This document shows, one piece after another, positions 1 to 64,000 of a DNA stretch of 64,000 bases. Position numbers and translations under genes: made by a program. A model generated the notes under the pieces. It ran no database searches. It was given only the letters and a program-made list of their open reading frames with translations, and was not told where the DNA came from. This stretch comes from Odiellus spinosus (Eukaryota; Arthropoda; Arachnida; Opiliones; Phalangiidae). The stretch spans positions 8,124,504 through 8,188,503 of the forward strand of contig OY987239.1 in assembly GCA_963920705.1 (NCBI GenBank). Direction: 5' to 3'. The number at the start of each line of letters is the position of its first letter. Position 1 is the stretch's first letter.

Positions 1-861
1 TAAAACTTAAAGCCACACGTTTTTAAACAACACTTTGCAATTCTATTTCTACCCATAAATGGTGGCACAAATTCTGACGACCTTTAGCTGACCTTCATAT
101 CTTAGCCAAGGCCAATTCTAGTTATAGAGATTATCATAATGAAGTACAGCCTTATAGATAGTAGAAATTAACGTGACAAATAAAACGACCGCTTTAGTTA
201 ACGGTCCAGGGCTTCCAGTCCAAAGTTCACAAAAAACAAAACGTTTTTCGGAATTAAATTGGCTATCCTGAAGCAAAACTTTATTGGAACTTTTTAGAAG
301 TTAGATTATTCTTTTAAATGTACGTATCCACCGACGCTTGAGTTTCGATCTTATTGGCTGGCAAAAATTTCAAGACCCGTACGAACTAATTTAAAATGTT
401 TTATCTCCACCCAGATTTATCCCTAGTCGCTCATCAAACAACTTTGACATTAGTGGCTACAATCTCTCAGGCGAATCGAGCGCTTCGAAAAATGCGAAAA
501 AAGCTTCGGAAATGCGCCAAAAATCGCCCATGACCGAAGACGTCATGAAGTTCAAAAAAGTTCTGCATTTTTCCTCACCCAAGAAAGGTACCAAAGTCAA
601 ATAAAGCGTACTATTTAGTGTCTCGAACGTTAAAATACATATATAGGCGTATCTAACCATCTATACCTTTTACTTTGAAATTTAGAATCGGCTCGTGTAT
701 CCCCGAGTAAAAAATCTACCAAACTAAGACGCTTGCCAACATCTGCTGAAAATATTCTCGACGCTCCGGGAATAATCAATAATTTTTGTAAGAATAGCCG
801 TAATGTCAATACAAAGCGGGTTACATCGAATGGGTTAAACAACCACTTAATAGGGTCACGG
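1..861. other. Non-coding DNA left of the fold-back element
   Basis: No exon with family similarity was found; the minus-strand open frames at 457-842 have no recognisable domain. A motif at about 206-240 (CAGGGCTTCCAGTCCAAAG) closely resembles one at about 2250-2280, in the same orientation, and the latter runs into TATAGGT-rich DNA like that of the element at 37074-37589. These may be ends of decayed hAT-like elements. The interval is probably intron of the Cdc20-like gene, whose 5' exons are not in view. Confidence 0.4.
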
Positions 862-1371
862 CAAGGTTAGTAAAGAGACAGGTTAGGCAGATTCTGACGT
901 CAGCCGGAAGTTACCTAGCGCGCAGCCATCTTCCAAATTCCTTTGACAATTGCTAGATGGCGGTTTATATTGTAATTACGGCGGGAATTTCAAACTAATA
1001 TCCAATATGTTGTTTCCAATGAACGTTGCCAGGTGGCATTAAGGTCAAGCCGACTCAAGCGACTGAGTGGAATACGAACTGAACTGAACTGAACGACCGG
1101 TGTCTGCTTAATAATTATAGTGAAATTTATGCTTGATTATAGTGAAACGTATGTTAAAGCGTTACCTACGCTATATGACAATCGACTTACTAAGTGCCAC
1201 CTGGCAACGTTCATTGGAAACAACATATTGGATATTAGTTTGAAATTCCCGCCGTAATTACAATATAAACCGCCATCTAGCAATTGTCAAAGGAATTTGG
1301 AAGATGGCTGCGCGCTAGGTAACTTCCGGCTGACGTCAGCATCTGCCTAACCTGTCTCTTTACTAACCTTG
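862..1371. mobile_element. hAT-like fold-back element with 8-bp target duplication
   Basis: A 510-bp element made of two near-perfect inverted arms of about 180 bp (862-1041 and about 1192-1371) around a loop of about 150 bp. It starts CAAGGTTAGTAAAGAGAC and ends with the reverse complement. It is flanked on both sides by GGTCACGG (854-861 and 1372-1379), an exact 8-bp target-site duplication, as made by hAT and P superfamily transposases. It has no coding capacity. It sits in the intron or flank upstream of the first visible Cdc20-like exon. Confidence 0.85.
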
Positions 1372-1677
1372 GGTCACGGTATACCACGGCCTGTTTTATA
1401 CTCTCGTCATTTCGTCACTCTGTTGTAAGCAGCTTGCAAGTGCTGTCAAAAACTTCCCATCGCTACAACGTGGGGCAGCGGTGGCGCTAACGATATTTGC
1501 GCAATGTAGCTAGGGATTTAGTTTTACAGCGTGTATCCTCTTGCTAATCCCTTTAAATAAACCCATTTAAAATGAGCGAATGAGATTATTCCAGTTGATT
1601 TCTTGTCTGATTAAATTATATCGAATTGCGCAACTTTTCCAAATTATTTGTTAATTAATTAAAATTTTGGTTTTCAG

Positions 1678-4600
1678 TTTCAAACGCAATTGACTGGAAT
1701 AAAGGCAAACTTTTGGCGGCCGCTCTGGACAATAGATTATTTCTATGGAAGAGCTCAACTAGCGAGACCAACGAGTTGTTCGAATGCAAGGTGCCGTCGA
1801 ACGAAGTTAGTGGCGTCAAATGGAATCAAGACGGTACCCGATTAGTAGCTGGAATGCGAAATGGAGATCTTCACGTTAGTCCGTCAGTCTTCTTCAATAA
1901 GTATCGCCATGTCTACAATTTTGATTTTTGCCTAGTTATGGGATAGTGATTTCAAGTACCAAGGAGTTATAGGGAAGCACGGAGAATACGTCACCGCATT
2001 GTCTTGGAACAAAAATTGTATCTCCAGGTATATATTTTCCTTGAGAAAAACCTTCAAGAAGCTCGCCATGACAGGCAAGAACCGAGAGAAAAAAGGTTAC
2101 AGGTGGTACTCATCCACGATCAGCTCTCTCCCACCCCTTCGCTGACCACTGCTCCCACCTCTATGATACTCGTTTGCGTCCCTGTAAAAGGTTCTGTACG
2201 TTTTGTTTCAAAAACAGTGCGAACGCATAGAGAATACAGAATTCTTTATCAGGGCTCCAAGTCCAAAGTTAACAAAAAATAATAGGTATTATAGGTCCAA
2301 ATTGCCAAAATTGGTCCATAATTATTAGTTTTAACCGTTTAAAACAACGAAATATTGGAGTTTTAAGTATATTATGTATTCAAGAGCAATGGCGACGCAA
2401 GACTCGGGCTAATTAGGCTTTAATCTATTTCGAAAATTTGACAGGAGCCCCAAAATTGTAGGGAAAGGGCCCAGAATTTCTTAAAGAGGGTCCTAAACAA
2501 AAACTAACGTGAAGAGAAAAATGGGGCTATAGGTGTAGAACACAACTTTTAAAAACATTGGCGAGCTTTCAAATCATACGATCTCTACGGATCTTTGTTA
2601 AGCCTACTTTCCGCGTAGTTTAAACAATTGAAATTAATAACATGGCATCTTAGTTATTCGATAATCGAACGTAAAACGTTTACATTAAAATTCACTCACC
2701 AAAGAAGACTATTGAGGGACATAGGTAGCATTCCAAAACTTCATACCAATTAAATCCGTCACGAGAACAGTCGCGCAAATCCGCCGATTTAATGACTCGT
2801 CAAAAACGGGAAGATCAATTTAAAACTAATTTCGATCGTTTCGCGATAGTCCAGCGAATATTATGACTAAAACTGTAATAATTAGACGCAACTTACGCTA
2901 AATATGACCGATTATCGTAAAATTAGATCGCGAGAAACACTTTCAAAACCGGACTATACTTCCGTCGACCGTTCGAACAGACTGAAGAACTTACATAACA
3001 AGTAGACGACACAAAATTCCAGGATTTTTTAGCCGGACTCGTGACGGATTTAAATTGATAAACAGTTTTAGAATATAAGCATGCACATTTTACCAATAAA
3101 CAAATTCTAATAGGATCTTCCCTTGGCAAGATAACGTCAACATGTTAGCATTGTATCAAACAAAACTCAGTGTATCCTACTTCCTATGAAAATTGCCAAA
3201 TGATGCTAAACAAGAAATGCGTAAGTTAAGCTATGGCCCTAAATTTCAAATACATTTAAAAAGCGTACATTTAACACTGTGATGGAAAGTCAACATTTCC
3301 TATTTCCTTAATTCCAACAGAAATTAACATAATGCTTTTTTTCATACGTCTTCGTCTGACGTTATCTTCTCCAGGGCACAAAAAACAGATTTTGAATAAC
3401 TTTGAATCAAATTCTTTAGTGGTGACGCCCTGGGATACATTTTTCACACTAACATCGTGGACAAGAGCGTCGTCAAGTTAAAAGCTACTGAGGACATCGT
3501 TTGCGGCATGAAATGGTCTCCCAGCGGAATGTTCCTCCTGGTTGGTTCCAGTATTGGAGAAGTACAACTCTATCAAGGGTTCAAGGAAAAAATTATCTGC
3601 GTCGATAATTTGCATAGTGCCGCCGCCAAGGTAAGATGGGGAGCAAAACAAATAAAGGCTAGTATTTCTTAATCGACGACAAAAGGATTTAAACTGATTC
3701 ATCAGGGTTAAACCAGAAGTATATCACTTCATTCCATAAAAGTAAACAACGCCCCGTAGCTTAATAATATCAGCAAAGGTCCAGTTTTACGTCATAGCAG
3801 AGCCCATCACTTATTAATAGCCAAAGACGTCATCAACCCTGTCTGGCTCCAGTGGTTTAGACTTTTCCTCGAGAGTGGGACGGAATTTGGGCGGGCCGCG
3901 CTTGGCTATATTGTCTTCTCTCCAAAGATGCTTCCGATTTCACTATTTACACCGACTGCGGCCGCTATTGTCTTGAATCAGAATCTGCCGGTACATTTAC
4001 CTGGAGACTTTTGGTTGGTGGGATACTGGTTAAGAGGGAAGAGAAAGTTCAGTAGATTGAGAAATAAATCAACCCCAAGCGAATCAGAAATAGTCTACTC
4101 TATTCACCCTTTTGGAGAGCTGAAGATTGATTTTTAATCCTTCTTGTTATATGATAATAGGCTATGGCATGGTGCCCGTGGAACAACCGAGTGTTTGCAA
4201 CCGGTGGTGGATTGAAAGACCAGAAACTTAGATTGTGGCAACTTGAGAAAACAATTAGCTTGACGATTAACGATATCACTACACACGAGGAAGACACTGG
4301 TTCTCAAGTCTGTGATCTTGTTTGGCCGACTTATCGGAAGGAGATCATTACTTGTCACGCCCATCCGGACTATAAGATATCATTCTGGAGTTATCCATCG
4401 CTCTCGCTAATTGGACACATTCTTGGTGATTTATTTTTTATCTTGAAATTTAGAATTCTAATATATTTTAACGAGGATTTTATTTACGGATGAGTAAGCT
4501 TTTTAAAGTTGTTCTTTGGAAGAATGCTGACAAGAATATTCAAATTTATTTACTGGAGTTACCAATTTTTTTTAGGGATAATTTCCAAACAACTAACCAG

Positions 4601-6486
4601 AATTAAAATTCGCAAAAATGAAGGTTTCTCAGGGCTCCCAACCAGAACCTAAGATAAAATATCATAAACGTAGGCAGAAGCCGATGAAACCCTCCTTTGA
4701 AGTCTATTACTCCCGGGTCTTGTCTACCCCTCTCTGTATGGGTTGGTCTCAAGAATCGCGATTTGTACGCCTCCTAAAGCTGGGTTTTCAAAGGAGCGGG
4801 TAGCGGGTCAAAATCCTGCGGGTGCGAGAAAATGAAAGCGGAGCGAGAATATCTAATCGAGTTAGATCGGAGCGGGTAGCGATTTTTTTACCCTCTTTCC
4901 CGCGATTTACACGCTCTCCCGCCAAACTCTCTTTTATGAAAACGGTCTTTTGCTTAGCGGGAGCGAGATATTTTAGTTTTTTCTCGCACCCGCTGGATTT
5001 TTGCCCGCTACCCGCTCCTTTGAAAACCCAGCTTTAAACGGTAGATATTTTCGGAGCGGGAGTTCGTCCAGCGAATATCTCAAGCAACATTGGACTTCGT
5101 CAACCAAACGTCGTCGTTTGTGGAGAGAGAGAATTTCCAATTTTCCGTGGATAGGGGGGTAAGAAGTAGGACCCCTCTGATCTCGTAAAATTGGTTATTT
5201 TACCCATACAGAGAGGAGTGCTATATGGAACATTAGAGTAGTAGACTTCAAAGGAGGGTTTCATCGGCTTCTGACATAGGGCAAAATATAGACCAATATA
5301 ATAAAGATATAGAAAACAAATACGGAGCAATAGAAAAACAAAACAAGACCTTTATCATTACCAACTTATCTTCGTGGTGCCACCTTTCGAAATATGCTTC
5401 AAAAGTGAAAAAAATATTTTCGTGACAAGATTAATTTCCCAAAATTTTTGTATTTTTCCTTTCATTGGAAGAAATTTTAGTATTTTAACACGCCCAGAAC
5501 GGGGAAAAACAGATTTCCTGGAATTATTAAAAATTTGGTATTTTAGGGACTGAATAACACACCATATCGATTATAAATAACATATTACTCATCTTCATTA
5601 TCCCTTTTATTGTATTTTAGGGACCTAGAAATAAAATAATGACTTCAAGGTATTTTGGGGACCTAGTGAGAGCTCTGGCGTTCTATTTTCTTTAATCTAT
5701 GAAAATATGTAAATAACATGAGTGGATAAGTCGCAATTTCCACCCGAACGGCTTTCTTAACTCCAGACTTACAACGAAATACGTAATTTCTCCCTTAATA
5801 ATTTTGTTTTGCGTGTAGATTTTTATCAATTTTAACTCTGGGAATGAACTTGGTTTTTCTCGAAGGCGCAGATAAACTACTTTTAGTCGCTGAACCAGTA
5901 TTTCTTTTATTCAGGGTGAGAGAGGACGTCTTTACAGGTGATTAGCTCTTGGTCCGACTCACTGAGGGCGAAGTATTGCTGGGTCTATTCACTTTTGCAG
6001 AGGAGAAAGAGAGAGATTAAATTTCAGGAAAGGGGGTGATGGAGCTCAGTCAGGAGGGTTTGATAAAACGAGTTTTAACGTGGCCAGGGTGGGGTCCAGT
6101 CCAGTGAATGCGGCATCAGGTAGAAACTCCTAGTGGTCCGCTTCCTTAAATAATATATTCCCTGAAATAAAGGACAAAAACACTTTGTCAGCAGATATCA
6201 GCAAAATTCCTTTAGATTAGGTTTTTCCAATGCAAAAATTCGCACATGGGTTAGAACATGTGCCACGGAATTCTTTCTCGCGAAAATGATACACTAACGA
6301 TGAAGCTTAATGAAATTTGTTTTAGGTCACATGGACAGGGTTCTTTCTCTAACTCTTTCGCCCTTGGAAGATTTTTTGGTCAGTGCTTCGGCGGACGAAA
6401 CCATCCGTCTATGGAATTGTTTCCCGGAGTCCGACGACAAGGAAAATAAGCAAAAATCGCCTTTGAATAAAATCTCTATACGATAA
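1678..6486 (+). CDS. Cdc20-like: Cdc20/fizzy-type WD40 activator of the APC/C (3' five exons; 5' end outside window)
   Basis: Five exons join in frame: 1678-1874, 1936-2027, 3420-3630, 4161-4425 and 6326-6486, giving about 307 residues. All junctions are GT-AG. The encoded WD40 propeller starts at NAIDWNKGKLLAAALDN, the family's first blade (compare LLDW..N.LAVALDN). It continues through AMAWCPWNNRVFATGGG and SASADETIRLWNCF, which are hallmark Cdc20/Cdh1 blades. The protein ends Ser-Ile-Arg; the C-terminal Ile-Arg tail is how this family docks on the anaphase-promoting complex, so the gene looks functional. WNCF before the tail favours Cdc20/fizzy over Cdh1/fzr. The middle blades are divergent (for example SSGDALGYIFH where SGSRSGHIHHHDVR is usual), so a cortex-like meiotic paralogue is possible. 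The N-terminal C-box and degron region was not found upstream within the window. An AATAAA lies at 6578-6583. Confidence 0.88.
4675..5275. mobile_element. Inverted-repeat element ending CAGAAGCCGATGAAACC, carrying a nested MITE
   Basis: Two inverted ends share about 40 bp (CAGAAGCCGATGAAACCCTC at the left, its reverse complement at the right, near 5238-5275) and further out an inverted block with CCCATACAGAGAGG. A second element (4777-5034) lies inside it. A one-ended relative is at 60890-61004 and a degenerate one near 53930-53975. The whole unit lies in the last intron of the Cdc20-like gene. Confidence 0.65.
4777..5034. mobile_element. TA-flanked MITE (Tc1/mariner-type target) nested in another element
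   Basis: A 258-bp element starting AAGCTGGGTTTTCAAAGGAG and ending with its reverse complement. The inverted ends are about 55 bp and contain AGCGGGTAGCGGG. It is bounded by TA at 4775-4776 and 5035-5036, a TA target duplication. It is unusually rich in GCGGG/CCCGC motifs relative to the surrounding AT-rich intron. Confidence 0.75.
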
Positions 6487-6577
6487 TTTATTTTTTCATT
6501 GTCATAAACGATTCTCTTAATGTTACGCCATTATTAATTTTACTTAGTTCATAATTATATTTTTAAATTTCTGGTCA

Positions 6578-6583
6578 AATAAA
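6578..6583 (+). promoter_or_regulatory. Poly(A) signal of the Cdc20-like gene
   Basis: AATAAA about 92 bases after the stop codon of the Cdc20-like gene, in AT-rich DNA. The position is usual for a cleavage/polyadenylation signal. Confidence 0.55.
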
Positions 6584-6586
6584 TAA

Positions 6587-8400
6587 CGCAATAATACTTT
6601 ATATTCGAAAGTGTGAACCACCATTTTGCATTCGTTCAAAGGTAATTTTTACAATGTTATCTGGCTATACCCTTTCTTTAAGCAGTTAGAAACGTCTGAA
6701 CGATCTGAACATACGCACACTAAACCTTTTACGGTTGCTTAAACTGTTTTCAGTCTTGAGTGTCGAAGGCTCCCAGCTCGTTTATTAATACAGAGAACCT
6801 TTTTTGGAGTAAACCTTTGATTTATAGTGGTTGTTTAAACTCCCTACTAGATAAAAGAATAGCTTTGCTGGAGGCCTTTCTAGATAGTTCTTAGACAAGG
6901 CTTAGTGGTTCTCAATAAGCATCTAAATTTTTTCATACTGCCATCAGAAATGGTGTCTGATCACATCCGTTGCAGTGAAATACTTATGCAACTCGGTAAT
7001 AGAGGCCTCCCCAGAAAATTGGGGCACAAAAATCATCTCTCATCAGCTGCCCAAGACTTAAATTTACACCTCCATCTGTCAGACAACCTATAACGACCTG
7101 GTGTACCTTTTTGATTTTTACGCGGAAGTCCATCATGACACCATGACAGTATCACAAGTAAATCATCCCCAAGTCTACAAGACGACATACTACGGGTTAC
7201 AATGATGAAGGTCCAATTTCCTCAGTCAATGATTCCACCCTAAGTATTCCAAATTTCTACAGAAGAGCGGTATGGCCCAGTATTGCTGGTAGAGTAAATC
7301 AAACTTGAACTCGCGACGCCCCGGCGAGGGCCTCTTTCGTTTCGCGAGAGAGAGGGGAAAGCCGAGTTTCTTAGTTACATTTCCTACCCCCCTTAACGAT
7401 TCTACAGACGACGCGCGAAGTAGCGAACGAACTTCAACGAAGGCAAAATAATTAGCACCGCCTACTTAGTTCCTATCTTAACCGCTAGAGAGGGCAATTT
7501 CGACTTCTGTTTCTCGGCCGTTTTACAATTTTGAGATTTTTCCTCTCTCCCCGCGCGAAAGTTGTGACGACACAACTCTCAGACCTTCAGTTCATTCGTT
7601 ATATGCCCAGTTGTAGACTTGAAGCATGATTTACCTGTGACAATATTCATACCATCAACAACAATGATGTCACTTGTTAAGCTCGTCAAACCTAAGGCGA
7701 AATCCTTCCCGAAAGCGAGCCATTTTATGTGTCGAGTTATTAAAGACTGGAAAACCTTGCTTGAAAAATATCTACAACTCAAGTCGCCCAAGTGCTTTAG
7801 ACTCACTGTAGCTGAATGGATTCAATCTCACGTTTAAACATTGAAAAAATGTTATATTAATTTATGTAAACTCTACATTTTCTTCAATCTTGGGAGGGGT
7901 TGCAAATAAGCCCATCTATCTTAGCAGTCTGTACAATGTAATAAATGAATTAGTGAAAATATCACTAATTTCCCTAAATCTACAGGGGAAGGCAATAAAA
8001 TGTCTGAGCTGAGTATCCACAATAAATTCCCACGATACACCTTGCCCTACCGTTTAACCATAGATTAATAAAGCTTCCCTAAGGATAGACAGCAGGCAAA
8101 GAAAGTTCATTCTAAGCAATGTAAACTGGGTTTGAAAAAGGGTTTTCTCAAGGTTTTCTAACGGTATGCAATTTGGAATTGATTTCGTGAATTTTTCTAT
8201 GGATTTTGCGTTTCTGTTAGTGATGTTGTTTCAGATATGATGAGTTTGATTCAAATTTCCTGAGATTTTTTTGGATTTCGTTTCAGATTTGGGTATTTTA
8301 TCAAATTTGGAATTCAACAAAAATTCTTTTGATTTCATGCCGGGTTTCTGATTTTGGAGTTCTAAAGTTGGATTTCGCGGGTAGCATACGAGATTTCATT
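6587..8400. other. Intergenic DNA with a CpG-rich patch, no gene recognised
   Basis: The space between the Cdc20-like gene and the tail end of ZNFX1-A. I see no domain or conserved exon. The short opposite-strand open frames at about 7580-7840 have no recognisable family. A GC- and CpG-richer patch at about 7310-7570, with weakly inverted CTCTCTCC/GGAGAGAG stretches, stands out from the AT-rich background and could be a small element or a promoter-like region. Confidence 0.35.
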
Positions 8401-8414
8401 GAATGACTGACCCT

Positions 8415-8775
8415 GGTGGGAGCCCTTATAAAGTTACCTTTTTGCATTACAAAATTTCCTCACCTTTATACATTTCCCTGGCTTTTCCCTCACCTTTGGA
8501 CAATATCAAAATATCCAGACTTTTCCCTTTCCTTTGGACAGTATCAAAATACCCTGACTTTTCCCTTACCTTTGGACAATACCATGACTTTTCCCTCTCC
8601 TGTAGGCATGAAATTCCCTGACTTTCCCCTCACCTTTGGACAATATCGAAATACCCGGACTTTTCCCTCTCTTGTAGGCACGAAATTCCCTGACTTTCCA
8701 TCTCCTTTGGACAATATCGAAATACCGTAACTTTTACCTCACCTTTGAACAATATCAAAATGCCCTGACTTCTTC
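8415..8775. repeat. Degenerate minisatellite based on CCTTTGGACAATATC
   Basis: About 8-9 imperfect copies of a roughly 38-bp unit containing CTTTGGACAATATCAAAAT, CCCTGACTTTTCCCTC and variants, some units shortened. The open frames across it are a by-product of the repeat. It is followed by an A-run at 8812-8835. Confidence 0.75.
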
Positions 8776-8811
8776 AGGCAAACCTGCTTTTACCCTCCCC
8801 CTAAAAATAGA

Positions 8812-8835
8812 AAAAAAAAAAAAAAAAAAAAAAAA
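8812..8835. repeat. Poly(A) run
   Basis: An A homopolymer of about 24 bases at the end of the minisatellite block. Similar runs occur at about 18210-18231 (A), 33228-33242 (C) and 47213-47243 (T); a (TA)n tract is at about 45012-45028. Confidence 0.8.
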
Positions 8836-8839
8836 CACG

Positions 8840-9566
8840 AAAAAACAATGAAAATGAAAAATATTTTAAACATTTCAAACAATTGGCTTAGCATACAGGT
8901 TCAAAGGTTGAGTTTATGATATAGAATTTTGAAAGCAACAACATATGATGGCTAAAGAAGTGTTATTATGTCCTTTGTTGTAGTTATTGTACTTGGGATC
9001 AAGTAGTAAATTTTCTCCAGTTGGGCTTAAGAATTCGATGACGATGATGAAGTAGATGGAATTATATCATCTCAATACTTGTTGAAAGCATCAGGCGGGG
9101 TCCTCCAAGAGTCCAATGATGTATCTAGAAGCTATTTGATAGTGATTTCCCAGGTTAAAGCTTTGGGATGAGTTTAAATGATAATGTAATTTAAGGCAGT
9201 ACTTTTGATGAAAGTTACGTATTTTCCAATATATTAGGCTTTACTTTGAGCGCAATTAGTAAAAAAGATATTTTTTTAACATGGATGTTTTACAAATTTT
9301 GATTGTAAGAAAGTGGGTAGACAATCTTCTGAATCAGACACGCAAAAGACATGATATCGTGCAGTCACAGCGCATGAGCTTGTACGCAGTGATGGCGATA
9401 TATCATCATCCTTTTTATGTTTAAAGTAGACCTGACTGGATTCGGACCTTCTCAAATTGATCTTGCGTCAAGCTCGTTAACTTAATCTGCAGGAATTTCA
9501 AAAAATTGCCCAACGCTGTTTTGACATACGTGGCGTGGGTTTCACTTTTCATTTCAATATACCCCC
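8840..9566. other. Intergenic DNA, nothing recognised
   Basis: AT-rich DNA with no convincing exon, RNA gene or complete repeat. Stops are frequent in all frames. Confidence 0.4.
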
Positions 9567-9569
9567 TTA

Positions 9570-9699
9570 TACCCTCTTCAGAAGAGTAATAAGCAAAGGT
9601 TTAATCAGATTTAACCGAGGTTTACGTAGCCTTTTCAGAGCAATAAACCTCGGCTAAATCTGTTTAAACCGACTAGTTACGCCTCGTCTCAAAAGTGTA
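9570..9699. mobile_element. Harbinger-like MITE, TTA target duplication (copy 1)
   Basis: A 130-bp element starting TACCCTCTTCAGA and ending in CGTCTCAAAAGTGTA, with an internal palindrome around AACCGAGGTTTA and TAAACCTCGG. It is flanked by TTA on both sides (9567-9569 and 9700-9702). Three-base TWA duplications are typical of PIF/Harbinger transposition. Other copies are at 17071-17224, 39207-39359 and 51788-51941. Confidence 0.75.
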
Positions 9700-10198
9700 T
9701 TAGAATAAAATCTTTTTATTTGGTAAAAATTATTTCAGAATTTGACCAAATGAAATAACCGAAATTCGACAAAAGCAAACCTAAGGCATTTTCAATTTTG
9801 ATCCACTTTTGTTGAATTCAAGTTATTTAATTTGCTCTAATTTGTCGAATTCTGTTGAAATTTTCTATTTTTGACCAAATTAGATTTATCCTCATTGGTT
9901 GAGCCGATATCTTTGGTTATTATATGGGAGAACATTGAAACGAAAAGTAAAACTGACGTCACAAGTATGTAAAAAACAGCCTCGCAATTTTTCTTCAATT
10001 TCTTCAGATTAAATTTGCTAGTTTGGCGGGAGATCAGTTTGAGTAAGGCCTTAATCGAGTCAGGCTGCATGTCTACTTTAAAAAGAGAGGTTACATGCCC
10101 TTTTAATAACGTCAAAAGGGCTGAGAATGGGGTCAAATTAATTGATAAGAAAAATACACAAATATGGCATATATCCTAAAGAGTCTACTGCAATTAGA

Positions 10199-13100
10199 CT
10201 AATTTAGGGTTTTTTCCTTAACTGTTCCAGGATTACAGGTTAATGGTAGTTGTTCACTACTGGCGTAATATACAGGGCGAAAAAAGTTCTGTTGAATTCG
10301 ATTGAAAAATATGGGGTTGTGAAAGTTTGGTGGCAATTGGAGATTTTGTGGTGAACAATAGGAGTAGTATATATGATCGTGGGAATCAGGTAGAAATTGG
10401 TAATTTGGTGGTTGACTATATGAGTAGTATATAGGATCATGGAAGTATGGTGGTAATTGAGGATTTTCTGCTTTATAAGAAATAAATTTTGGATCAGGCT
10501 CAGTGGTTAATTGAGTTTGTAAAGATAATTCGTTGGGTGTAATTATTTTTGGACAATGACTAGCAATAGACGAATTTCCTGATTCATTAGAAGTATAGGG
10601 CTCCGTGGCAGAGGTAATATAAGTATAGGGTTCCGTGGCTGAGGTAGTTTCAAAGTGAAATTCGTGGTATGAAGTAAATTTTCGATTAAGTTTATCACTA
10701 AACGTATTTTCAGATTCATTATATGCATAAGGCCCAGGGTTTGAGGTATTTTCGTTGCGTGAAATAAATTTTGAATTAGCAATACCAATAGAATTAACTG
10801 ATTCGTCAGAGCTGTATGTGCAGGGCTCTGTGGTTGAGGAAGCTTCTAGTTCTTTGTAAGAAATAAATTTTGGATTAGATTTGGTAATCACTGGATTTTG
10901 TGTCCTCGCTTCAGCCATTGTCAGACTTTGTTGCTCATTATTTGTGATTATGGGTGTGGGCTTAGCCGTAGGAAGATTTTGTGGCTCATCATAGAATATG
11001 ATTTTGGGCTTGTGCTTAGCGATCCTTACATTTTGTGGCTCATTATAAGTGGTGATATAGGGCTTTGGTATAGAGGTTGTTGGGCTGTCCGATTCATTAT
11101 ATGTTATAATTTTGTGCTTAGGCTTAGTGTGCGTTGTGATTTTGGGCACACTTTTAGTGATTGTGCATAATTCCCGTTGATTGTATGTTTCGATTCTGGG
11201 TTTTGTACTTTTTGGCTCACTTATTTTGGGTTTAGTGATTGTGGGGCTGTCCGATTCATTATAGGTTATTAATTTGTGCTTGGGCTTAGCGTGCGTTGTG
11301 ACTTTGGGTACACTCTTAGTGGTTGTGCATGATTCCTTTTGATTGTACGTTTCTATTTTGAGCTTTGGACTTTCTGTCTCACTTGTGGATTTTCCTGGCT
11401 TGTCATACATTGTGATTTTGGGTTTGGGCTTAGTTATTGTGTCATTTTTTGGCATAGTGACTGTGGGAGTTTTCGGCTCATTATATGTAATGATTTTAGG
11501 CTTAATCTTATCAATTGAGGGAATATCATAGGTTATTATTTTGCGCTTAGGCTTAAGGATAGTGCGATTTTCAGACTCATCACCAAAAATGAATTGGCGT
11601 TTGTGTTTTGTAACAATGCTATTTATCGGTTCATTAACTAAAACAATTTTTCTTTTGCGTTTAACGTCCCTGAGTTTTTTGGGAGCATCTTTCATTTTGA
11701 GCCTAGATTTAGTAATAGTAGGATTTTTGTGCTCATTAATATTAAAGAATTTTGCGTTATGTTTGGGTCTGTCAGAAGTATTTGTCTGTTCACCGCCTTT
11801 AATGATACGTGGGTTAGGCTTAGGGATAGTGGAGTTTATAGTATCATTGATAGTAATATTTTCAAGTTCATTGAAAGTAATGACTTTGCATTTGGGCTTA
11901 GATTTGGGAAAGCATTCACTGAAGGTAACTTTTTGCTTAGTAGTCTTAATGATTTTAGAGATTCCAACTTCATTATTGGTTAAACTATTGAAGTCATTAG
12001 TTTTCATTAGAAACCGATCATCTTCGCATGGCATAATCATTAAGTTCAATAATGTAGGTGGTTTAGTACTTGAATTTTCGAGGGTGATGTCTTTACTGGT
12101 CTTGGGATTGATTGCACCTTGATTTGTCCCAATTTGAGTAGATTCCAACAACGAATCAGATGAATTTCTCTTTGCAACGATGGGCTTGGACTTTAAGTCA
12201 CTTACATTTAAACTGTTTTGGTTAAGGCGAACATTGGAATTTCCCAAAAAATTTGATAAATATGGCTTTTCAATGAATTCATTGATTTTTGAGTTTTGAG
12301 TTAGGCTATGAGTTGAGTCCAACGCCGACTCATCACTAGAGTTTACAATGACTCTAGAGGGTGGTAACTCAATTGCTTGATGGTTTGGGCTAATATTTGA
12401 GTCCAACGCTGACTCATGACTAGAACTTTCAAAGACTTCATTGGGCATGAGCTTCCTTGTTTCTTGAGTTTGCCCAATGTTTGAGTTTAATGATGTATCG
12501 CAAGTTGAGTTGAAGGAGGAGTTAAGACTTTCAATAGATTCTTCGGGATTGAACTCCATTGTGTCATGAGTTGGGCTAAAAGTTGACTCCAACGATGGTA
12601 ATGATGAATGAAGCGTTGTGTTTACAGATAAACAATGACTATCATCAGTAACATCTTCATTAGGCTCAAGCTCAATTGTATCTCGAGTTTGGCTAAGAGT
12701 TGAGTACAATGGTGGCTCATGACTAGAGTTTGTAGATGAATTATGACTTTCTAAGTCTTTAGCAGATGGTAAGTCAATTACTTCATGAATAGGGCTAACA
12801 TTTAGGTCCAAAGCCGACTCATGACTAGAGTTTGTAGATGAATTGTGACTTTCTACGTCTCCAGCAGATGGTAAGTCAATTACTTCATGAATAGGGCTAA
12901 CATTTAGGCCCAAAGCAGACTCATGACTAGAATTTTGGAACATATAACTTTCAATGACTTCACTGGGCATGAGCTTCCTAGCATCTCGATTTTGCCCAAT
13001 GTGTGTGTCTAATGATGAATCTGGAGTTAAGTTTATGGACGAATTATGACTATCAATGACTTTATTTGTTTCGAACTCAATCGTGTCATGAGTTGGAGTT

Positions 13101-16100
13101 AAAATTGAGTTCAATGAGGGTAATGATGAATCCAGTGTTGTGTTTGAGGATAAATAATGACTTTCATCAATATCATCTTCATTACGCTCAAACGTGTCTT
13201 GACTTTGGCTAAGATTTGATTTGCCCGATGGATCGACAGTTGAGTTTCCTTTTCCGTGACTTTCAACAACTTCATTGGGTTTGATCTCAACTGCACCTTG
13301 TTTCATAATGCCTAGAGTTTGTTTAAGATTTGTATCTAATGACTCATGACTTAAGTTACCAGATATAAAATTACTGTCAACAGTGACTTCATAGGACTTT
13401 ATCTCAATTGAGTTAAGTTTTCTTTCATTTTGAGTTGGGTTAAGGTTCGAGTCATGCAATGATGACTCACGAGTACAATTTTGGAATGAAACTTGTGTTT
13501 CCATGACTTCATGGTTGGGCTCAATCTCACTTCTGTCACACTGACTATTTTGACTAGAGCTATAATTTAAGCTCAATTTTGTAGATGAATCAGAGTTTTT
13601 ACTTGAATTCTTCACGTTGCTGCAAGACTCCGGCTTAGCTTCATCAGGGCTTGCTTCAATATTGAAGAACCCTGGTCCAACAATGACATTGCATTCTTCG
13701 CAATAATACTGATTGGTACTGGTATCAACACACGTGACATGTCCATTGACGCAAGCGTACCATTTACCAATCCGCAATGACCTAGGTGTTAATACAGGGC
13801 AACTAATATATAGACTAGTGTAGTAGGTACCAACGATTAGGGCCAAATTATCCATCAAAAAATCCAAGTGGATGAAATCCATTTCTTGCAACTGTTTAGT
13901 ACTGAGAAGTATTTCTAAAATCTTATCGAAACATTTCATAATGCCTTGGTGGTTATTTTTTTGGACCAAAGATAATTTTTTTAAAACGGTGACCATCCAT
14001 ATTAAACGATTCAATTCAGCAGTTAAATCGTTTATTAACTGGGTGGTAAGAAAAGCCGCATCTTCTAAAACCTGAAAACAATTACTCTTTACAATAATGT
14101 CAACATTGACTTTAGGCTACCTAAGTTGATATGAAAAATTTTATTTAAGTGATACTAGACTCTTGTAACAAATTAGTTTTAGACGCTTCAGACTGTTATA
14201 ATTTGCGTAAAAACCTACTAAAACTCAAAAGGTTAAGATAATTTACAATTGGTTATCAAAGTCGCAAACTAGACTCACTAAGAGTTAATTAGTTTAGAAG
14301 AAATTTTAGAAAGTTAAAATTTTCAAGAATAGATGCAGATGCCATTGAAATATCGGAAAAAAATGGTTGTAAGTCAACAAGGAATATTAAGCGGGGATGG
14401 AACGGCGGCCACACGTGCGCGTATCATTCAAACTCAGCTTCTGCTTCCAATTCCCCTTTTTTCCCCCCTTATACTGGCTGTGGTTTGATCCCCCTTAATA
14501 TTCCTTGTCAACACTGACGGGTTTCGACTTCATTAGGACCTTTTTGCGAACCACTCAGTATTATTACGAGTTATTTTATATCTTAATACAAACGTGATAA
14601 AATCGTCAAATTAAAATAATGAATGCGTACCTTAATGATTTTATTTCCAGACATCTTGGCATAGTCTTTAATTTTCTTGACATAGAGTATGGAGGAAAAT
14701 GGTAGTACTTCGCTGAACACTTCCTTACATCCCTGTTCGACTTTGACAAGAACCTCAATCACCTTGGCTTTATTTTCAAAGTTAACTAAAGAATCTTTGC
14801 TTAAAACATCTAGTCCAAACAGTTGTTCCAATGTCAAATTCAAACAGCAGTCTAGTTTTGTTGATGAGAAATATGTTATCACGCCTGATTGATTCATATA
14901 CTTTGTTTGAAAATTTTTCAGATCCTTTAATAAAACAAAATGGGTAAATATTTTTGGCATATTATCAGACCACTGACTAATCAAATCCCCCTACCCTAAA
15001 GAGTTGGGCTTGAAGAGTACGATTGTCTTCAGGTTTGCCAAATATCTTTAACTTAATTTGCTCCACTCGAGAAGTGATTAACTTAACTTCAAGTTCAAAT
15101 CTAGAGTTGTTTCCAATGGGTGTCTGGCACCGCGGGCAGCAAATTTGTTTAATCTCCAAGTTAGAGTCGCATTGAGATTCTATCCATTTCGTAAAACCTA
15201 GTATGACATTCATCATTTGTTTCATTGTATACGATAGATTTAGTGTCAATGGAATGAGCAACTCAAAAGTTGGTTTTATACAATAATAAAAACGTTTTAC
15301 GATATAACTATTCAAAGATTCCCTCGGGTGAGTGTTTTTGCTTGTTTAATTTAGTTTATAAATTGATTGAAAAGGGCCGCAAGCTTTCCAAATTTAATAA
15401 ACTATTTTCTCAACCATGAAACCTTGGTAATTAAGTGAGGTTGTCACCGATTTTTCATTAATTCCAAATGGAATTGAGTAGCATTATTGAAAAGATTGTT
15501 AAAAATTATTCAAAATATATCTACATACGTCATAGGGAAAAATTACTATAGTAGTAAATATACAAATTTTAAAATAGACATTTACAAATTTTAAATAACT
15601 ACATCATGATTTTCGCGCGTTCTGTCACGTTGCACTGTCACTTCTGTGCAGTCTTTCTCTAAAAGTACTTAATCCAATACTATCTTTCGTACATAAATAA
15701 TCTTTAGTTACATTCTAGAAACCCTTACGGAAAAATGTTAGTCTGATCTGAAGAGGTCTTCAAGAACACTACGAAATTCTTGAGGAAGTCTTATTGATGT
15801 AATGGAAGACTTCCCCAGGGCCTTTTAGACTAAAGAAGACACCTGAAAGACTTCCCCAAGACCTCTTAAGACTAACTTTTTTTGGTAAGGGAATGAACAA
15901 TATTATATTATAATAGTGAGGCTGTCTCCATTTTTTTTCAAATGGTTATGGATTGTATTGTTAGTGTTAAGTAATGACACTGAAACATACCTTTCAGTTC
16001 GAAAATATGCTGACAATCTTCCAGTTCCAAATACCTCGCATTTTCCTTGTATTCTTGGTCACATAACTGCATTTTTAAGGTTTCTTTGTCACACACACGG

Positions 16101-19100
16101 CACAATGATGGACAAATCTCGCCGCACATCCCGATACACTTGTGTTTACAACCCAATTTCTTTTTGCAAACCTTATTACACGGTTGTCTATTGCAGGGCA
16201 TTCTGCAAGATTGGCTACACATGCTATGATTGCAATAAAAATCGCATTGTTCCTCACAAGGAATGCAAGGCTCTCCGCATGAATTAAAACATTTTCTGTG
16301 CCCACATCTAATCTCACATTTTCTCGAACAAGGTGGACAAGAGCCTTCGCAACAAGCATATTTGCAAGAATGGCCGCAAATAAGTTTTTTGTCACATAAA
16401 ACGTCGCAAAGAACGTGAATACGACCTTGGAAACATTTGCCGCAAGTACCGGAACATTTGTGACCACAATTTAGCAACGAATCACATTTAGACGAGCATT
16501 CGTCCATCAAATATTTGGCGTTACTTGACTTGTAGCATTGTGACGTTATAACGTGACCACATTCTAACTTAACTGAGATTAAAAACGAGCATTTGGTTTC
16601 ACATTCATTACCACACAGTTTATCACACGGATGGCCACAGCTTAGAGTTAATGAGCATGTTTCTTCACAAGCTCTCACAAGATTAACAGGGTTCTGGGAA
16701 GGACCACACTGGATTTTAATGGGGTGGTCGCATGATCCAATTACAACTATCCAAACCTTGCAATCGCCACAAGGCTCGTAACATTTTTTTTGGCACTGGT
16801 GTCCGCAGGGTAGTTTGAGATTACAAGGTTCCATGCATTGAACATCTTGTTCGTTTAGGTAACAGGGGGCCTCAACAAGGTGACAACATTTTGATAGCAA
16901 TTTGGTCAGCTAATTGAAAAAAAAAAAATAATAATAATAATAATAATTAGGTGGTGAAGGTTCATAAGTTGAAAAAGATGGTAAAATCTGGGTTACAAAT
17001 TCATATATTTAGAAAACTCAAATTTATGAGTTTATCAATACTAAAATTCACAGCAATGGTGTGTCCCTTATACATTCTTCAGACGAGGCGTAATTAGCCA
17101 TGGTTTAATCAGATTTAACCAAGGTTTACATAGCCTTTTCAGTTCAATAAACCTCGGTTTATTTTGTATAAACCATGGTTAAATCTGATTAAACCGGCAA
17201 GTTACGCATCGTCTGAAAAGGGTATTACCAAACAAAGTTAATCTTAAGAGGTCTTGGGGAAGTCTTTTGGGTGTCTTATGTAGTGTAGTCTTAAGAGGTC
17301 TTGGGGAAGTCTTCCATAATGTCAATAAGTCTCGGGGAAGTCTTGAAGACTTCCCCAAGACTTTTGTAGTGTTCTTGAGGACCTCTTCAGATCAGACTAA
17401 CTTTTTTCCGTAAGGTGTTTTACTTGGTGGAAGGTGTAATTGAGAAGGCTGGCTTGCCCTTACCGAAAAAAGATTGTCTGATCGGAAGAGGTCCTCAAGA
17501 CCACTATAAAAGTTTTGGGCAAGTCATTAAGTATACCCCAAGAATTCTTGACATAATGAAAGACTTCCCCAAGACCTCTTAAGACTACATAAGACACCCC
17601 AAAAGACTTCCCCAAGACCTCTTAAGCCTACATAAGACACCTGAAAGACTTCCACAAGACCTCTTAAGACTACATAAGACACCCCAAAAGACTTCCCCAA
17701 GACCTCTTAAGCCTACATAAGACACCTGAAAGACTTCCACAAGACCTCTTAAGACTACATAAGACACCCGAAAGACTTTCCCATGAGCTCTTAAGCCTAA
17801 CTTTTTTTGGTAAGGATAGGGACGTTGTAAATGGTATGTAAGCTGTCAGCCACTGGATAATTAGAGTCTACTTTGTAATGCATTGTTTAGATAAACCTAA
17901 AATGGTGATTTGTAATAAGTGTTTTAAACTCGCCCAAAAGCTAAATACAAAAATTTGTTATCAGATGTTGTTAAAAAAGATTGTTTTTGATCAAAATAAG
18001 TTGGCTAGAGAAAGCCTGTTGATCAATAGAATTATAGATCTTATATTTTTGGGGAGCCTTTCAAGCTCCTTTTCAAGAAAAAGAATTCACTGTGGCTACT
18101 TAGTCATTGCCCAAAATTTTTGCTGTAAAGAATTTATTAGTAATTCACCGTGTTAGCAGGGTTGAAAAGAAGCATGTGCTATTAATATCGATGGGCTGTT
18201 AAGTGGTGAAAAAAAAAAAAAAAAAAAAAAAACCACTGATGCCATAACTTTCTTTTCGAAGCCCTCCTTCCCTTACCAAAAAAAGTTAGTCTTAAGAGGT
18301 CTTAGGGAAGTCTTTTGGGTGTCTTATGTAGTCTTGAGAGGTCTTGGGGAAGTCTTCCATTACGTCAAGAAGTCTTGAGGAGGTCTTAAAGACTTCCCCA
18401 AGACTTTTGTAGCGTTCTTGAAGACCTCTTCAGATAAGACTAACTTTTTTCCATAAGGGTTACTCTACACCTCTTTTCGCTTGAGGGCGCCACTATCGTT
18501 AAAGGATTATATTCCATTTAATAATGTTTCTATATTTTTAATGATTTTAAAAAACAAAATGTGGAATGCTAGGCTTTCCTTAAATTTGGCTATGGACTCC
18601 ATGCACTTTGATGGGTTAGAAACTACCAGTCACCTTCTTTATTACAGTTGCAATCAAGATTTTTCTTTCGATCTTTAATAATTAGGAACTATGTGCTTAA
18701 TTTTTTTACATGATCAAAAACTCTCACCATGCTCAGAATTTACGTGACCAAACATTTGGATGAATTTTGCAAGAGACGCTGATAATCATTCTTAGAGGCT
18801 GAACATGGTACTCAGAACATAATGCCTATTTATGCATGTTCCATGTACTACAATCCACAAACATGTTCCTACCCCAATAGGCGTCACCAAAAATTGGACG
18901 TACCGTTGTTCACAGTTTAACGATATTATTCAACCAAAGTCGAGTTTTTAAAACTGTGTATTTTTATCTCTAAAAGTCATTATCAACTTAGGATTAACAA
19001 TAAATTCATTTGTCGAAGCTTTATGAGCATGAGCCATCTAATCTCCCTCTAGTTCACTCTGTCTCTACAAACTTAAAACTATCGCTATCTCAATTCCACA

Positions 19101-22100
19101 GACTTCACACTGTCGACTTAGGACAACTAACTCTTTTGCATGATCCGCTCTTATTTATATCCAAGCTTTGAATGCAACGTCTACCCCATATCGCGGAGGG
19201 TCTATCTTATTTAATTATGAGCTTTTGTATATAAAGCCCTCTTGTTATTTTTGCAAAATAAAGATATTTTAATAATAATCATGAAGATGACTTACTGTGA
19301 CAAAGCAAGTACCACAATCTTCACAGCACATCTTATTACACTGGTGTCCACGGGGGCACTCCCTGAGACAAGGCATAAGACAGTTCGATTCATTATGCTC
19401 GTTATCAATAGAATGGCATCTCTTTTCGCACAAGTGACCACATGACTTTCGGTAGCCGCAAGGTTTGTTGCAACCCCCACTCGCCACTTTATCAAAATCC
19501 AAGCAGTTTCTAACAGTCGTGATGTTACCGTGCTTCTGGCACTTCAGTTCCAGTTCTGATCCAATTTGATTGTGTTTAGTCAACTCTAAGATTATGTTTT
19601 GCCATAAGGGACTTTGCTGACCCAATAGGTCAAAATTTCCAAAGCAATAGAGACCCTTACGGGCTCGTGAAAGTGCTACACAGACACGATTTTCAACACT
19701 GAGGAATCCAATGCTGCTTTCCACGTTACTTCGAACCAGTGATAATAGAATGATATCATTCTCTTCACCTTGATAATTGTCAATGACTGTGGCTTTAACA
19801 TCGGCCACTGTTTCTGTCATGAGACGTTTTACAGCTAGCAATTGGCCCGTATACGAGGTAAGGATAGTAATTTGAGATGGTTCGTAGCCTTGCTGAATTA
19901 GGTACCTGGTGAAGAGAACCTAATTAAACCCACAAGAAAAGCCATAAAATAAACGTCAATGACAAAAAATAGAAGTATACACTGGAAGTTATGTACTCAT
20001 ATATTCTGTAAATACTATTATAGCTTTTTGTTACTTGTTTTTGTTCATATCAGGGCCTATATACCTTTAAATATCTATTTGTTTTAAATATCAATCTTTA
20101 CTACTCAAATTATTTAAATTTCAAAGCAATTCAATGGCAAACTAACATTACAGCTGAGTTTGCAGCCATTTAAATATTCTAGCGCAATCAAGGCATCAGC
20201 CCCATCAATGGTAAGCATGGCAACCTCGTGCTAGTACTATTTTTGACTATGATACCTGAGTAGAGAGCGTGAGATACATAAACAAGAAGCTCTGGGTCTG
20301 AGACAGGTAAAGGGGTATTAATTACAGTTAAGGAACAAGAAAACAGGCAGTTTGTTACACAGTTCGCAGCATATGGCCGTGTCTTCAATGTTTGTTAATT
20401 TCTAATTTATTTCAAAATTAGGCTTAGCTTAAACTAACCAGAAATAACTTCTCCGGGTGTAAAAGTGAATGATTTTATAGGTAATAGCTACTGTAATATT
20501 ATTTTCACTTTGATAAGTGATTTAAATATGTAGTTATTTTTTAATTAATATCTAGAAATTAACTGGTTTAAGTAGCCTTTTGATAACTCTATAAGAGCAC
20601 GAGAATACCCTGCTCCGTGATTGGCTAGTGAACTGGTTTTCAGAATGACAAAGTAGGTCTGCTTAAAACCAAAATTAATATTTTATCCATTTTTTATGCA
20701 ACTTTATATCATAAAACTCAAAATTCTTGAAACAAGGTCTCCTGGTCCCTAATGAGCTCTTGCGAAGAATCAAATTGGTTGTATTTTGGATAATAATCAA
20801 AAAGATTTATCAAACGTTGAACAAGGTACAACCAATGACGCTGTATACTTTGGAGTACTTTTCATTATTAGTTGTATCAGTAAGCCTTGGTAACTTTCTA
20901 GCTCCTGGTTATATATACTCAAACAGATTGTATGTTATACGAAGATTCACCTGCATAAGACGATGATGAAGGAAGCTTCATGTATATTTTCCTTGGAAGC
21001 ATTATTTGCTTGCTGCTGTTCATAATGATTGTGTTTAACAAAAAACACGTCTTTGACCATTCCCCGTACGTGACTATACTTTTCCACAGATGGGTGATTA
21101 GTAAGATCTCTATAGATATTGGGCACCAACAATCTCGAAATCTCTGGTCTCATTCTATGTTGAATTCCCAACTGGATAAATGGCATCCCATTCTTAACAA
21201 GCCTTTCGAAGAGTGATATCTCCAAGTTGAACTTCTTAGCCAGTTCGAATACACCTGGACTTGGTCTCAGTTGTTGATGGTCACCAATCAAAATAAGTTG
21301 CTCCGTGTGTGGGCTCAGTGACGTCACAATTTGGGCTTCCAATACTTCAGCCGCTTCCGCGACAATGACGATTTTCGATCTAATACTACTAACAAGGTCT
21401 CTGAAATTAGCAGCACCGGTAGTTGTCATGCCAACGACTAGAGTATTTTTGGCAATTATAATCTGTTCTTCAGTGCGAATTTCGTTCAAAGTGTAGATCT
21501 TGCTTTCGTATTGTAATTTTAATTCTAAAGCCATGTTCATAAAAAATATTTCTCAGACCTGAAGAATAACACAGTGACATAAAACCAACCTTCGATAGCT
21601 TGGGTTATTTCATTAGTGAAAATGTCATGCCATGTGAAATATAATTTCCACCTGTCGCTAGTTGACAACTTCCAAACATTACGCGTGCGTAGAAGATCCA
21701 GCGTTGATAATCGTGACAAGGCAATGTATTTTTCCCTGTCTAGGAAGTAGTTCATATTCTTCGAAGGAACGGAGGATGTGGATGTATCAGCCAGATAAAT
21801 ATCACGTTTTAGATTAGAAAGTTCATCAGCGATACTTGTTTGTGGATATGTGATATGGTAGTGTATTGTAGGGATGTCAACACGTGAGCAGCCACGGTCC
21901 AAGGTGTCTGATTGTTTTGAAAAATAGATTAGTTTATGGAGGATATAAGACTAACTTTTCGCCATTAGGTTCTCTAAGGAGACGAGGCGGATTAAGTCCT
22001 ACAGAACAAATTGTGTAGTCTGCTTGCAGGACTTTCAGCTCAGTTCTACTCCTAGCGTAACTCAAATTTCAAACTAATAATGAGCTAAAGAGGGTTTTCA

Positions 22101-25100
22101 ATAAACAGCAAAATTTCGTTTAACCCACGTTAACAGGATTCAAGAGGCAGAGAAGCAGATATGTAATGAATTTTATATGCCAATGGGACCACATACACTT
22201 ATAAATTCCTCCCTTCTGCCTTTGGTAAGGTAAATTAACTGTGTAGCAGAAAAGCGGCGCATTTAGGCCATACTACAGAGCCGCATTAAAAGACTTTTTA
22301 ACACTACTTTGCAGTTATTTCTGAGACACTGTACAAGTTGTAAGGTACGATTATGGATGCGAAACTAGACCAGATTCATGATGAAAATTATTAACTTTTA
22401 ACACATTGTGAGTAGTTTTATCAATTAAAACTAATTTAGCCCCTAACTGCGTGCGATGGAACATCCTTTAAATAAGCCTTGTTTTCCTTAGCATGCAACC
22501 ATTTTAGAGAACATTTGTTAGATGTAGTGGCAGGAATGTCAAACTGAATTAACCAGATATTCCCTTTAAAGGGATACCACAAAAACTTTAATGTGTTTTC
22601 ATGCGGCACATTTTAACTGTGTAAACTTATTAATTATAACATATCAGAGTCTAGTATACATTTAAGTTCTTCTTGGGGAATAAAAGAGTTACATAATTTT
22701 TAATTATGTTTTAGGTTTTTGCCTTTGCTTGGTGTTACGTAGTGTTCAGCCTCTCATACTATGTCCTAAAAATGAGCTATATGCAGACAGATCTGAACAG
22801 TTTTGCAGCAACAAATGTGTAGAAAAATGTCCAGGAAGCCAGCTTTGTCCTTTTTTGTACACCTATGGACAATGTTTTTGCAAAAAAGTCTTTGGCCATA
22901 AAGTGAGAATGCCAGTGATTTTTCATTATGTTCAAATATGGCAATTTAGAAGTATCCCTTACCGAAAAAAGTAACTCCGATCTGAAGAGGTCCTTAAGAA
23001 CGCTACAAAAGTCTCAGGGAAGTCTTTACGACTTCTGGACACAATGAAAGACCTCTTAAGACTACGTAAGACTTCCCCAAGTCCTCTTAAGGCTAACTTA
23101 TTTTGGTAAAGGATAAAACTTAAAGTGATCGCTGGTTCACTAACCCTGACTAATGGCACTGGTAAAATTCATCACAAAAGCTAATTATAAATGACTTCTA
23201 ATTGAATACATTTCCGTATACTCGCTCATGCAGAGGGGATGAAGTTGTGATTACAGATTTGTCATATTTAACAAGGATTTAAAACCATTTTTCAATAGTT
23301 TCCAGTAGAATTGAATTTTTATGCCGTATATCAAATAAATCATGATATTAATGTTTTAGGTTTTTGCCTATGCTTTGTGTTAAGTAGTGTACAGCCTCTC
23401 ATTCTCTGTCCAACAAATGAAGTATACAGTGATGGAGACAAAGTATGTGGGAACTGTTGCGCAAAAAAATGCCCAGGAACACAGATTTGTACTCTAGAAT
23501 GCCAAATTGGAATATGTGTTTGCAAACCAGGCTCCTACCGAAATAAATCGGGCACTGGCGTCCCTAAAGAAGATAGTGATAGAAAATAACAGTAATGAAC
23601 TTAATATGAATAAAATTCCTAAACTTTTCCAACTATGTTTTTTATCATAAATTTATTTAACGATGAATGTATAGCACATTATTATGTCTCTAATCATCAT
23701 GCTCATGATTTTGATCTGTAATGTTTCAATATTGGCCTACGCAAGCTTATAGTTCAGATTTTTCCCTTACCAAAAAAGTAAGTCTTAAAGGGAGCCCAAA
23801 GGGGGTGCAAAAGACCAATATGGGGGGGGGAAGACATTTTTAAAAAACGTCACTATCACGTGATAGGGAACTATTTTTCGTGAAGAGCCCTGGCGTAAAT
23901 AGGCATCATCCGGATCCGGGGTGGAGCCACGAGGCCCACGTTGGAGTAGGGAGTGGGAGGACTCGGGGAAACGCGGAATACTACATATCGGGGAACGCGC
24001 CCAAACACCTAGCGCCAGGATAGTTCTAGCGGCTATTTTGAACCCCACAATTGGTTCCCATGATGTCGACCCCTCTATTTGCACCCCTTTTGGGCTCCCT
24101 TTAAGAGGTCTTGGGGAAGTCTTTCGGGTGTCTTACGTAGTCTTAAGAGGTCTTGGGGAAGTCTTTCTGGTGTCTTACGTAGTCTTAAGAGGTCTTGGGG
24201 AAGTCTTTCTGGTGTCTTACTAGTCTTAAGAGGTCTTGGGGAAGTCTTTCATTATGTCAAGAAGTCTTGAGGTAGTCAAAAATTTCCCCAAAACTTTTGT
24301 GGTGTTCTTGAAAATCTCTTGCGATCCGACTGACCTTTTTTCGATACGGGATTGGTTGCTTTCAATTTGTATACACATGTTAAGAGCCTCATAATATTTT
24401 GGTACAAGCCCCAAATTGAGTAGGGTCGCATGTCTACTATAAATTCAAATGGGGTAAGTTTTATAAAAAAAAATATCACTTACCTTTAACTGCTATATCA
24501 GAGTTACTTATACACTCGCATTCAGAAGCGAAATTTTCACCAGTGTTATGTATAGTACTAGTGTCAAGCGATCGTTGATTTTGAGTACAATCATCATTGA
24601 TTTTGTTTTCCTTCAAATTTGCCCCTTCTAATCCCAGCCAAATAGAAAGGATTTCAAAAACATTGTTGGACTTTAAATGGCAATAAACTGGAGCATCGTC
24701 AAACAAACTAGAATACTGTTCAGGTTTTACGTATTTTTTGAGATCATTGGCGGTTAAAAAGTTTTCACGAGTTGATGTAAGTAAAGTTTCGAGAGTAATT
24801 ATCTCTGATATTAAAGATTCCAACGCATCTTTGGTGTCTTTAAAAATACTGCACACATAATTTGTTTTTCTGGTTCTGAGCTGTTTAATGTTCTTCATCA
24901 TATAAGGTTGCAGCTTTTCACTGCTGCTTTGGTCTCCAATACGAACCACCTTAAAGAAAAATACAACTTCTTTGTAACCGTCATTATACTTACGATCCCA
25001 CGCTTATACGAACAATGGCAGGTCACCCTCATGATTTAGCGTACACCTTTGATTCAACGATTTACATTATAAACAGGGTGGGATTTAGTAGAAGAGGGCA

Positions 25101-28100
25101 ACAGGGGCCTCCACAAAAAAGAGGACCCCACATTGTAAAAATAATAAAAAAATTCAAGATTATTAGGGGCCTCCAATTGAGCTAGCTCTACACAAACTAT
25201 AAATAAAGACAGGATGAACGATATATACTGCCAAATTGACAGCAGTTTGTTCCTTTCAAAAATAGTGTTATTGTGACCTTTGAAGTACTCTAGGGGGCTA
25301 TGTCAAGGTATTATAGGGGGTGTTTAAGGCGGGAGAATACTTAGTGGAATGATAGCGTATAGGGTGGCAGTCGATTATGTGATAGGATCGAGCCACTAAA
25401 CATATTATGATAAGTAAAGTGATATTAATTTATGTTTTTTCATGAATGGTTAAATATTACTAGTTCTATTTTCACTACCCACCAAACAAATTGCTAAAGG
25501 TTTAAAAAGTTCTCTAACAATTGCAACAAGACATTCAGCATCCTTGAATGTAAGCATTCTTTCGAAATAGATTCACCAATTTGCATTAGATTGGCAACTG
25601 ACGTAAAATCTAGATTATCCATGATAAACACTAAGCCTTGGTTGTTCTTTCAGTTAACATTGTAAGTTGTATTGATTATAACATCGTGTATGGATACGGG
25701 GAGTTCCGTTAGTAAGGTTGATGACGTAATTTCGTCATTTTAAAGAACAAAATAATTTAGGTCATGTTTACTAAAAAGGGTCTTAGTAAGAAATACACTT
25801 TATTGGAATACCTTTGGACACTATGTTACGTATGGGTATGCACCTACAGTTAATGAGATGATGGTTACCTTATCAGTGAATTTCAGGACACCTTCCAGAA
25901 ACTGGTCTAATGCGTGGTTAGTGTAACACACCACCATGATGGGAGTACCATCGTTCCATTTCCGCTTGTTGTGCAAGAGAATCTCCATAATTTTTAGCCC
26001 AACGTGAGTTTTTCCAGTACCAGGTGGTCCTTGAATAATACTTAATTTCCATCTTAAGGCGCTCTTTACCGCTTGAAGTTGAGATTCGTCTAAATTAAAT
26101 TCTTTAGTGGGAGGCCATGACGGATCATTATACAGCGAAACAGGGAAGTCACATTTTCCTTTGCGAGAGCTTTGACGACGTAAAATACTATGTATACAAT
26201 AGATGGTGTTTTTCTTCAGATAACCGGGTTTTTTCAAGTTTTTATTCAACTCCACTATGTACTCTTTCAAAGGGAAAGTATATTCGTTTATATTTTGCAA
26301 AGAGCTTAATACGCAGCGAGTCGCTTCAAAACAGGCTCCACTTTCGATCTGTTTTGAAAAATTCAAAATGCCACAATGACGTAAGAGGTAATGACATAAC
26401 ATCACATTCTTATATAACATGCATTTTGAGTCAAAAGTCAGTGTTATATTGAACTTGATTAAAATGAGGCTATCACGGAATGTTTCATGAACTCTAAAAG
26501 GAAACTGAGTAACCGTTTCGGAAAAATCATAAAAAAAATTATATGTTATAGAAAATAATTGCTACAACAGTAAAAATACATTTTATAATCGCCATTTTTA
26601 AAATTCCCTACAGTACTGCGTCTGTGCGTCATCAGTATGGTTGAGTGGCAGTTGTAGAGCCTCAGCCCCCTTACCGAAAAAAGTTAGTCTGATCTGAAGA
26701 TGTCCTTAAGAACACTACAAAAGTCTTGGGTAAGTCTTCAAGACTACCTCAACACTTCTTCACATAATAAAAGACTTCCCTAAGACCTCTTAAAAATACA
26801 TAAGACACCTGAAAGTCTTCCCCAATACCTCTTAAGACATTTTTAGGTAAGGGCCTACAGTTGATTCTCACGAGTGAAAATAATGTCGCGGTTAACTATC
26901 AAAGTGGCGAAATTAGACATGAAATTTCTTATTTATAAAGGAACTGATGATCCCAATGAGAGTTTGTGTTTGAAGTGGAGTGTATGAGCCTAAACAACAA
27001 AATATTTCACTCTATATACGATATTTCATCGAATAAGTTCATTATTGTTATCACGGAAAATGTATACAACTAGTAGAAACCAATTTATGAAGAAAAACAC
27101 GTGACTATGTTAAATAAAATGGATTTATTATAAAAACTGAGACAGTTCGAACCGCGGTTCGTTATTCAATCTGATAAGAGCTAGGTTTTACATTTGCTAA
27201 TATACTAATTTTAATGATATTGTTTTTTAGTATTTTTTAAGCCAATTGATTAACTGTTAATCAATTTTAATGATATTTTTTTTTAGAATTTTTTAAGCCA
27301 ACTGATTAACTGTTAATCAATTGGCTTAAAAAATACTAAAAAACAATATCATTAAAATTAGTATATTAGCAAATGTAAACCCTAGCCCTTATCAGATTGA
27401 ATAATGAACCGCGGTTCGAAACTGTCTCAGTTTTTATAATAAATCCATTTTTTTTAACATAGTCATGTGTTTTTCTTCGTAAATTGGTTTCTACTAGTTG
27501 TACGATATTTCGTCATCAATTCAACCACAAGAATTTTAAATCTAAAATGTCTTCTAAACAGATTTAGGCTTAGCAGGTTGTGTTCGCGACTTTGATAACT
27601 AACTGGAAATTACGGCGCAACATTTGGTGAGTTTTGAAATGGTTTTGAAGCATATTTTAAGACAAAATTACTTTAAAAAGTGTTATCACAGTCTAGCAAC
27701 TAAAACTTACCATAATAAACTTGTCATTTACGATATTCAACATGAAGCTAGGTTTTTCAAACTTGACACTGACAATCCCAACTTTCAATTGGGCAGGATC
27801 ATGGTGAATGACAGTTCCAAAATGAACAGAGTTGAACTCATCCGAAGTTAGACATACCAGCGTTCCATTTATAAGTCGTCTACTATTTTCCCAATCAAAC
27901 TGGCTGCACAGTTCAGAGTTGAACTGAAGCTCGTGCTCTACTCCATTAGCCGTCATAGTGACTTTTTTAATCCCTACATCGTTGTAGACAAAAATGTCTT
28001 GCGACACCTGATTAATGCCATTTAATCCTGATTAAATTAAAGAATGAGAGGAAAAGTAAATAAGTAAAATCGACCAATCATAATGGGAAAATGAAAACGA

Positions 28101-31029
28101 GGAACACCAAGAGAGCTTTCGATAGATAATAATCCTTTAAAATGTCATCTTACTATAAAGATTAATGCCTTCCCTAAGTGGACGGATAAAATCTTCCCGT
28201 ATTAGTCGAAATTGAGTTTCCAAGTATTCATGAACATTGCTGTAACATCCGTCGATTATATTTGGTTTCGAAACTGGACAATTATCCCAAAGGTCTTTGT
28301 AACTTGGGAATATAGGGATATCTCTGAAATTACTGGCAGGGTTCACTGTGCTTGGCTTACTTAAACTATATAACAAAATAAAGAGTATTTAACGTAGTGT
28401 TAGCATCCAATATGAATAGAACCACGTAGATGAAACCAATTACGTTTTAAGTTTACACACTGATCAATAACAATGTATAACTTTTGAGAGCATCGAGGTC
28501 ACAAATTTTAATGTGGGGACTTTTTAAAACATAGGACAACAAAGCTACATGCATACTAGGCCTAGGAATCGAAAGAAACCGTTGAAACACCAATCCTGCT
28601 TCGATAGCCAACAGATGGAACTACATTACATGAGTTTATGAGGATGTGTGATTAGATGGAGCTTTAAAAACCTCATAAATTTAAATATCGGTTGGTTTTC
28701 ATAACTCAAAATTTGTAGGGATACGCTAGTGTGAACCTGGCTAATGCAAAACTTTTCAAGAGCAGTACGTTTGCAGTAATTTTCAAATTGGGAATGTTTT
28801 TAACAGCTAGGACAATGACGCTACATATGTACTAGAACTTGCAGTCGATTCAAAACGTTTCGCTGCAGTCGTGTGATAGAGAACAACTTCAGAGACCAGT
28901 TTCAAACTGATTAGGCACTAGCAACCTACAGATTAAACTATAATAAACTGGTTTATGAAGATACGTGAACAGATGGCGCTTAGAAAGATTCCAAGCAATT
29001 CAAATATCTGTTTGATTTTGATTAAAATCGATTGGGATACGCTAGAGTGCATGTAGCTAAAGTAAAACTTTTCAAAAGCATCGAGTTCACAATAATTTTG
29101 GAATTATTTTTGAATCGAGATGGTGCTGGGAGAAACAGTAAACTAACACTGCATGGCTAGTACTGGGGATTTTTGTCATTAATAAAGCAACAGCACTTTA
29201 AATCCTCATCAAAAAAATTTCATATGAAGAAGTTAGGAATTCTTTGGGAACTCTTATGCTCTATGAAAAGTCTTGAAGAGGTTGTAAGACCTTTATGGCT
29301 AAGAATGTGGATTCCATGAATACAGAAAAAAATCTGAATGGAACTTCTTGAGGTAGGTTCGCAGCCTTACTCGATTAAGGCCTTGTCCAACTGATCACGA
29401 GCTTGATGCAAGATCAATTTGACAAGACCCTAATCGACTCAAGTTGGATGTTCACCTTAAGGGAATTGCACTGGCCACGGATGGGAATAAAACTTCAAGC
29501 AAGCCAAATTCTGGCTCTTTGTAATATAATCTAAGAGACTTACTTATCATGCAGTGTTTGATAGCGGAGAACAATATCGCTTAGATTGTCATCACCCAAA
29601 AGAGAGTCGGAAATGAAGTTTTTAGAATAAAGCAGAATCAAACAAATAGTGTTGTAAGATTTCTCAGGCAGTAAAAGTTGCATGGCTTCCATGATATCAA
29701 GCACGTATAGCTTAAAATTTAAGTGTTCTTCCTGGGAAAATTTGGTTTTTTTGATCAATTGCTTTACTAAAGTCTCCTTGAAAAACACAGAGCAATCATT
29801 TAATATTTCCTCTAAGAGCAATTTTAAAGACTCTCGGTGTATGGATCGGCAAGCTTTTGAAAGGATGCACAAACATAACATTAGCTCGCTCTTGCCCATG
29901 TTTTCGTTGCTTAGCAGTTTCTTAAAACCGCTGAAATTGAATGCTTGAAATTGAAAGATTTTGATTAGATACAATAACAATTTTTAAATGACCCTGTCAC
30001 TGACTTTTCATGAAAAGCAATTGAAGTTTGAGTAAAATTTTTGAAAATAAAACAAATTATTTTCAAAATATTATTAAACTTTTGGAAACCAAATTTCAGA
30101 TAATTCCACATCATTATGGTCATTAAAGTACATAAGAACATTGTAATACCCCTTACCATAAAAAGTTAGTCTTAAGATGTCTTGGGGAAGTCTTTTGGGT
30201 GTCTTATATAGTCTTAAGAGGTCTTGGGACGTCTTCCATTATTTCAAGACGTCTTGAGGAAGTCCTAAAGACTTCCCCAAGACTTTTGTAGTGTTCTTGA
30301 AGACCTCTTCAGATCAGACTAACTTTTTTTGGTAAGGGACAGCATTATCCTCTGCTACTATAGTCACATATTTTGTAACATGGCTAATTACAATGAGTAT
30401 GTATAAAAGACCATGGTTTACCTGTTGAAACTTAGAAGTGAACTAGTAAGAGATTTGACCTTTGTAACCAGATTAGGATTCTGTTAATATTGGGCACTCT
30501 CCCTTATTGGAAAATGTTTGTCTGTAGGTCCTCAAGAACTCTACAAAGGTGCTGATGACATCTTATAAAAAAGACATCCCCCAAGACCTCTCAAGACTGC
30601 AATAGACACCTGAAAGACTTCCCCAAGACCTCTTAAGACAGCATAAGACACCTGAAAGACTTCCCCAAGGCTTCTTATGACAAACTTTTATGACATTTCA
30701 ATTAAAATGGTAACAGGGTCACTTTCAATTTGCAACTAACCTTTAATTGAAAATAAAACTTCAGCAGGAGGTTTTTGACTCAGAAATTCCAAATGGTTGA
30801 GTGACATTTTATTTTGTCTCGGTTTTTTCGCAGGTATTTTAATGGCTTGATCATCGTAGGATCTCTTACCTCCAACCTTTTGACTTTCTGCTGCTGAAGT
30901 CGCTGCTAATGCATTAATTCGTCTAGCACGACGTTTAAGGCTACGTTTTGACGCTTTGGAAACCACTGGATTCGCTTTAGAGGCAGAATTATTACATCGT
31001 CTTTCCATTTTGCCATTTTTTGCGCCCAT
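10199..31029 (-). CDS. ZNFX1: ZNFX1-type SF1 RNA helicase with NF-X1 and RZ zinc fingers, copy A, with giant C-terminal tail
   Basis: Thirteen exons in transcript order: 31029-30741, 29943-29544, 28365-28154, 28027-27711, 26348-25869, 24949-24484, 21907-21590, 21551-20951, 19905-19296, 16909-15981, 15322-14995, 14924-14631, 14071-10199. They join in frame to about 3,038 residues; human ZNFX1 is about 1,900. The order is: a basic N-terminus; an armadillo-like region; the IPIFPSYKDL..REDFIRPLREGI block; SF1 helicase motif I GPPGTGKT (about residue 513); motif Ia VCYTNHALDQF; Walker B read as IVAEAAEVLEA (about 892); GDHQQLRP; QHRMRP; NYQGEENDIILL; VALSRARKGLYCFGNFDLL; NF-X1 fingers (CGHxCxxxC series) in exons 9-10; and an RZ-type finger, GKWYACVNGH...CEEC, in exon 13. 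Family members bind RNA at outer mitochondrial membranes or in germ granules and act in antiviral sensing or small-RNA inheritance. The exon 10/11 junction is uncertain. The start Met at 31029 follows a plausible UTR acceptor. Confidence 0.88.
10202..13650 (-). other. Low-complexity C-terminal tail of ZNFX1-A (about 1,150 residues, one exon)
   Basis: Directly after the RZ-type finger, the last exon stays open for about 3.4 kb. Tier 1 (about 13650-11960) is Ser/Asn/Thr/Glu-rich and acidic, built on degenerate units such as SHNSSTNSSHESALDLN and SPIHEVIDLPSA; two units near 12720-12920 are almost identical in DNA. Tier 2 (about 11960-10800) is Lys/Pro/Thr-rich and basic, with units like KPKIITYNEP and SPTITKPK. 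Tier 3 (about 10500-10202) is Tyr/Pro/Gln/Phe-rich (DHIYYSYCSPQN, NPIFFNRIQQNF). There are no cysteines in finger spacing and no recognisable domain. It is predicted from composition to be disordered. Copy B stops shortly after its finger and has no such tail. Confidence 0.85.
13655..13770 (-). other. RZ-type zinc finger of ZNFX1-A
   Basis: The segment reads KWYACVNGHVTC...YYCEECNVIVG. It matches the Trp-Tyr-x-Cys-x-Asn-Gly-His ... Cys-x2-Cys pattern found at the C-terminus of ZNFX1 proteins and in RNF213. It marks where a normal ZNFX1 would end; here the frame continues into the tail. Confidence 0.85.
14369..14518. mobile_element. Short inverted-repeat element in the last intron of ZNFX1-A
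   Basis: About 150 bp with inverted ends sharing CAAGGAATATTAAG and its complement, around a GC-richer centre (CACACGTGCGCG). No clear target duplication was found. It lies between exons 12 and 13 of ZNFX1-A. Confidence 0.5.
15722..15891 (+). mobile_element. CCTTACC-family MITE, copy 1
   Basis: Ends are CCCTTACGGAAAAA (left) and TTTTTTGGTAAGGG (right). It has a left arm GTCTGATCTGAAGAGG and a right arm GACCTCTTAAGACTAAC. It lies in an intron of ZNFX1-A. Plus here means the GATCTGAAGAGG end is on the left. Confidence 0.8.
17071..17224. mobile_element. Harbinger-like MITE (copy 2), inserted in the end of a CCTTACC MITE
   Basis: A 154-bp element from TACATTCTTCAGACGAGGCG to GTCTGAAAAGGGTA, flanked by TTA at 17068-17070 and 17225-17227. 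The left flank CCC-TTA and the right flank TTA-CCAAAC together rebuild the CCCTTACCAAA end of the neighbouring CCTTACC MITE, so it jumped into that terminus. Confidence 0.8.
17225..17415 (-). mobile_element. CCTTACC-family MITE, copy 2
   Basis: Left end TTACCAAACAAAGTTA, right end TTTTTTCCGTAAGG. Its left terminus was split by the Harbinger-like MITE at 17071-17224. It lies in an intron of ZNFX1-A. Confidence 0.8.
17457..17815 (+). mobile_element. CCTTACC-family MITE, copy 3, expanded by internal tandem repeats
   Basis: The longest uninterrupted copy (359 bp). Between standard ends it holds about five tandem units of roughly 42 bp, each containing GACTTCCCCAAGACCTCTTA and CATAAGACACC. Two alternating unit types repeat in the order A-B-A-B (17585-17770), which points to duplication of a two-unit block. 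It produces spurious LRGLGEVF-type open frames on the minus strand. Confidence 0.8.
18270..18459 (-). mobile_element. CCTTACC-family MITE, copy 4
   Basis: Left end CCCTTACCAAAAAAAGTTAG, right end CTTTTTTCCATAAGGG. It has the standard internal arms with the GGAAGTCTT...AAGACTTCC palindrome. It lies in an intron of ZNFX1-A. Confidence 0.8.
22715..22902 (+). CDS. TIL-type cysteine-rich exon 1 (partial gene, nested in a ZNFX1-A intron)
   Basis: After an acceptor TTTTAG the frame encodes a hydrophobic leader piece (FCLCLVLRSVQPLIL), then CPKNELYADRSEQFCSNKC and further cysteines (CPGSQLC, QCFCKK), and reaches a possible donor at AAA|GTGAGA. The CPxNE...C...C pattern is that of trypsin-inhibitor-like (TIL) domains, usually secreted protease inhibitors. 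It carries 7 cysteines against the usual 10 and loses the pattern towards the end. The first coding exon with the Met was not found. It is clearly a paralogue of the exon at 23360-23589 and may be decaying. Confidence 0.55.
22956..23112 (+). mobile_element. CCTTACC-family MITE, copy 5
   Basis: Left end CCCTTACCGAAAAAAGTAAC, right end TTATTTTGGTAAAGG, slightly shortened. It lies between the two TIL-like exons, so it has separated the duplicates or inserted after duplication. Confidence 0.75.
23360..23589 (+). CDS. TIL-type cysteine-rich exon 2 (3'-terminal, nested in a ZNFX1-A intron)
   Basis: After the acceptor ATGTTTTAG the frame reads FCLCFVLSSVQPLILC, then CPTNEVYSDGDKVCGNCC, CPGTQICTLEC and GICVCKPGSYRNKSG, ending KEDSDRK and a stop. 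It shows the spacing of a TIL domain (CPxNE, CxxGxCVC, G-Y/S-RN) with 9 of 10 cysteines; the final Cys is absent. The leader residues suggest that the end of a signal peptide is in this exon and that a short 5' exon, not identified, supplies the start. An AATAAA follows at 23609-23614. It shares a close DNA match with 22715-22902, so this is a tandem pair, either two genes or alternative terminal exons. Confidence 0.65.
23609..23614 (+). promoter_or_regulatory. Poly(A) signal of the TIL-like gene
   Basis: AATAAA 20 bases after the stop codon of the second TIL-like exon. Confidence 0.5.
23764..24350 (-). mobile_element. CCTTACC-family MITE, copy 6, split by a TTAA element
   Basis: Left end CCCTTACCAAAAAAGTAAG, right end GACCTTTTTTCGATACGGG. 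The right part carries four tandem units with AGAGGTCTTGGGGAAGTCTT (24104-24250). The copy is interrupted at 23789-24100 by an unrelated element inserted at TTAA. Confidence 0.75.
23789..24100. mobile_element. TTAA-flanked, GC-rich element nested in a MITE
   Basis: A 312-bp element with inverted ends AGGGAGCCCAAAGGGGGTGC and its complement, flanked by TTAA at 23785-23788 and 24101-24104. Precise TTAA flanks are the piggyBac signature. Its core (CCGGATCCGGGGTGGAGCC and onward) is much more GC-rich than the neighbourhood. The host MITE resumes exactly after the second TTAA. Confidence 0.75.
25000..25868. other. Intron of ZNFX1-A, nothing recognised
   Basis: No extra exon is needed here: exons ending at 25869 and starting at 24949 join in phase 0 to give the conserved helicase sequence. 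No complete repeat was recognised. Confidence 0.5.
26668..26853 (+). mobile_element. CCTTACC-family MITE, copy 7
   Basis: Left end CCCTTACCGAAAAAAGTTAG, right end ACATTTTTAGGTAAGGG, with standard internal arms. It is intronic in ZNFX1-A. Confidence 0.8.
27067..27500. mobile_element. Nearly complete palindrome (fold-back element) with TA flanks
   Basis: A 434-bp inverted repeat: CAACTAGTAGAAACC at the left and its complement at the right, with arms of about 200 bp that meet at a small internal duplication of TAAGCCAAYTGATTAACTGT. TA at 27065-27066 and 27501-27502 suggests a TA target. The arms differ by only a few changes, including a length change in a T-run. It lies between exons 4 and 5 of ZNFX1-A and could form a long hairpin in the pre-mRNA. 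Confidence 0.8.
28450..29130. repeat. Degenerate direct repeat of about 300 bp
   Basis: Three diverged copies are recognisable by shared landmarks: AAACTTTTCAAGAGC or variants near 28480, 28748 and 29067; GCTAGGACAATGACGCTACAT-like DNA near 28530 and 28808; and GGGATACGCTAG near 28720 and 29035. It lies in an intron of ZNFX1-A. It is too divergent to be a recent satellite. Confidence 0.6.
30150..30338 (-). mobile_element. CCTTACC-family MITE, copy 8
   Basis: Left end CCCTTACCATAAAAAGTTAG, right end CTAACTTTTTTTGGTAAGGG. The standard internal structure is intact. It lies in intron 1 of ZNFX1-A. Confidence 0.8.
30501..30690 (+). mobile_element. CCTTACC-family MITE, copy 9 (decayed)
   Basis: Recognisable by CCCTTATTGGAAAATG at the left and by two tandem GACTTCCCCAAG units at the right. 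The right terminus is eroded. It lies in intron 1 of ZNFX1-A next to copy 8. Confidence 0.6.
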
Positions 31030-32009
31030 AATGTTAGCTGAAATTGATATACAGAAATAATTCAAATTTCGATTAATTTTTAGCATTGCAGGTCACAAGT
31101 GAGACTTTATAAAATATTTAAGTAGATTTGAATTTATATTAGTTTAACTAGAAACCAGATTCAAGTGAAAATGTTATCCCCTTTCATAAAAAACATTATT
31201 ATGCACGTAACCAAGAATAATTTTGTCATTCTTTTAAATAGATAAGCCAAACTGTCCATGCTGATATTTGTAGATGCATGTTCAAACCAGTTTTAAGCTT
31301 GATTTTCAGACTAATAATACCACACTAAATGAATTTGTTCCATGGTACAAAACCACATATCACCACACCTACATATTATTATTATTAATAATAATAAAAG
31401 AGGGGTGGCAAGATAAACCTGCCACGTAAATCAACTATGTACTCCATCGTACAATCCCACACAGTTCAGGAACAAAAGTCAGATTTTTGTGATAAAGCGA
31501 AGAATTTGCTTCATCGGGATATCAGAAAATGAATAGATTTCCATTTGATGCATGCTCTATATCACACGCCACGTTTGTCACATAGCCAATATTATTTATC
31601 ACATCTCGCGCTAAAATTGCACTCAACATAGAGCGTGCCACGAGCATTTTGTTCGCTGGAAGGCAGAGCGTTACACCATTGGTTGGAGGGAGTGATCAGT
31701 GAAATCTGGATCTATTTTTATTTTTAAAATCATTGAAATATATTTTCTGAATGATTAACTAAGCGGATAGTTTTTAAAATTAGTAGAAGAATCGATAAAA
31801 AAATTACTTGATTTTCCTCTTCACCCTCCATTAACATTTACGGCTACATTATATCGAAAATTTATTATGTATATATATATATTAAAATCAAAACCTCAGC
31901 TTATTTGGATTAATTGGTTCATAGTTTGTTTTTAATTGCGATATTCAAATTAGCCCCATTTAAAAACGAACGAAAGATATTGTCAAATCATTTTCGACTC
32001 ATTTATATA
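31030..32009. other. Divergent promoter region between ZNFX1-A and the lipase gene
   Basis: About 980 bp separate two outward-facing start codons. The ZNFX1-A side has a plausible 5'UTR acceptor (TTTCAG then CTAACATTATGG) just upstream of the Met, so its promoter probably lies further into this interval. No clear TATA box could be assigned; (ATT)n near 31376 and (TA)n near 31870 are simple repeats. Confidence 0.45.
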
Positions 32010-35000
32010 ATGTCTTCAAGCACTTTTAAATCGGTAGTGATAGTCTGTTTTTGTCTATGCTTACAATTAGTGACTGTCGAAAATGCCAACAGTAATTCCA
32101 GCGAAGCGTTAACGTCTAAGGAAAGTATCTTCAATGACCCCGATTTGAACAAAAATGTCGTAAGTTATATATAACCATAATTAAAAGTAACATTATTAGC
32201 TATTGTAAATATCAAATTTAAAATTTACAATATGAAAATAATATTATACGCTTCGCCGAATTACGGGCCACCCTTTTTCGCCGAATTACGGGCCACCCTT
32301 TTTCGCCGAATTACGGGCCACCCTTTTTCGTCGAATTACGGGCCACCCTTTTTCGCCGAATTACGGGCCACCCTTGTTCGCCGAATTACGGGCCACCCTT
32401 GTTCGCCGAATTACGGGCCACCCTTTTTCGCCGAATTACGGGCCACCCTTTTTCGCCGAATTACGGGCCACCCTTTTTCGCCGAATTACGGGCCACCCTT
32501 TTTCGTCGAATTACGGGCCACCCTTTTTCGCCGAATTACGGGCCACCCTTGTTCGCCGAATTACGGGCCACCCTTTTTCGCCGAATTACGGGCCACCCTT
32601 TTTCGCCGAATTACGGGCCACCCTTTTTCGCCGAATTACGGGCCACCCTTTTTCGCCGAATTACGGGCCACCCTTTTTCGCCGAATTACGGGCCACCCTT
32701 TTTCGCCGAATTACGGGCCACCCTTTTCCGCCGAATTACGGGCCACCCTTTTTCGCCGAATTACGGGCCACCCTTTTTCGCCGAATTACGGGCCACCCTT
32801 TTTCGCCGAATTACGGGCCACCCTTTTTCGCCGAATTACGGGCCACCCTTTTTCGCCGAATTACGGGCCACCCTTTTTCGCCGAATTACGGGCCACCCTT
32901 TTTCGCCGAATTACGGGCCACCCTTTTTCGCCGAATTACGGGCCACCCTTTTTCGCCGAATTACGGGCCACCCTTTTTCGCAGAATTACGGGCCACCCTT
33001 TTTCGCAGAATTACGGGCCACCCTTTTTCGCAGAATTACGGGCCACCCTCTTCGCCAAATTACGGGCCACCCTCTTCGCCAAATTACTGGCCATCCTCTT
33101 CGCCCGAATGTCTCTGTTTCCTTACTTTAACTGCGGCCAAAAGAAAATTCGGAAACTGCATGATTCTAAGTCCCTTCAAATGTGAAAGGTGAACCAAGCA
33201 AACTGGAAAATGCACTAGGCCTACAACCCCCCCCCCCCCCCCACTTTTACTTTACATACAAACGGGCCTGACACGAAAAGAAATACACTAACGTGTTGGA
33301 GTTAACAAAATATTATAAACAAATTTGGGAAAAAACATAACTGAAAATTTGGTATCGGAAAAATAACGAAAATTTTCCTAAAAATTTGCCTTTGTTAATT
33401 TTCCGGAAAACTTTCCGGAGTAAATTCTTCCGGCTTACAACCCTAAAAAATAAATATATAGAACATGCAAGTAAAGCAGACTGAACAAAAGTGTATGAGT
33501 GCATTTTTCAAATTGCTAACTTTTGCTTAAAATTTTTAACTGGCAGTCAGAACTTATAGCGAGCAAGGGCTATCCAGTGGAGGAACACACTGTCGTGACG
33601 AAAGACGGCTATATCCTATCGATTCAAAGAATCCCACAAAAGAAAAAGACAGAGGATACTAAAGTGATACTACTATGGCATGGGATAATGTCCGCAGGTC
33701 ACGACTGGGTTTGTAACTTCCCGGATCAAAGTTTGGGTTTCATTGCCTCGGATGCTGGATACGACGTATGGCTTGGCAATACCAGAGGAAATACGTATTC
33801 CAAACGTCATAAAATATTCGATACATCATCTATGGCATTTTGGGACTTTTGGTGAGTGGATTGATTTATCCTAAATTATTATAAGCCTTGGCTTATCTTG
33901 GTCATTCTCTACATCAACTCTGTGTTAAGAACTAGTCAATCAGGCGGGTAGGGATTTTTTCTTTAGAAGTCCTAGTGGTGCTTCCGAAGTTTTTGGAAAT
34001 TTGAGTTTTTCAGTTTTACAGCTAAGTTTGTAATGAGGCATATTAATCAAAGTGTAATTAAGCAGTGGAATTAGTATTTTAAAAATTTACTGTTACTTTT
34101 ATATAAATCTTTAACCAAAAACTCAAAACTTTCGCCACCACGCCCCCTGGCGGCTACAAGTTCATTTTATAAAAATGACAAAGGGCAAGACAAAGCACCT
34201 AATAAGCATATTTAAATCTATAAATTTCGAGTTATCCATCCAAAGTTAAAACAATTTTGCAGATGATTTTTCGATCTCATGTTTTGCCTTTAACCTTGGA
34301 ATAAATTCAAGAAACACTATAAATATGCAAATAATGAAGTTGGGAAAAATATTTCCCATAGTAAGAACCACTAAGACTTTACATTTCCATTGAAATATGC
34401 TTGTTCCTAATTTTGTTCTAGGTCAAACTTTAATTTCGCAGAGCAACTTCCAGAAAACAAATTTGTCACTGTGTTTCTGTGGTTCAAGCTCTATTTTGGT
34501 TTGTATTAGAGTCCAGGTTCAAAATATACCCAGCCAAAGGTACCGAGTAGTGTCAATATCATGGGTAACGAAAATACACTGTAGAACATACTGTAGGGTA
34601 GCTAGAAATCAACCTGATATCTTACTAAGTACTGTATGTTGCACTCTCTGAGCCAAAGCCGAAGCAGGTGGCGAGTGCCAGCGGCCTGCAGAGTGACAAA
34701 CTTGGAGGAAGATAAGTTCTAATCCAAGAATAAACTCATAAACCTCGGTCCACAGACAAATACCACATTTTGGCAACTGGGGTCTCCATCGTGATTGATT
34801 TTGACATTAGGATATTAATGTAATGTTTTAAATTGATAAGCACACCTAACAGTTTATTTTAATTGTAGTGTTGATGATATAGCCCTCTACGATGTTCCAG
34901 CAACAATAGATTACATTCTTGAAAAGACCGGACAAAAACAGCTGCAATATGTTGGTCATTCTATGGGCACTACCATCATGTTCGCACTACTATCCACCTA

Positions 35001-38000
35001 TAAGGAATATAACGAAAAAGTATTACATTTTAACACAGTATCTTTCCCACCAGAGTTTAAATATCGACTATCAAGAAAGAAAGAAAAAAATTAAGTGCCA
35101 ATTAAGATAAAGGAGATAATTGTGATATGATGGCCAGTTCATGTACATTTTCAGGTCAATTTGACTCAAGTCTATTCGTATAGTAAAGTTACTATAGGGG
35201 GCGCTACGAAATATCCTAGAAGACTATTTTAGGGAAACAAATTTGAAGTCTTGGCCTAGTAGGTGTATTTGGGATGGTTTTAACCTTTTTCTACTAATTT
35301 AAACGTAAGATTGTCACGTAATTGTTTGTTTTTAGATCAAAAGATGCGCCCATAAGGGACTATCCAAAAACTACATCACAAGATTTAGGGCGGGGGGTTG
35401 TATCTCTGGGACACAAGCGGGGTAGGGGTACATTGGTCTGAGACGTCATATTCGTTTTTTTTTTTACTATACAAAAATATTTTCAATCATCTTTAGAAAA
35501 ATGTTTTCTCATTACGAGAGGGAAAGGCGTAGTTTTTATTATTTTTGTAGGTCAGGAATGCATCCCCTAGGAAGATTAAGGCAGATAGAATGGCGGCCAG
35601 TATAGCTGAACCCGTCCGTGAAAAGTTTGAAGATGACGTAGTTTCTCTCTCGCTTGTGTAGCCCAAGGGGTTAACTGCGCATTTTTGGTGCACCCCACAT
35701 GAAACCCGGACTTTCTCTAAATGATACAGATGTATGCCCATCCCATTTTTATAAAATATGGCCGAAAATGCGGTTTTAACATGTTTCACAAATTTTCCTT
35801 TAAAGGGAGAATGCAACCTAACAACAAGTGATTTTTTTATCGATTCCTTATTGTTTAAATAGGCCTAATCCACTACTGAAAATATTTACAAACAAATATT
35901 AAACTAGAAATAAATTTAAAACTTACCCTGAAAATAGGCTTAGTGGGATTCATGGAGGTCCTGTTTTCCTCGAGTGTAAGGTCTAGCGACCAATCGCACG
36001 CGACGTAATTCTCGTGGAGATCTCGCGTGAACGACGGGCCTTTGCTCATTGTTCGCTAGACCTTACACGGACGCAATTGAGGATCTCCATGAATCCCTCT
36101 AAGCCTATTTTCAGGGTAAGTTTTAAACTTATTTCTAGTTTAATATTTGTATTGTAAACTTTTTAGCGATGGATTAGGCCTATTTAAACGATAAGGAATC
36201 GATAAAAACCACTTGTAATTAGGTTGCATTCTCCCTTAAACCAAAATATTATTTTTTGAGACAAATTGCGCTTCATCATCTCGCAAAGACAAAGTATTCA
36301 TCCATTTACATAGCCTTGCATAACTATGACTTGGCAAAATTTCTATAAATTTATTTCTGTATTGGCATCGATAAACCACTGGCAGCCCTGATGCAATCAA
36401 ATTTAATTAGTAATGTATTAGTCTGACTTATCCATGGCACAACTGCACATTTAAATCGCAAACTTTCCAAAGCCCAATTTAGACCCAAAGTGTATATTTA
36501 AGTTTTAAAACGTTGGACATGAATTCACTTTTTTTTTTTTTTACGATTTATAGGTCAAAACTATGATAGCATTAGCCCCTGTCGCATTTAACGAGGGACA
36601 GACAGGAGGTCTGAAACATCTCCAATTAATCGCTGAATTAACTGAAGTAATTGGACATTCAGATAATCCATTTCTGACACAATGATAGAAATTGATAAAT
36701 AGTAAAAGCGCAAAAGCATGAAACTGTTCAGAAGTCTGAAAATTTTTACAAATATAAATCTTTTGGATACAGAGGAGGAAAACCCAAACGTCTAATTAAC
36801 ACAAAGACACTAATGATCTCAACAGGGAGAGAGAAACATCAAAACAAAAGCTAGTGAGTGTTTGCCATATGATTTTATAGTATTTCTTAGCTCAAGACAA
36901 AAAACTAGCACGTTACTATGTAAGTTACTTAACAATCAAAATACATAATATCCTAAGTAGATCTGTCCATTGGGAATGCTAAAAGTACTACCTTACCAAA
37001 ATAAGTTAGTCTTAAGATGTCTTAGAGAAGTCTTTCATTATGTCAATACTTCACCAAGACCTCTGTAGCGTTCCCAGCGCATAGCCCAGAAAAAAATTAT
37101 AGGTATTATAGCTTTTAAAAGCCAAAAATATAGGTAATTTATAGGTCCAAAAATATCAATTTATAGGACTTTTTATAGGTTTTTAGTTTAGAAAAATAGG
37201 TGTTTTATAGGTAGGTTTCGCGGACATATACTGCAATATAGGTTCTATAGCCTCTAGACCTGTCCCTCTGCCTTTATTGGCACTACTAGCTACTCACGCC
37301 CCTCTCGACAGTCTACCTAGCCTCTAAAAAAATAGATTAATAATTACCAGTGACCTAGGAGAGGAAACCTTTCTGCCACAGCTTGGTTTTTAGCAATCAT
37401 TTGCACTTTTTCAAGCAAAAGTATAATTTTTATAGTTATATAGTTCATTCCTTTCGAATTTGATCACCGAAGTTGAACAAATTCCCCAAAAAATAGGTAT
37501 TATAGAATAGAAAGTGAAATTATAGGTTTTTATAGGATCACTTCAGAATTATAGGTAATTATAGGTATTAAAGGTGGTCTGGGAGCCCTGCGTTCTTGAG
37601 GACCTCTTCAGATCAGACAATCTTTTTTCAGTAAGGGTAGCAAAGCTAGATGCACTATATGATAATCGAATATTCTCTGCCAATTCTACTCCATTCTACT
37701 CGTTAGCTCGGCCGAAAACACTTAAATATCAGATTCAAAATATATATACTAAACAGAAGTAATTTCATTTACAAACAGGTTTCTCTATATCCAAAAAAAT
37801 GATTTATATACTTGTATTTCAAAAATTCCATAGACTTCTCATCAATTTGAACAATTCTATTCTACATTTAGTAACACCAAGAATATGGAAGAGCTATACC
37901 TTTGTCTGCGCGCTAGTCACAATCGGGCGGAGCCTATGGGGGTCTTACGTCACGTGCACTGGAAACGGTTGGCGGCTTTCTACGATAAGTGCGGGGGGAT

Positions 38001-41000
38001 ATCAGGCTGCGGGGAGAGCCGACTGTCGCGGACCTCGAAAGCACGTGACAGGGTGGAAATCATAACACATATAACGTCAAATCTGGTAAGCTCCTCCTGT
38101 TCGTGACTAGCGTTATACTAGAGCTTTAGCGTACAGTTCCACATTCTTGTGTTAAATCTATTCTTGGTAACACAGCGCTCTTACTAAACAGGCAATAAAA
38201 GATCAATCTTTTAAAATATTTGACTTTTTTCATATATGAAGAGGGAATTTGGAAGTTACGAATTTCTACCCAACAGCGATTTGCTCAAAACATTCGCTAG
38301 GCTGTACTGTCCTACGACCGAGTTAATGGACAGGTGTCTTAATATCTACTTTCTAGTGGTAGGACCAGAATCATCTCAAGTGAACAAAGTAATACTATTT
38401 CATAAAATATCAATTTATATTTTCTTCTTTAAAAGGGGAATGAAAGGCCGAAACAACCTATTTTTAATCGATTAAGAATGCTAAAATAATGAGAAAAACA
38501 ATAATATAACTCACCAAAAATATTTCGTTATTTTATAATCAATTTCCAAAGTTCCGAAACTTGCAGATGCTAAGCCTTGGCTGCCTAGCTCGGTGAACTA
38601 GGCTAGCACTACCTGTACTTTTTTTAATATTCGCGGATGTTCTTGTCGCCAATCACGAGCGAGTACGCGCATTATAAAAATACGCGTACTCGCTCGTGAT
38701 TGGCGACTAGATCAGATGGGAATATTAAAAAAATTACGGCTCGTGCTCGCCTACGCCTAGTTCGCCGAGCTAGGCAGCCAAGGAAAGTTTCGGAACTTTG
38801 GAAATTGATTATAAAATAAAGAAATATTTTTGGTGAGTTATATTATTGTTTTTCTCATTATTTTAGCATTCTAAATCGATCAAAAAATAGGTTGTTTTGG
38901 CCGTTCATTCTCCCTTTAAATTAGGCTTAAACATTTCAGCAAGAATATTTAATATGTAACTAAAAACTACTAAATCATTCGTATCTAAGGAAGATACGAA
39001 GCTTTATTTAGAAAATTTTAATTTAGACTCCATGACCAATTATGGTGATTTGATAATGGTGCTATAAAGATTTTTGATATATAGGTACTTCGCTCACCTA
39101 AAGAGTTCAATCACCACGTGCCACGAAATAAAAGTAAAAACAGTCAAAGAAGACTATGAAAGGTTCCGACCACCTCTTAAAGAACGCAAATTTTTAAGCT
39201 CCTTAATACCCTCTTCAGACAAGGCGTAATTAGTCGTGGTTTAATCAGATTTAACCGATGTTTACATAGACTTTTCAGTTCAATAAACCTCGGTTAATAG
39301 TGATTAAACCTTGATTAAATCTGATGAAACTGGCTAGTTAGGCTTAATCTGAAAGGGTATAACATTCTTAATTTCTTGCTTAGCAGACGACATTGGCCAT
39401 AGTTAAAGTTAGGCAAGACTATTAATGGAGAAAACTCGAGAGCAAGTTGGGCCTTTAAGAGGTTCCAAGAAATCCTGAGAGAATTTTGTGGTCAAACTTT
39501 CCAAATAAACAGAATTTTTCCCATCAAAGGTTTTAACCACAGTTAAAACCAATTAAAACAGTCCTTAGAAAAGGTGGTTTTTGTAAAAATTTCAAACGAT
39601 TTGGTGGTTTTTAGAAGTAGAGCTGAAAAAATAAATTTCTATGATCATTTAAGTATACAGGGTGTTTCGAAAATGGTGCTAGGACCGAGCTACAGTGGGT
39701 TCTACGGGTCATTTTAAGACGAAAATGTTCTATGCCGTTTTGTTGTACGGGGCCCCATTTAAGAGTTACGAAATGAATTATGTGTGGAAGACCCCTTAAC
39801 GAACATTAATAAACGTATACTCAACGCTAAAAATCAATTTTTTATCAAAAGCGTGCTTTTAAAAAACCAGATAAATAATTAAGCGTATTTTATCATTGAG
39901 TATACGTTTATTAATGTATGTTAAGTGGCCTTCTGCACATGATTCATTTCCTAACTCTCAATGGCGCCCTGTACGACAAAATGTCATAGAACGAAATGAT
40001 TCATGTGCGGATGACCCCTTAACGTACATTAATAAACGTATACTCAATGATAAAATACGTTTTAAAGCACGCGCTTGATAAAAAATGATTTTAGCATTGA
40101 GTATACGGGTCACCCGCACATGAATCATTACGTAACTCTTAAACGGCACCCCGTACGACAAAACGTCATAGAACATTTTCGTCTTAAAATGACCCATAGA
40201 ACCCACTGTAGCTTGGTAAAGCCGATATCTTTCATTATTCTATCGGAGCATATTGAAATCAAATGCAAAATCATTTGATTTTTTGCTGTAAAAACAGCTC
40301 TTACCAAAAAAGTTAGTCTTAAGAGGTCTTGATGAAGTCTTCCATTATTTCAAGACGTCTTGAGGAAGTCCTAAAGACTTCCCCAAGACCCGTAGTGTTC
40401 TTGAGGATCTCTTCAGATCAGACTAACTTTTTTCGGTAAGGGAGCCTCTCAAATATTTTCAATTTTTGGTGGAAGATCATTTGACAAGTTCCGAACCGAG
40501 TTGCTGGTTTATTTTAATATTTTGTCATTTCTTAGACTAGATTTCCAGTTTACAGCCAGTTGATGCCAGCGGGGACCTCTTCTAAAACAATGGCCCAATA
40601 TGCACAGGTACGTGTTAATGGGGATAGTACTACTATGTTATTTTTAAATTCAAACAACTAGGAAAGGGGCATTTGATAATTAGTAAAAAATCTGTTACAC
40701 AATCACCAGTTGATTCCCTCTAAGTCAATTTCTATAATTTTCAAATGTCATAGAATTGTAAGCCTCCGATATTTTATCAAAGCCAGTGCATGCGGGAGAA
40801 AAGCACTTCTAATTCCGAAGGGGAAAATTTAGTTCACCAATTTCACACTATAGAGGCGCGATTATCCAAAGATTTTGCAGAATCGTAGTAACATCTACGT
40901 CGGGTTGCCACGGTAACAGTAGACCAGTCTTCAAAATCGCTGAATGATCCCGCCACCTGTCAAGAAAAAAATGACAATCCTATACAAGCTAAAGTCCCCT

Positions 41001-44000
41001 CCTGCTCTGGAGCGTACACTGGCTTTGATAAAATATAGGAGTTGATACAGATACAAAATGGAAGTTGCAAAAGCTAAAACTGAAAATAAATCAGTTTATT
41101 ATCATTTATATTGTATAATCATAAGTTTCTATATTTTTAGATTTTAAAAAGTGGCAAATTTCAAAGATTTGATTATGGTTGGCGTAAAAATTTGCGGCTT
41201 TACAGACAAGTATAACAACATTTTGACCTTTAGGCTTGCTGACTAATTATACAAATAGTAATTAAAGCAAGTGGAGGGTTCCTTACAAGCGCGATTCTCC
41301 TCTACAGTTTACCTTACCAAAGACCAGAGGGGCGTGGCTTATAAGCCTTTGGCAAGCCAGCTTTGGTGTGCAGCTGGAAGACTTTCACAGGGGTGCCTCC
41401 AGGACCCGCTACTTGCTTTAAAGTAGTCCTTGTTCTGGTATTGAAAGAGCCGTTTGAAAAGTCGAAATTTCCTTCCCTAAGGCAACTTATAGAGAGGCGG
41501 TACACACCCTTACGGAAAAAAGTTAGTCTGATCTGAAGAGGTCGTCAAGAATGCTACTAAAGTCTTGAGGAAGACCAACCCAAGACTTCTTGACGTAATG
41601 GAAGACTTCTCCAAGACCTCTTAAGACTACATAAGACACCCAAAAGACTTCCACAAGACCACTTAAGACTTTTTTTCGTAAGGGCAGTGTTACTTATATA
41701 TTCGAGTTAAGACAGCCATAGGCCACAAAGTCTTTAAGAGCGATATAATTACTGAGTTCAATTTGATCTAAATCTTTAGAACTTCCGAAAGTTCCTTTTC
41801 TGTTCATGAAATTATTTCGTGGGCTTAAAATAAATTTATTGAATTACTAGAATACTTCTATTTGAAGGAAGTTGATCCCAATCCATAATTAAACGTGACT
41901 CAGGAAATAGGAATTATTACAATTAATTTCAAGGCCTTGACACAACGGATATGCCTGCGGGCTGTTTCCCTATAATTACATTCCAACCACCACCCGTGAA
42001 TTAACTGTCTTTACAACATAATACTTTAGATAAAAAAATATTCTTCTCTTCCGCCTCCTCTCTGGAATGTAGGTAAAAGGGTGACAGCAGTCAGTCAGGA
42101 AAATAAGCAAACTAATTTTAAATTTTCCCGGACTTACGGAGTCTGCTTGGATCGTTTGCCCCCTGTTATAAGGACTAGTGACTTATGAGATTGATCATGG
42201 AGATCCTATATTCCCAATATAAAGGCTTTAGATCAATGTCATTGGTCGCTAGAGTTAAGGATATCTCCATAAATCCAGCTAAGCCTATTTTCCGGGTATA
42301 TTTTAAATTTTTTTCTCGTTTAGTTCTAGCAGGAATCTTTATAACATTTTTAAAACGGGGAAAGGGGATCATAATTGTGTGGGATATGGATTTCAATTTT
42401 GGCAACACGTGCGAAGATAAATTGACCTTGATTAGGCCAGACTTTGGTTTAGTGGCTATAAGCCTTGAACTTTACACAGTTTTAACTAAATAATACTTAT
42501 TGGTGTCCATACCCTTACGAAAAAAAAGTTAGTCTTAAGAGGTCTTAAGAGGAGTGCGTGCTTTTTAGACTGTCAACAGATAAGCCTACCTCCCACAACC
42601 GGAGAGAAGGAGGATGGGGTCTTTCGCACCTTTGTAGTGTTCTTGAGGACGTTTTCAGATCAGACTAACTTTTTTCAGTTAGGGATAAAATAACATTGGA
42701 ACCAGCAAAAAGAGCTTTAAAAATCACCTGTTTCTATAAATATGTCGCCTTTTTTCGAGGTTGGGTCAAAGTATTGGATTGTCAATACTTTTGCCAACCT
42801 TGAAACCAACATAAAGAGCCGTTAAATTGAAACTGTTTCTATGAAGATGTTGCCTTCTTCCAAGGTTGGGACGAAGTTAAGTTTTATAAAACAGTACTAC
42901 AGTACCAACCATTACTTTCCAAGGTTTACTTGTTTTCTATTGTAGGAATTGGGAGATCTAGTTAAGGGAGAATGCAGCCTAACAACTGATTTTTTATCGA
43001 TTCCTTATTGTTTAAAAAGGCCTAATCCACTAGTGAAAAAAGTTAACAAATATTAAACTAGAAATAAATTTAAAACTTACCCGGAAAATAGGCTTAGCGG
43101 GATTCATGGAGATCCTGATTCCTCGCATATAAGGTCTAGCAACCAATCGAATGCGAGATCTCGCATCAACAAAGGGTTTTTGCTCATTGGTCGCTAGACC
43201 TTACAAGATGGCAATTCAGGATCTCCATGAATTTTCCTAAGCCTATTTTCCGGGTAAGTTAAATTTATTTCTAGTTTAATATTTGCTTTGTAAACTTTTT
43301 ATCGGTGGATTAGGTCTATTTAAACGATAAGGAATTGATAAAAAATCATTTGTTATTAGATTGCATTCTCCTTTTAAGGATATTATCAAATTCTATTTAT
43401 ATTACCAATCTTTTGGGAATCTCTTCAAGTCGCCTCTATTGCAGACTGTATTACTTTTATTTTAGTAAAGACACTAGTTGTAAGATTTCATTTTCATTAT
43501 TTCTGTAAACTTCCTTTTAGAACACGTATTACATCTGACTCAGTTTGCATTGTTCATTCTCTTTTTATGAGAAAGGGGCGGAGCTTGCAATGCAAGTACT
43601 GCTGGAAAAGTTCTAAGATTCTTTCTAGCAAGACCCCTGTGGCAGAGTATCTTAGGTATCATGATATAAAATAGGTACTTTTATTTATTTTAGGGAGTAA
43701 AACACGTGTGGGGTTAGTTTTAAACTTGCCAAACTTGTTAGCGGCGCGGCGCTGCGACATGTAACATATACTTTAGAGAAAGACAAGAACTTTCTAAAAA
43801 TGTGCTCGTTGACCATGTGTCCTAGAATCTACAAGCATTCAAGTAAATTGCGTGCCAAAAAGAGGCTGAAAAGGAGAAGGAAATGAGGTAGAGGTGTAAA
43901 CTTTTTTCTTAATGATCACTTATGATCAGAAATAAAAATTCTTTTGCAATTTGTTTGAGGTCAAACCTTATCTTGACTGTACTAATATTCAAAACAAGGA

Positions 44001-44387
44001 CTTTGAGGCTAAATATAGGGAACAGGCGTTAAAACATTATAGCCACCCCTCGCCTTCTTACTCTTTGGCCAAGCAGTACTGCTGCTGGAAAGCAAAACTG
44101 TAAGACTTTCACATGGTTCTATTCATTTATAAATCATTGTTTTTTCCCAGTTTTCACCACCAATATGGCAGCTAGAAAATATTAAAACACCAATAGCGCT
44201 ATGTTGGAGTCAAAATGATAAATTGGCCGATCCAGGTGGTGTACAGGCTCTATCTAAAAAACTGAAAAGCTTGGTGGCTATGTACAAAGTGCCATATGAA
44301 GATTGGTCACACATAGACTTCACAATTGCAGTGGAAGCAAAGAAGTACATTAACCTAGAAGTGTTAGATCTTCTAAAGAAACATTAA
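32010..44387 (+). CDS. Secreted/lysosomal acid lipase (alpha/beta-hydrolase)
   Basis: Nine exons join in frame: 32010-32159, 33547-33851, 34869-35019, 36554-36646, 38242-38388, 40536-40607, 41141-41209 and 44151-44387, where the first carries the start, plus the split Cys codon at 33851/34869; that is eight coding exons and about 407 residues, the family's usual length. A signal peptide (VVIVCFCLCLQLVTV) is followed by NDPDLNKNV, then KGYPVEEHTVVTKDGYIL, the N-terminal lipase block. LLWHGIMSAG is the oxyanion region and GHSMG carries the nucleophile Ser. IALAPVAF, YEFLPNSDLLK, PAGTSSKTMAQYAQ and LKSGKFQRFDYG are cap and late-core blocks. NDKLADP (Asp) and WSHIDF (His) complete the triad. The product would hydrolyse triacylglycerol or cholesteryl esters in gut lumen or lysosome. 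Introns are crowded with mobile elements, but exons are intact. The upstream in-frame Met at 31914 was rejected because the signal peptide starts at 32010. Confidence 0.9.
32252..33110. repeat. 25-bp minisatellite in intron 1 of the lipase gene, about 34 copies
   Basis: Nearly identical head-to-tail 25-bp units, each containing TTACGGGCCACCC followed by TTTTTCGCCGAA. Single-base variants (TTTTTCG/TTGTTCG, GCCGAA/GTCGAA/GCAGAA) are scattered, and the last units are truncated. Because 25 is not a multiple of 3 and the unit has no stop on the plus strand, all three plus frames stay open, which creates three overlapping 240-317 codon open frames with the same repeated peptide. They are not regarded as genes: the block lies between splice sites of the lipase. 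Confidence 0.95.
35804..36235. mobile_element. TTAA-flanked fold-back MITE (GGGAGAATG family), copy 1
   Basis: About 432 bp with inverted arms of about 190 bp. It starts AGGGAGAATGCAACC and ends GGTTGCATTCTCCC, flanked by TTAA (35800-35803 and 36236-36239). The inner arms contain GAAAATAGGCTTAG and its complement. It lies in a lipase intron. The TTAA flanks suggest mobilisation by a piggyBac-type transposase. Confidence 0.75.
36991..37637 (-). mobile_element. CCTTACC-family MITE, copy 10, split by another element
   Basis: Left end CCTTACCAAAATAAGTTAG, right end ATCTTTTTTCAGTAAGGG. It is interrupted at 37074-37589. It lies in a lipase intron. Confidence 0.75.
37074..37589. mobile_element. TATAGGT-rich, hAT-like element nested in a MITE
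   Basis: A 516-bp AT-rich insertion full of ATAGGTATTATAG-type motifs. It is bounded by GCGTTC (37068-37073 and 37590-37595), and the host MITE sequence resumes after the second copy (GCGTTCTTGAGG). Its right end reads inward as CAGGGCTCCCAGACC, typical of hAT termini. The 6-bp identity could be an 8-bp duplication with two mismatches. Confidence 0.6.
38433..38915. mobile_element. TTAA-flanked fold-back element, related subfamily
   Basis: A 483-bp inverted repeat from AAGGGGAATGAAAGGCCG to CGGCCGTTCATTCTCCCT, flanked by TTAA. The long arms share CCAAAGTTCCGAAAC and GCTAGGCAGCCAAGG-type blocks. The centre holds a second small palindrome (TACGCGTACTCGCTCG around 38655-38700). It begins 44 bp after the donor of the lipase exon ending at 38388. 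Confidence 0.75.
39207..39359. mobile_element. Harbinger-like MITE, TAA target duplication (copy 3)
   Basis: A 153-bp element from TACCCTCTTCAGACAAGGCG to ATCTGAAAGGGTA, flanked by TAA on each side (39204-39206 and 39360-39362). The internal palindromic AACCTCGGTTAA block is conserved. Confidence 0.75.
39671..40215. mobile_element. Compound fold-back element in a lipase intron
   Basis: The outer inverted arms share CTACAGTGGGTTCTA and TCATTTTAAGACGAAAATG with their complements. Inside, the segment with GCACATGATTCATTTC and GTACGACAAAATGTCATAG is repeated in both orientations, giving four related segments. AAACGTATACTCAA motifs mark the inner borders. No clear target duplication was identified. 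Confidence 0.6.
40299..40442 (-). mobile_element. CCTTACC-family MITE, copy 11
   Basis: Left end CTCTTACCAAAAAAGTTAG, right end AACTTTTTTCGGTAAGGG. A short version (about 144 bp) lacking one internal unit. It ends about 90 bp before a lipase exon (40536). Confidence 0.8.
41507..41684 (+). mobile_element. CCTTACC-family MITE, copy 12
   Basis: Left end CCCTTACGGAAAAAAGTTAG, right end GACTTTTTTTCGTAAGGG. It lies in the last intron of the lipase gene. Confidence 0.8.
42180..42330. mobile_element. Truncated GGGAGAATG-family fold-back element
   Basis: It retains the central part of the family (ATGGAGATCCT, CATTGGTCGCTAGA, AGCCTATTTTCCGGGTA) without the outer ends. It lies in the last intron of the lipase gene. 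Confidence 0.55.
42512..42684 (-). mobile_element. CCTTACC-family MITE, copy 13, with foreign centre
   Basis: Left end ACCCTTACGAAAAAAAAGTT, right end AACTTTTTTCAGTTAGGG. The middle (about 42550-42625, with GCCTACCTCCCACAACCGG) does not match other copies, so this is a rearranged copy. It lies in the last lipase intron. Confidence 0.65.
42966..43373. mobile_element. TTAA-flanked fold-back MITE (GGGAGAATG family), copy 2
   Basis: 408 bp from GGGAGAATGCAGCC to GATTGCATTCTCCT, flanked by TTAA (42962-42965 and 43374-43377). The arms match those of the copy at 35804-36235. It lies in the last lipase intron. Confidence 0.75.
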
Positions 44388-45248
44388 ATCTACTTACGTT
44401 ATTTTCAATGGCTTCAATGATTGTTGTTCATGCTATAAGTAAACCATAACCTGAAATGGAATAGTTATTTTTTAGGAAAAGAACCAGATTTATTACAGAT
44501 AGGCCCTAGATTAAACCAGGAATTCCTGGTCACATAATTCATAACAATTAAACTAATTGCAGTTACAAGGAAATCGCGAGAGTCAAACCGTTATCTCTGT
44601 AGAAAAGGCAATGGTTATGGATTAAATTACATAAGGGATTAAGGGTTTTAAATCCACGGATCATAAGTAACAGAGTCCCATTAACGATTAATCCTCGGTT
44701 ACTTTTGTACCTTACATAAAAACTCTCAAACATAAAAGCCTACCTTTTCAATTAACAACGAAGTTAATTCGTTTTGCATATTATCAATTTTTGGAACTAG
44801 CTACTTCATGGCAAAAGCAATTAAAACTATGCTGAGCAGCGAACAGCTCTAGTCTCCACTGTACACTCGTATAACGGTATCAAGGTTGGTAGACAGCTGA
44901 GCTTTGGCGCCTTATGCATCTAAACACTCAACGAAATAATTCGTATGGCCTTAAGCAAACTCGTTCAGCCTCACATATCCACTAAACTACCATAAAATAC
45001 CAAACTCCCATATATATATATATATAAAAGAAACTTTTCCGTGGGAAAAAAAATTAAGAAAAACCACAACAACAAGTTATTTTTGCTTGCCTCAATTACA
45101 TTTGGTCGTTGAGCAGAAAACTGCAGATTCCCTATTTTAGACTTTTTCGATCGAAAACTAGATTTCGAATACTTCCAGAATAGGACCCAGATCCCGGTGG
45201 GAGTTACCGGTCGCGAAACAGACGGACTGAACCGAAATGACTGTATAG

Positions 45249-45540
45249 TTCAGCCAAGAAGGATCAGATAAGGAGAGGAAAAGTGGGAACGACGCGGCTC
45301 CTACTGCGTCGGCCTAAACTCCCACTCTGGGAGAACGGGGGACAGACGGGGGTAGAGATGCTTCGTGGTAAATTGTTGTCACGTGGGTAAAACGAATCCT
45401 TTATGAGACGCGCTAGCTAGCGACCACGTGACAACAGTTTACCTCGAGAATTTCCACCCGAGTGGGAGGTTGGCTCTTCTCTCTCTAACTCAACGCAGCC
45501 CAACTTTTCCTCTCCTTATCTGATCCTCCTTGGTTCAGCG
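45249..45540. mobile_element. Inverted-repeat element, about 290 bp
   Basis: Left arm GTTCAGCCAAGAAGGATCAG and onward, right arm its diverged complement ending GATCCTCCTTGGTTCAGC. The arms share GGAGAGGAAAAGT and, further in, GTCACGTGG. The ends are about 80-85% matched by eye. No clear target duplication. Confidence 0.6.
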
Positions 45541-46791
45541 ACGAACCGATGTTTTTGCAAGCCTTCTGGGAGCTTCGTTGTAAGCGCGCCAAGGATAGTA
45601 AAAATCCGCTAAGCATACATTAATTATATTTTTGGAGAAAATCAACTACACAAAACTTAAGATTCTCGTTTTTTTTTGTTTTTTTTTAACTGTAATTCAG
45701 CACGGATATTTCAACGAAATTGCTTTGAGCAATTCCCAGAAAAAGGTATCAAACTGAAAAAACATTACAATTATCCCATAAAGGATTCAAGCTAGCTCTA
45801 AGAATTGTTACTGATAACGCTCCCTACATTTTTAAGTAAACAATTCTTAGAGATAAAGGAAAGAGTAGGTTTATACGCGATGCCCAATTAAGGTGAACTA
45901 CAGAGAGTGAACCAGCTGCGGGCAAATGGTAACCAAACGTAATGGTCAGCGCGCGTAAAGCGAGGCCCTCAATATCCCTATAAATAAACAATTCGTAAGG
46001 ATAACGTAAAGGGTAAGTTTGGACGCGCTGCAAACTGTGGTGTAAAGACCTAGAATCGAAACATTATTGTAAATTGGTACACCCCGCTGAGATAATCTCC
46101 GAAAATATGCTGATCATGTGGTATACCACTTTGCACGAGGGGATAACGACCTTGTACCCGCTTGTACTACTATTTTTCTCGTGCTTTACTGACCCTATGC
46201 CATGAGAGGAATATTTTGTACTGTTGAAGGCAAGCAAATATTTACGATCCGGGGGGGGGGGAGTATCATTGAACCCCTTCTACTGGACCTTATACCCCAC
46301 GTTGGCGTTGCTCATTGAACCTCATAATCCTCATTCTTGGATTTTTAATACACACAACGGTTGTCTAAAGTTCTGAACTCATTGGTACGTATAAAATAAC
46401 TTGTCTAATCTCTAACAATAATGTAAAAAACGATATATGTATAAGAGTAGGCCAGATTTGTAAGGGCTCATAACTCACGGTAGACTAAATTCAGATTAAG
46501 TAAAAAAATAACAGTAGGATTATACTTTAACTACCTTACCCAAGTTACCCAACTAATTAGATCGTGGGAAGTTAAATGGTTAAAAAAATATTGATCCGAC
46601 GCAAAAGCTTCCGGGAGATTTTTAAAATAGCTACCCCTAGGTTTTTTTTTTTGTTTTTTTTTTTTAAACCATTATTAAGAAAGTTATGCGTGAATGAAAT
46701 TTAACGTTTCTAATGTTAAAATCGCATAGAGTAAAGTGAAATTTTCGAAAAACGAGAATAGGGGAGTAGTATCGCTCCATAGCATTGACCA

Positions 46792-46832
46792 TGGCGGCCA
46801 TTATGGCGGCCATTATGGCGGCAACTTTTTTC
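46792..46832. repeat. Triple tandem GGCGGCCATTAT motif
   Basis: ATGGCGGCC occurs three times in 35 bp with a 12-bp period (ATGGCGGCCATT). The core ATGGCGGC matches the known YY1/Pho binding consensus. It could be a regulatory cluster or a simple microsatellite. Confidence 0.5.
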
Positions 46833-47039
46833 TTACAGGAAATAGCGTGGGTGACGTAGCGCACGTCACACTGATATTACTCTATATACTATGAAATGTT
46901 AAATTTTATACATGCGTAACTTTCTTAATAATTTTACCTTAACGTCGGGGTCGGGGAAGTTATATTTTGGTTTCCCAACTTGTTTAAATATAAAAACATT
47001 GATTAATTTTTGAATCGGGCTGGGGTAGCTATTCTTCAA

Positions 47040-47190
47040 CCTAGCCAAGCTTCCAATTTTGGAAAAGGCGATAGTTCCGAAAATATGTATTTTGGAACAG
47101 GCGCCAGTTCCAAAAATATGTATTTTGGAACAGGCGCCAGTTCCAAAAATATATATTTTGGAAAAGGCGCCTATATTTTTCATCAAAAAC
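47040..47190. repeat. Tandem repeat of about 33 bp with GGCGCC centres
   Basis: Three to four units, each with TTCCAAAAATATGTATTTT and GGAACAGGCGCCAG. Each unit is itself nearly palindromic. A T-run of about 31 bases follows at 47213-47243. It lies a few hundred bases upstream of the mucin-like gene. Confidence 0.7.
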
Positions 47191-47209
47191 ACTGGGCCTT
47201 TTCCAAACT

Positions 47210-47246
<37 letters not shown>

Positions 47247-47551
47247 CAAAACCTAGGTGCCTTTTACAAAAATTAAATTTATGGGAAAAACATGCAATTT
47301 TGAAATTTTCAAAAAAAAAAATATTTTAAATATTTGCGGCAGGCCAATATTTTTAAACAATTTCTTTTTTTTTTTAACTCCCCACGGTCTAATTAGTCAG
47401 AAAAAAGTGTTTGTTGGGTAAGGTAGGTAAAGTATAATCCTACCAAAACGCACAAGATATTTTATAACGAATTTTATAAATAAGACTACAAAATAAATTC
47501 TGGTGTCTTTTCGCAGGTTTATTCACTGGAAAATTGATCTCAGTCACAGAA

Positions 47552-50500
47552 ATGTCTTTTATCTTCGTACTAGTGGTTATAGTGTGTTTATCCGGTTGTG
47601 TTCGGTGTAATGAATATAAGTTAATTGCTTCTTTGGATGACTACGCTTCCGTGGACCGAGAACGGACATTTCGTATCCGATTGAAGCTTTCAGAAAGGGA
47701 TTACTTCAAAGCAGCCAAGGATAACCATATCCCGAATAACAGAATGAGGATACCTCCAGACAATGTTTCAAGAGAAATAAGTAGCACGGAATCATACATT
47801 ATGAGGGATTTGCCAGAAAATACTATCAAAAAATCATTGGATATCTATCAAATGGCGCAGGACTTTTCAGAAATCAATGCCATGAATACGTTTGTGACGG
47901 AAGTTAGTGCTCTAGAGTCGGCCGAAAACACAACTATGTCTACTGACTATTTGGTTAATGGTACAGTAGAAACTCTCACGACAGAAAAGCCTCTTGGACC
48001 AATGACCATTTTTGATATCATGAATACGTTCGTACCAGAAGTTAGCAGTTTAAAATCGTCCGAAAACACAACTATGTCTACTGACTATGTGACCAATTCT
48101 ACAATGGAAACTCTAACGACAGGAACGCCTCATGGACCAACAACAACTTATGATGACATGAATAGGTTATTACAGGAAGTAAGCACCCCAGAATCGTCCC
48201 TAAACACAACTGTGACTATTGACTATGTGGTTAACACTACAATGGAAAATCTCACGACAGAAACGCCTCTTGGACCTACGACAATTTTCGATGACATAAA
48301 TACGTTTGTACCGAAAATGAACACTCTAGAGTCGTCCGTGAACACGACTATATCTACTGATTATCTATTTAACGCTACAATGGAAACTCTCACGACAGAA
48401 ACACCTCTTGGACCAATGACAACCTTCAATGCCATTAATACGTTTGTACCGGAAACTAGCACTCTAGAATCTACCCTAAACACAACTATGTCTACTGACT
48501 ATGTGGTTAACACTACAATGGAAACTCTCACGACAGAAACACCTCTTGGACCAACGACAACCTTCAATGCCATTAATACATTCGTACCGGAAATTAGCAC
48601 TCTTGAATCTACCCTAAACACAACTATGTCTACTGACTCTATGGGTAACGCTACAATGGAAACTCTCACGACAGAAAATCCTCTTGGACCAACAAGAACT
48701 TTTGATGAGATGAATATGTTTGTACCGGAAATTAACACTCTAGAGTCGTCTGTGAACACAACTATGTCTACTGACTACTTGGTTAACGCAACAATGGAAA
48801 CTCTCAGGACAGAAACGCCTCTTGGACCATCGACAATTGATGTCATGAATACATTTGTACCAGAAGTTAGCACTCTAGATTCTTCCCTAAACACAACTAT
48901 GACTACTGAGTACCTGGTTAACACTACAATGGAGACTCTGACGACTGAAACACCTCTTGGAACAACTACAACTTTTGGTTACATGAATACGTTCGTACCA
49001 GAAGTTAGCACTCTAGAGTCGTCCGTTAACACAACTATGTCTACTGAGTATTTGGTTAACGCTTCAATGAAAACTCTCACCACAGAAACGCCTCTTGGAC
49101 CAACCACAACTTTCAATGTCATGAATACGACAGAAGCTTCGACTGCTGAACCTAAAATGACTGATTTCTTAGCGAAGTTCTCATCGGAAGTTGGCTCTAC
49201 GGAACCTTTACTAAACACCACTATGACTACTGAGTCTTTAATCAACGGAACAATGGAAATTGTTCTAACTTCCTTACCAGAAGTCGGCGCTATGAAATCA
49301 TCCTTAAACACCACTGAGACTTTAGTCCTCACAACAACGGGAATTATCACGACAGAAACATCTCTTGGCGCCTCAACAAGTGATGATATCATATTTAAAA
49401 CCTTGCCGGAAGTCAGCACTATGGAAACGTCCTTATATACCCCTATAACTACAGACTCTTTAGTCAACAATACAATGGCAACTGACACGACAGAAACATC
49501 TTTTGGAGCCTTCACGACTGATAATGTCTTGAATATGTATTTACCGGAAATGAGCGTCACTAAATCGTCCTTAAACACCTCTATTTCTACCAACTCTAAA
49601 ACTTCCCTTGATGCCACGACTCCTTATTCCAGAATATCAAACGGTTCACGTGGAATTGACAACGTTTCAACTTTCAACTCCTTGGTTAACGCAGAGACGA
49701 GTACAGAATCCATGATCAAGGTTTTACCGGAAATGAGCACGACAGAATCTTCTATTGACTCCAATGCAACTCAAGACTCCTACGAAATGTTTTCAACTAT
49801 AATCAGCGCTACAGAATCTAACACAGATGAGTTGAAAACAACCTCTAATTCAATGGTCAACGCTGCAACGGAAACCACCGACATCCTTGGAAGAGCATTA
49901 TTTACCGAAGAATTCGTCACAACTTTCCCGGAAACGAATTCTACAGAGTACACCATTCACGCTACAGTGATAAATAACAACACAACCAAGATTTCAAATG
50001 AAATCGGTGTGACAACTGAAGCTTGGGCTCCTTCCACTACTGCTAGAAACATCGTGTTCGAAGCGGCCTCTACAAAGTTGGCTGTTGATGACAAAAGGTA
50101 GGAACATATAAAATTTCTTTTTGGACTTGTTCCAATTCTTTATTTGGCAGAATAGTTTCTATACACGTCTCGGCATGACATAAGACGTGATAATTTTGCT
50201 AATTTGTTTTTACTTTTTGAACATGATCAAATTTAGGATATATTTGCCACTTACTACCACGAAGTCAACCATTATCGATGATTCACCTACTGACTTTTCA
50301 TTCAACACCAATTCCACCACGAACACAATCAAAGACCCTATTAGAATTACAGATGCCGTCGTTTTATTGGAACCCTTCAGTACGGACTACTCTACAAGTG
50401 ATTACCAGCATAACAATGCAACGGTAGAAGTTAGCCAAGATGAGTCATTGGACGAAATTTCGATCACTGACCAACCCCGCACTTTATGGACCACCATAAT

Positions 50501-51519
50501 GACTACTCCCACTTCAACTCTGAATTCTTTGACAACAGCAGCTACATCTGCTTCAACGAAGGTAATTATTCTATACACTTTTTCCATTTTTACTTTGGCT
50601 CTATGATTACAAAACAATTCTTGCTGTCTTAGATTTAGGGGGTAAGTTTTGTGAGCGGTACATTTATCTTATTAAAAATAAATCATTGAAAGGATCAACA
50701 ACGGCTCCTAATATTATTGATCTGTTGTTGACAAGAACCAAATAAATGACTTCAATGAACAAAACATTTAGAGGGAGAATGCAACCTAACAAGTGATTTT
50801 TTTTAATCGACTCCTTATTGATAAAATAGTCCTATTCCACCGGTAAAACCATTTACTAACGAATATTAAACTAGAAATAAAAAAACTTACACGGAAAATA
50901 GGCTTAGCTACATTCATGGAGATCCTAACTCCCCATATAAGACCATGGATCAAAATCATTGGTTGCAAGTCCTTATATTTAGCCTATTTTCCGGGTAAGT
51001 TTTAAATTTATTTCATGTTTAATATTTGTTTGTAATTTTTTTAACCATAAGGGTCAGTAAAAAAATCGCTTGTTGATTGGTTGCATTCTCGGTTTAAATC
51101 AGATATCTGGTCTTTGTCATTGAGAGGCCAAGAAACAGCAGGTTTAATATTTTACGTTGATCAAACCTTATGAATAAAAAAAGAAATTAAGGCTTGAAAA
51201 ACTTATAGAATGACAATGGCTGGGTGATTATTGCCTGCAGATACTTATGTTAATTTATCTTTTAAAATTCCAGAGTTCAACAAATGGGGGCCAAATTTGG
51301 ATAAAGCAGGGCTCATTAGAAGGAAATTGTTTCTTCAGCAGTAACGGAGTGAAAGTCTGCTGTCCAGATAAAGTCTTAAGGAAATTTCCTCACGCGTATG
51401 ACAATAAACGGTACTATAAGTGTAACAGAGGAACTGCTAAGTTAGTAAGATGCCCAGCGAACACTATTTTCTTCGAAATATCGCAAAGTTGTAACTGGAA
51501 ACCTTTTGTGCTACGATAA
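47552..51519 (+). CDS. Secreted mucin-like protein with C-terminal peritrophin-A chitin-binding domain
   Basis: Three coding exons join in frame, 47552-50097, 50237-50561 and 51274-51519, for about 1,038 residues. Met at 47552 starts a clear signal peptide (MSFIFVLVVIVCLSGC); the in-frame Met six codons earlier would place polar residues before it. Residues from about 110 to 530 are about nine copies of a 47-residue unit with the landmarks MNTFVPEVSTLESS, LNTTMSTDYLVN and METLTTETPLGPTTTF, decaying towards residue 830. Thr/Ser and N-glycosylation sites (NTT, NAT, NST) are dense, as in mucins. The last exon encodes a CBM14/peritrophin-A domain: CPDKVLRKFPHAYDNKRYYK, CNRG, CPANTIFFEISQSCNW. A role in peritrophic matrix, gut lining or cuticle is likely. 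An acceptor just upstream (TTTTCGCAG, 47517) indicates a 5'UTR intron. AATAAA at 51553-51558. Confidence 0.85.
50771..51093. mobile_element. TTAA-associated fold-back MITE (GGGAGAATG family), copy 3, diverged
   Basis: Starts GAGGGAGAATGCAACC and ends GGTTGCATTCTCGG before TTTAAA. The inner blocks GAAAATAGGCTTAG and CCTATTTTCCGGGTAAG are present. It is shorter and more diverged than copies at 35804 and 42966. It lies in intron 2 of the mucin-like gene. Confidence 0.65.
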
Positions 51520-51552
51520 ATATCTTTTTTTAAAACACTTAATTATATTGGC

Positions 51553-51558
51553 AATAAA
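51553..51558 (+). promoter_or_regulatory. Poly(A) signal of the mucin-like gene
   Basis: AATAAA 34 bases after the stop codon. Confidence 0.55.
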
Positions 51559-51642
51559 TACGAATTTTTAAACATATCTGATAATTGTTTCTGTTCTCAT
51601 TTAAATTTGAGCTAATCCTTCACCTATATCTATGTCAAGCTG

Positions 51643-51787
51643 CCCTTACCAAAAAAATTTAGTCTTAAGAGGTCTTGGGGAAGTCCTTCGGATGTCTTAT
51701 GTAGTCTTAAGAGGTCTTGGGGAAGTCTTAAAGACATTTTTAGTGTTCTTGAGGTCCTCTTCACATCAGACTAACTTTTTTCGGTAA
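51643..51787 (-). mobile_element. CCTTACC-family MITE, copy 14
   Basis: Left end CCCTTACCAAAAAAATTTAG, right end AACTTTTTTCGGTAA, where a Harbinger-like MITE interrupts the terminal GGTAAGGG. Confidence 0.8.
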
Positions 51788-51941
51788 TACCCTCTTCAGA
51801 CGAAGCCTAATTAGCCGTGCTTTGATCAGATTTAACCGAGGTTTAAGTAGCCTTCTCAGTTCAAAAAACTTCGGTTAATTGTGAATAAGCCTCGGTTAAA
51901 TCTGATTAAACCGCCTAGTTACGCCTCGTCTGAAAAGGGTA
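51788..51941. mobile_element. Harbinger-like MITE (copy 4), inserted in the end of a CCTTACC MITE
   Basis: A 154-bp element from TACCCTCTTCAGACGAAGCC to GTCTGAAAAGGGTA. It is flanked by TAA (51785-51787) and TTA (51942-51944). The flanks GGTAA and TTAGGG together rebuild the GGTAAGGG terminus of the adjacent MITE. Confidence 0.8.
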
Positions 51942-52071
51942 TTAGGGTGACCTCAGCTCAGTTAAACAGAATAGTTTCATGGGAAATGTTTAGACAGCAG
52001 GGTCATAATCGACTAACTTTCAAAATCATTGGATCATTTTCATTAATGAAAAGTTATGAGCATACATAATG

Positions 52072-52124
52072 ATGCGATTTTACGTTAACTGCCTTGATGC
52101 GATTTTACGTTAACTGCCTTGATA
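52072..52124. repeat. Short tandem duplication
   Basis: A 27-bp unit containing GATGCGATTTTACGTTAACT is present twice head to tail, with no differences seen in the main part. Confidence 0.7.
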
Positions 52125-52520
52125 TCATCCCGGTTAATTGCATTTACCCATTCAAGACGTTTCTCATAGTGCCTTGTTGGTTTTGGATAGATCTCGGAAT
52201 TGGATATCTATTATTTTCTGTTATTTGTATATTTTCATACATATCAAAAATCTAATATATCTTGATAAACATCCATGCACAATTTTCCCTTTCGTAGGCG
52301 ACGAAAATTACTTTACATTGAGTAAAACTTTATGGAAATAAACAAATATAATTATAATTATCTATACTAGTCTGTTCATTAGCGTTAAATAAAAAATAAT
52401 AAAGTTTTGGTGGAGTAGTTTACTTAGTTTGGTGTATACTATGTAAAAATAATTCTTCTGTCAATTTTAAATTCAAACACTGAAATTAAATTTAGTAAAC
52501 TTTAATAATTGATTGGGAAG
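52125..52520. other. Intergenic DNA downstream of the P450 gene
   Basis: No gene recognised. This is the 3' flank of the minus-strand P450; no unambiguous AATAAA was found close to its stop codon. Confidence 0.35.
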
Positions 52521-55500
52521 TTAACGAAGAGTGAATTTGATGGGTAGGTCGTCTACCGGGGTTTGCACCAATCCATAGTTCATAATTATCTTGTCCCTCG
52601 GAAGGAGAGAAGTGACATTGTAGCGTCTCAATATCTTACTGAGAACAACTTTCATTTGCAAAAGGGCAAACAAGGAACCTTAAATAAAAATTTAAATTCC
52701 AAAACTGTTACTAGATGATCGGGTGCTTACGAAACTTGCCTGGACATCCTCTCGGTCCTGCGGAAAAGGTGAGAAAGGAGTACGGGTCTAATGGTTTATC
52801 GTTTTTTAGTAGAAACCTTTCTGGTATATACTTTTCCGGATCAGGGTAAAAGTCTGGATCTCTGTGAACTTGACTGATAACAATATTGCACATGGTTCCA
52901 GTAGGAATAGTCACTCCATCTGACAGGTAAAGATTACTTAATTATGCGGGCACGTTAAATTGAAGCTTCCTTGTAAAACTAGAGGTCAATTAATATATTG
53001 GCAAGATTCTCGCGTTAGAATGAGTAACCAGAGATCTTAAACCTTGAGCTTAAGGCATACGCCTCTTTCCATATCCTCTATGTTATAGGTTGATTCTAGC
53101 GCCATCTCTGAGTCGTGGATAATAAGTGACTTTGGAGATCACGAATTCTCCACTCATACCAATAGACGACGAGTTTATGACCTGCGTCAAAAATGTACAA
53201 CCAGAACAAGGGGAAAAATAGGTCGGAGCTTGTAGCTAGCGGGTGGTACGTGGTAAGCCCGTTTAGATCAGAAAACAGATATTCCAACTCTGTTTCACCC
53301 CTATATCCTCCAAGGTTTTAAGATCTCTGACGCATACCTATTATTATATCTTCGTCCAACTCTCTAGAAATAAACGGAACTGGTGGATAAAGTCTGGCAG
53401 CTTCCTACGAAATGCGAAGTCACATTACTGATTACACAGCATTGGTTTTCAAATGAATTATTTTACTTTTATGGCGCATTCAAGGTAAAGAAGGCTCTTA
53501 ACGTCTGCCAATGTGACTAGGGCCTCAGAATCAGTCCCCAGTACGATATCCAATTCCTTTTGAACCTTAGCCAGAATTTCCGGATATAATCCAAGTAGGT
53601 ACAAGGTCCAGCCCATAGATTGAGAAGAGGTGTCATGGCCCTATTCGAAACATTTTAAGCTGATATGTGAGTTTGAGATAGGATTATTATCTACTGGACA
53701 CCTATATTAACAGATAATAACAAAACCAGGCGATCATAAGCACACCCTAACGGCAAACAGACGCCAAAGTAAGAATTCCTTGTGCGCTTCTGCATAGCAG
53801 CAACGCACTGCCCCTGGCTAAGGAACTCCGTCAAAAAACCTTTTTCCCTACTACTTTTGGAGTGACAGTCGAACCTCCAGCTCCGAAAATATCTAACATT
53901 AGAAGGCGTTTTTCAAACTTAAAAACCAGAGAATAATAGACTTTAAAGGCGGGTTTCATCGACTACTGTCTTTATCTATTTATCTATTAAGATATGCATA
54001 TATCCTGCACTGGGTTAATACTCATAGGTTTGAGCTCCTTATATGAAGGTAGTGCGTGACTTACACCAAAAAGAAAGGTTTCCACTTCGTCTTGAACGCC
54101 ATCTAAACCAAATCCTTTATCATTTAAATGTAATTCCAGGATCCGATCTAGGAATGATACGCGGTGTTTGATGTCGCCCGCAATATCAGATATTTCGCTT
54201 TCATCGCGTTTTAACCTAGACGCTAAAAGCTGCCCTTTTCTTTCCTCTATAACCTAGACACCACAATTAATTTAAAAACAAATTTAAAAAGTTATTCGTG
54301 GCATATTCAAGTCAATTTCTCACTTTTTTGGTAAAATTACGCGTGTAGTTGAGAGCTTTAACGTATTTTTTACCCAATGGAAACATTTTAAATAGCCAGT
54401 ATGGCCAGTACCATAGTTTCACGAATCGTTCTACGCTGCACGATGTCAATCTGAAAAAAAAAAAAAAAATCAAGTAATCAATTGAGGTTCACGACTTTTT
54501 CAACCGATAATTTATTTAAGATCCCCTGTCTTTTACAACAGATCAAGTACTTTGAGGTCATCTAACACATTCGTCTTCGAGCAATGGCAAAGATATTCTC
54601 GATTTATAAACCTGATAATCTAATAATCTCAAAATTTCCAGGTATCGGGAATCTTCGAAATGAGGGTTAAAATACTAAAAAACTAGAAGAATTTTCTCCA
54701 AGGCAAGAACTCGCTCGCTGACCGGCATTATGCCAGAGGAGCGACACTGGTCTGCGGTCTAAATCTTTGAGTACGGCTGAAATAATAAGTATGGAGCATA
54801 TTTTACATGTGAATGCTGTTTAGATATTCTGAGTCTTCAGTTTTCTGAATTTCCATTTTAACTCCCATAGCCGTTTCTGCAACAAAAAAAGAAATGCTTA
54901 AAGATTTACAGACGATAATCCCGTTTAACCACCTTTCCTGAATTGAATAGCTTAAAAACTTACCTAAAATGACGTCGAGTGTCATGAAACTAAGCATATG
55001 AATGATGCCCACTCGTTGGTCGAGGCGGTTTCCCAATTTATCACAAAATATATCAGCGTGTTCGTTAAAGATTGGGAAGTAAGACTCTATTATCTTGGGA
55101 TGCATAGTCGGAACTAAGCATTTCCTTCTGCCCCTCCAAATAGATTTATCACTGTAAATATATAATGTGCAGTCTTCAGATCTCTTGATGTATACATATA
55201 TTAATGAGAAATTCTATCATGAAAATAGAGAGTGAGGGGGTTCCCATGTTAATCCTCCCTTGTCCTTTGATTTGAATTAAATTACAGTGACTAATTTTCG
55301 CACAGTTTATAGTTCCCACTGGAACTGTAGCTATCTTTCAAGAATAGTGTGCAACTATCCGCTTGCCCCAAAAGCCTCCAATCTCGAGTGCATATCTCGT
55401 AACACTTATGATTGGAAATACTCTTGTATTTTTCCACTTTTTTAATACATTTAAATTAAATTTTTACCTGATTAGTAAGCCACTTCTTAGCCATGGCTTA

Positions 55501-56911
55501 ATAAATCGATATATTGTTGATTTTTGAACATTTTCCTTACTCTGCAATAAGGGCTGAAAAAAGGATATATACAGCTTAACTATATGGACAAACTGTACTT
55601 GTAACAGATATAAACAAGCAAATCATAGCGCGGATTTAGTTTTTTTGATGCATCTTTATACAGCCCATGGAATTTTGGTCAATAGATGTTATTGAGAGTA
55701 TCCTTTACCAAAAAAAGTTAGTCTTAAGGGATCTTGGGGAAGTCTTTCAGATGTCTTACGTAGTCTTAAGAGGTCTTGGAGAGGTCTTCCATTATGTTAA
55801 GAATTCTTGGGGAGGTCTTAAAGACTTCCCCAAGACCTTTTTAGTGTTCTTGAGGACCTCTTCGCATCAGACTATATTTTTTCGGTAAGTTCATGATACA
55901 TTACTACAAAAAACTAGTTAAGTATTCTCATCTATGTAATTAATGCATTCATACCGATTTGAAAGAGCTGCGCTCTTATTATCTAATGTCAACTTTCCGA
56001 ATCGCGATCCGGTAGATACGCAACCGGACTCGATTCGTGCATTGTCAAGTTGATCTCATGCCAATCTCGCGAATTTAATCTTTTTATGGTATTGTACTAG
56101 ACTTGTAAATACCTTAACATTTGCCACGTTGGTCACTGTAACGAGTGGTATTGTCAAAAAGCTATGGCGAAGAATTCCACGTCCTTTGCACAAGAGATGA
56201 CAGCCATATATAACTTCAAGTGCCTCTAATATGTAATGAAAGAAGATAAAAATCAATATTTTAAATTCTACCGAACATGATTTGATTTCAGAATGATTTT
56301 TGTCCACTGTTTTCAACACAGTATTTTCCCTTCGAGTTTAAGATTTTTTGTCTATCATACCAAAATGCTTGACCAGAGATATTAAAACGTTTCGCAATAG
56401 AGATAGGCCTCTTTGGGGAAAAGTTATTTCTAGACACTTTTAACAATTTAGATCAATTTGCATAGATTTTTAGAATCCAAACACGCATGCATCACAGACG
56501 TGACATCCAGCAATCTCAAGGTGGGGTGGAAACCCTACCTCGAGCCGAAGAAATGTGTATCTCTATAGCGCAGAAATGTAAGATCTCCGTGATTGACTGT
56601 CACATTGTCATCATTTCTTAAAAATAAAAGCGCTTGATAAACCCTTCTTTTGAAAACCCTTATTTTGAAAGTATAATATTGAACTCACGGACATTGGTTG
56701 GTTGCCTATCACTAAACAATATCCAACTTAAACTTTCGTAGCTGGTAAATATGTGTTTGCCGATAGCAGGCAAAGAATTTAGAGACTTATCGTCTGGGTT
56801 GACCACTTTTGGAATATTTCTAAAGCACAAAATTAAAAGTTTCTCGAAACAGAAGCCTAGGAGCCTCTTTAAGAACTCAAAGGCTTCGTAAAAATAATTA
56901 TTTTCTCTCAT
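52521..56911 (-). CDS. CYP4-like: Cytochrome P450, CYP4 clan/family
   Basis: Eleven exons in transcript order: 56911-56689, 56225-56113, 55541-55468, 55151-54964, 54876-54807, 54450-54324, 54253-54065, 53640-53467, 53404-53338, 52919-52731, 52678-52521. They join in frame to about 523 residues, the usual P450 size. Landmarks in order: KPWLRSGLL; DKSIWRGRRK and PTMH (WxxxR helix C); ETAMGVKMEIQ, a CYP4 signature; the I-helix GGHDTSSQ; EAAR as the ExxR helix K; PERF; and FSAGPRGCPG, the haem-binding loop with the axial Cys. It is a membrane-bound mono-oxygenase of the endoplasmic reticulum; CYP4 enzymes oxidise fatty acids, hydrocarbons or xenobiotics. All catalytic landmarks are intact. The first two exons are the least conserved, with a weak hydrophobic anchor (LLGFCFEKLLILCF), so the N-terminus is the least certain part. 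Confidence 0.88.
55702..55889 (-). mobile_element. CCTTACC-family MITE, copy 15
   Basis: Left end CCTTTACCAAAAAAAGTTAG, right end CTATATTTTTTCGGTAAG. It lies in an intron near the 5' end of the P450 gene. Confidence 0.8.
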
Positions 56912-57648
56912 TGATATAAAAATTCTGTGAAATAATTTTGCTCAGTATTGATAGATTCACTTGTCACGCTTATGTGGGACTTTTGTAAGTGCCTGTATCA
57001 TTAAAAACGATTTTATAGATGGAATTTACTATCTTATCTCTCGAATGTATGACATATTTTAAAGGTAGGGTAAAGAGAAATAATTAACTCATTTTTATCC
57101 ATTTTAATTTATTAATCAGTAAATTTATATTTGAATATAAGGCTTAACCAAGGTTGCAAATTGGTTTCAAAGTATTCAAAAATGTGGCTAAAAATAAAAA
57201 AATGGATACTTCTTTATATCGGGCCGGAGGAGCCCAAGATGAGGAGCTTCGAAAACATCCATGATATTTCAGTGCAAAGGGCTCTCTTTCGTTCTTGCCT
57301 TTTTTACCCCACTATTATTTTCAATATCGTAACCCACTGTCCTTAAAACGTTGATACGCTTCATTGCCAATTATACTCCAACAACAGATTATACTAAAAC
57401 TTATTTTGCTTAGCAATTCAAAAAAGTGCACATATATGAACAAGATATTCAAACCCATGAAGGGTCCGAAATTAAAAATTCTAACCAGTGAAATTAATGA
57501 CGTAAAAAATTACGTATGTAATTTTTTACTAATTTTTCTGATGCATCGAAATTTAAATGCAATCATTAGAAATTATATCAAGAATTATAATTTAGTCTAA
57601 ATAATTTCAAAACTGTTCAATTTCCAGCTCATAACTTCATTTTAATCC

Positions 57649-57654
57649 TTTATT
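57649..57654 (-). promoter_or_regulatory. Candidate poly(A) signal of ZNFX1-B
   Basis: TTTATT on the plus strand (AATAAA on the minus strand) about 145 bases downstream of the ZNFX1-B stop codon. Confidence 0.4.
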
Positions 57655-57796
57655 AGTGGTTAAAAAAACAAAAACTAACACTTATTTTAAAAAAGAAAAA
57701 CAAAAATAATATTAAATGTTACAAAACTAAACTGGTTAGCGTATTTATATTTTGAACTATAGCTAGATGGCTTATCGTAGCGTAGGACATGTTTTC

Positions 57797-60700
57797 TCAA
57801 ACAATATCAGCTTTACATTCGGTGCAACTGGGCCAAACTGGTTGATCTAATAGGCTAGTTGGAATGCAATTGATATGTCCATTGGGACAGGTGTACCAAT
57901 TACCAGCAGCATAAGCCATAGGTTCCACCAACTGGACGGGTTCGGGTTGAGTTTCTTCAATTGGCTCAAATCCTGTTAAGATGTAAATATTTAATTTAAC
58001 GTAACTTTTTTTTTTGGCAATTAGCCTCCAAACTGTTTATCGTCTTGATGAAAGGGTCAAATAGTAATTGCATGCAACCAAGAAAAGATAGAAGTTACAC
58101 TGGGAACGTACCAATATATCTCCCATAATAGAATGATTTTAGAAAAATGTGTGTTCCTTACCGAAAAAAGTTAGTCTGATCTGAAGAGGTCCTCAAGACC
58201 ACTACAAAAGTCTTGGGGAAGTCTTTAAGACTTAATTTTGAGTAAAAATATAGGAGATTACAGAAATTACAACTAAAATTTAGTAGAGAATAGGAATAAT
58301 AGAAAATGTAGGCAAAGTGATGTGATCACTTTTGGTCAATTTTTTGTTAAATACAGAAAAAAATAAATACGAATACTGCATCACAAAAAATATTTCAAAC
58401 AAGCTTACCTAAAATTTCGATAAGCTTCAGCTTATGTTTGGCCAAAAGCTCGTTACTTGTAGCCTGATCATGACTTTGAAAGAGTAGAATGCTGAACATA
58501 TCCTCAAAACACTTTTTAAACTCAGTACTTTGACCAGCATAAACCGAACTGAAGGTTTTAAGCAATTGAAGAGCTAATCTCAACCTGCTAGTCTCTCGCA
58601 GCATATCATTGCTTACTTGCAAGCTGCCACAGAAAGCTGTATTGGTCATACGCGATGCAACAATATTGGCGAAAGTTACAAAGTACTTGGTCAATTCGGT
58701 TTTGATCTTTAAAAATTCTGGGTCAGTACCAGGACACGCTAGCAAATTGGCTTCGATGTCCAACATGGCCATTACAATTTCAATGTTATTAATGAATGTG
58801 CACAATATAGCGTGACTTATAAGATATCCAGGTTCCAAAAAGTTCTTCATATGCCTGACGAGTTTAAAAACCCAGTCGTTATTTGATCTTTTAACACTTT
58901 GAAAATGGATTATTAATTCGTTAAGCTTTTGTTTCAAACTGTTTTGTGGTTCGGCAGTGTGTTCGTAAATCGAGAAGTAATACAACTTAAACTTTTCAAT
59001 GTTCAAATTGGCAAATTTTATAAAATGCCGGAAGTAGGTACTTCGACGAATTGGCACGTAACAATAAGGACATCGTAAGATGTAAACGGCAGACGTCATC
59101 TGGTACTGTAAGTACACGCTGATTTCGCTTATTTCAAATGTATGCCCGCAATCTTCCAGTTGCAAGAATTTTAAATTCTCACCAAATTCGATTAAGTAGC
59201 TTTTATGGCAAACTCTACATAAATATGGACATAATTCACCACATATTCCCATACACGGATGACCGCAAGGTAACATTCGGGGACAAGGCTGGTCACAAGG
59301 AGCCTTGTTGCATAATGAATCACATATATTAACGCAGGCACGATGTACGCAACTACTTTCGCAATTTTCCTGGCACAATACACAAGGATATCCACACATT
59401 TGTTGACAGTACGTATGAGCACAACGATTTTGGCAAACTTGTCGACAAGGCGAACAACTAACAGAACAAATATCCTGACAAAGATGCCCACAAACTAAGA
59501 ATCTATCGCATTTGTGTCTACAAGGCACATGTAATCTTCCGCGAAAACAAGAGCTGCACGATCCTGTACATAAATGTCCACATTCTAAAAGACTTCTGCA
59601 CTTAGTTTGGCAGTTTTCCATTAATCCTTGGATGTTTAGCCCAAGGACCAAGTTGCATTGCGTTTGAAACGGATGGCCACAAGATGGAGTGATAATAACT
59701 TCTTCATTGCAGCAAGTGGTACAGGGTTGTCCACATCGGTTTTTGCATTGGTGAGTGCAGGGCAATATAAGCGTGCATTTTTCATGGCATACTTTGCGCA
59801 ATTCTTCCCTATTGTTTTTGTCCTTGCATTGGATGTCGACGGTGTGGAAACAAATACCAACAGCTTTGTATTAAAGAAATAAAAAATATGTAAGTTAAAA
59901 AAAACCTGACCATTCTTCAGAAAAAGCATAACCTTTGTCTGATACGCTCCAATAGAATTAGCAAATATGCTTTCCCAATCAGGAAAAATCGTACAAAATA
60001 GAAAATTCCAACAGAATTTCACCCAATGGACAGTTTGAGAAAACCTCAATTCAACCGGAAGTGGACCAAAATTGAAAATGCCTTTGGTCCCCTGTTGCCG
60101 TTTTCCATTTGGCAAAATTTTACAATGTAAGAATTCAATTTTTCCTCATTGGGAAACAGGGTTCGAAAAAACCCGGGTTTTTCTGGATAAACCCAGCTCA
60201 ACAGGTTTTAATGGGTTTTAACGGGTTTTTGGGTTTTATTAGGCTTTTCAATTTTAGTGCAAATTATATTGATATGCTTTTGACCTAAGAATTAGATTTT
60301 TTCTTGAAAGAGTTTTTTTATCATTTGGAATAGTATGGTCAAAACTACGAAATAAATTTGGAACGGAGAAGCCTTAAAGCTAGTTAAAGTATGTAGGTAT
60401 TGTCATGCTGAGCCTAAGCATTGGTAAATTTGTATTTGAAATTTGTTCCAAATTAGAGAATAGATATGCTCGGGTTTTGAATTTAAAAAAAATTGGTTTT
60501 CAAATAGGGTTTTATTTGGTGGGTTATTGGGTGAGTTTTTGGTGGGTTTAATTAAGTGGGTAAAAGCCAGTAAAACCCGTGAGTATTACTGGTCTGGGAT
60601 TTATTATGTCGAACCCTGTTGGGTTAGCTGATTTGTTGGGTCATTCCACCTCAAATCATCAAACCCATTTTCCAATCTTTGCTTACTTGGCCGGTATTAT

Positions 60701-63496
60701 TTTTAAACTACTGAAATTGGTTAACCCTAGCTAAAAACGTGTCCCGAGTCTGAATTTGAAATCCGTTTAGCTATATACACTCAAGTTTTTGAGTTAAGCG
60801 CTAATTAGGGGGGTGGAAATTAACAATGCCGAAAAATGTCCACCTCCAATTTTAGTGAAATTTTTGGGGAATCACCTACGTATACATATAGAATAAACCC
60901 CTCCGATCTCGTAAAATTGGGAATTTTACCCATACAGAGAGGAGCGCTATATGGGACATTAGAGTAGTAGACTTCAAAGGATGGTTTCATCGGCTTCTGA
61001 TCTTACCTTTAACCTTGACGGTACATGGCCCACAATTTTCGCCACACATGTTGAGACAGCGATGTCCGCAACTTAAAACCTTGCTACACCTTTCCTTACA
61101 ATTTCCCTTATCCTTTAGAAAACAAGTAGTGATGACTTCGTGTCCACATGTTGTTAACTTAACTTTGATTTGAACGCTACACTGTCTGCAAGGTTGTCCA
61201 CATTTACCTTGACAAGGATGTCCACAATTTTTATGCAAGGAGCAAGGCATATTGCAAACGACTTCAGTATCCTTGTCGCGACAAGACACTTTTATAGAAT
61301 GACCGCATTTTTCAATCAACTTTGAAACTTCTTCACGGCATTCGCTGCAATTTTGGTAACAAAGTCTGGTACATTTATGGTTGCAGCTAAGGATTTTTTC
61401 GCAAGGATAAGTACATTCGTATTCTTCGTGCTTAGCATCCAGAGGATGACATTTGAGGTTACATTTATGCCCACACTCTAGATCATAATTACAGATTTTG
61501 TCGCAACCACCATACATCACGTTTTGAAAATCATTGGCTTTTGAAACCTCAGTCACGCAATTGTGCAACTGACAGACTAATTCCAATTTTTTGCCAATAG
61601 AATCAGTTTCAATTAAACTATTTCTGATTTTGGTCCATAACTCACTTTGTCGAGCTAACAAATCGAAATTACCGATGCAGTATAAACCCATTTTGGCTCG
61701 GGAAAGGGCTACACATACTCTATTGGCCGTTTTTAAGAAACCAATGATACCACCTTCGTTGCTACGAACGAAAGACAGTAAGATAATGTCATTTTCTTCT
61801 CCCTGATAATTATCGACTACGGTTGCTTGAACTTTATCCCAATTTTTGGGCATTAAACGACGAATTGTTGATAATTGGCCTTGATAGGTTGTTAGAATAG
61901 TGATTTGATTTTGATGGTAGCCTTGTTTTAATACATATTGACATAATGCCACGATAAATTCGGCTTCGTGTAAGTTAACGCGACTAGTGCTATCATGTTC
62001 AGGACAAACTTCTAATGATTCGTGGCTTAAAAAGAACATGTTCTTCTTGAAACCTATATAAGGTTAAAATAATTAAAAACTATGTAAAAAACACCAAGAT
62101 CTCTCATTTTATAAAACAGAATTATCAGACTAACCTTTAATTTCTTCGTAATTGAGGACAATCTTATGATCCTGTAGTTCATTATAGATAGTCGGAACGA
62201 GTAAATTGGATATACAAGGCCTCATTCGGTGCTGGATTCCAAGAGTGACATATGGCAGGCCATTTTTAATCAATCTTTCAAAAAGTGATACGTCCAAATG
62301 ATAAACAGTAGCCAACTCATAGACTACTGGATTGGGTCGAAGTTGTTGATGGTCGCCAATCAATACCAGATGCTGTGTATCCTTACTCAATGATGTAACT
62401 ACTTGGGCTTCAAGTACTTCGGCGGCTTCTTCGACAATGACTACTTTGGAACGTAGATTTTGGACAAAATGACGATATTTGGCAGCGCCTGATGTTGTTA
62501 AGCCAATCACCAAAGCCCCTCTAGCTATGACTAGTTCTTCTTCAGTACGAATTTCACTAAAGGCCCGCAGTTTTCGTTCATATTCTAACCTAATTTAAAT
62601 TAATTTGAAATTATTTTAAATAATGAAGTAAAATAGCTAAAGGCTAGAAACTTGATTCCAATGGAATAACTAGAAAGATACCGTCACGATGTTTGCTATA
62701 AGTCGAGGGATTATATTTTTGCCTTTTATATACTAGACTCAAATCGGGCCTTATAAAATTGATCTCGCAAAATTTAATGCTTAGAAATAGAAAAAAAAAA
62801 AAAGCTGATTTCTTTCTTTACTCTAACGGAGCGCAAATAAAATTAAAACAGATCACAATGTAGCTCTAAATTTTGGTAACACATTTTTGGACCTAAATAG
62901 CAGTTGTAATAAAATTAAGAGAGGATATTTTGCCCCACTATTTGGGCCTATCCCATTTAATTTCAAACACTTTGTTCTATAGCTCCCAAGCAAAATCATC
63001 GCGGGATCCTTAAATTATCACCGGCAACAATTGACGCTTAGAGACAGTAAAATATTTAGATTTATACAAAATGAAACTATTACCTGAGCTCTTCCAGTTC
63101 CTGTCTGACGTGTTTATTATACAAATAATGCCAGGTTTTGTAGAGTCTCCATTTGTCCTCGATTCTCAGATTCCAGACGCTCTTGCTCTTCAAGGAATCC
63201 ATCTCTTCTTCCGATAAAATCTTGCATTCCTTGAGATTCTTCGCAATCATTTTACGTTCTCTAGTTTGTTCTTTCCTCCCGACTGTAGTGAAATCATCTT
63301 GGCAATCCAATCTACGAAAAAACTCATCCGCTTCTTGACTCTCCTCGTCGTTGTCCAGATGGATAACACTGACTTCCCCCACATCGGGAGTGTCTTGACG
63401 TTGAGCTAAGATTCGATCAACTTCTTTCGTATCAAAATGCTCGCTATTCAATTCGCGTTTTACCACCTCTGGAATAGTTAAGGGTAAACGTTCAGG
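57797..63496 (-). CDS. ZNFX1: ZNFX1-type helicase / NF-X1 zinc-finger protein, copy B (C-terminal half; 5' exons outside window)
   Basis: Five exons in transcript order join in frame: 63496-63084, 62589-62135, 62053-61007, 59863-58409 and 57972-57797, about 1,181 residues. They cover the linker with WNLRIEDKWRLYKTWHYLY; motif block VIGLTTSGAAKYR; Walker B VVIVEEAAEVLEAQ; LIGDHQQLRPNP; QHRMRP; DNYQGEENDIILLSFVRSN; RVCVALSRAKMGLY; and a long run of NF-X1 fingers (CGHxC spacing) in the third and fourth exons. A C-terminal helical region follows, then an RZ-type finger, NWYTCPNGHINC...CTEC, and a stop five residues later. The Walker A exon must lie upstream, beyond 64000. Unlike copy A there is a canonical Glu-Glu Walker B and no tail. 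Intron positions differ from copy A at several points, so the duplication is not recent. Confidence 0.88.
58155..58232 (+). mobile_element. CCTTACC-family MITE, copy 16, truncated
   Basis: Left end TCCTTACCGAAAAAAGTTAG and first arm up to GGGGAAGTCTTTAAGACTT only; the right half is missing. It lies in the last intron of ZNFX1-B. Confidence 0.7.
60157..60618. mobile_element. hAT-like MITE with CAGGGTTCGA ends
   Basis: A 462-bp element from CAGGGTTCGAAAAAACCCGG to TATGTCGAACCCTG. It is flanked by TTGGGAAA (60149-60156) and TTGGGTTA (60619-60626), an 8-bp duplication with two mismatches. The ends match known hAT-type termini. The inside is rich in GGGTTTT / AAAACCC motifs. It lies in an intron of ZNFX1-B. 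Confidence 0.7.
60890..61004. mobile_element. One-ended copy of the CAGAAGCCGATGAAACC element at a ZNFX1-B splice donor
   Basis: About 110 bp (GATCTCGTAAAATTGG, CCCATACAGAGAGGAG, GACTTCAAAGGATGGTTTCA, CGGCTTCTGA) matching the right end of the element at 4675-5275. Its terminus lies six bases inside the intron after the exon ending at 61007, next to GTAAGA. Confidence 0.7.
62600..63070. other. ZNFX1-B intron, nothing recognised
   Basis: AT-rich intron between the exons at 63084 and 62589; no extra exon is needed because the flanking exons join in phase 2. No complete repeat recognised. Confidence 0.45.
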
Positions 63497-63571
63497 CTAA
63501 AAATATTGAGGTATATTATCAGGGTTGTTGATTTCTGGGTTTTTATAAATATAAAAAATGTTTTAGTCAAG

Positions 63572-63749
63572 CCTTACCGAAAAAAGTTAGTCTGATCTGA
63601 AGAGGTCCTCAAGAACACTACAAAAGTCTTGGGGAAAGTCTTTAAGATCTCCCCAAGACTTCTTGACATAAGGAAAGACTTCCCCAAGACTTTTTGACAT
63701 AATAAAAGACTTCCCCAAGACCTCTTAAGACTAACTTTTTTTGGTAAGG
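63572..63749 (+). mobile_element. CCTTACC-family MITE, copy 17
   Basis: Left end GCCTTACCGAAAAAAGTTAG, right end CTAACTTTTTTTGGTAAGG. It has one extra GAAAGACTTCCCCAAGACTT unit compared with short copies. It lies in an intron of ZNFX1-B. Confidence 0.8.
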
Positions 63750-64000
63750 AAAAGTGAGGCTCGAGCGTTTTATTTTTTTTACGATAGAACCAAAAATAAA
63801 ATTTTTATTCAAATCACTTTTAATATGAATACTGTTGCCTGTTGGCGGTGCCATGGAGTATACCTAGTGTGAAAATTTCAAAGGGCCCTAGAAAACCAAC
63901 TACAATGGCCACAATCTTCTCAAAAGGGGCCTCTAATTACTGTTGGACATTGCGAAAATGGGGGCCTCTTAAAGTTATCAGCCTATGCGGGAAACATTAT
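63750..64000. other. Right edge of the window, intron of ZNFX1-B
   Basis: No exon recognised. The exon preceding 63496 in transcript order must lie beyond the window, because the helicase motif I exon is absent. Confidence 0.4.

Follow-up and report, generated by a model that had tools for sequence, protein, structure and literature searches.

Two adjacent copies of ZNFX1 in the window

The window analysed here, a stretch of 64,000 nucleotides, holds two adjacent copies of ZNFX1, ZNFX1-A and ZNFX1-B, with copy A lying on the (-) strand. ZNFX1 is a conserved RNA helicase that acts in immunity and in small-RNA inheritance; the human protein has 1918 amino acids. When solved structures were searched, the helicase exons of both copies found 9q9z, which we take to be vertebrate ZNFX1 although the species was absent from the search output, as their best match (E 1.9e-61 for copy A and 1.7e-76 for copy B); the next-best solved protein stood at 5.2e-10 and 3.7e-16, respectively. 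The same structure was the top PDB match for three exons, and Pfam AAA_11/AAA_12 scored above the cut-off in the helicase core. The identification of the gene as ZNFX1 in an earlier note on this DNA is therefore borne out, and by sequence comparison the core is an SF1 helicase core closest to that of ZNFX1.

The copy A exon at 25821..26561 (-) carries an intact Walker A motif, GPPGTGKT, and aligns with 9q9z from residue 592 of the latter. One copy A exon contains 57 cysteines in 323 residues and is homologous between the two copies, and the first fingers of copy B align to 9q9z. A search of Pfam for an NFX1-type zinc-finger array returned no family for the exons at 15938-16909 and 58398-59870, and the best PDB match for exon 29543-29983, where an ARM-type N-terminal domain was sought, had an E value of only 0.28 and is not credible.

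An open frame beyond the RZ finger of copy A

The last exon of ZNFX1-A is contained in a stop-to-stop ORF of 1305 codons at 10199-14116 (-). Its acceptor is at 14071 (TTTTCAG/GTTTTAG) or possibly at 14038; both are in phase 0 with the donor at 14631, and the choice leaves the tail unchanged. Alignment of the two copies, the AlphaFold model and the splice sites define a conserved beginning of the exon (13652..14071, (-)), made up of helices and the RZ finger and homologous to the C-terminus of copy B, with the RZ-type motif CxxxH...CxxC at ORF residues 122-142. After the finger the frame runs on for 1,150 residues, from SPDEAKPES to the stop codon at 10199..10201 (-), so that copy A appears to have a C-terminal extension at 10202..13651 (-) that is open, built of repeats and predicted to be disordered. 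A candidate poly(A) signal, AATAAA, lies 481 bases past the stop (9715..9720, (-)), and ATTAAA at 10107 is the other possible one. In the last exon of ZNFX1-B (57797..57972, (-)), as judged from sequence, splice sites and comparison with copy A, the finger is followed by a stop without any tail: a TGA is found at 57799-57797, five codons past the last finger Cys, and an AATAAA follows some 145 bases later, at 57654.

Ending at the RZ finger is thus true of copy B and untrue of copy A. Vertebrate ZNFX1 has a C-terminal RZ finger like both copies, and the part of a review that lists the domains of the human protein places this finger C-terminally and gives no tail beyond it. These observations agree with what the earlier note had said of copy B and of known ZNFX1 proteins, and its claim that the last exon of copy A stays open for about 3.4 kb also stands: stops in the three forward frames of the tail number 0, 53 and 177, whereas 200 simulated first-order Markov sequences had a mean of 68.9 in-frame stops and a minimum of 45, and none of their frames stayed open for more than 229 codons. 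This counts in favour of the reading developed below, in which the tail is a maintained protein scaffold.

No relative of the tail was detected elsewhere in the window by tblastn with the tail masked, the best score of 23.1 bits falling within the 20.8-27.7 obtained with 30 shuffled tails; sharing with another gene of the window, the Thr-rich repeat ORF at 47480-50101 among them, was rejected on this ground. The blastn matches to the window were three of 20-29 bases (E 0.19-0.65), the shuffle control applying to tblastn only. A known domain was likewise rejected as an identity for the tail, Pfam giving only a sub-threshold Sina finger (E 0.095) and RZ finger (0.12), and the PDB search gave only SYK matches, at E 0.79 or worse, on residues preceding the tail. 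In viral_contigs and genome_contigs, which hold viruses and prokaryotes only and so carry little weight, there were pattern matches, none of which proved related to the tail, and viral_contigs likewise yielded no relative when searched with the helicase exon of copy A. No Rfam family reached its gathering score and no tRNA was found.

Composition and repeats of the tail

Change-point segmentation placed boundaries within the tail at residues 565 and 885, neither of which was equalled in any of 300 shuffles, again in favour of a scaffold; for the next-best boundaries, 195, 26 and 66 of 300 shuffles did as well. Tier 1 (residues 1-565; 11957..13651, (-)) is acidic and Ser/Asn-rich with a net charge of -49, tier 2 (residues 566-885; 10997..11956, (-)) is basic and rich in Lys/Thr/Ile/Pro with a net charge of +39, and tier 3 (residues 886-1150; 10202..10996, (-)) consists largely of Ser/Pro/Thr/Asn/Tyr, with 13 percent Phe+Tyr and a net charge of -10.

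Repeat scans identified a 34-residue acidic unit with nine matches, some overlapping by a few residues (12299..13201, (-)), two of which are near-identical and 102 bp apart. A 16-residue unit with the consensus pKIITYNE..n.Titk has fifteen matches at 10505..11890 (-), the last of them weak; a one-pass scan at a cut-off of 10 gave 14 matches, including 4 seeds, against a mean of 0.07 and a maximum of 1 in shuffles. A 20-residue aromatic unit, QlpPnFHdPIYYsysqp, has four matches at 10241..10459 (-), the last two overlapping. The three compositional steps described in the earlier note are therefore present, but the dense aromatic repeat is limited to residues 1065-1137, and although tier 2 is indeed basic, its 16-residue unit continues into tier 3 up to residue 1049.

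The best 60 internal repeat shifts were all multiples of 3, which speaks for the scaffold, with the caveat that codon periodicity alone favours such shifts among weak repeats. Also in its favour, the tail arrays have periods of 60, 102 and 162, with 72, 94 and 85 percent matches and 0 percent indels; elsewhere in the window 10 of the 12 rows with at most 80 percent matches carry indels, several rows representing one array.

We also scanned the three tiers for 12 patterns, without correction and with some patterns composed after the repeats had been seen. An array of SUMO-interacting motifs was rejected, since its two VIDL matches were reached by 54 of 500 shuffles; a looser pattern fitted to the acidic repeat occurred 7 times (0/500 shuffles) and restates that repeat. 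The YxxP (SH2-type) motifs of tier 2, four by this count (2/500 shuffles), are explained by the 16-residue unit but retained as a lead. Tier 1 contains 24 N-x-S/T sites (3/500 shuffles) in a protein expected in the cytosol.

Predicted disorder

By charge and hydropathy, FoldIndex was negative for each tier and positive for three other stretches of ZNFX1-A, although along the tail 2 of 22 windows, near residues 501-601, were positive. In an AlphaFold model, made from the single sequence with low confidence and covering the tail except its last 90 residues, tail residues 1-1060 show neither a helix nor a strand reaching 3 residues, while helices and strands form in the stretch before the tail. 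The two predictions agree with the disorder proposed in the earlier note. The sequence trait expected of a disordered condensate scaffold, an extended disordered stretch in which sticker-like motifs recur, is present by prediction. Most likely the tail is a real, predicted disordered extension of a ZNFX1 paralogue, and plausibly a scaffold for self-association.

Coding signal and selection

In neutral simulations of four repeat pairs, zero stops were obtained in 19 of 2000 runs and changes as conservative as those observed in 22 of 500, both of which count for a scaffold. Against it, the proportion of synonymous changes across all four pairs was not significant (159/2000), and three of the pairs, taken singly, were compatible with neutral change. 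The basic-tier pair alone had a synonymous excess (29/2000 uncorrected, about 0.06 once four tests are allowed for). The core of the 16-residue unit has a pN/pS of 0.33-0.52 in 14 of 15 units, a value biased because the units were picked by protein similarity. In-frame codon usage of the tail beats that of 26/26 non-coding stretches; as a coding test it was discarded, two wrong frames of the tail DNA scoring even higher. We conclude that the signal of selection on the tail is weak.

Helicase motif II and the RZ finger

Copy A retains Walker A, but the first acidic residue of its motif II is Ala (VAEAAE; codon at 21358..21360, (-)), a position occupied by Glu in copy B and in 9q9z (VEEAAE); copy B keeps both acids. 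The signature of an active SF1 ATPase, Walker A plus the acidic pair of motif II, is thus incomplete in copy A. In UPF1, PMC5196439 reports that changing the motif II Asp and Glu together stops ATP hydrolysis; that evidence concerns both acidic residues, whereas copy A changes one.

The RZ-type finger of copy A (13691..13753, (-)) has zinc ligands spaced at 0, 4, 17 and 20, and Pfam scores it 12.5, against 21.5 for copy B and a cut-off of 27. Both copies share the ligand order C, H, C, C of the transthiolating RZ E3 module of RNF213, whose published catalytic Cys stands at position 11, counted from the first ligand, and whose base His stands at 32. Neither copy has this dyad; both have Cys at position 7 and Ser at 11. 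Human ZNFX1 is said to carry the dyad (PMC12075652). The ligand order of an RZ-type E3 is therefore kept in both copies without the dyad published for RNF213. Because of the motif II Ala and the missing dyad, copy A may be more scaffold than enzyme. The earlier note had overlooked the motif II change, the loss of the dyad from both copies and a frame break in copy A described below.

Explanations of the tail

We favour, at a probability of roughly 0.4, the explanation that ZNFX1-A is a paralogue that has diverged and probably lost enzymatic strength, and whose long, disordered, frame-maintained repeat tail acts as a scaffold; what the sequence itself shows is the homology, a frame that stays open and in phase, three tiers each with repeats of its own, and the absence from copy A of the first motif II acid. 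ZNFX1-A would have gained a repeat extension past the RZ finger with its reading frame maintained. The helicase core would still hold RNA, although its ATP hydrolysis may be slow or absent, and the tail would supply many weak contacts, both between the acidic and basic tiers and through hydrophobic/aromatic motifs set among Pro/Lys/Thr spacers, some 15 of them resembling KIITYNE and 4 resembling IYYSY. RNA-bound molecules could thereby cluster or become tethered to a granule. The anatomy of the tail fits the idea of condensates or charge-patterned self-association put forward in the earlier note, whose account holds for the identity of the gene, the open frame and its place beyond the finger, the three tiers and the predicted disorder, the details of the tiers having been corrected.

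There are precedents. Human ZNFX1 is reported to form higher-order assemblies on RNA (PMC13270118), and PMC7849312 describes nematode (C. elegans) ZNFX-1 as marking Z granules; it makes the size and number of these granules, and by citation their fluidity, dependent on the disordered PID-2/ZSP-1, and states that at that time no disordered driver of them was known. PID-2/ZSP-1 is a separate gene, whereas the disordered region of ZNFX1-A would act in cis. How ZNFX1 assembles is disputed, a review setting direct RNA ubiquitination against quarantine in aggregates. In agreement with the earlier note, no ZNFX1 with such a layout was found among the matches listed in the open-licence literature.

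A somewhat unlikely alternative is that the stop was lost, repeats grew in frame and the tail is translated and tolerated rather than used. This would suit constraint in at most one of four repeat pairs, the partly young repeat copies (95 percent identity over 75 nt) and the tblastn result, but not the three compositions with separate units, bounded by cuts that no shuffle reached, or a KIITYNE-like core recurring in about 15 spaced copies. A more ambitious version of the scaffold proposal seems to us doubtful: after duplication the copy would have lost its ATPase signature, the RZ dyad having gone in the lineage, and acquired the three-part disordered tail, which would cluster RNA directly, in cis and by charge and aromatic contacts, as the equivalent of the ubiquitin-based role reported for mammalian ZNFX1.

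It is quite doubtful that copy A has recently been disabled, its frame break, motif II loss and degenerate, sub-threshold RZ finger being decay and the tail a relic frame. The ORFs 14977-15345 and 14583-14990, which precede the last exon, are in different frames, a point against a scaffold, while their copy B counterpart is one exon (the skipped part was called homologous by eye). However, a candidate 70-nt phase-0 GT-AG intron, read by eye at 14925..14994 (-), would join them; its acceptor is unusual, with A before AG, a form outside the splice-pair filter, but its size is near that of other small introns of the locus (65 nt at 21525-21589, by eye, and 81 nt at 62054-62134). Phase-compatible splice pairs were found at all eight other copy A junctions, for A1/A2, A3/A4, A5/A6, A6/A7 and A9/A10 from a list holding only phase-compatible pairs and for A2/A3, A4/A5 and A7/A8 by eye. 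The break is either this intron or else a disabling frameshift or assembly error; 1,150 stop-free codons and the absence of the dyad from copy B also argue against decay.

Least probable is that the main transcript lacks the tail, through splicing of the exitron type or early polyadenylation, and the protein ends near the finger: GT and AG sites are present, the best in-tail donor scoring 3.6 where two donors that are likely real score 4.6 and 5.5 (the acceptor score used fails to separate likely real from chance sites), and one AATAAA occurs at 13066, but a 3.4-kb intron has no reason to remain open with in-phase repeats, and the single AATAAA and two ATTAAA of the tail are below the 6.6 and 4.6 expected from composition.

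If the favoured explanation is true, a copy with a built-in scaffold, an altered ATPase motif and a dyad-less RZ finger beside a tailless sister would make assembly separable from catalysis. The locus also offers a plain example of how a predicted protein extension lengthens through in-phase repeats, here of three different kinds.

The last exon of ZNFX1-A is open far beyond the RZ finger

Two neighbouring ZNFX1 genes lie on the minus strand: ZNFX1-A (copy A) extends from 30.0 kb or beyond to 10.2 kb, ZNFX1-B (copy B) from 63.5 kb or beyond to 57.8 kb. The copies have diverged, with 48-60 percent identity over aligned helicase segments, and the helicase exon of each matched the solved ZNFX1 chain, PDB 9q9z (1.9e-61 for copy A, next protein 5.2e-10; 1.7e-76 for copy B, next protein 3.7e-16). 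Genes interrupted by introns mark the window as eukaryotic. Past copy B lies an exon matching Pfam p450 (cytochrome P450; 54803-55213, minus strand, 4.6e-07).

The final exon of copy A lies in an open reading frame of 1305 codons (10199-14116) and starts at 14071, or possibly at 14038, either being in phase with the donor at 14631. It encodes a helical stretch and an RZ finger (13691-13753, minus strand), both with homologous counterparts at the copy B C-terminus, and then a tail of 1,150 codons. No in-frame stop was seen in the tail, against 68.9 predicted and a minimum of 45 in 200 first-order Markov sequences, where the longest open run in any frame was 229 codons. In copy B the final exon (57797-57972, minus strand) carries the RZ finger and has a TGA stop five codons past the last finger cysteine. 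The earlier note's claims that copy A stays open past its finger and that copy B ends there are both borne out.

The tail has three compositional tiers and is predicted to be disordered

A multinomial change-point test cut the tail at residues 565 and 885, each cut being equalled in 0 of 300 shuffles, while the next best cuts were equalled in 195, 26 and 66 of 300. The three composition steps that had been described are thus recovered, with net charges of -49, +39 and -10 and Phe plus Tyr counts of 19, 16 and 35 for tiers 1, 2 and 3. There were nine matches to an acidic 34-residue unit, 15 to a 16-residue unit with a KIITYNE core and four to an aromatic 20-residue unit; some matches overlap by a few residues, and each unit contributes to its own score. 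Scanned once with four seeds, the tail gave 14 copies of the 16-residue unit, the four seeds included, at a cut-off where shuffles reach a mean of 0.07 and a maximum of 1. Since this unit continues across the border between tiers 2 and 3, the tiers are a matter of degree.

Predictors also favour disorder. FoldIndex was negative for every tier (-0.08, -0.19 and -0.06) and positive in two of 22 windows along the tail, whereas three stretches elsewhere in ZNFX1-A scored +0.16 to +0.30. AlphaFold was run without an alignment on 14071-10472, a span of 140 residues upstream of the tail plus tail residues 1-1,060; the last 90, including most of the aromatic repeat, lie outside the model. Within the first 123 modelled residues it placed helices and strands, with block means reaching 60; from there to the end of the model no helices, and no strands of at least three residues, were predicted. 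Low confidence is expected for a single sequence, and it is therefore the contrast within one model that counts.

The reading frame appears to be kept while the sequence drifts

The best 60 internal nucleotide shifts of the tail were all multiples of 3, a pattern that codon structure by itself favours among weak shifts; those that exceed 70 percent identity, seven in all, represent real duplications. The arrays of the tail (periods 60, 102 and 162) contain no indels, whereas indels occur in 10 of 12 table rows for window arrays outside the tail whose matches do not exceed 80 percent; several of these rows refer to one array, and of the tail arrays only the 60-bp one is as diverged. In neutral simulations of four repeat pairs from the tail, 19 of 2000 runs were free of stops, 22 of 500 matched or exceeded the observed BLOSUM mean, and 159 of 2000 did so for the synonymous share. 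Codon usage in the tail frame exceeded that of all 26 non-coding stretches; two alternative frames, one forward and one antisense, outscore it.

Constraint along the tail, which the earlier note proposed to test, was probed through the internal repeats. Taken singly, the basic-tier pair had an unusual synonymous share (29/2000, about 0.06 corrected for four pairs), but the other three pairs were unremarkable (973, 1437 and 415 of 2000). Across 15 overlapping pairs chosen by nucleotide, dN/dS ranged from 0.33 to 1.16. Column-wise pN/pS for the KIITYNE core was 0.33-0.52 (14 of 15 units, selected by protein similarity); for whole units pN and pS were 0.42 and 0.66 (16 residues), 0.51 and 0.58 (34 residues), and 0.34 and 0.69 (20 residues, three of four units). 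Our reading is that the tail frame is kept and its sequence is drifting, with constraint visible at best on tier 2.

Helicase signatures, frame discontinuity and RZ fingers

Walker A of copy A is intact. Motif II reads VAEAAE in copy A and VEEAAE in copy B and 9q9z, the first acidic position being Ala in the former (codon 21358-21360, minus strand) and Glu in the latter two; the motif II Asp of UPF1 aligns with this altered residue. ATP hydrolysis by UPF1 stopped when both Asp and Glu of motif II were changed (excerpts of PMC5196439), whereas the alteration in copy A is at the Asp position.

Copy A has a frame discontinuity at 14977-14999 (minus strand), adjoining a G run, where ORFs 14977-15345 and 14583-14990 are in different frames; the copy B counterpart is a single open exon, translations being compared by eye. 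The two ORFs would be connected by a candidate 70-nt GT-AG intron (14925-14994) that is in phase 0 at either end, and other short introns of the locus measure 65 nt (by eye) and 81 nt. An A precedes the AG at the candidate's acceptor; the splice-pair scan excluded such acceptors, and its sole offer there was an impossible 4-nt gap. Alternatively, the gene may be disabled by a frameshift here, or the assembly may be wrong; we keep these readings because the part skipped by the candidate intron weakly resembles copy B by eye.

According to excerpts of PMC12075652, the RZ module of RNF213 has zinc ligands Cys4451, His4455, Cys4471 and Cys4474, a catalytic Cys4462 and His4483 as base, and this Cys/His dyad is common to human ZNFX1. 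Numbered from the first ligand as 0, the ligands fall at 0, 4, 17 and 20 in copy A and at 0, 4, 21 and 24 in copy B. Neither finger has Cys at position 11, where both carry Ser; a Cys stands at position 7 in each, and no further His follows within 59 residues in copy A or before the end in copy B. The catalytic dyad of RNF213 is thus missing from both fingers; however, a Cys-to-Ser change at the catalytic Cys kept autoubiquitination in the same excerpts, so loss of RZ activity in these copies is not certain. A review (PMC13270118, in excerpt) describes ZNFX1 as a ligase activated by RNA and able to form higher-order assemblies, with its ubiquitination of RNA in dispute.

The sequence suggests that in ZNFX1-A a core bound to RNA could be combined with a multivalent tail. 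The nearest working comparison is the nematode Z granule, for which ZNFX-1 serves as a marker and whose properties are adjusted by the disordered PID-2 (excerpts of PMC7849312). No ZNFX1 with such a tail was among the literature matches listed, from part of the open-licence literature, and none is described in the excerpts of PMC9200344 or PMC11236994.

Other repeats in the window

A single 873-codon ORF at 47480-50101 (plus strand) has a hydrophobic start resembling a signal peptide and about nine mucin-like, Thr/Ser-rich repeats of 46 residues (138 bp, no indels); its opposite strand carries an open 214-codon ORF. A 25-bp satellite at 32252-33109 (34 copies, 97 percent matches) is open throughout in all three plus-strand frames. 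Dispersed minisatellites of the AAGACTTCCCCAAGACCTCTTAAGAC type, related by eye, occur at 17557-17799, 18288-18356, 24101-24250, 30570-30682, 41602-41671, 51661-51731, 55739-55820 and 63650-63726.
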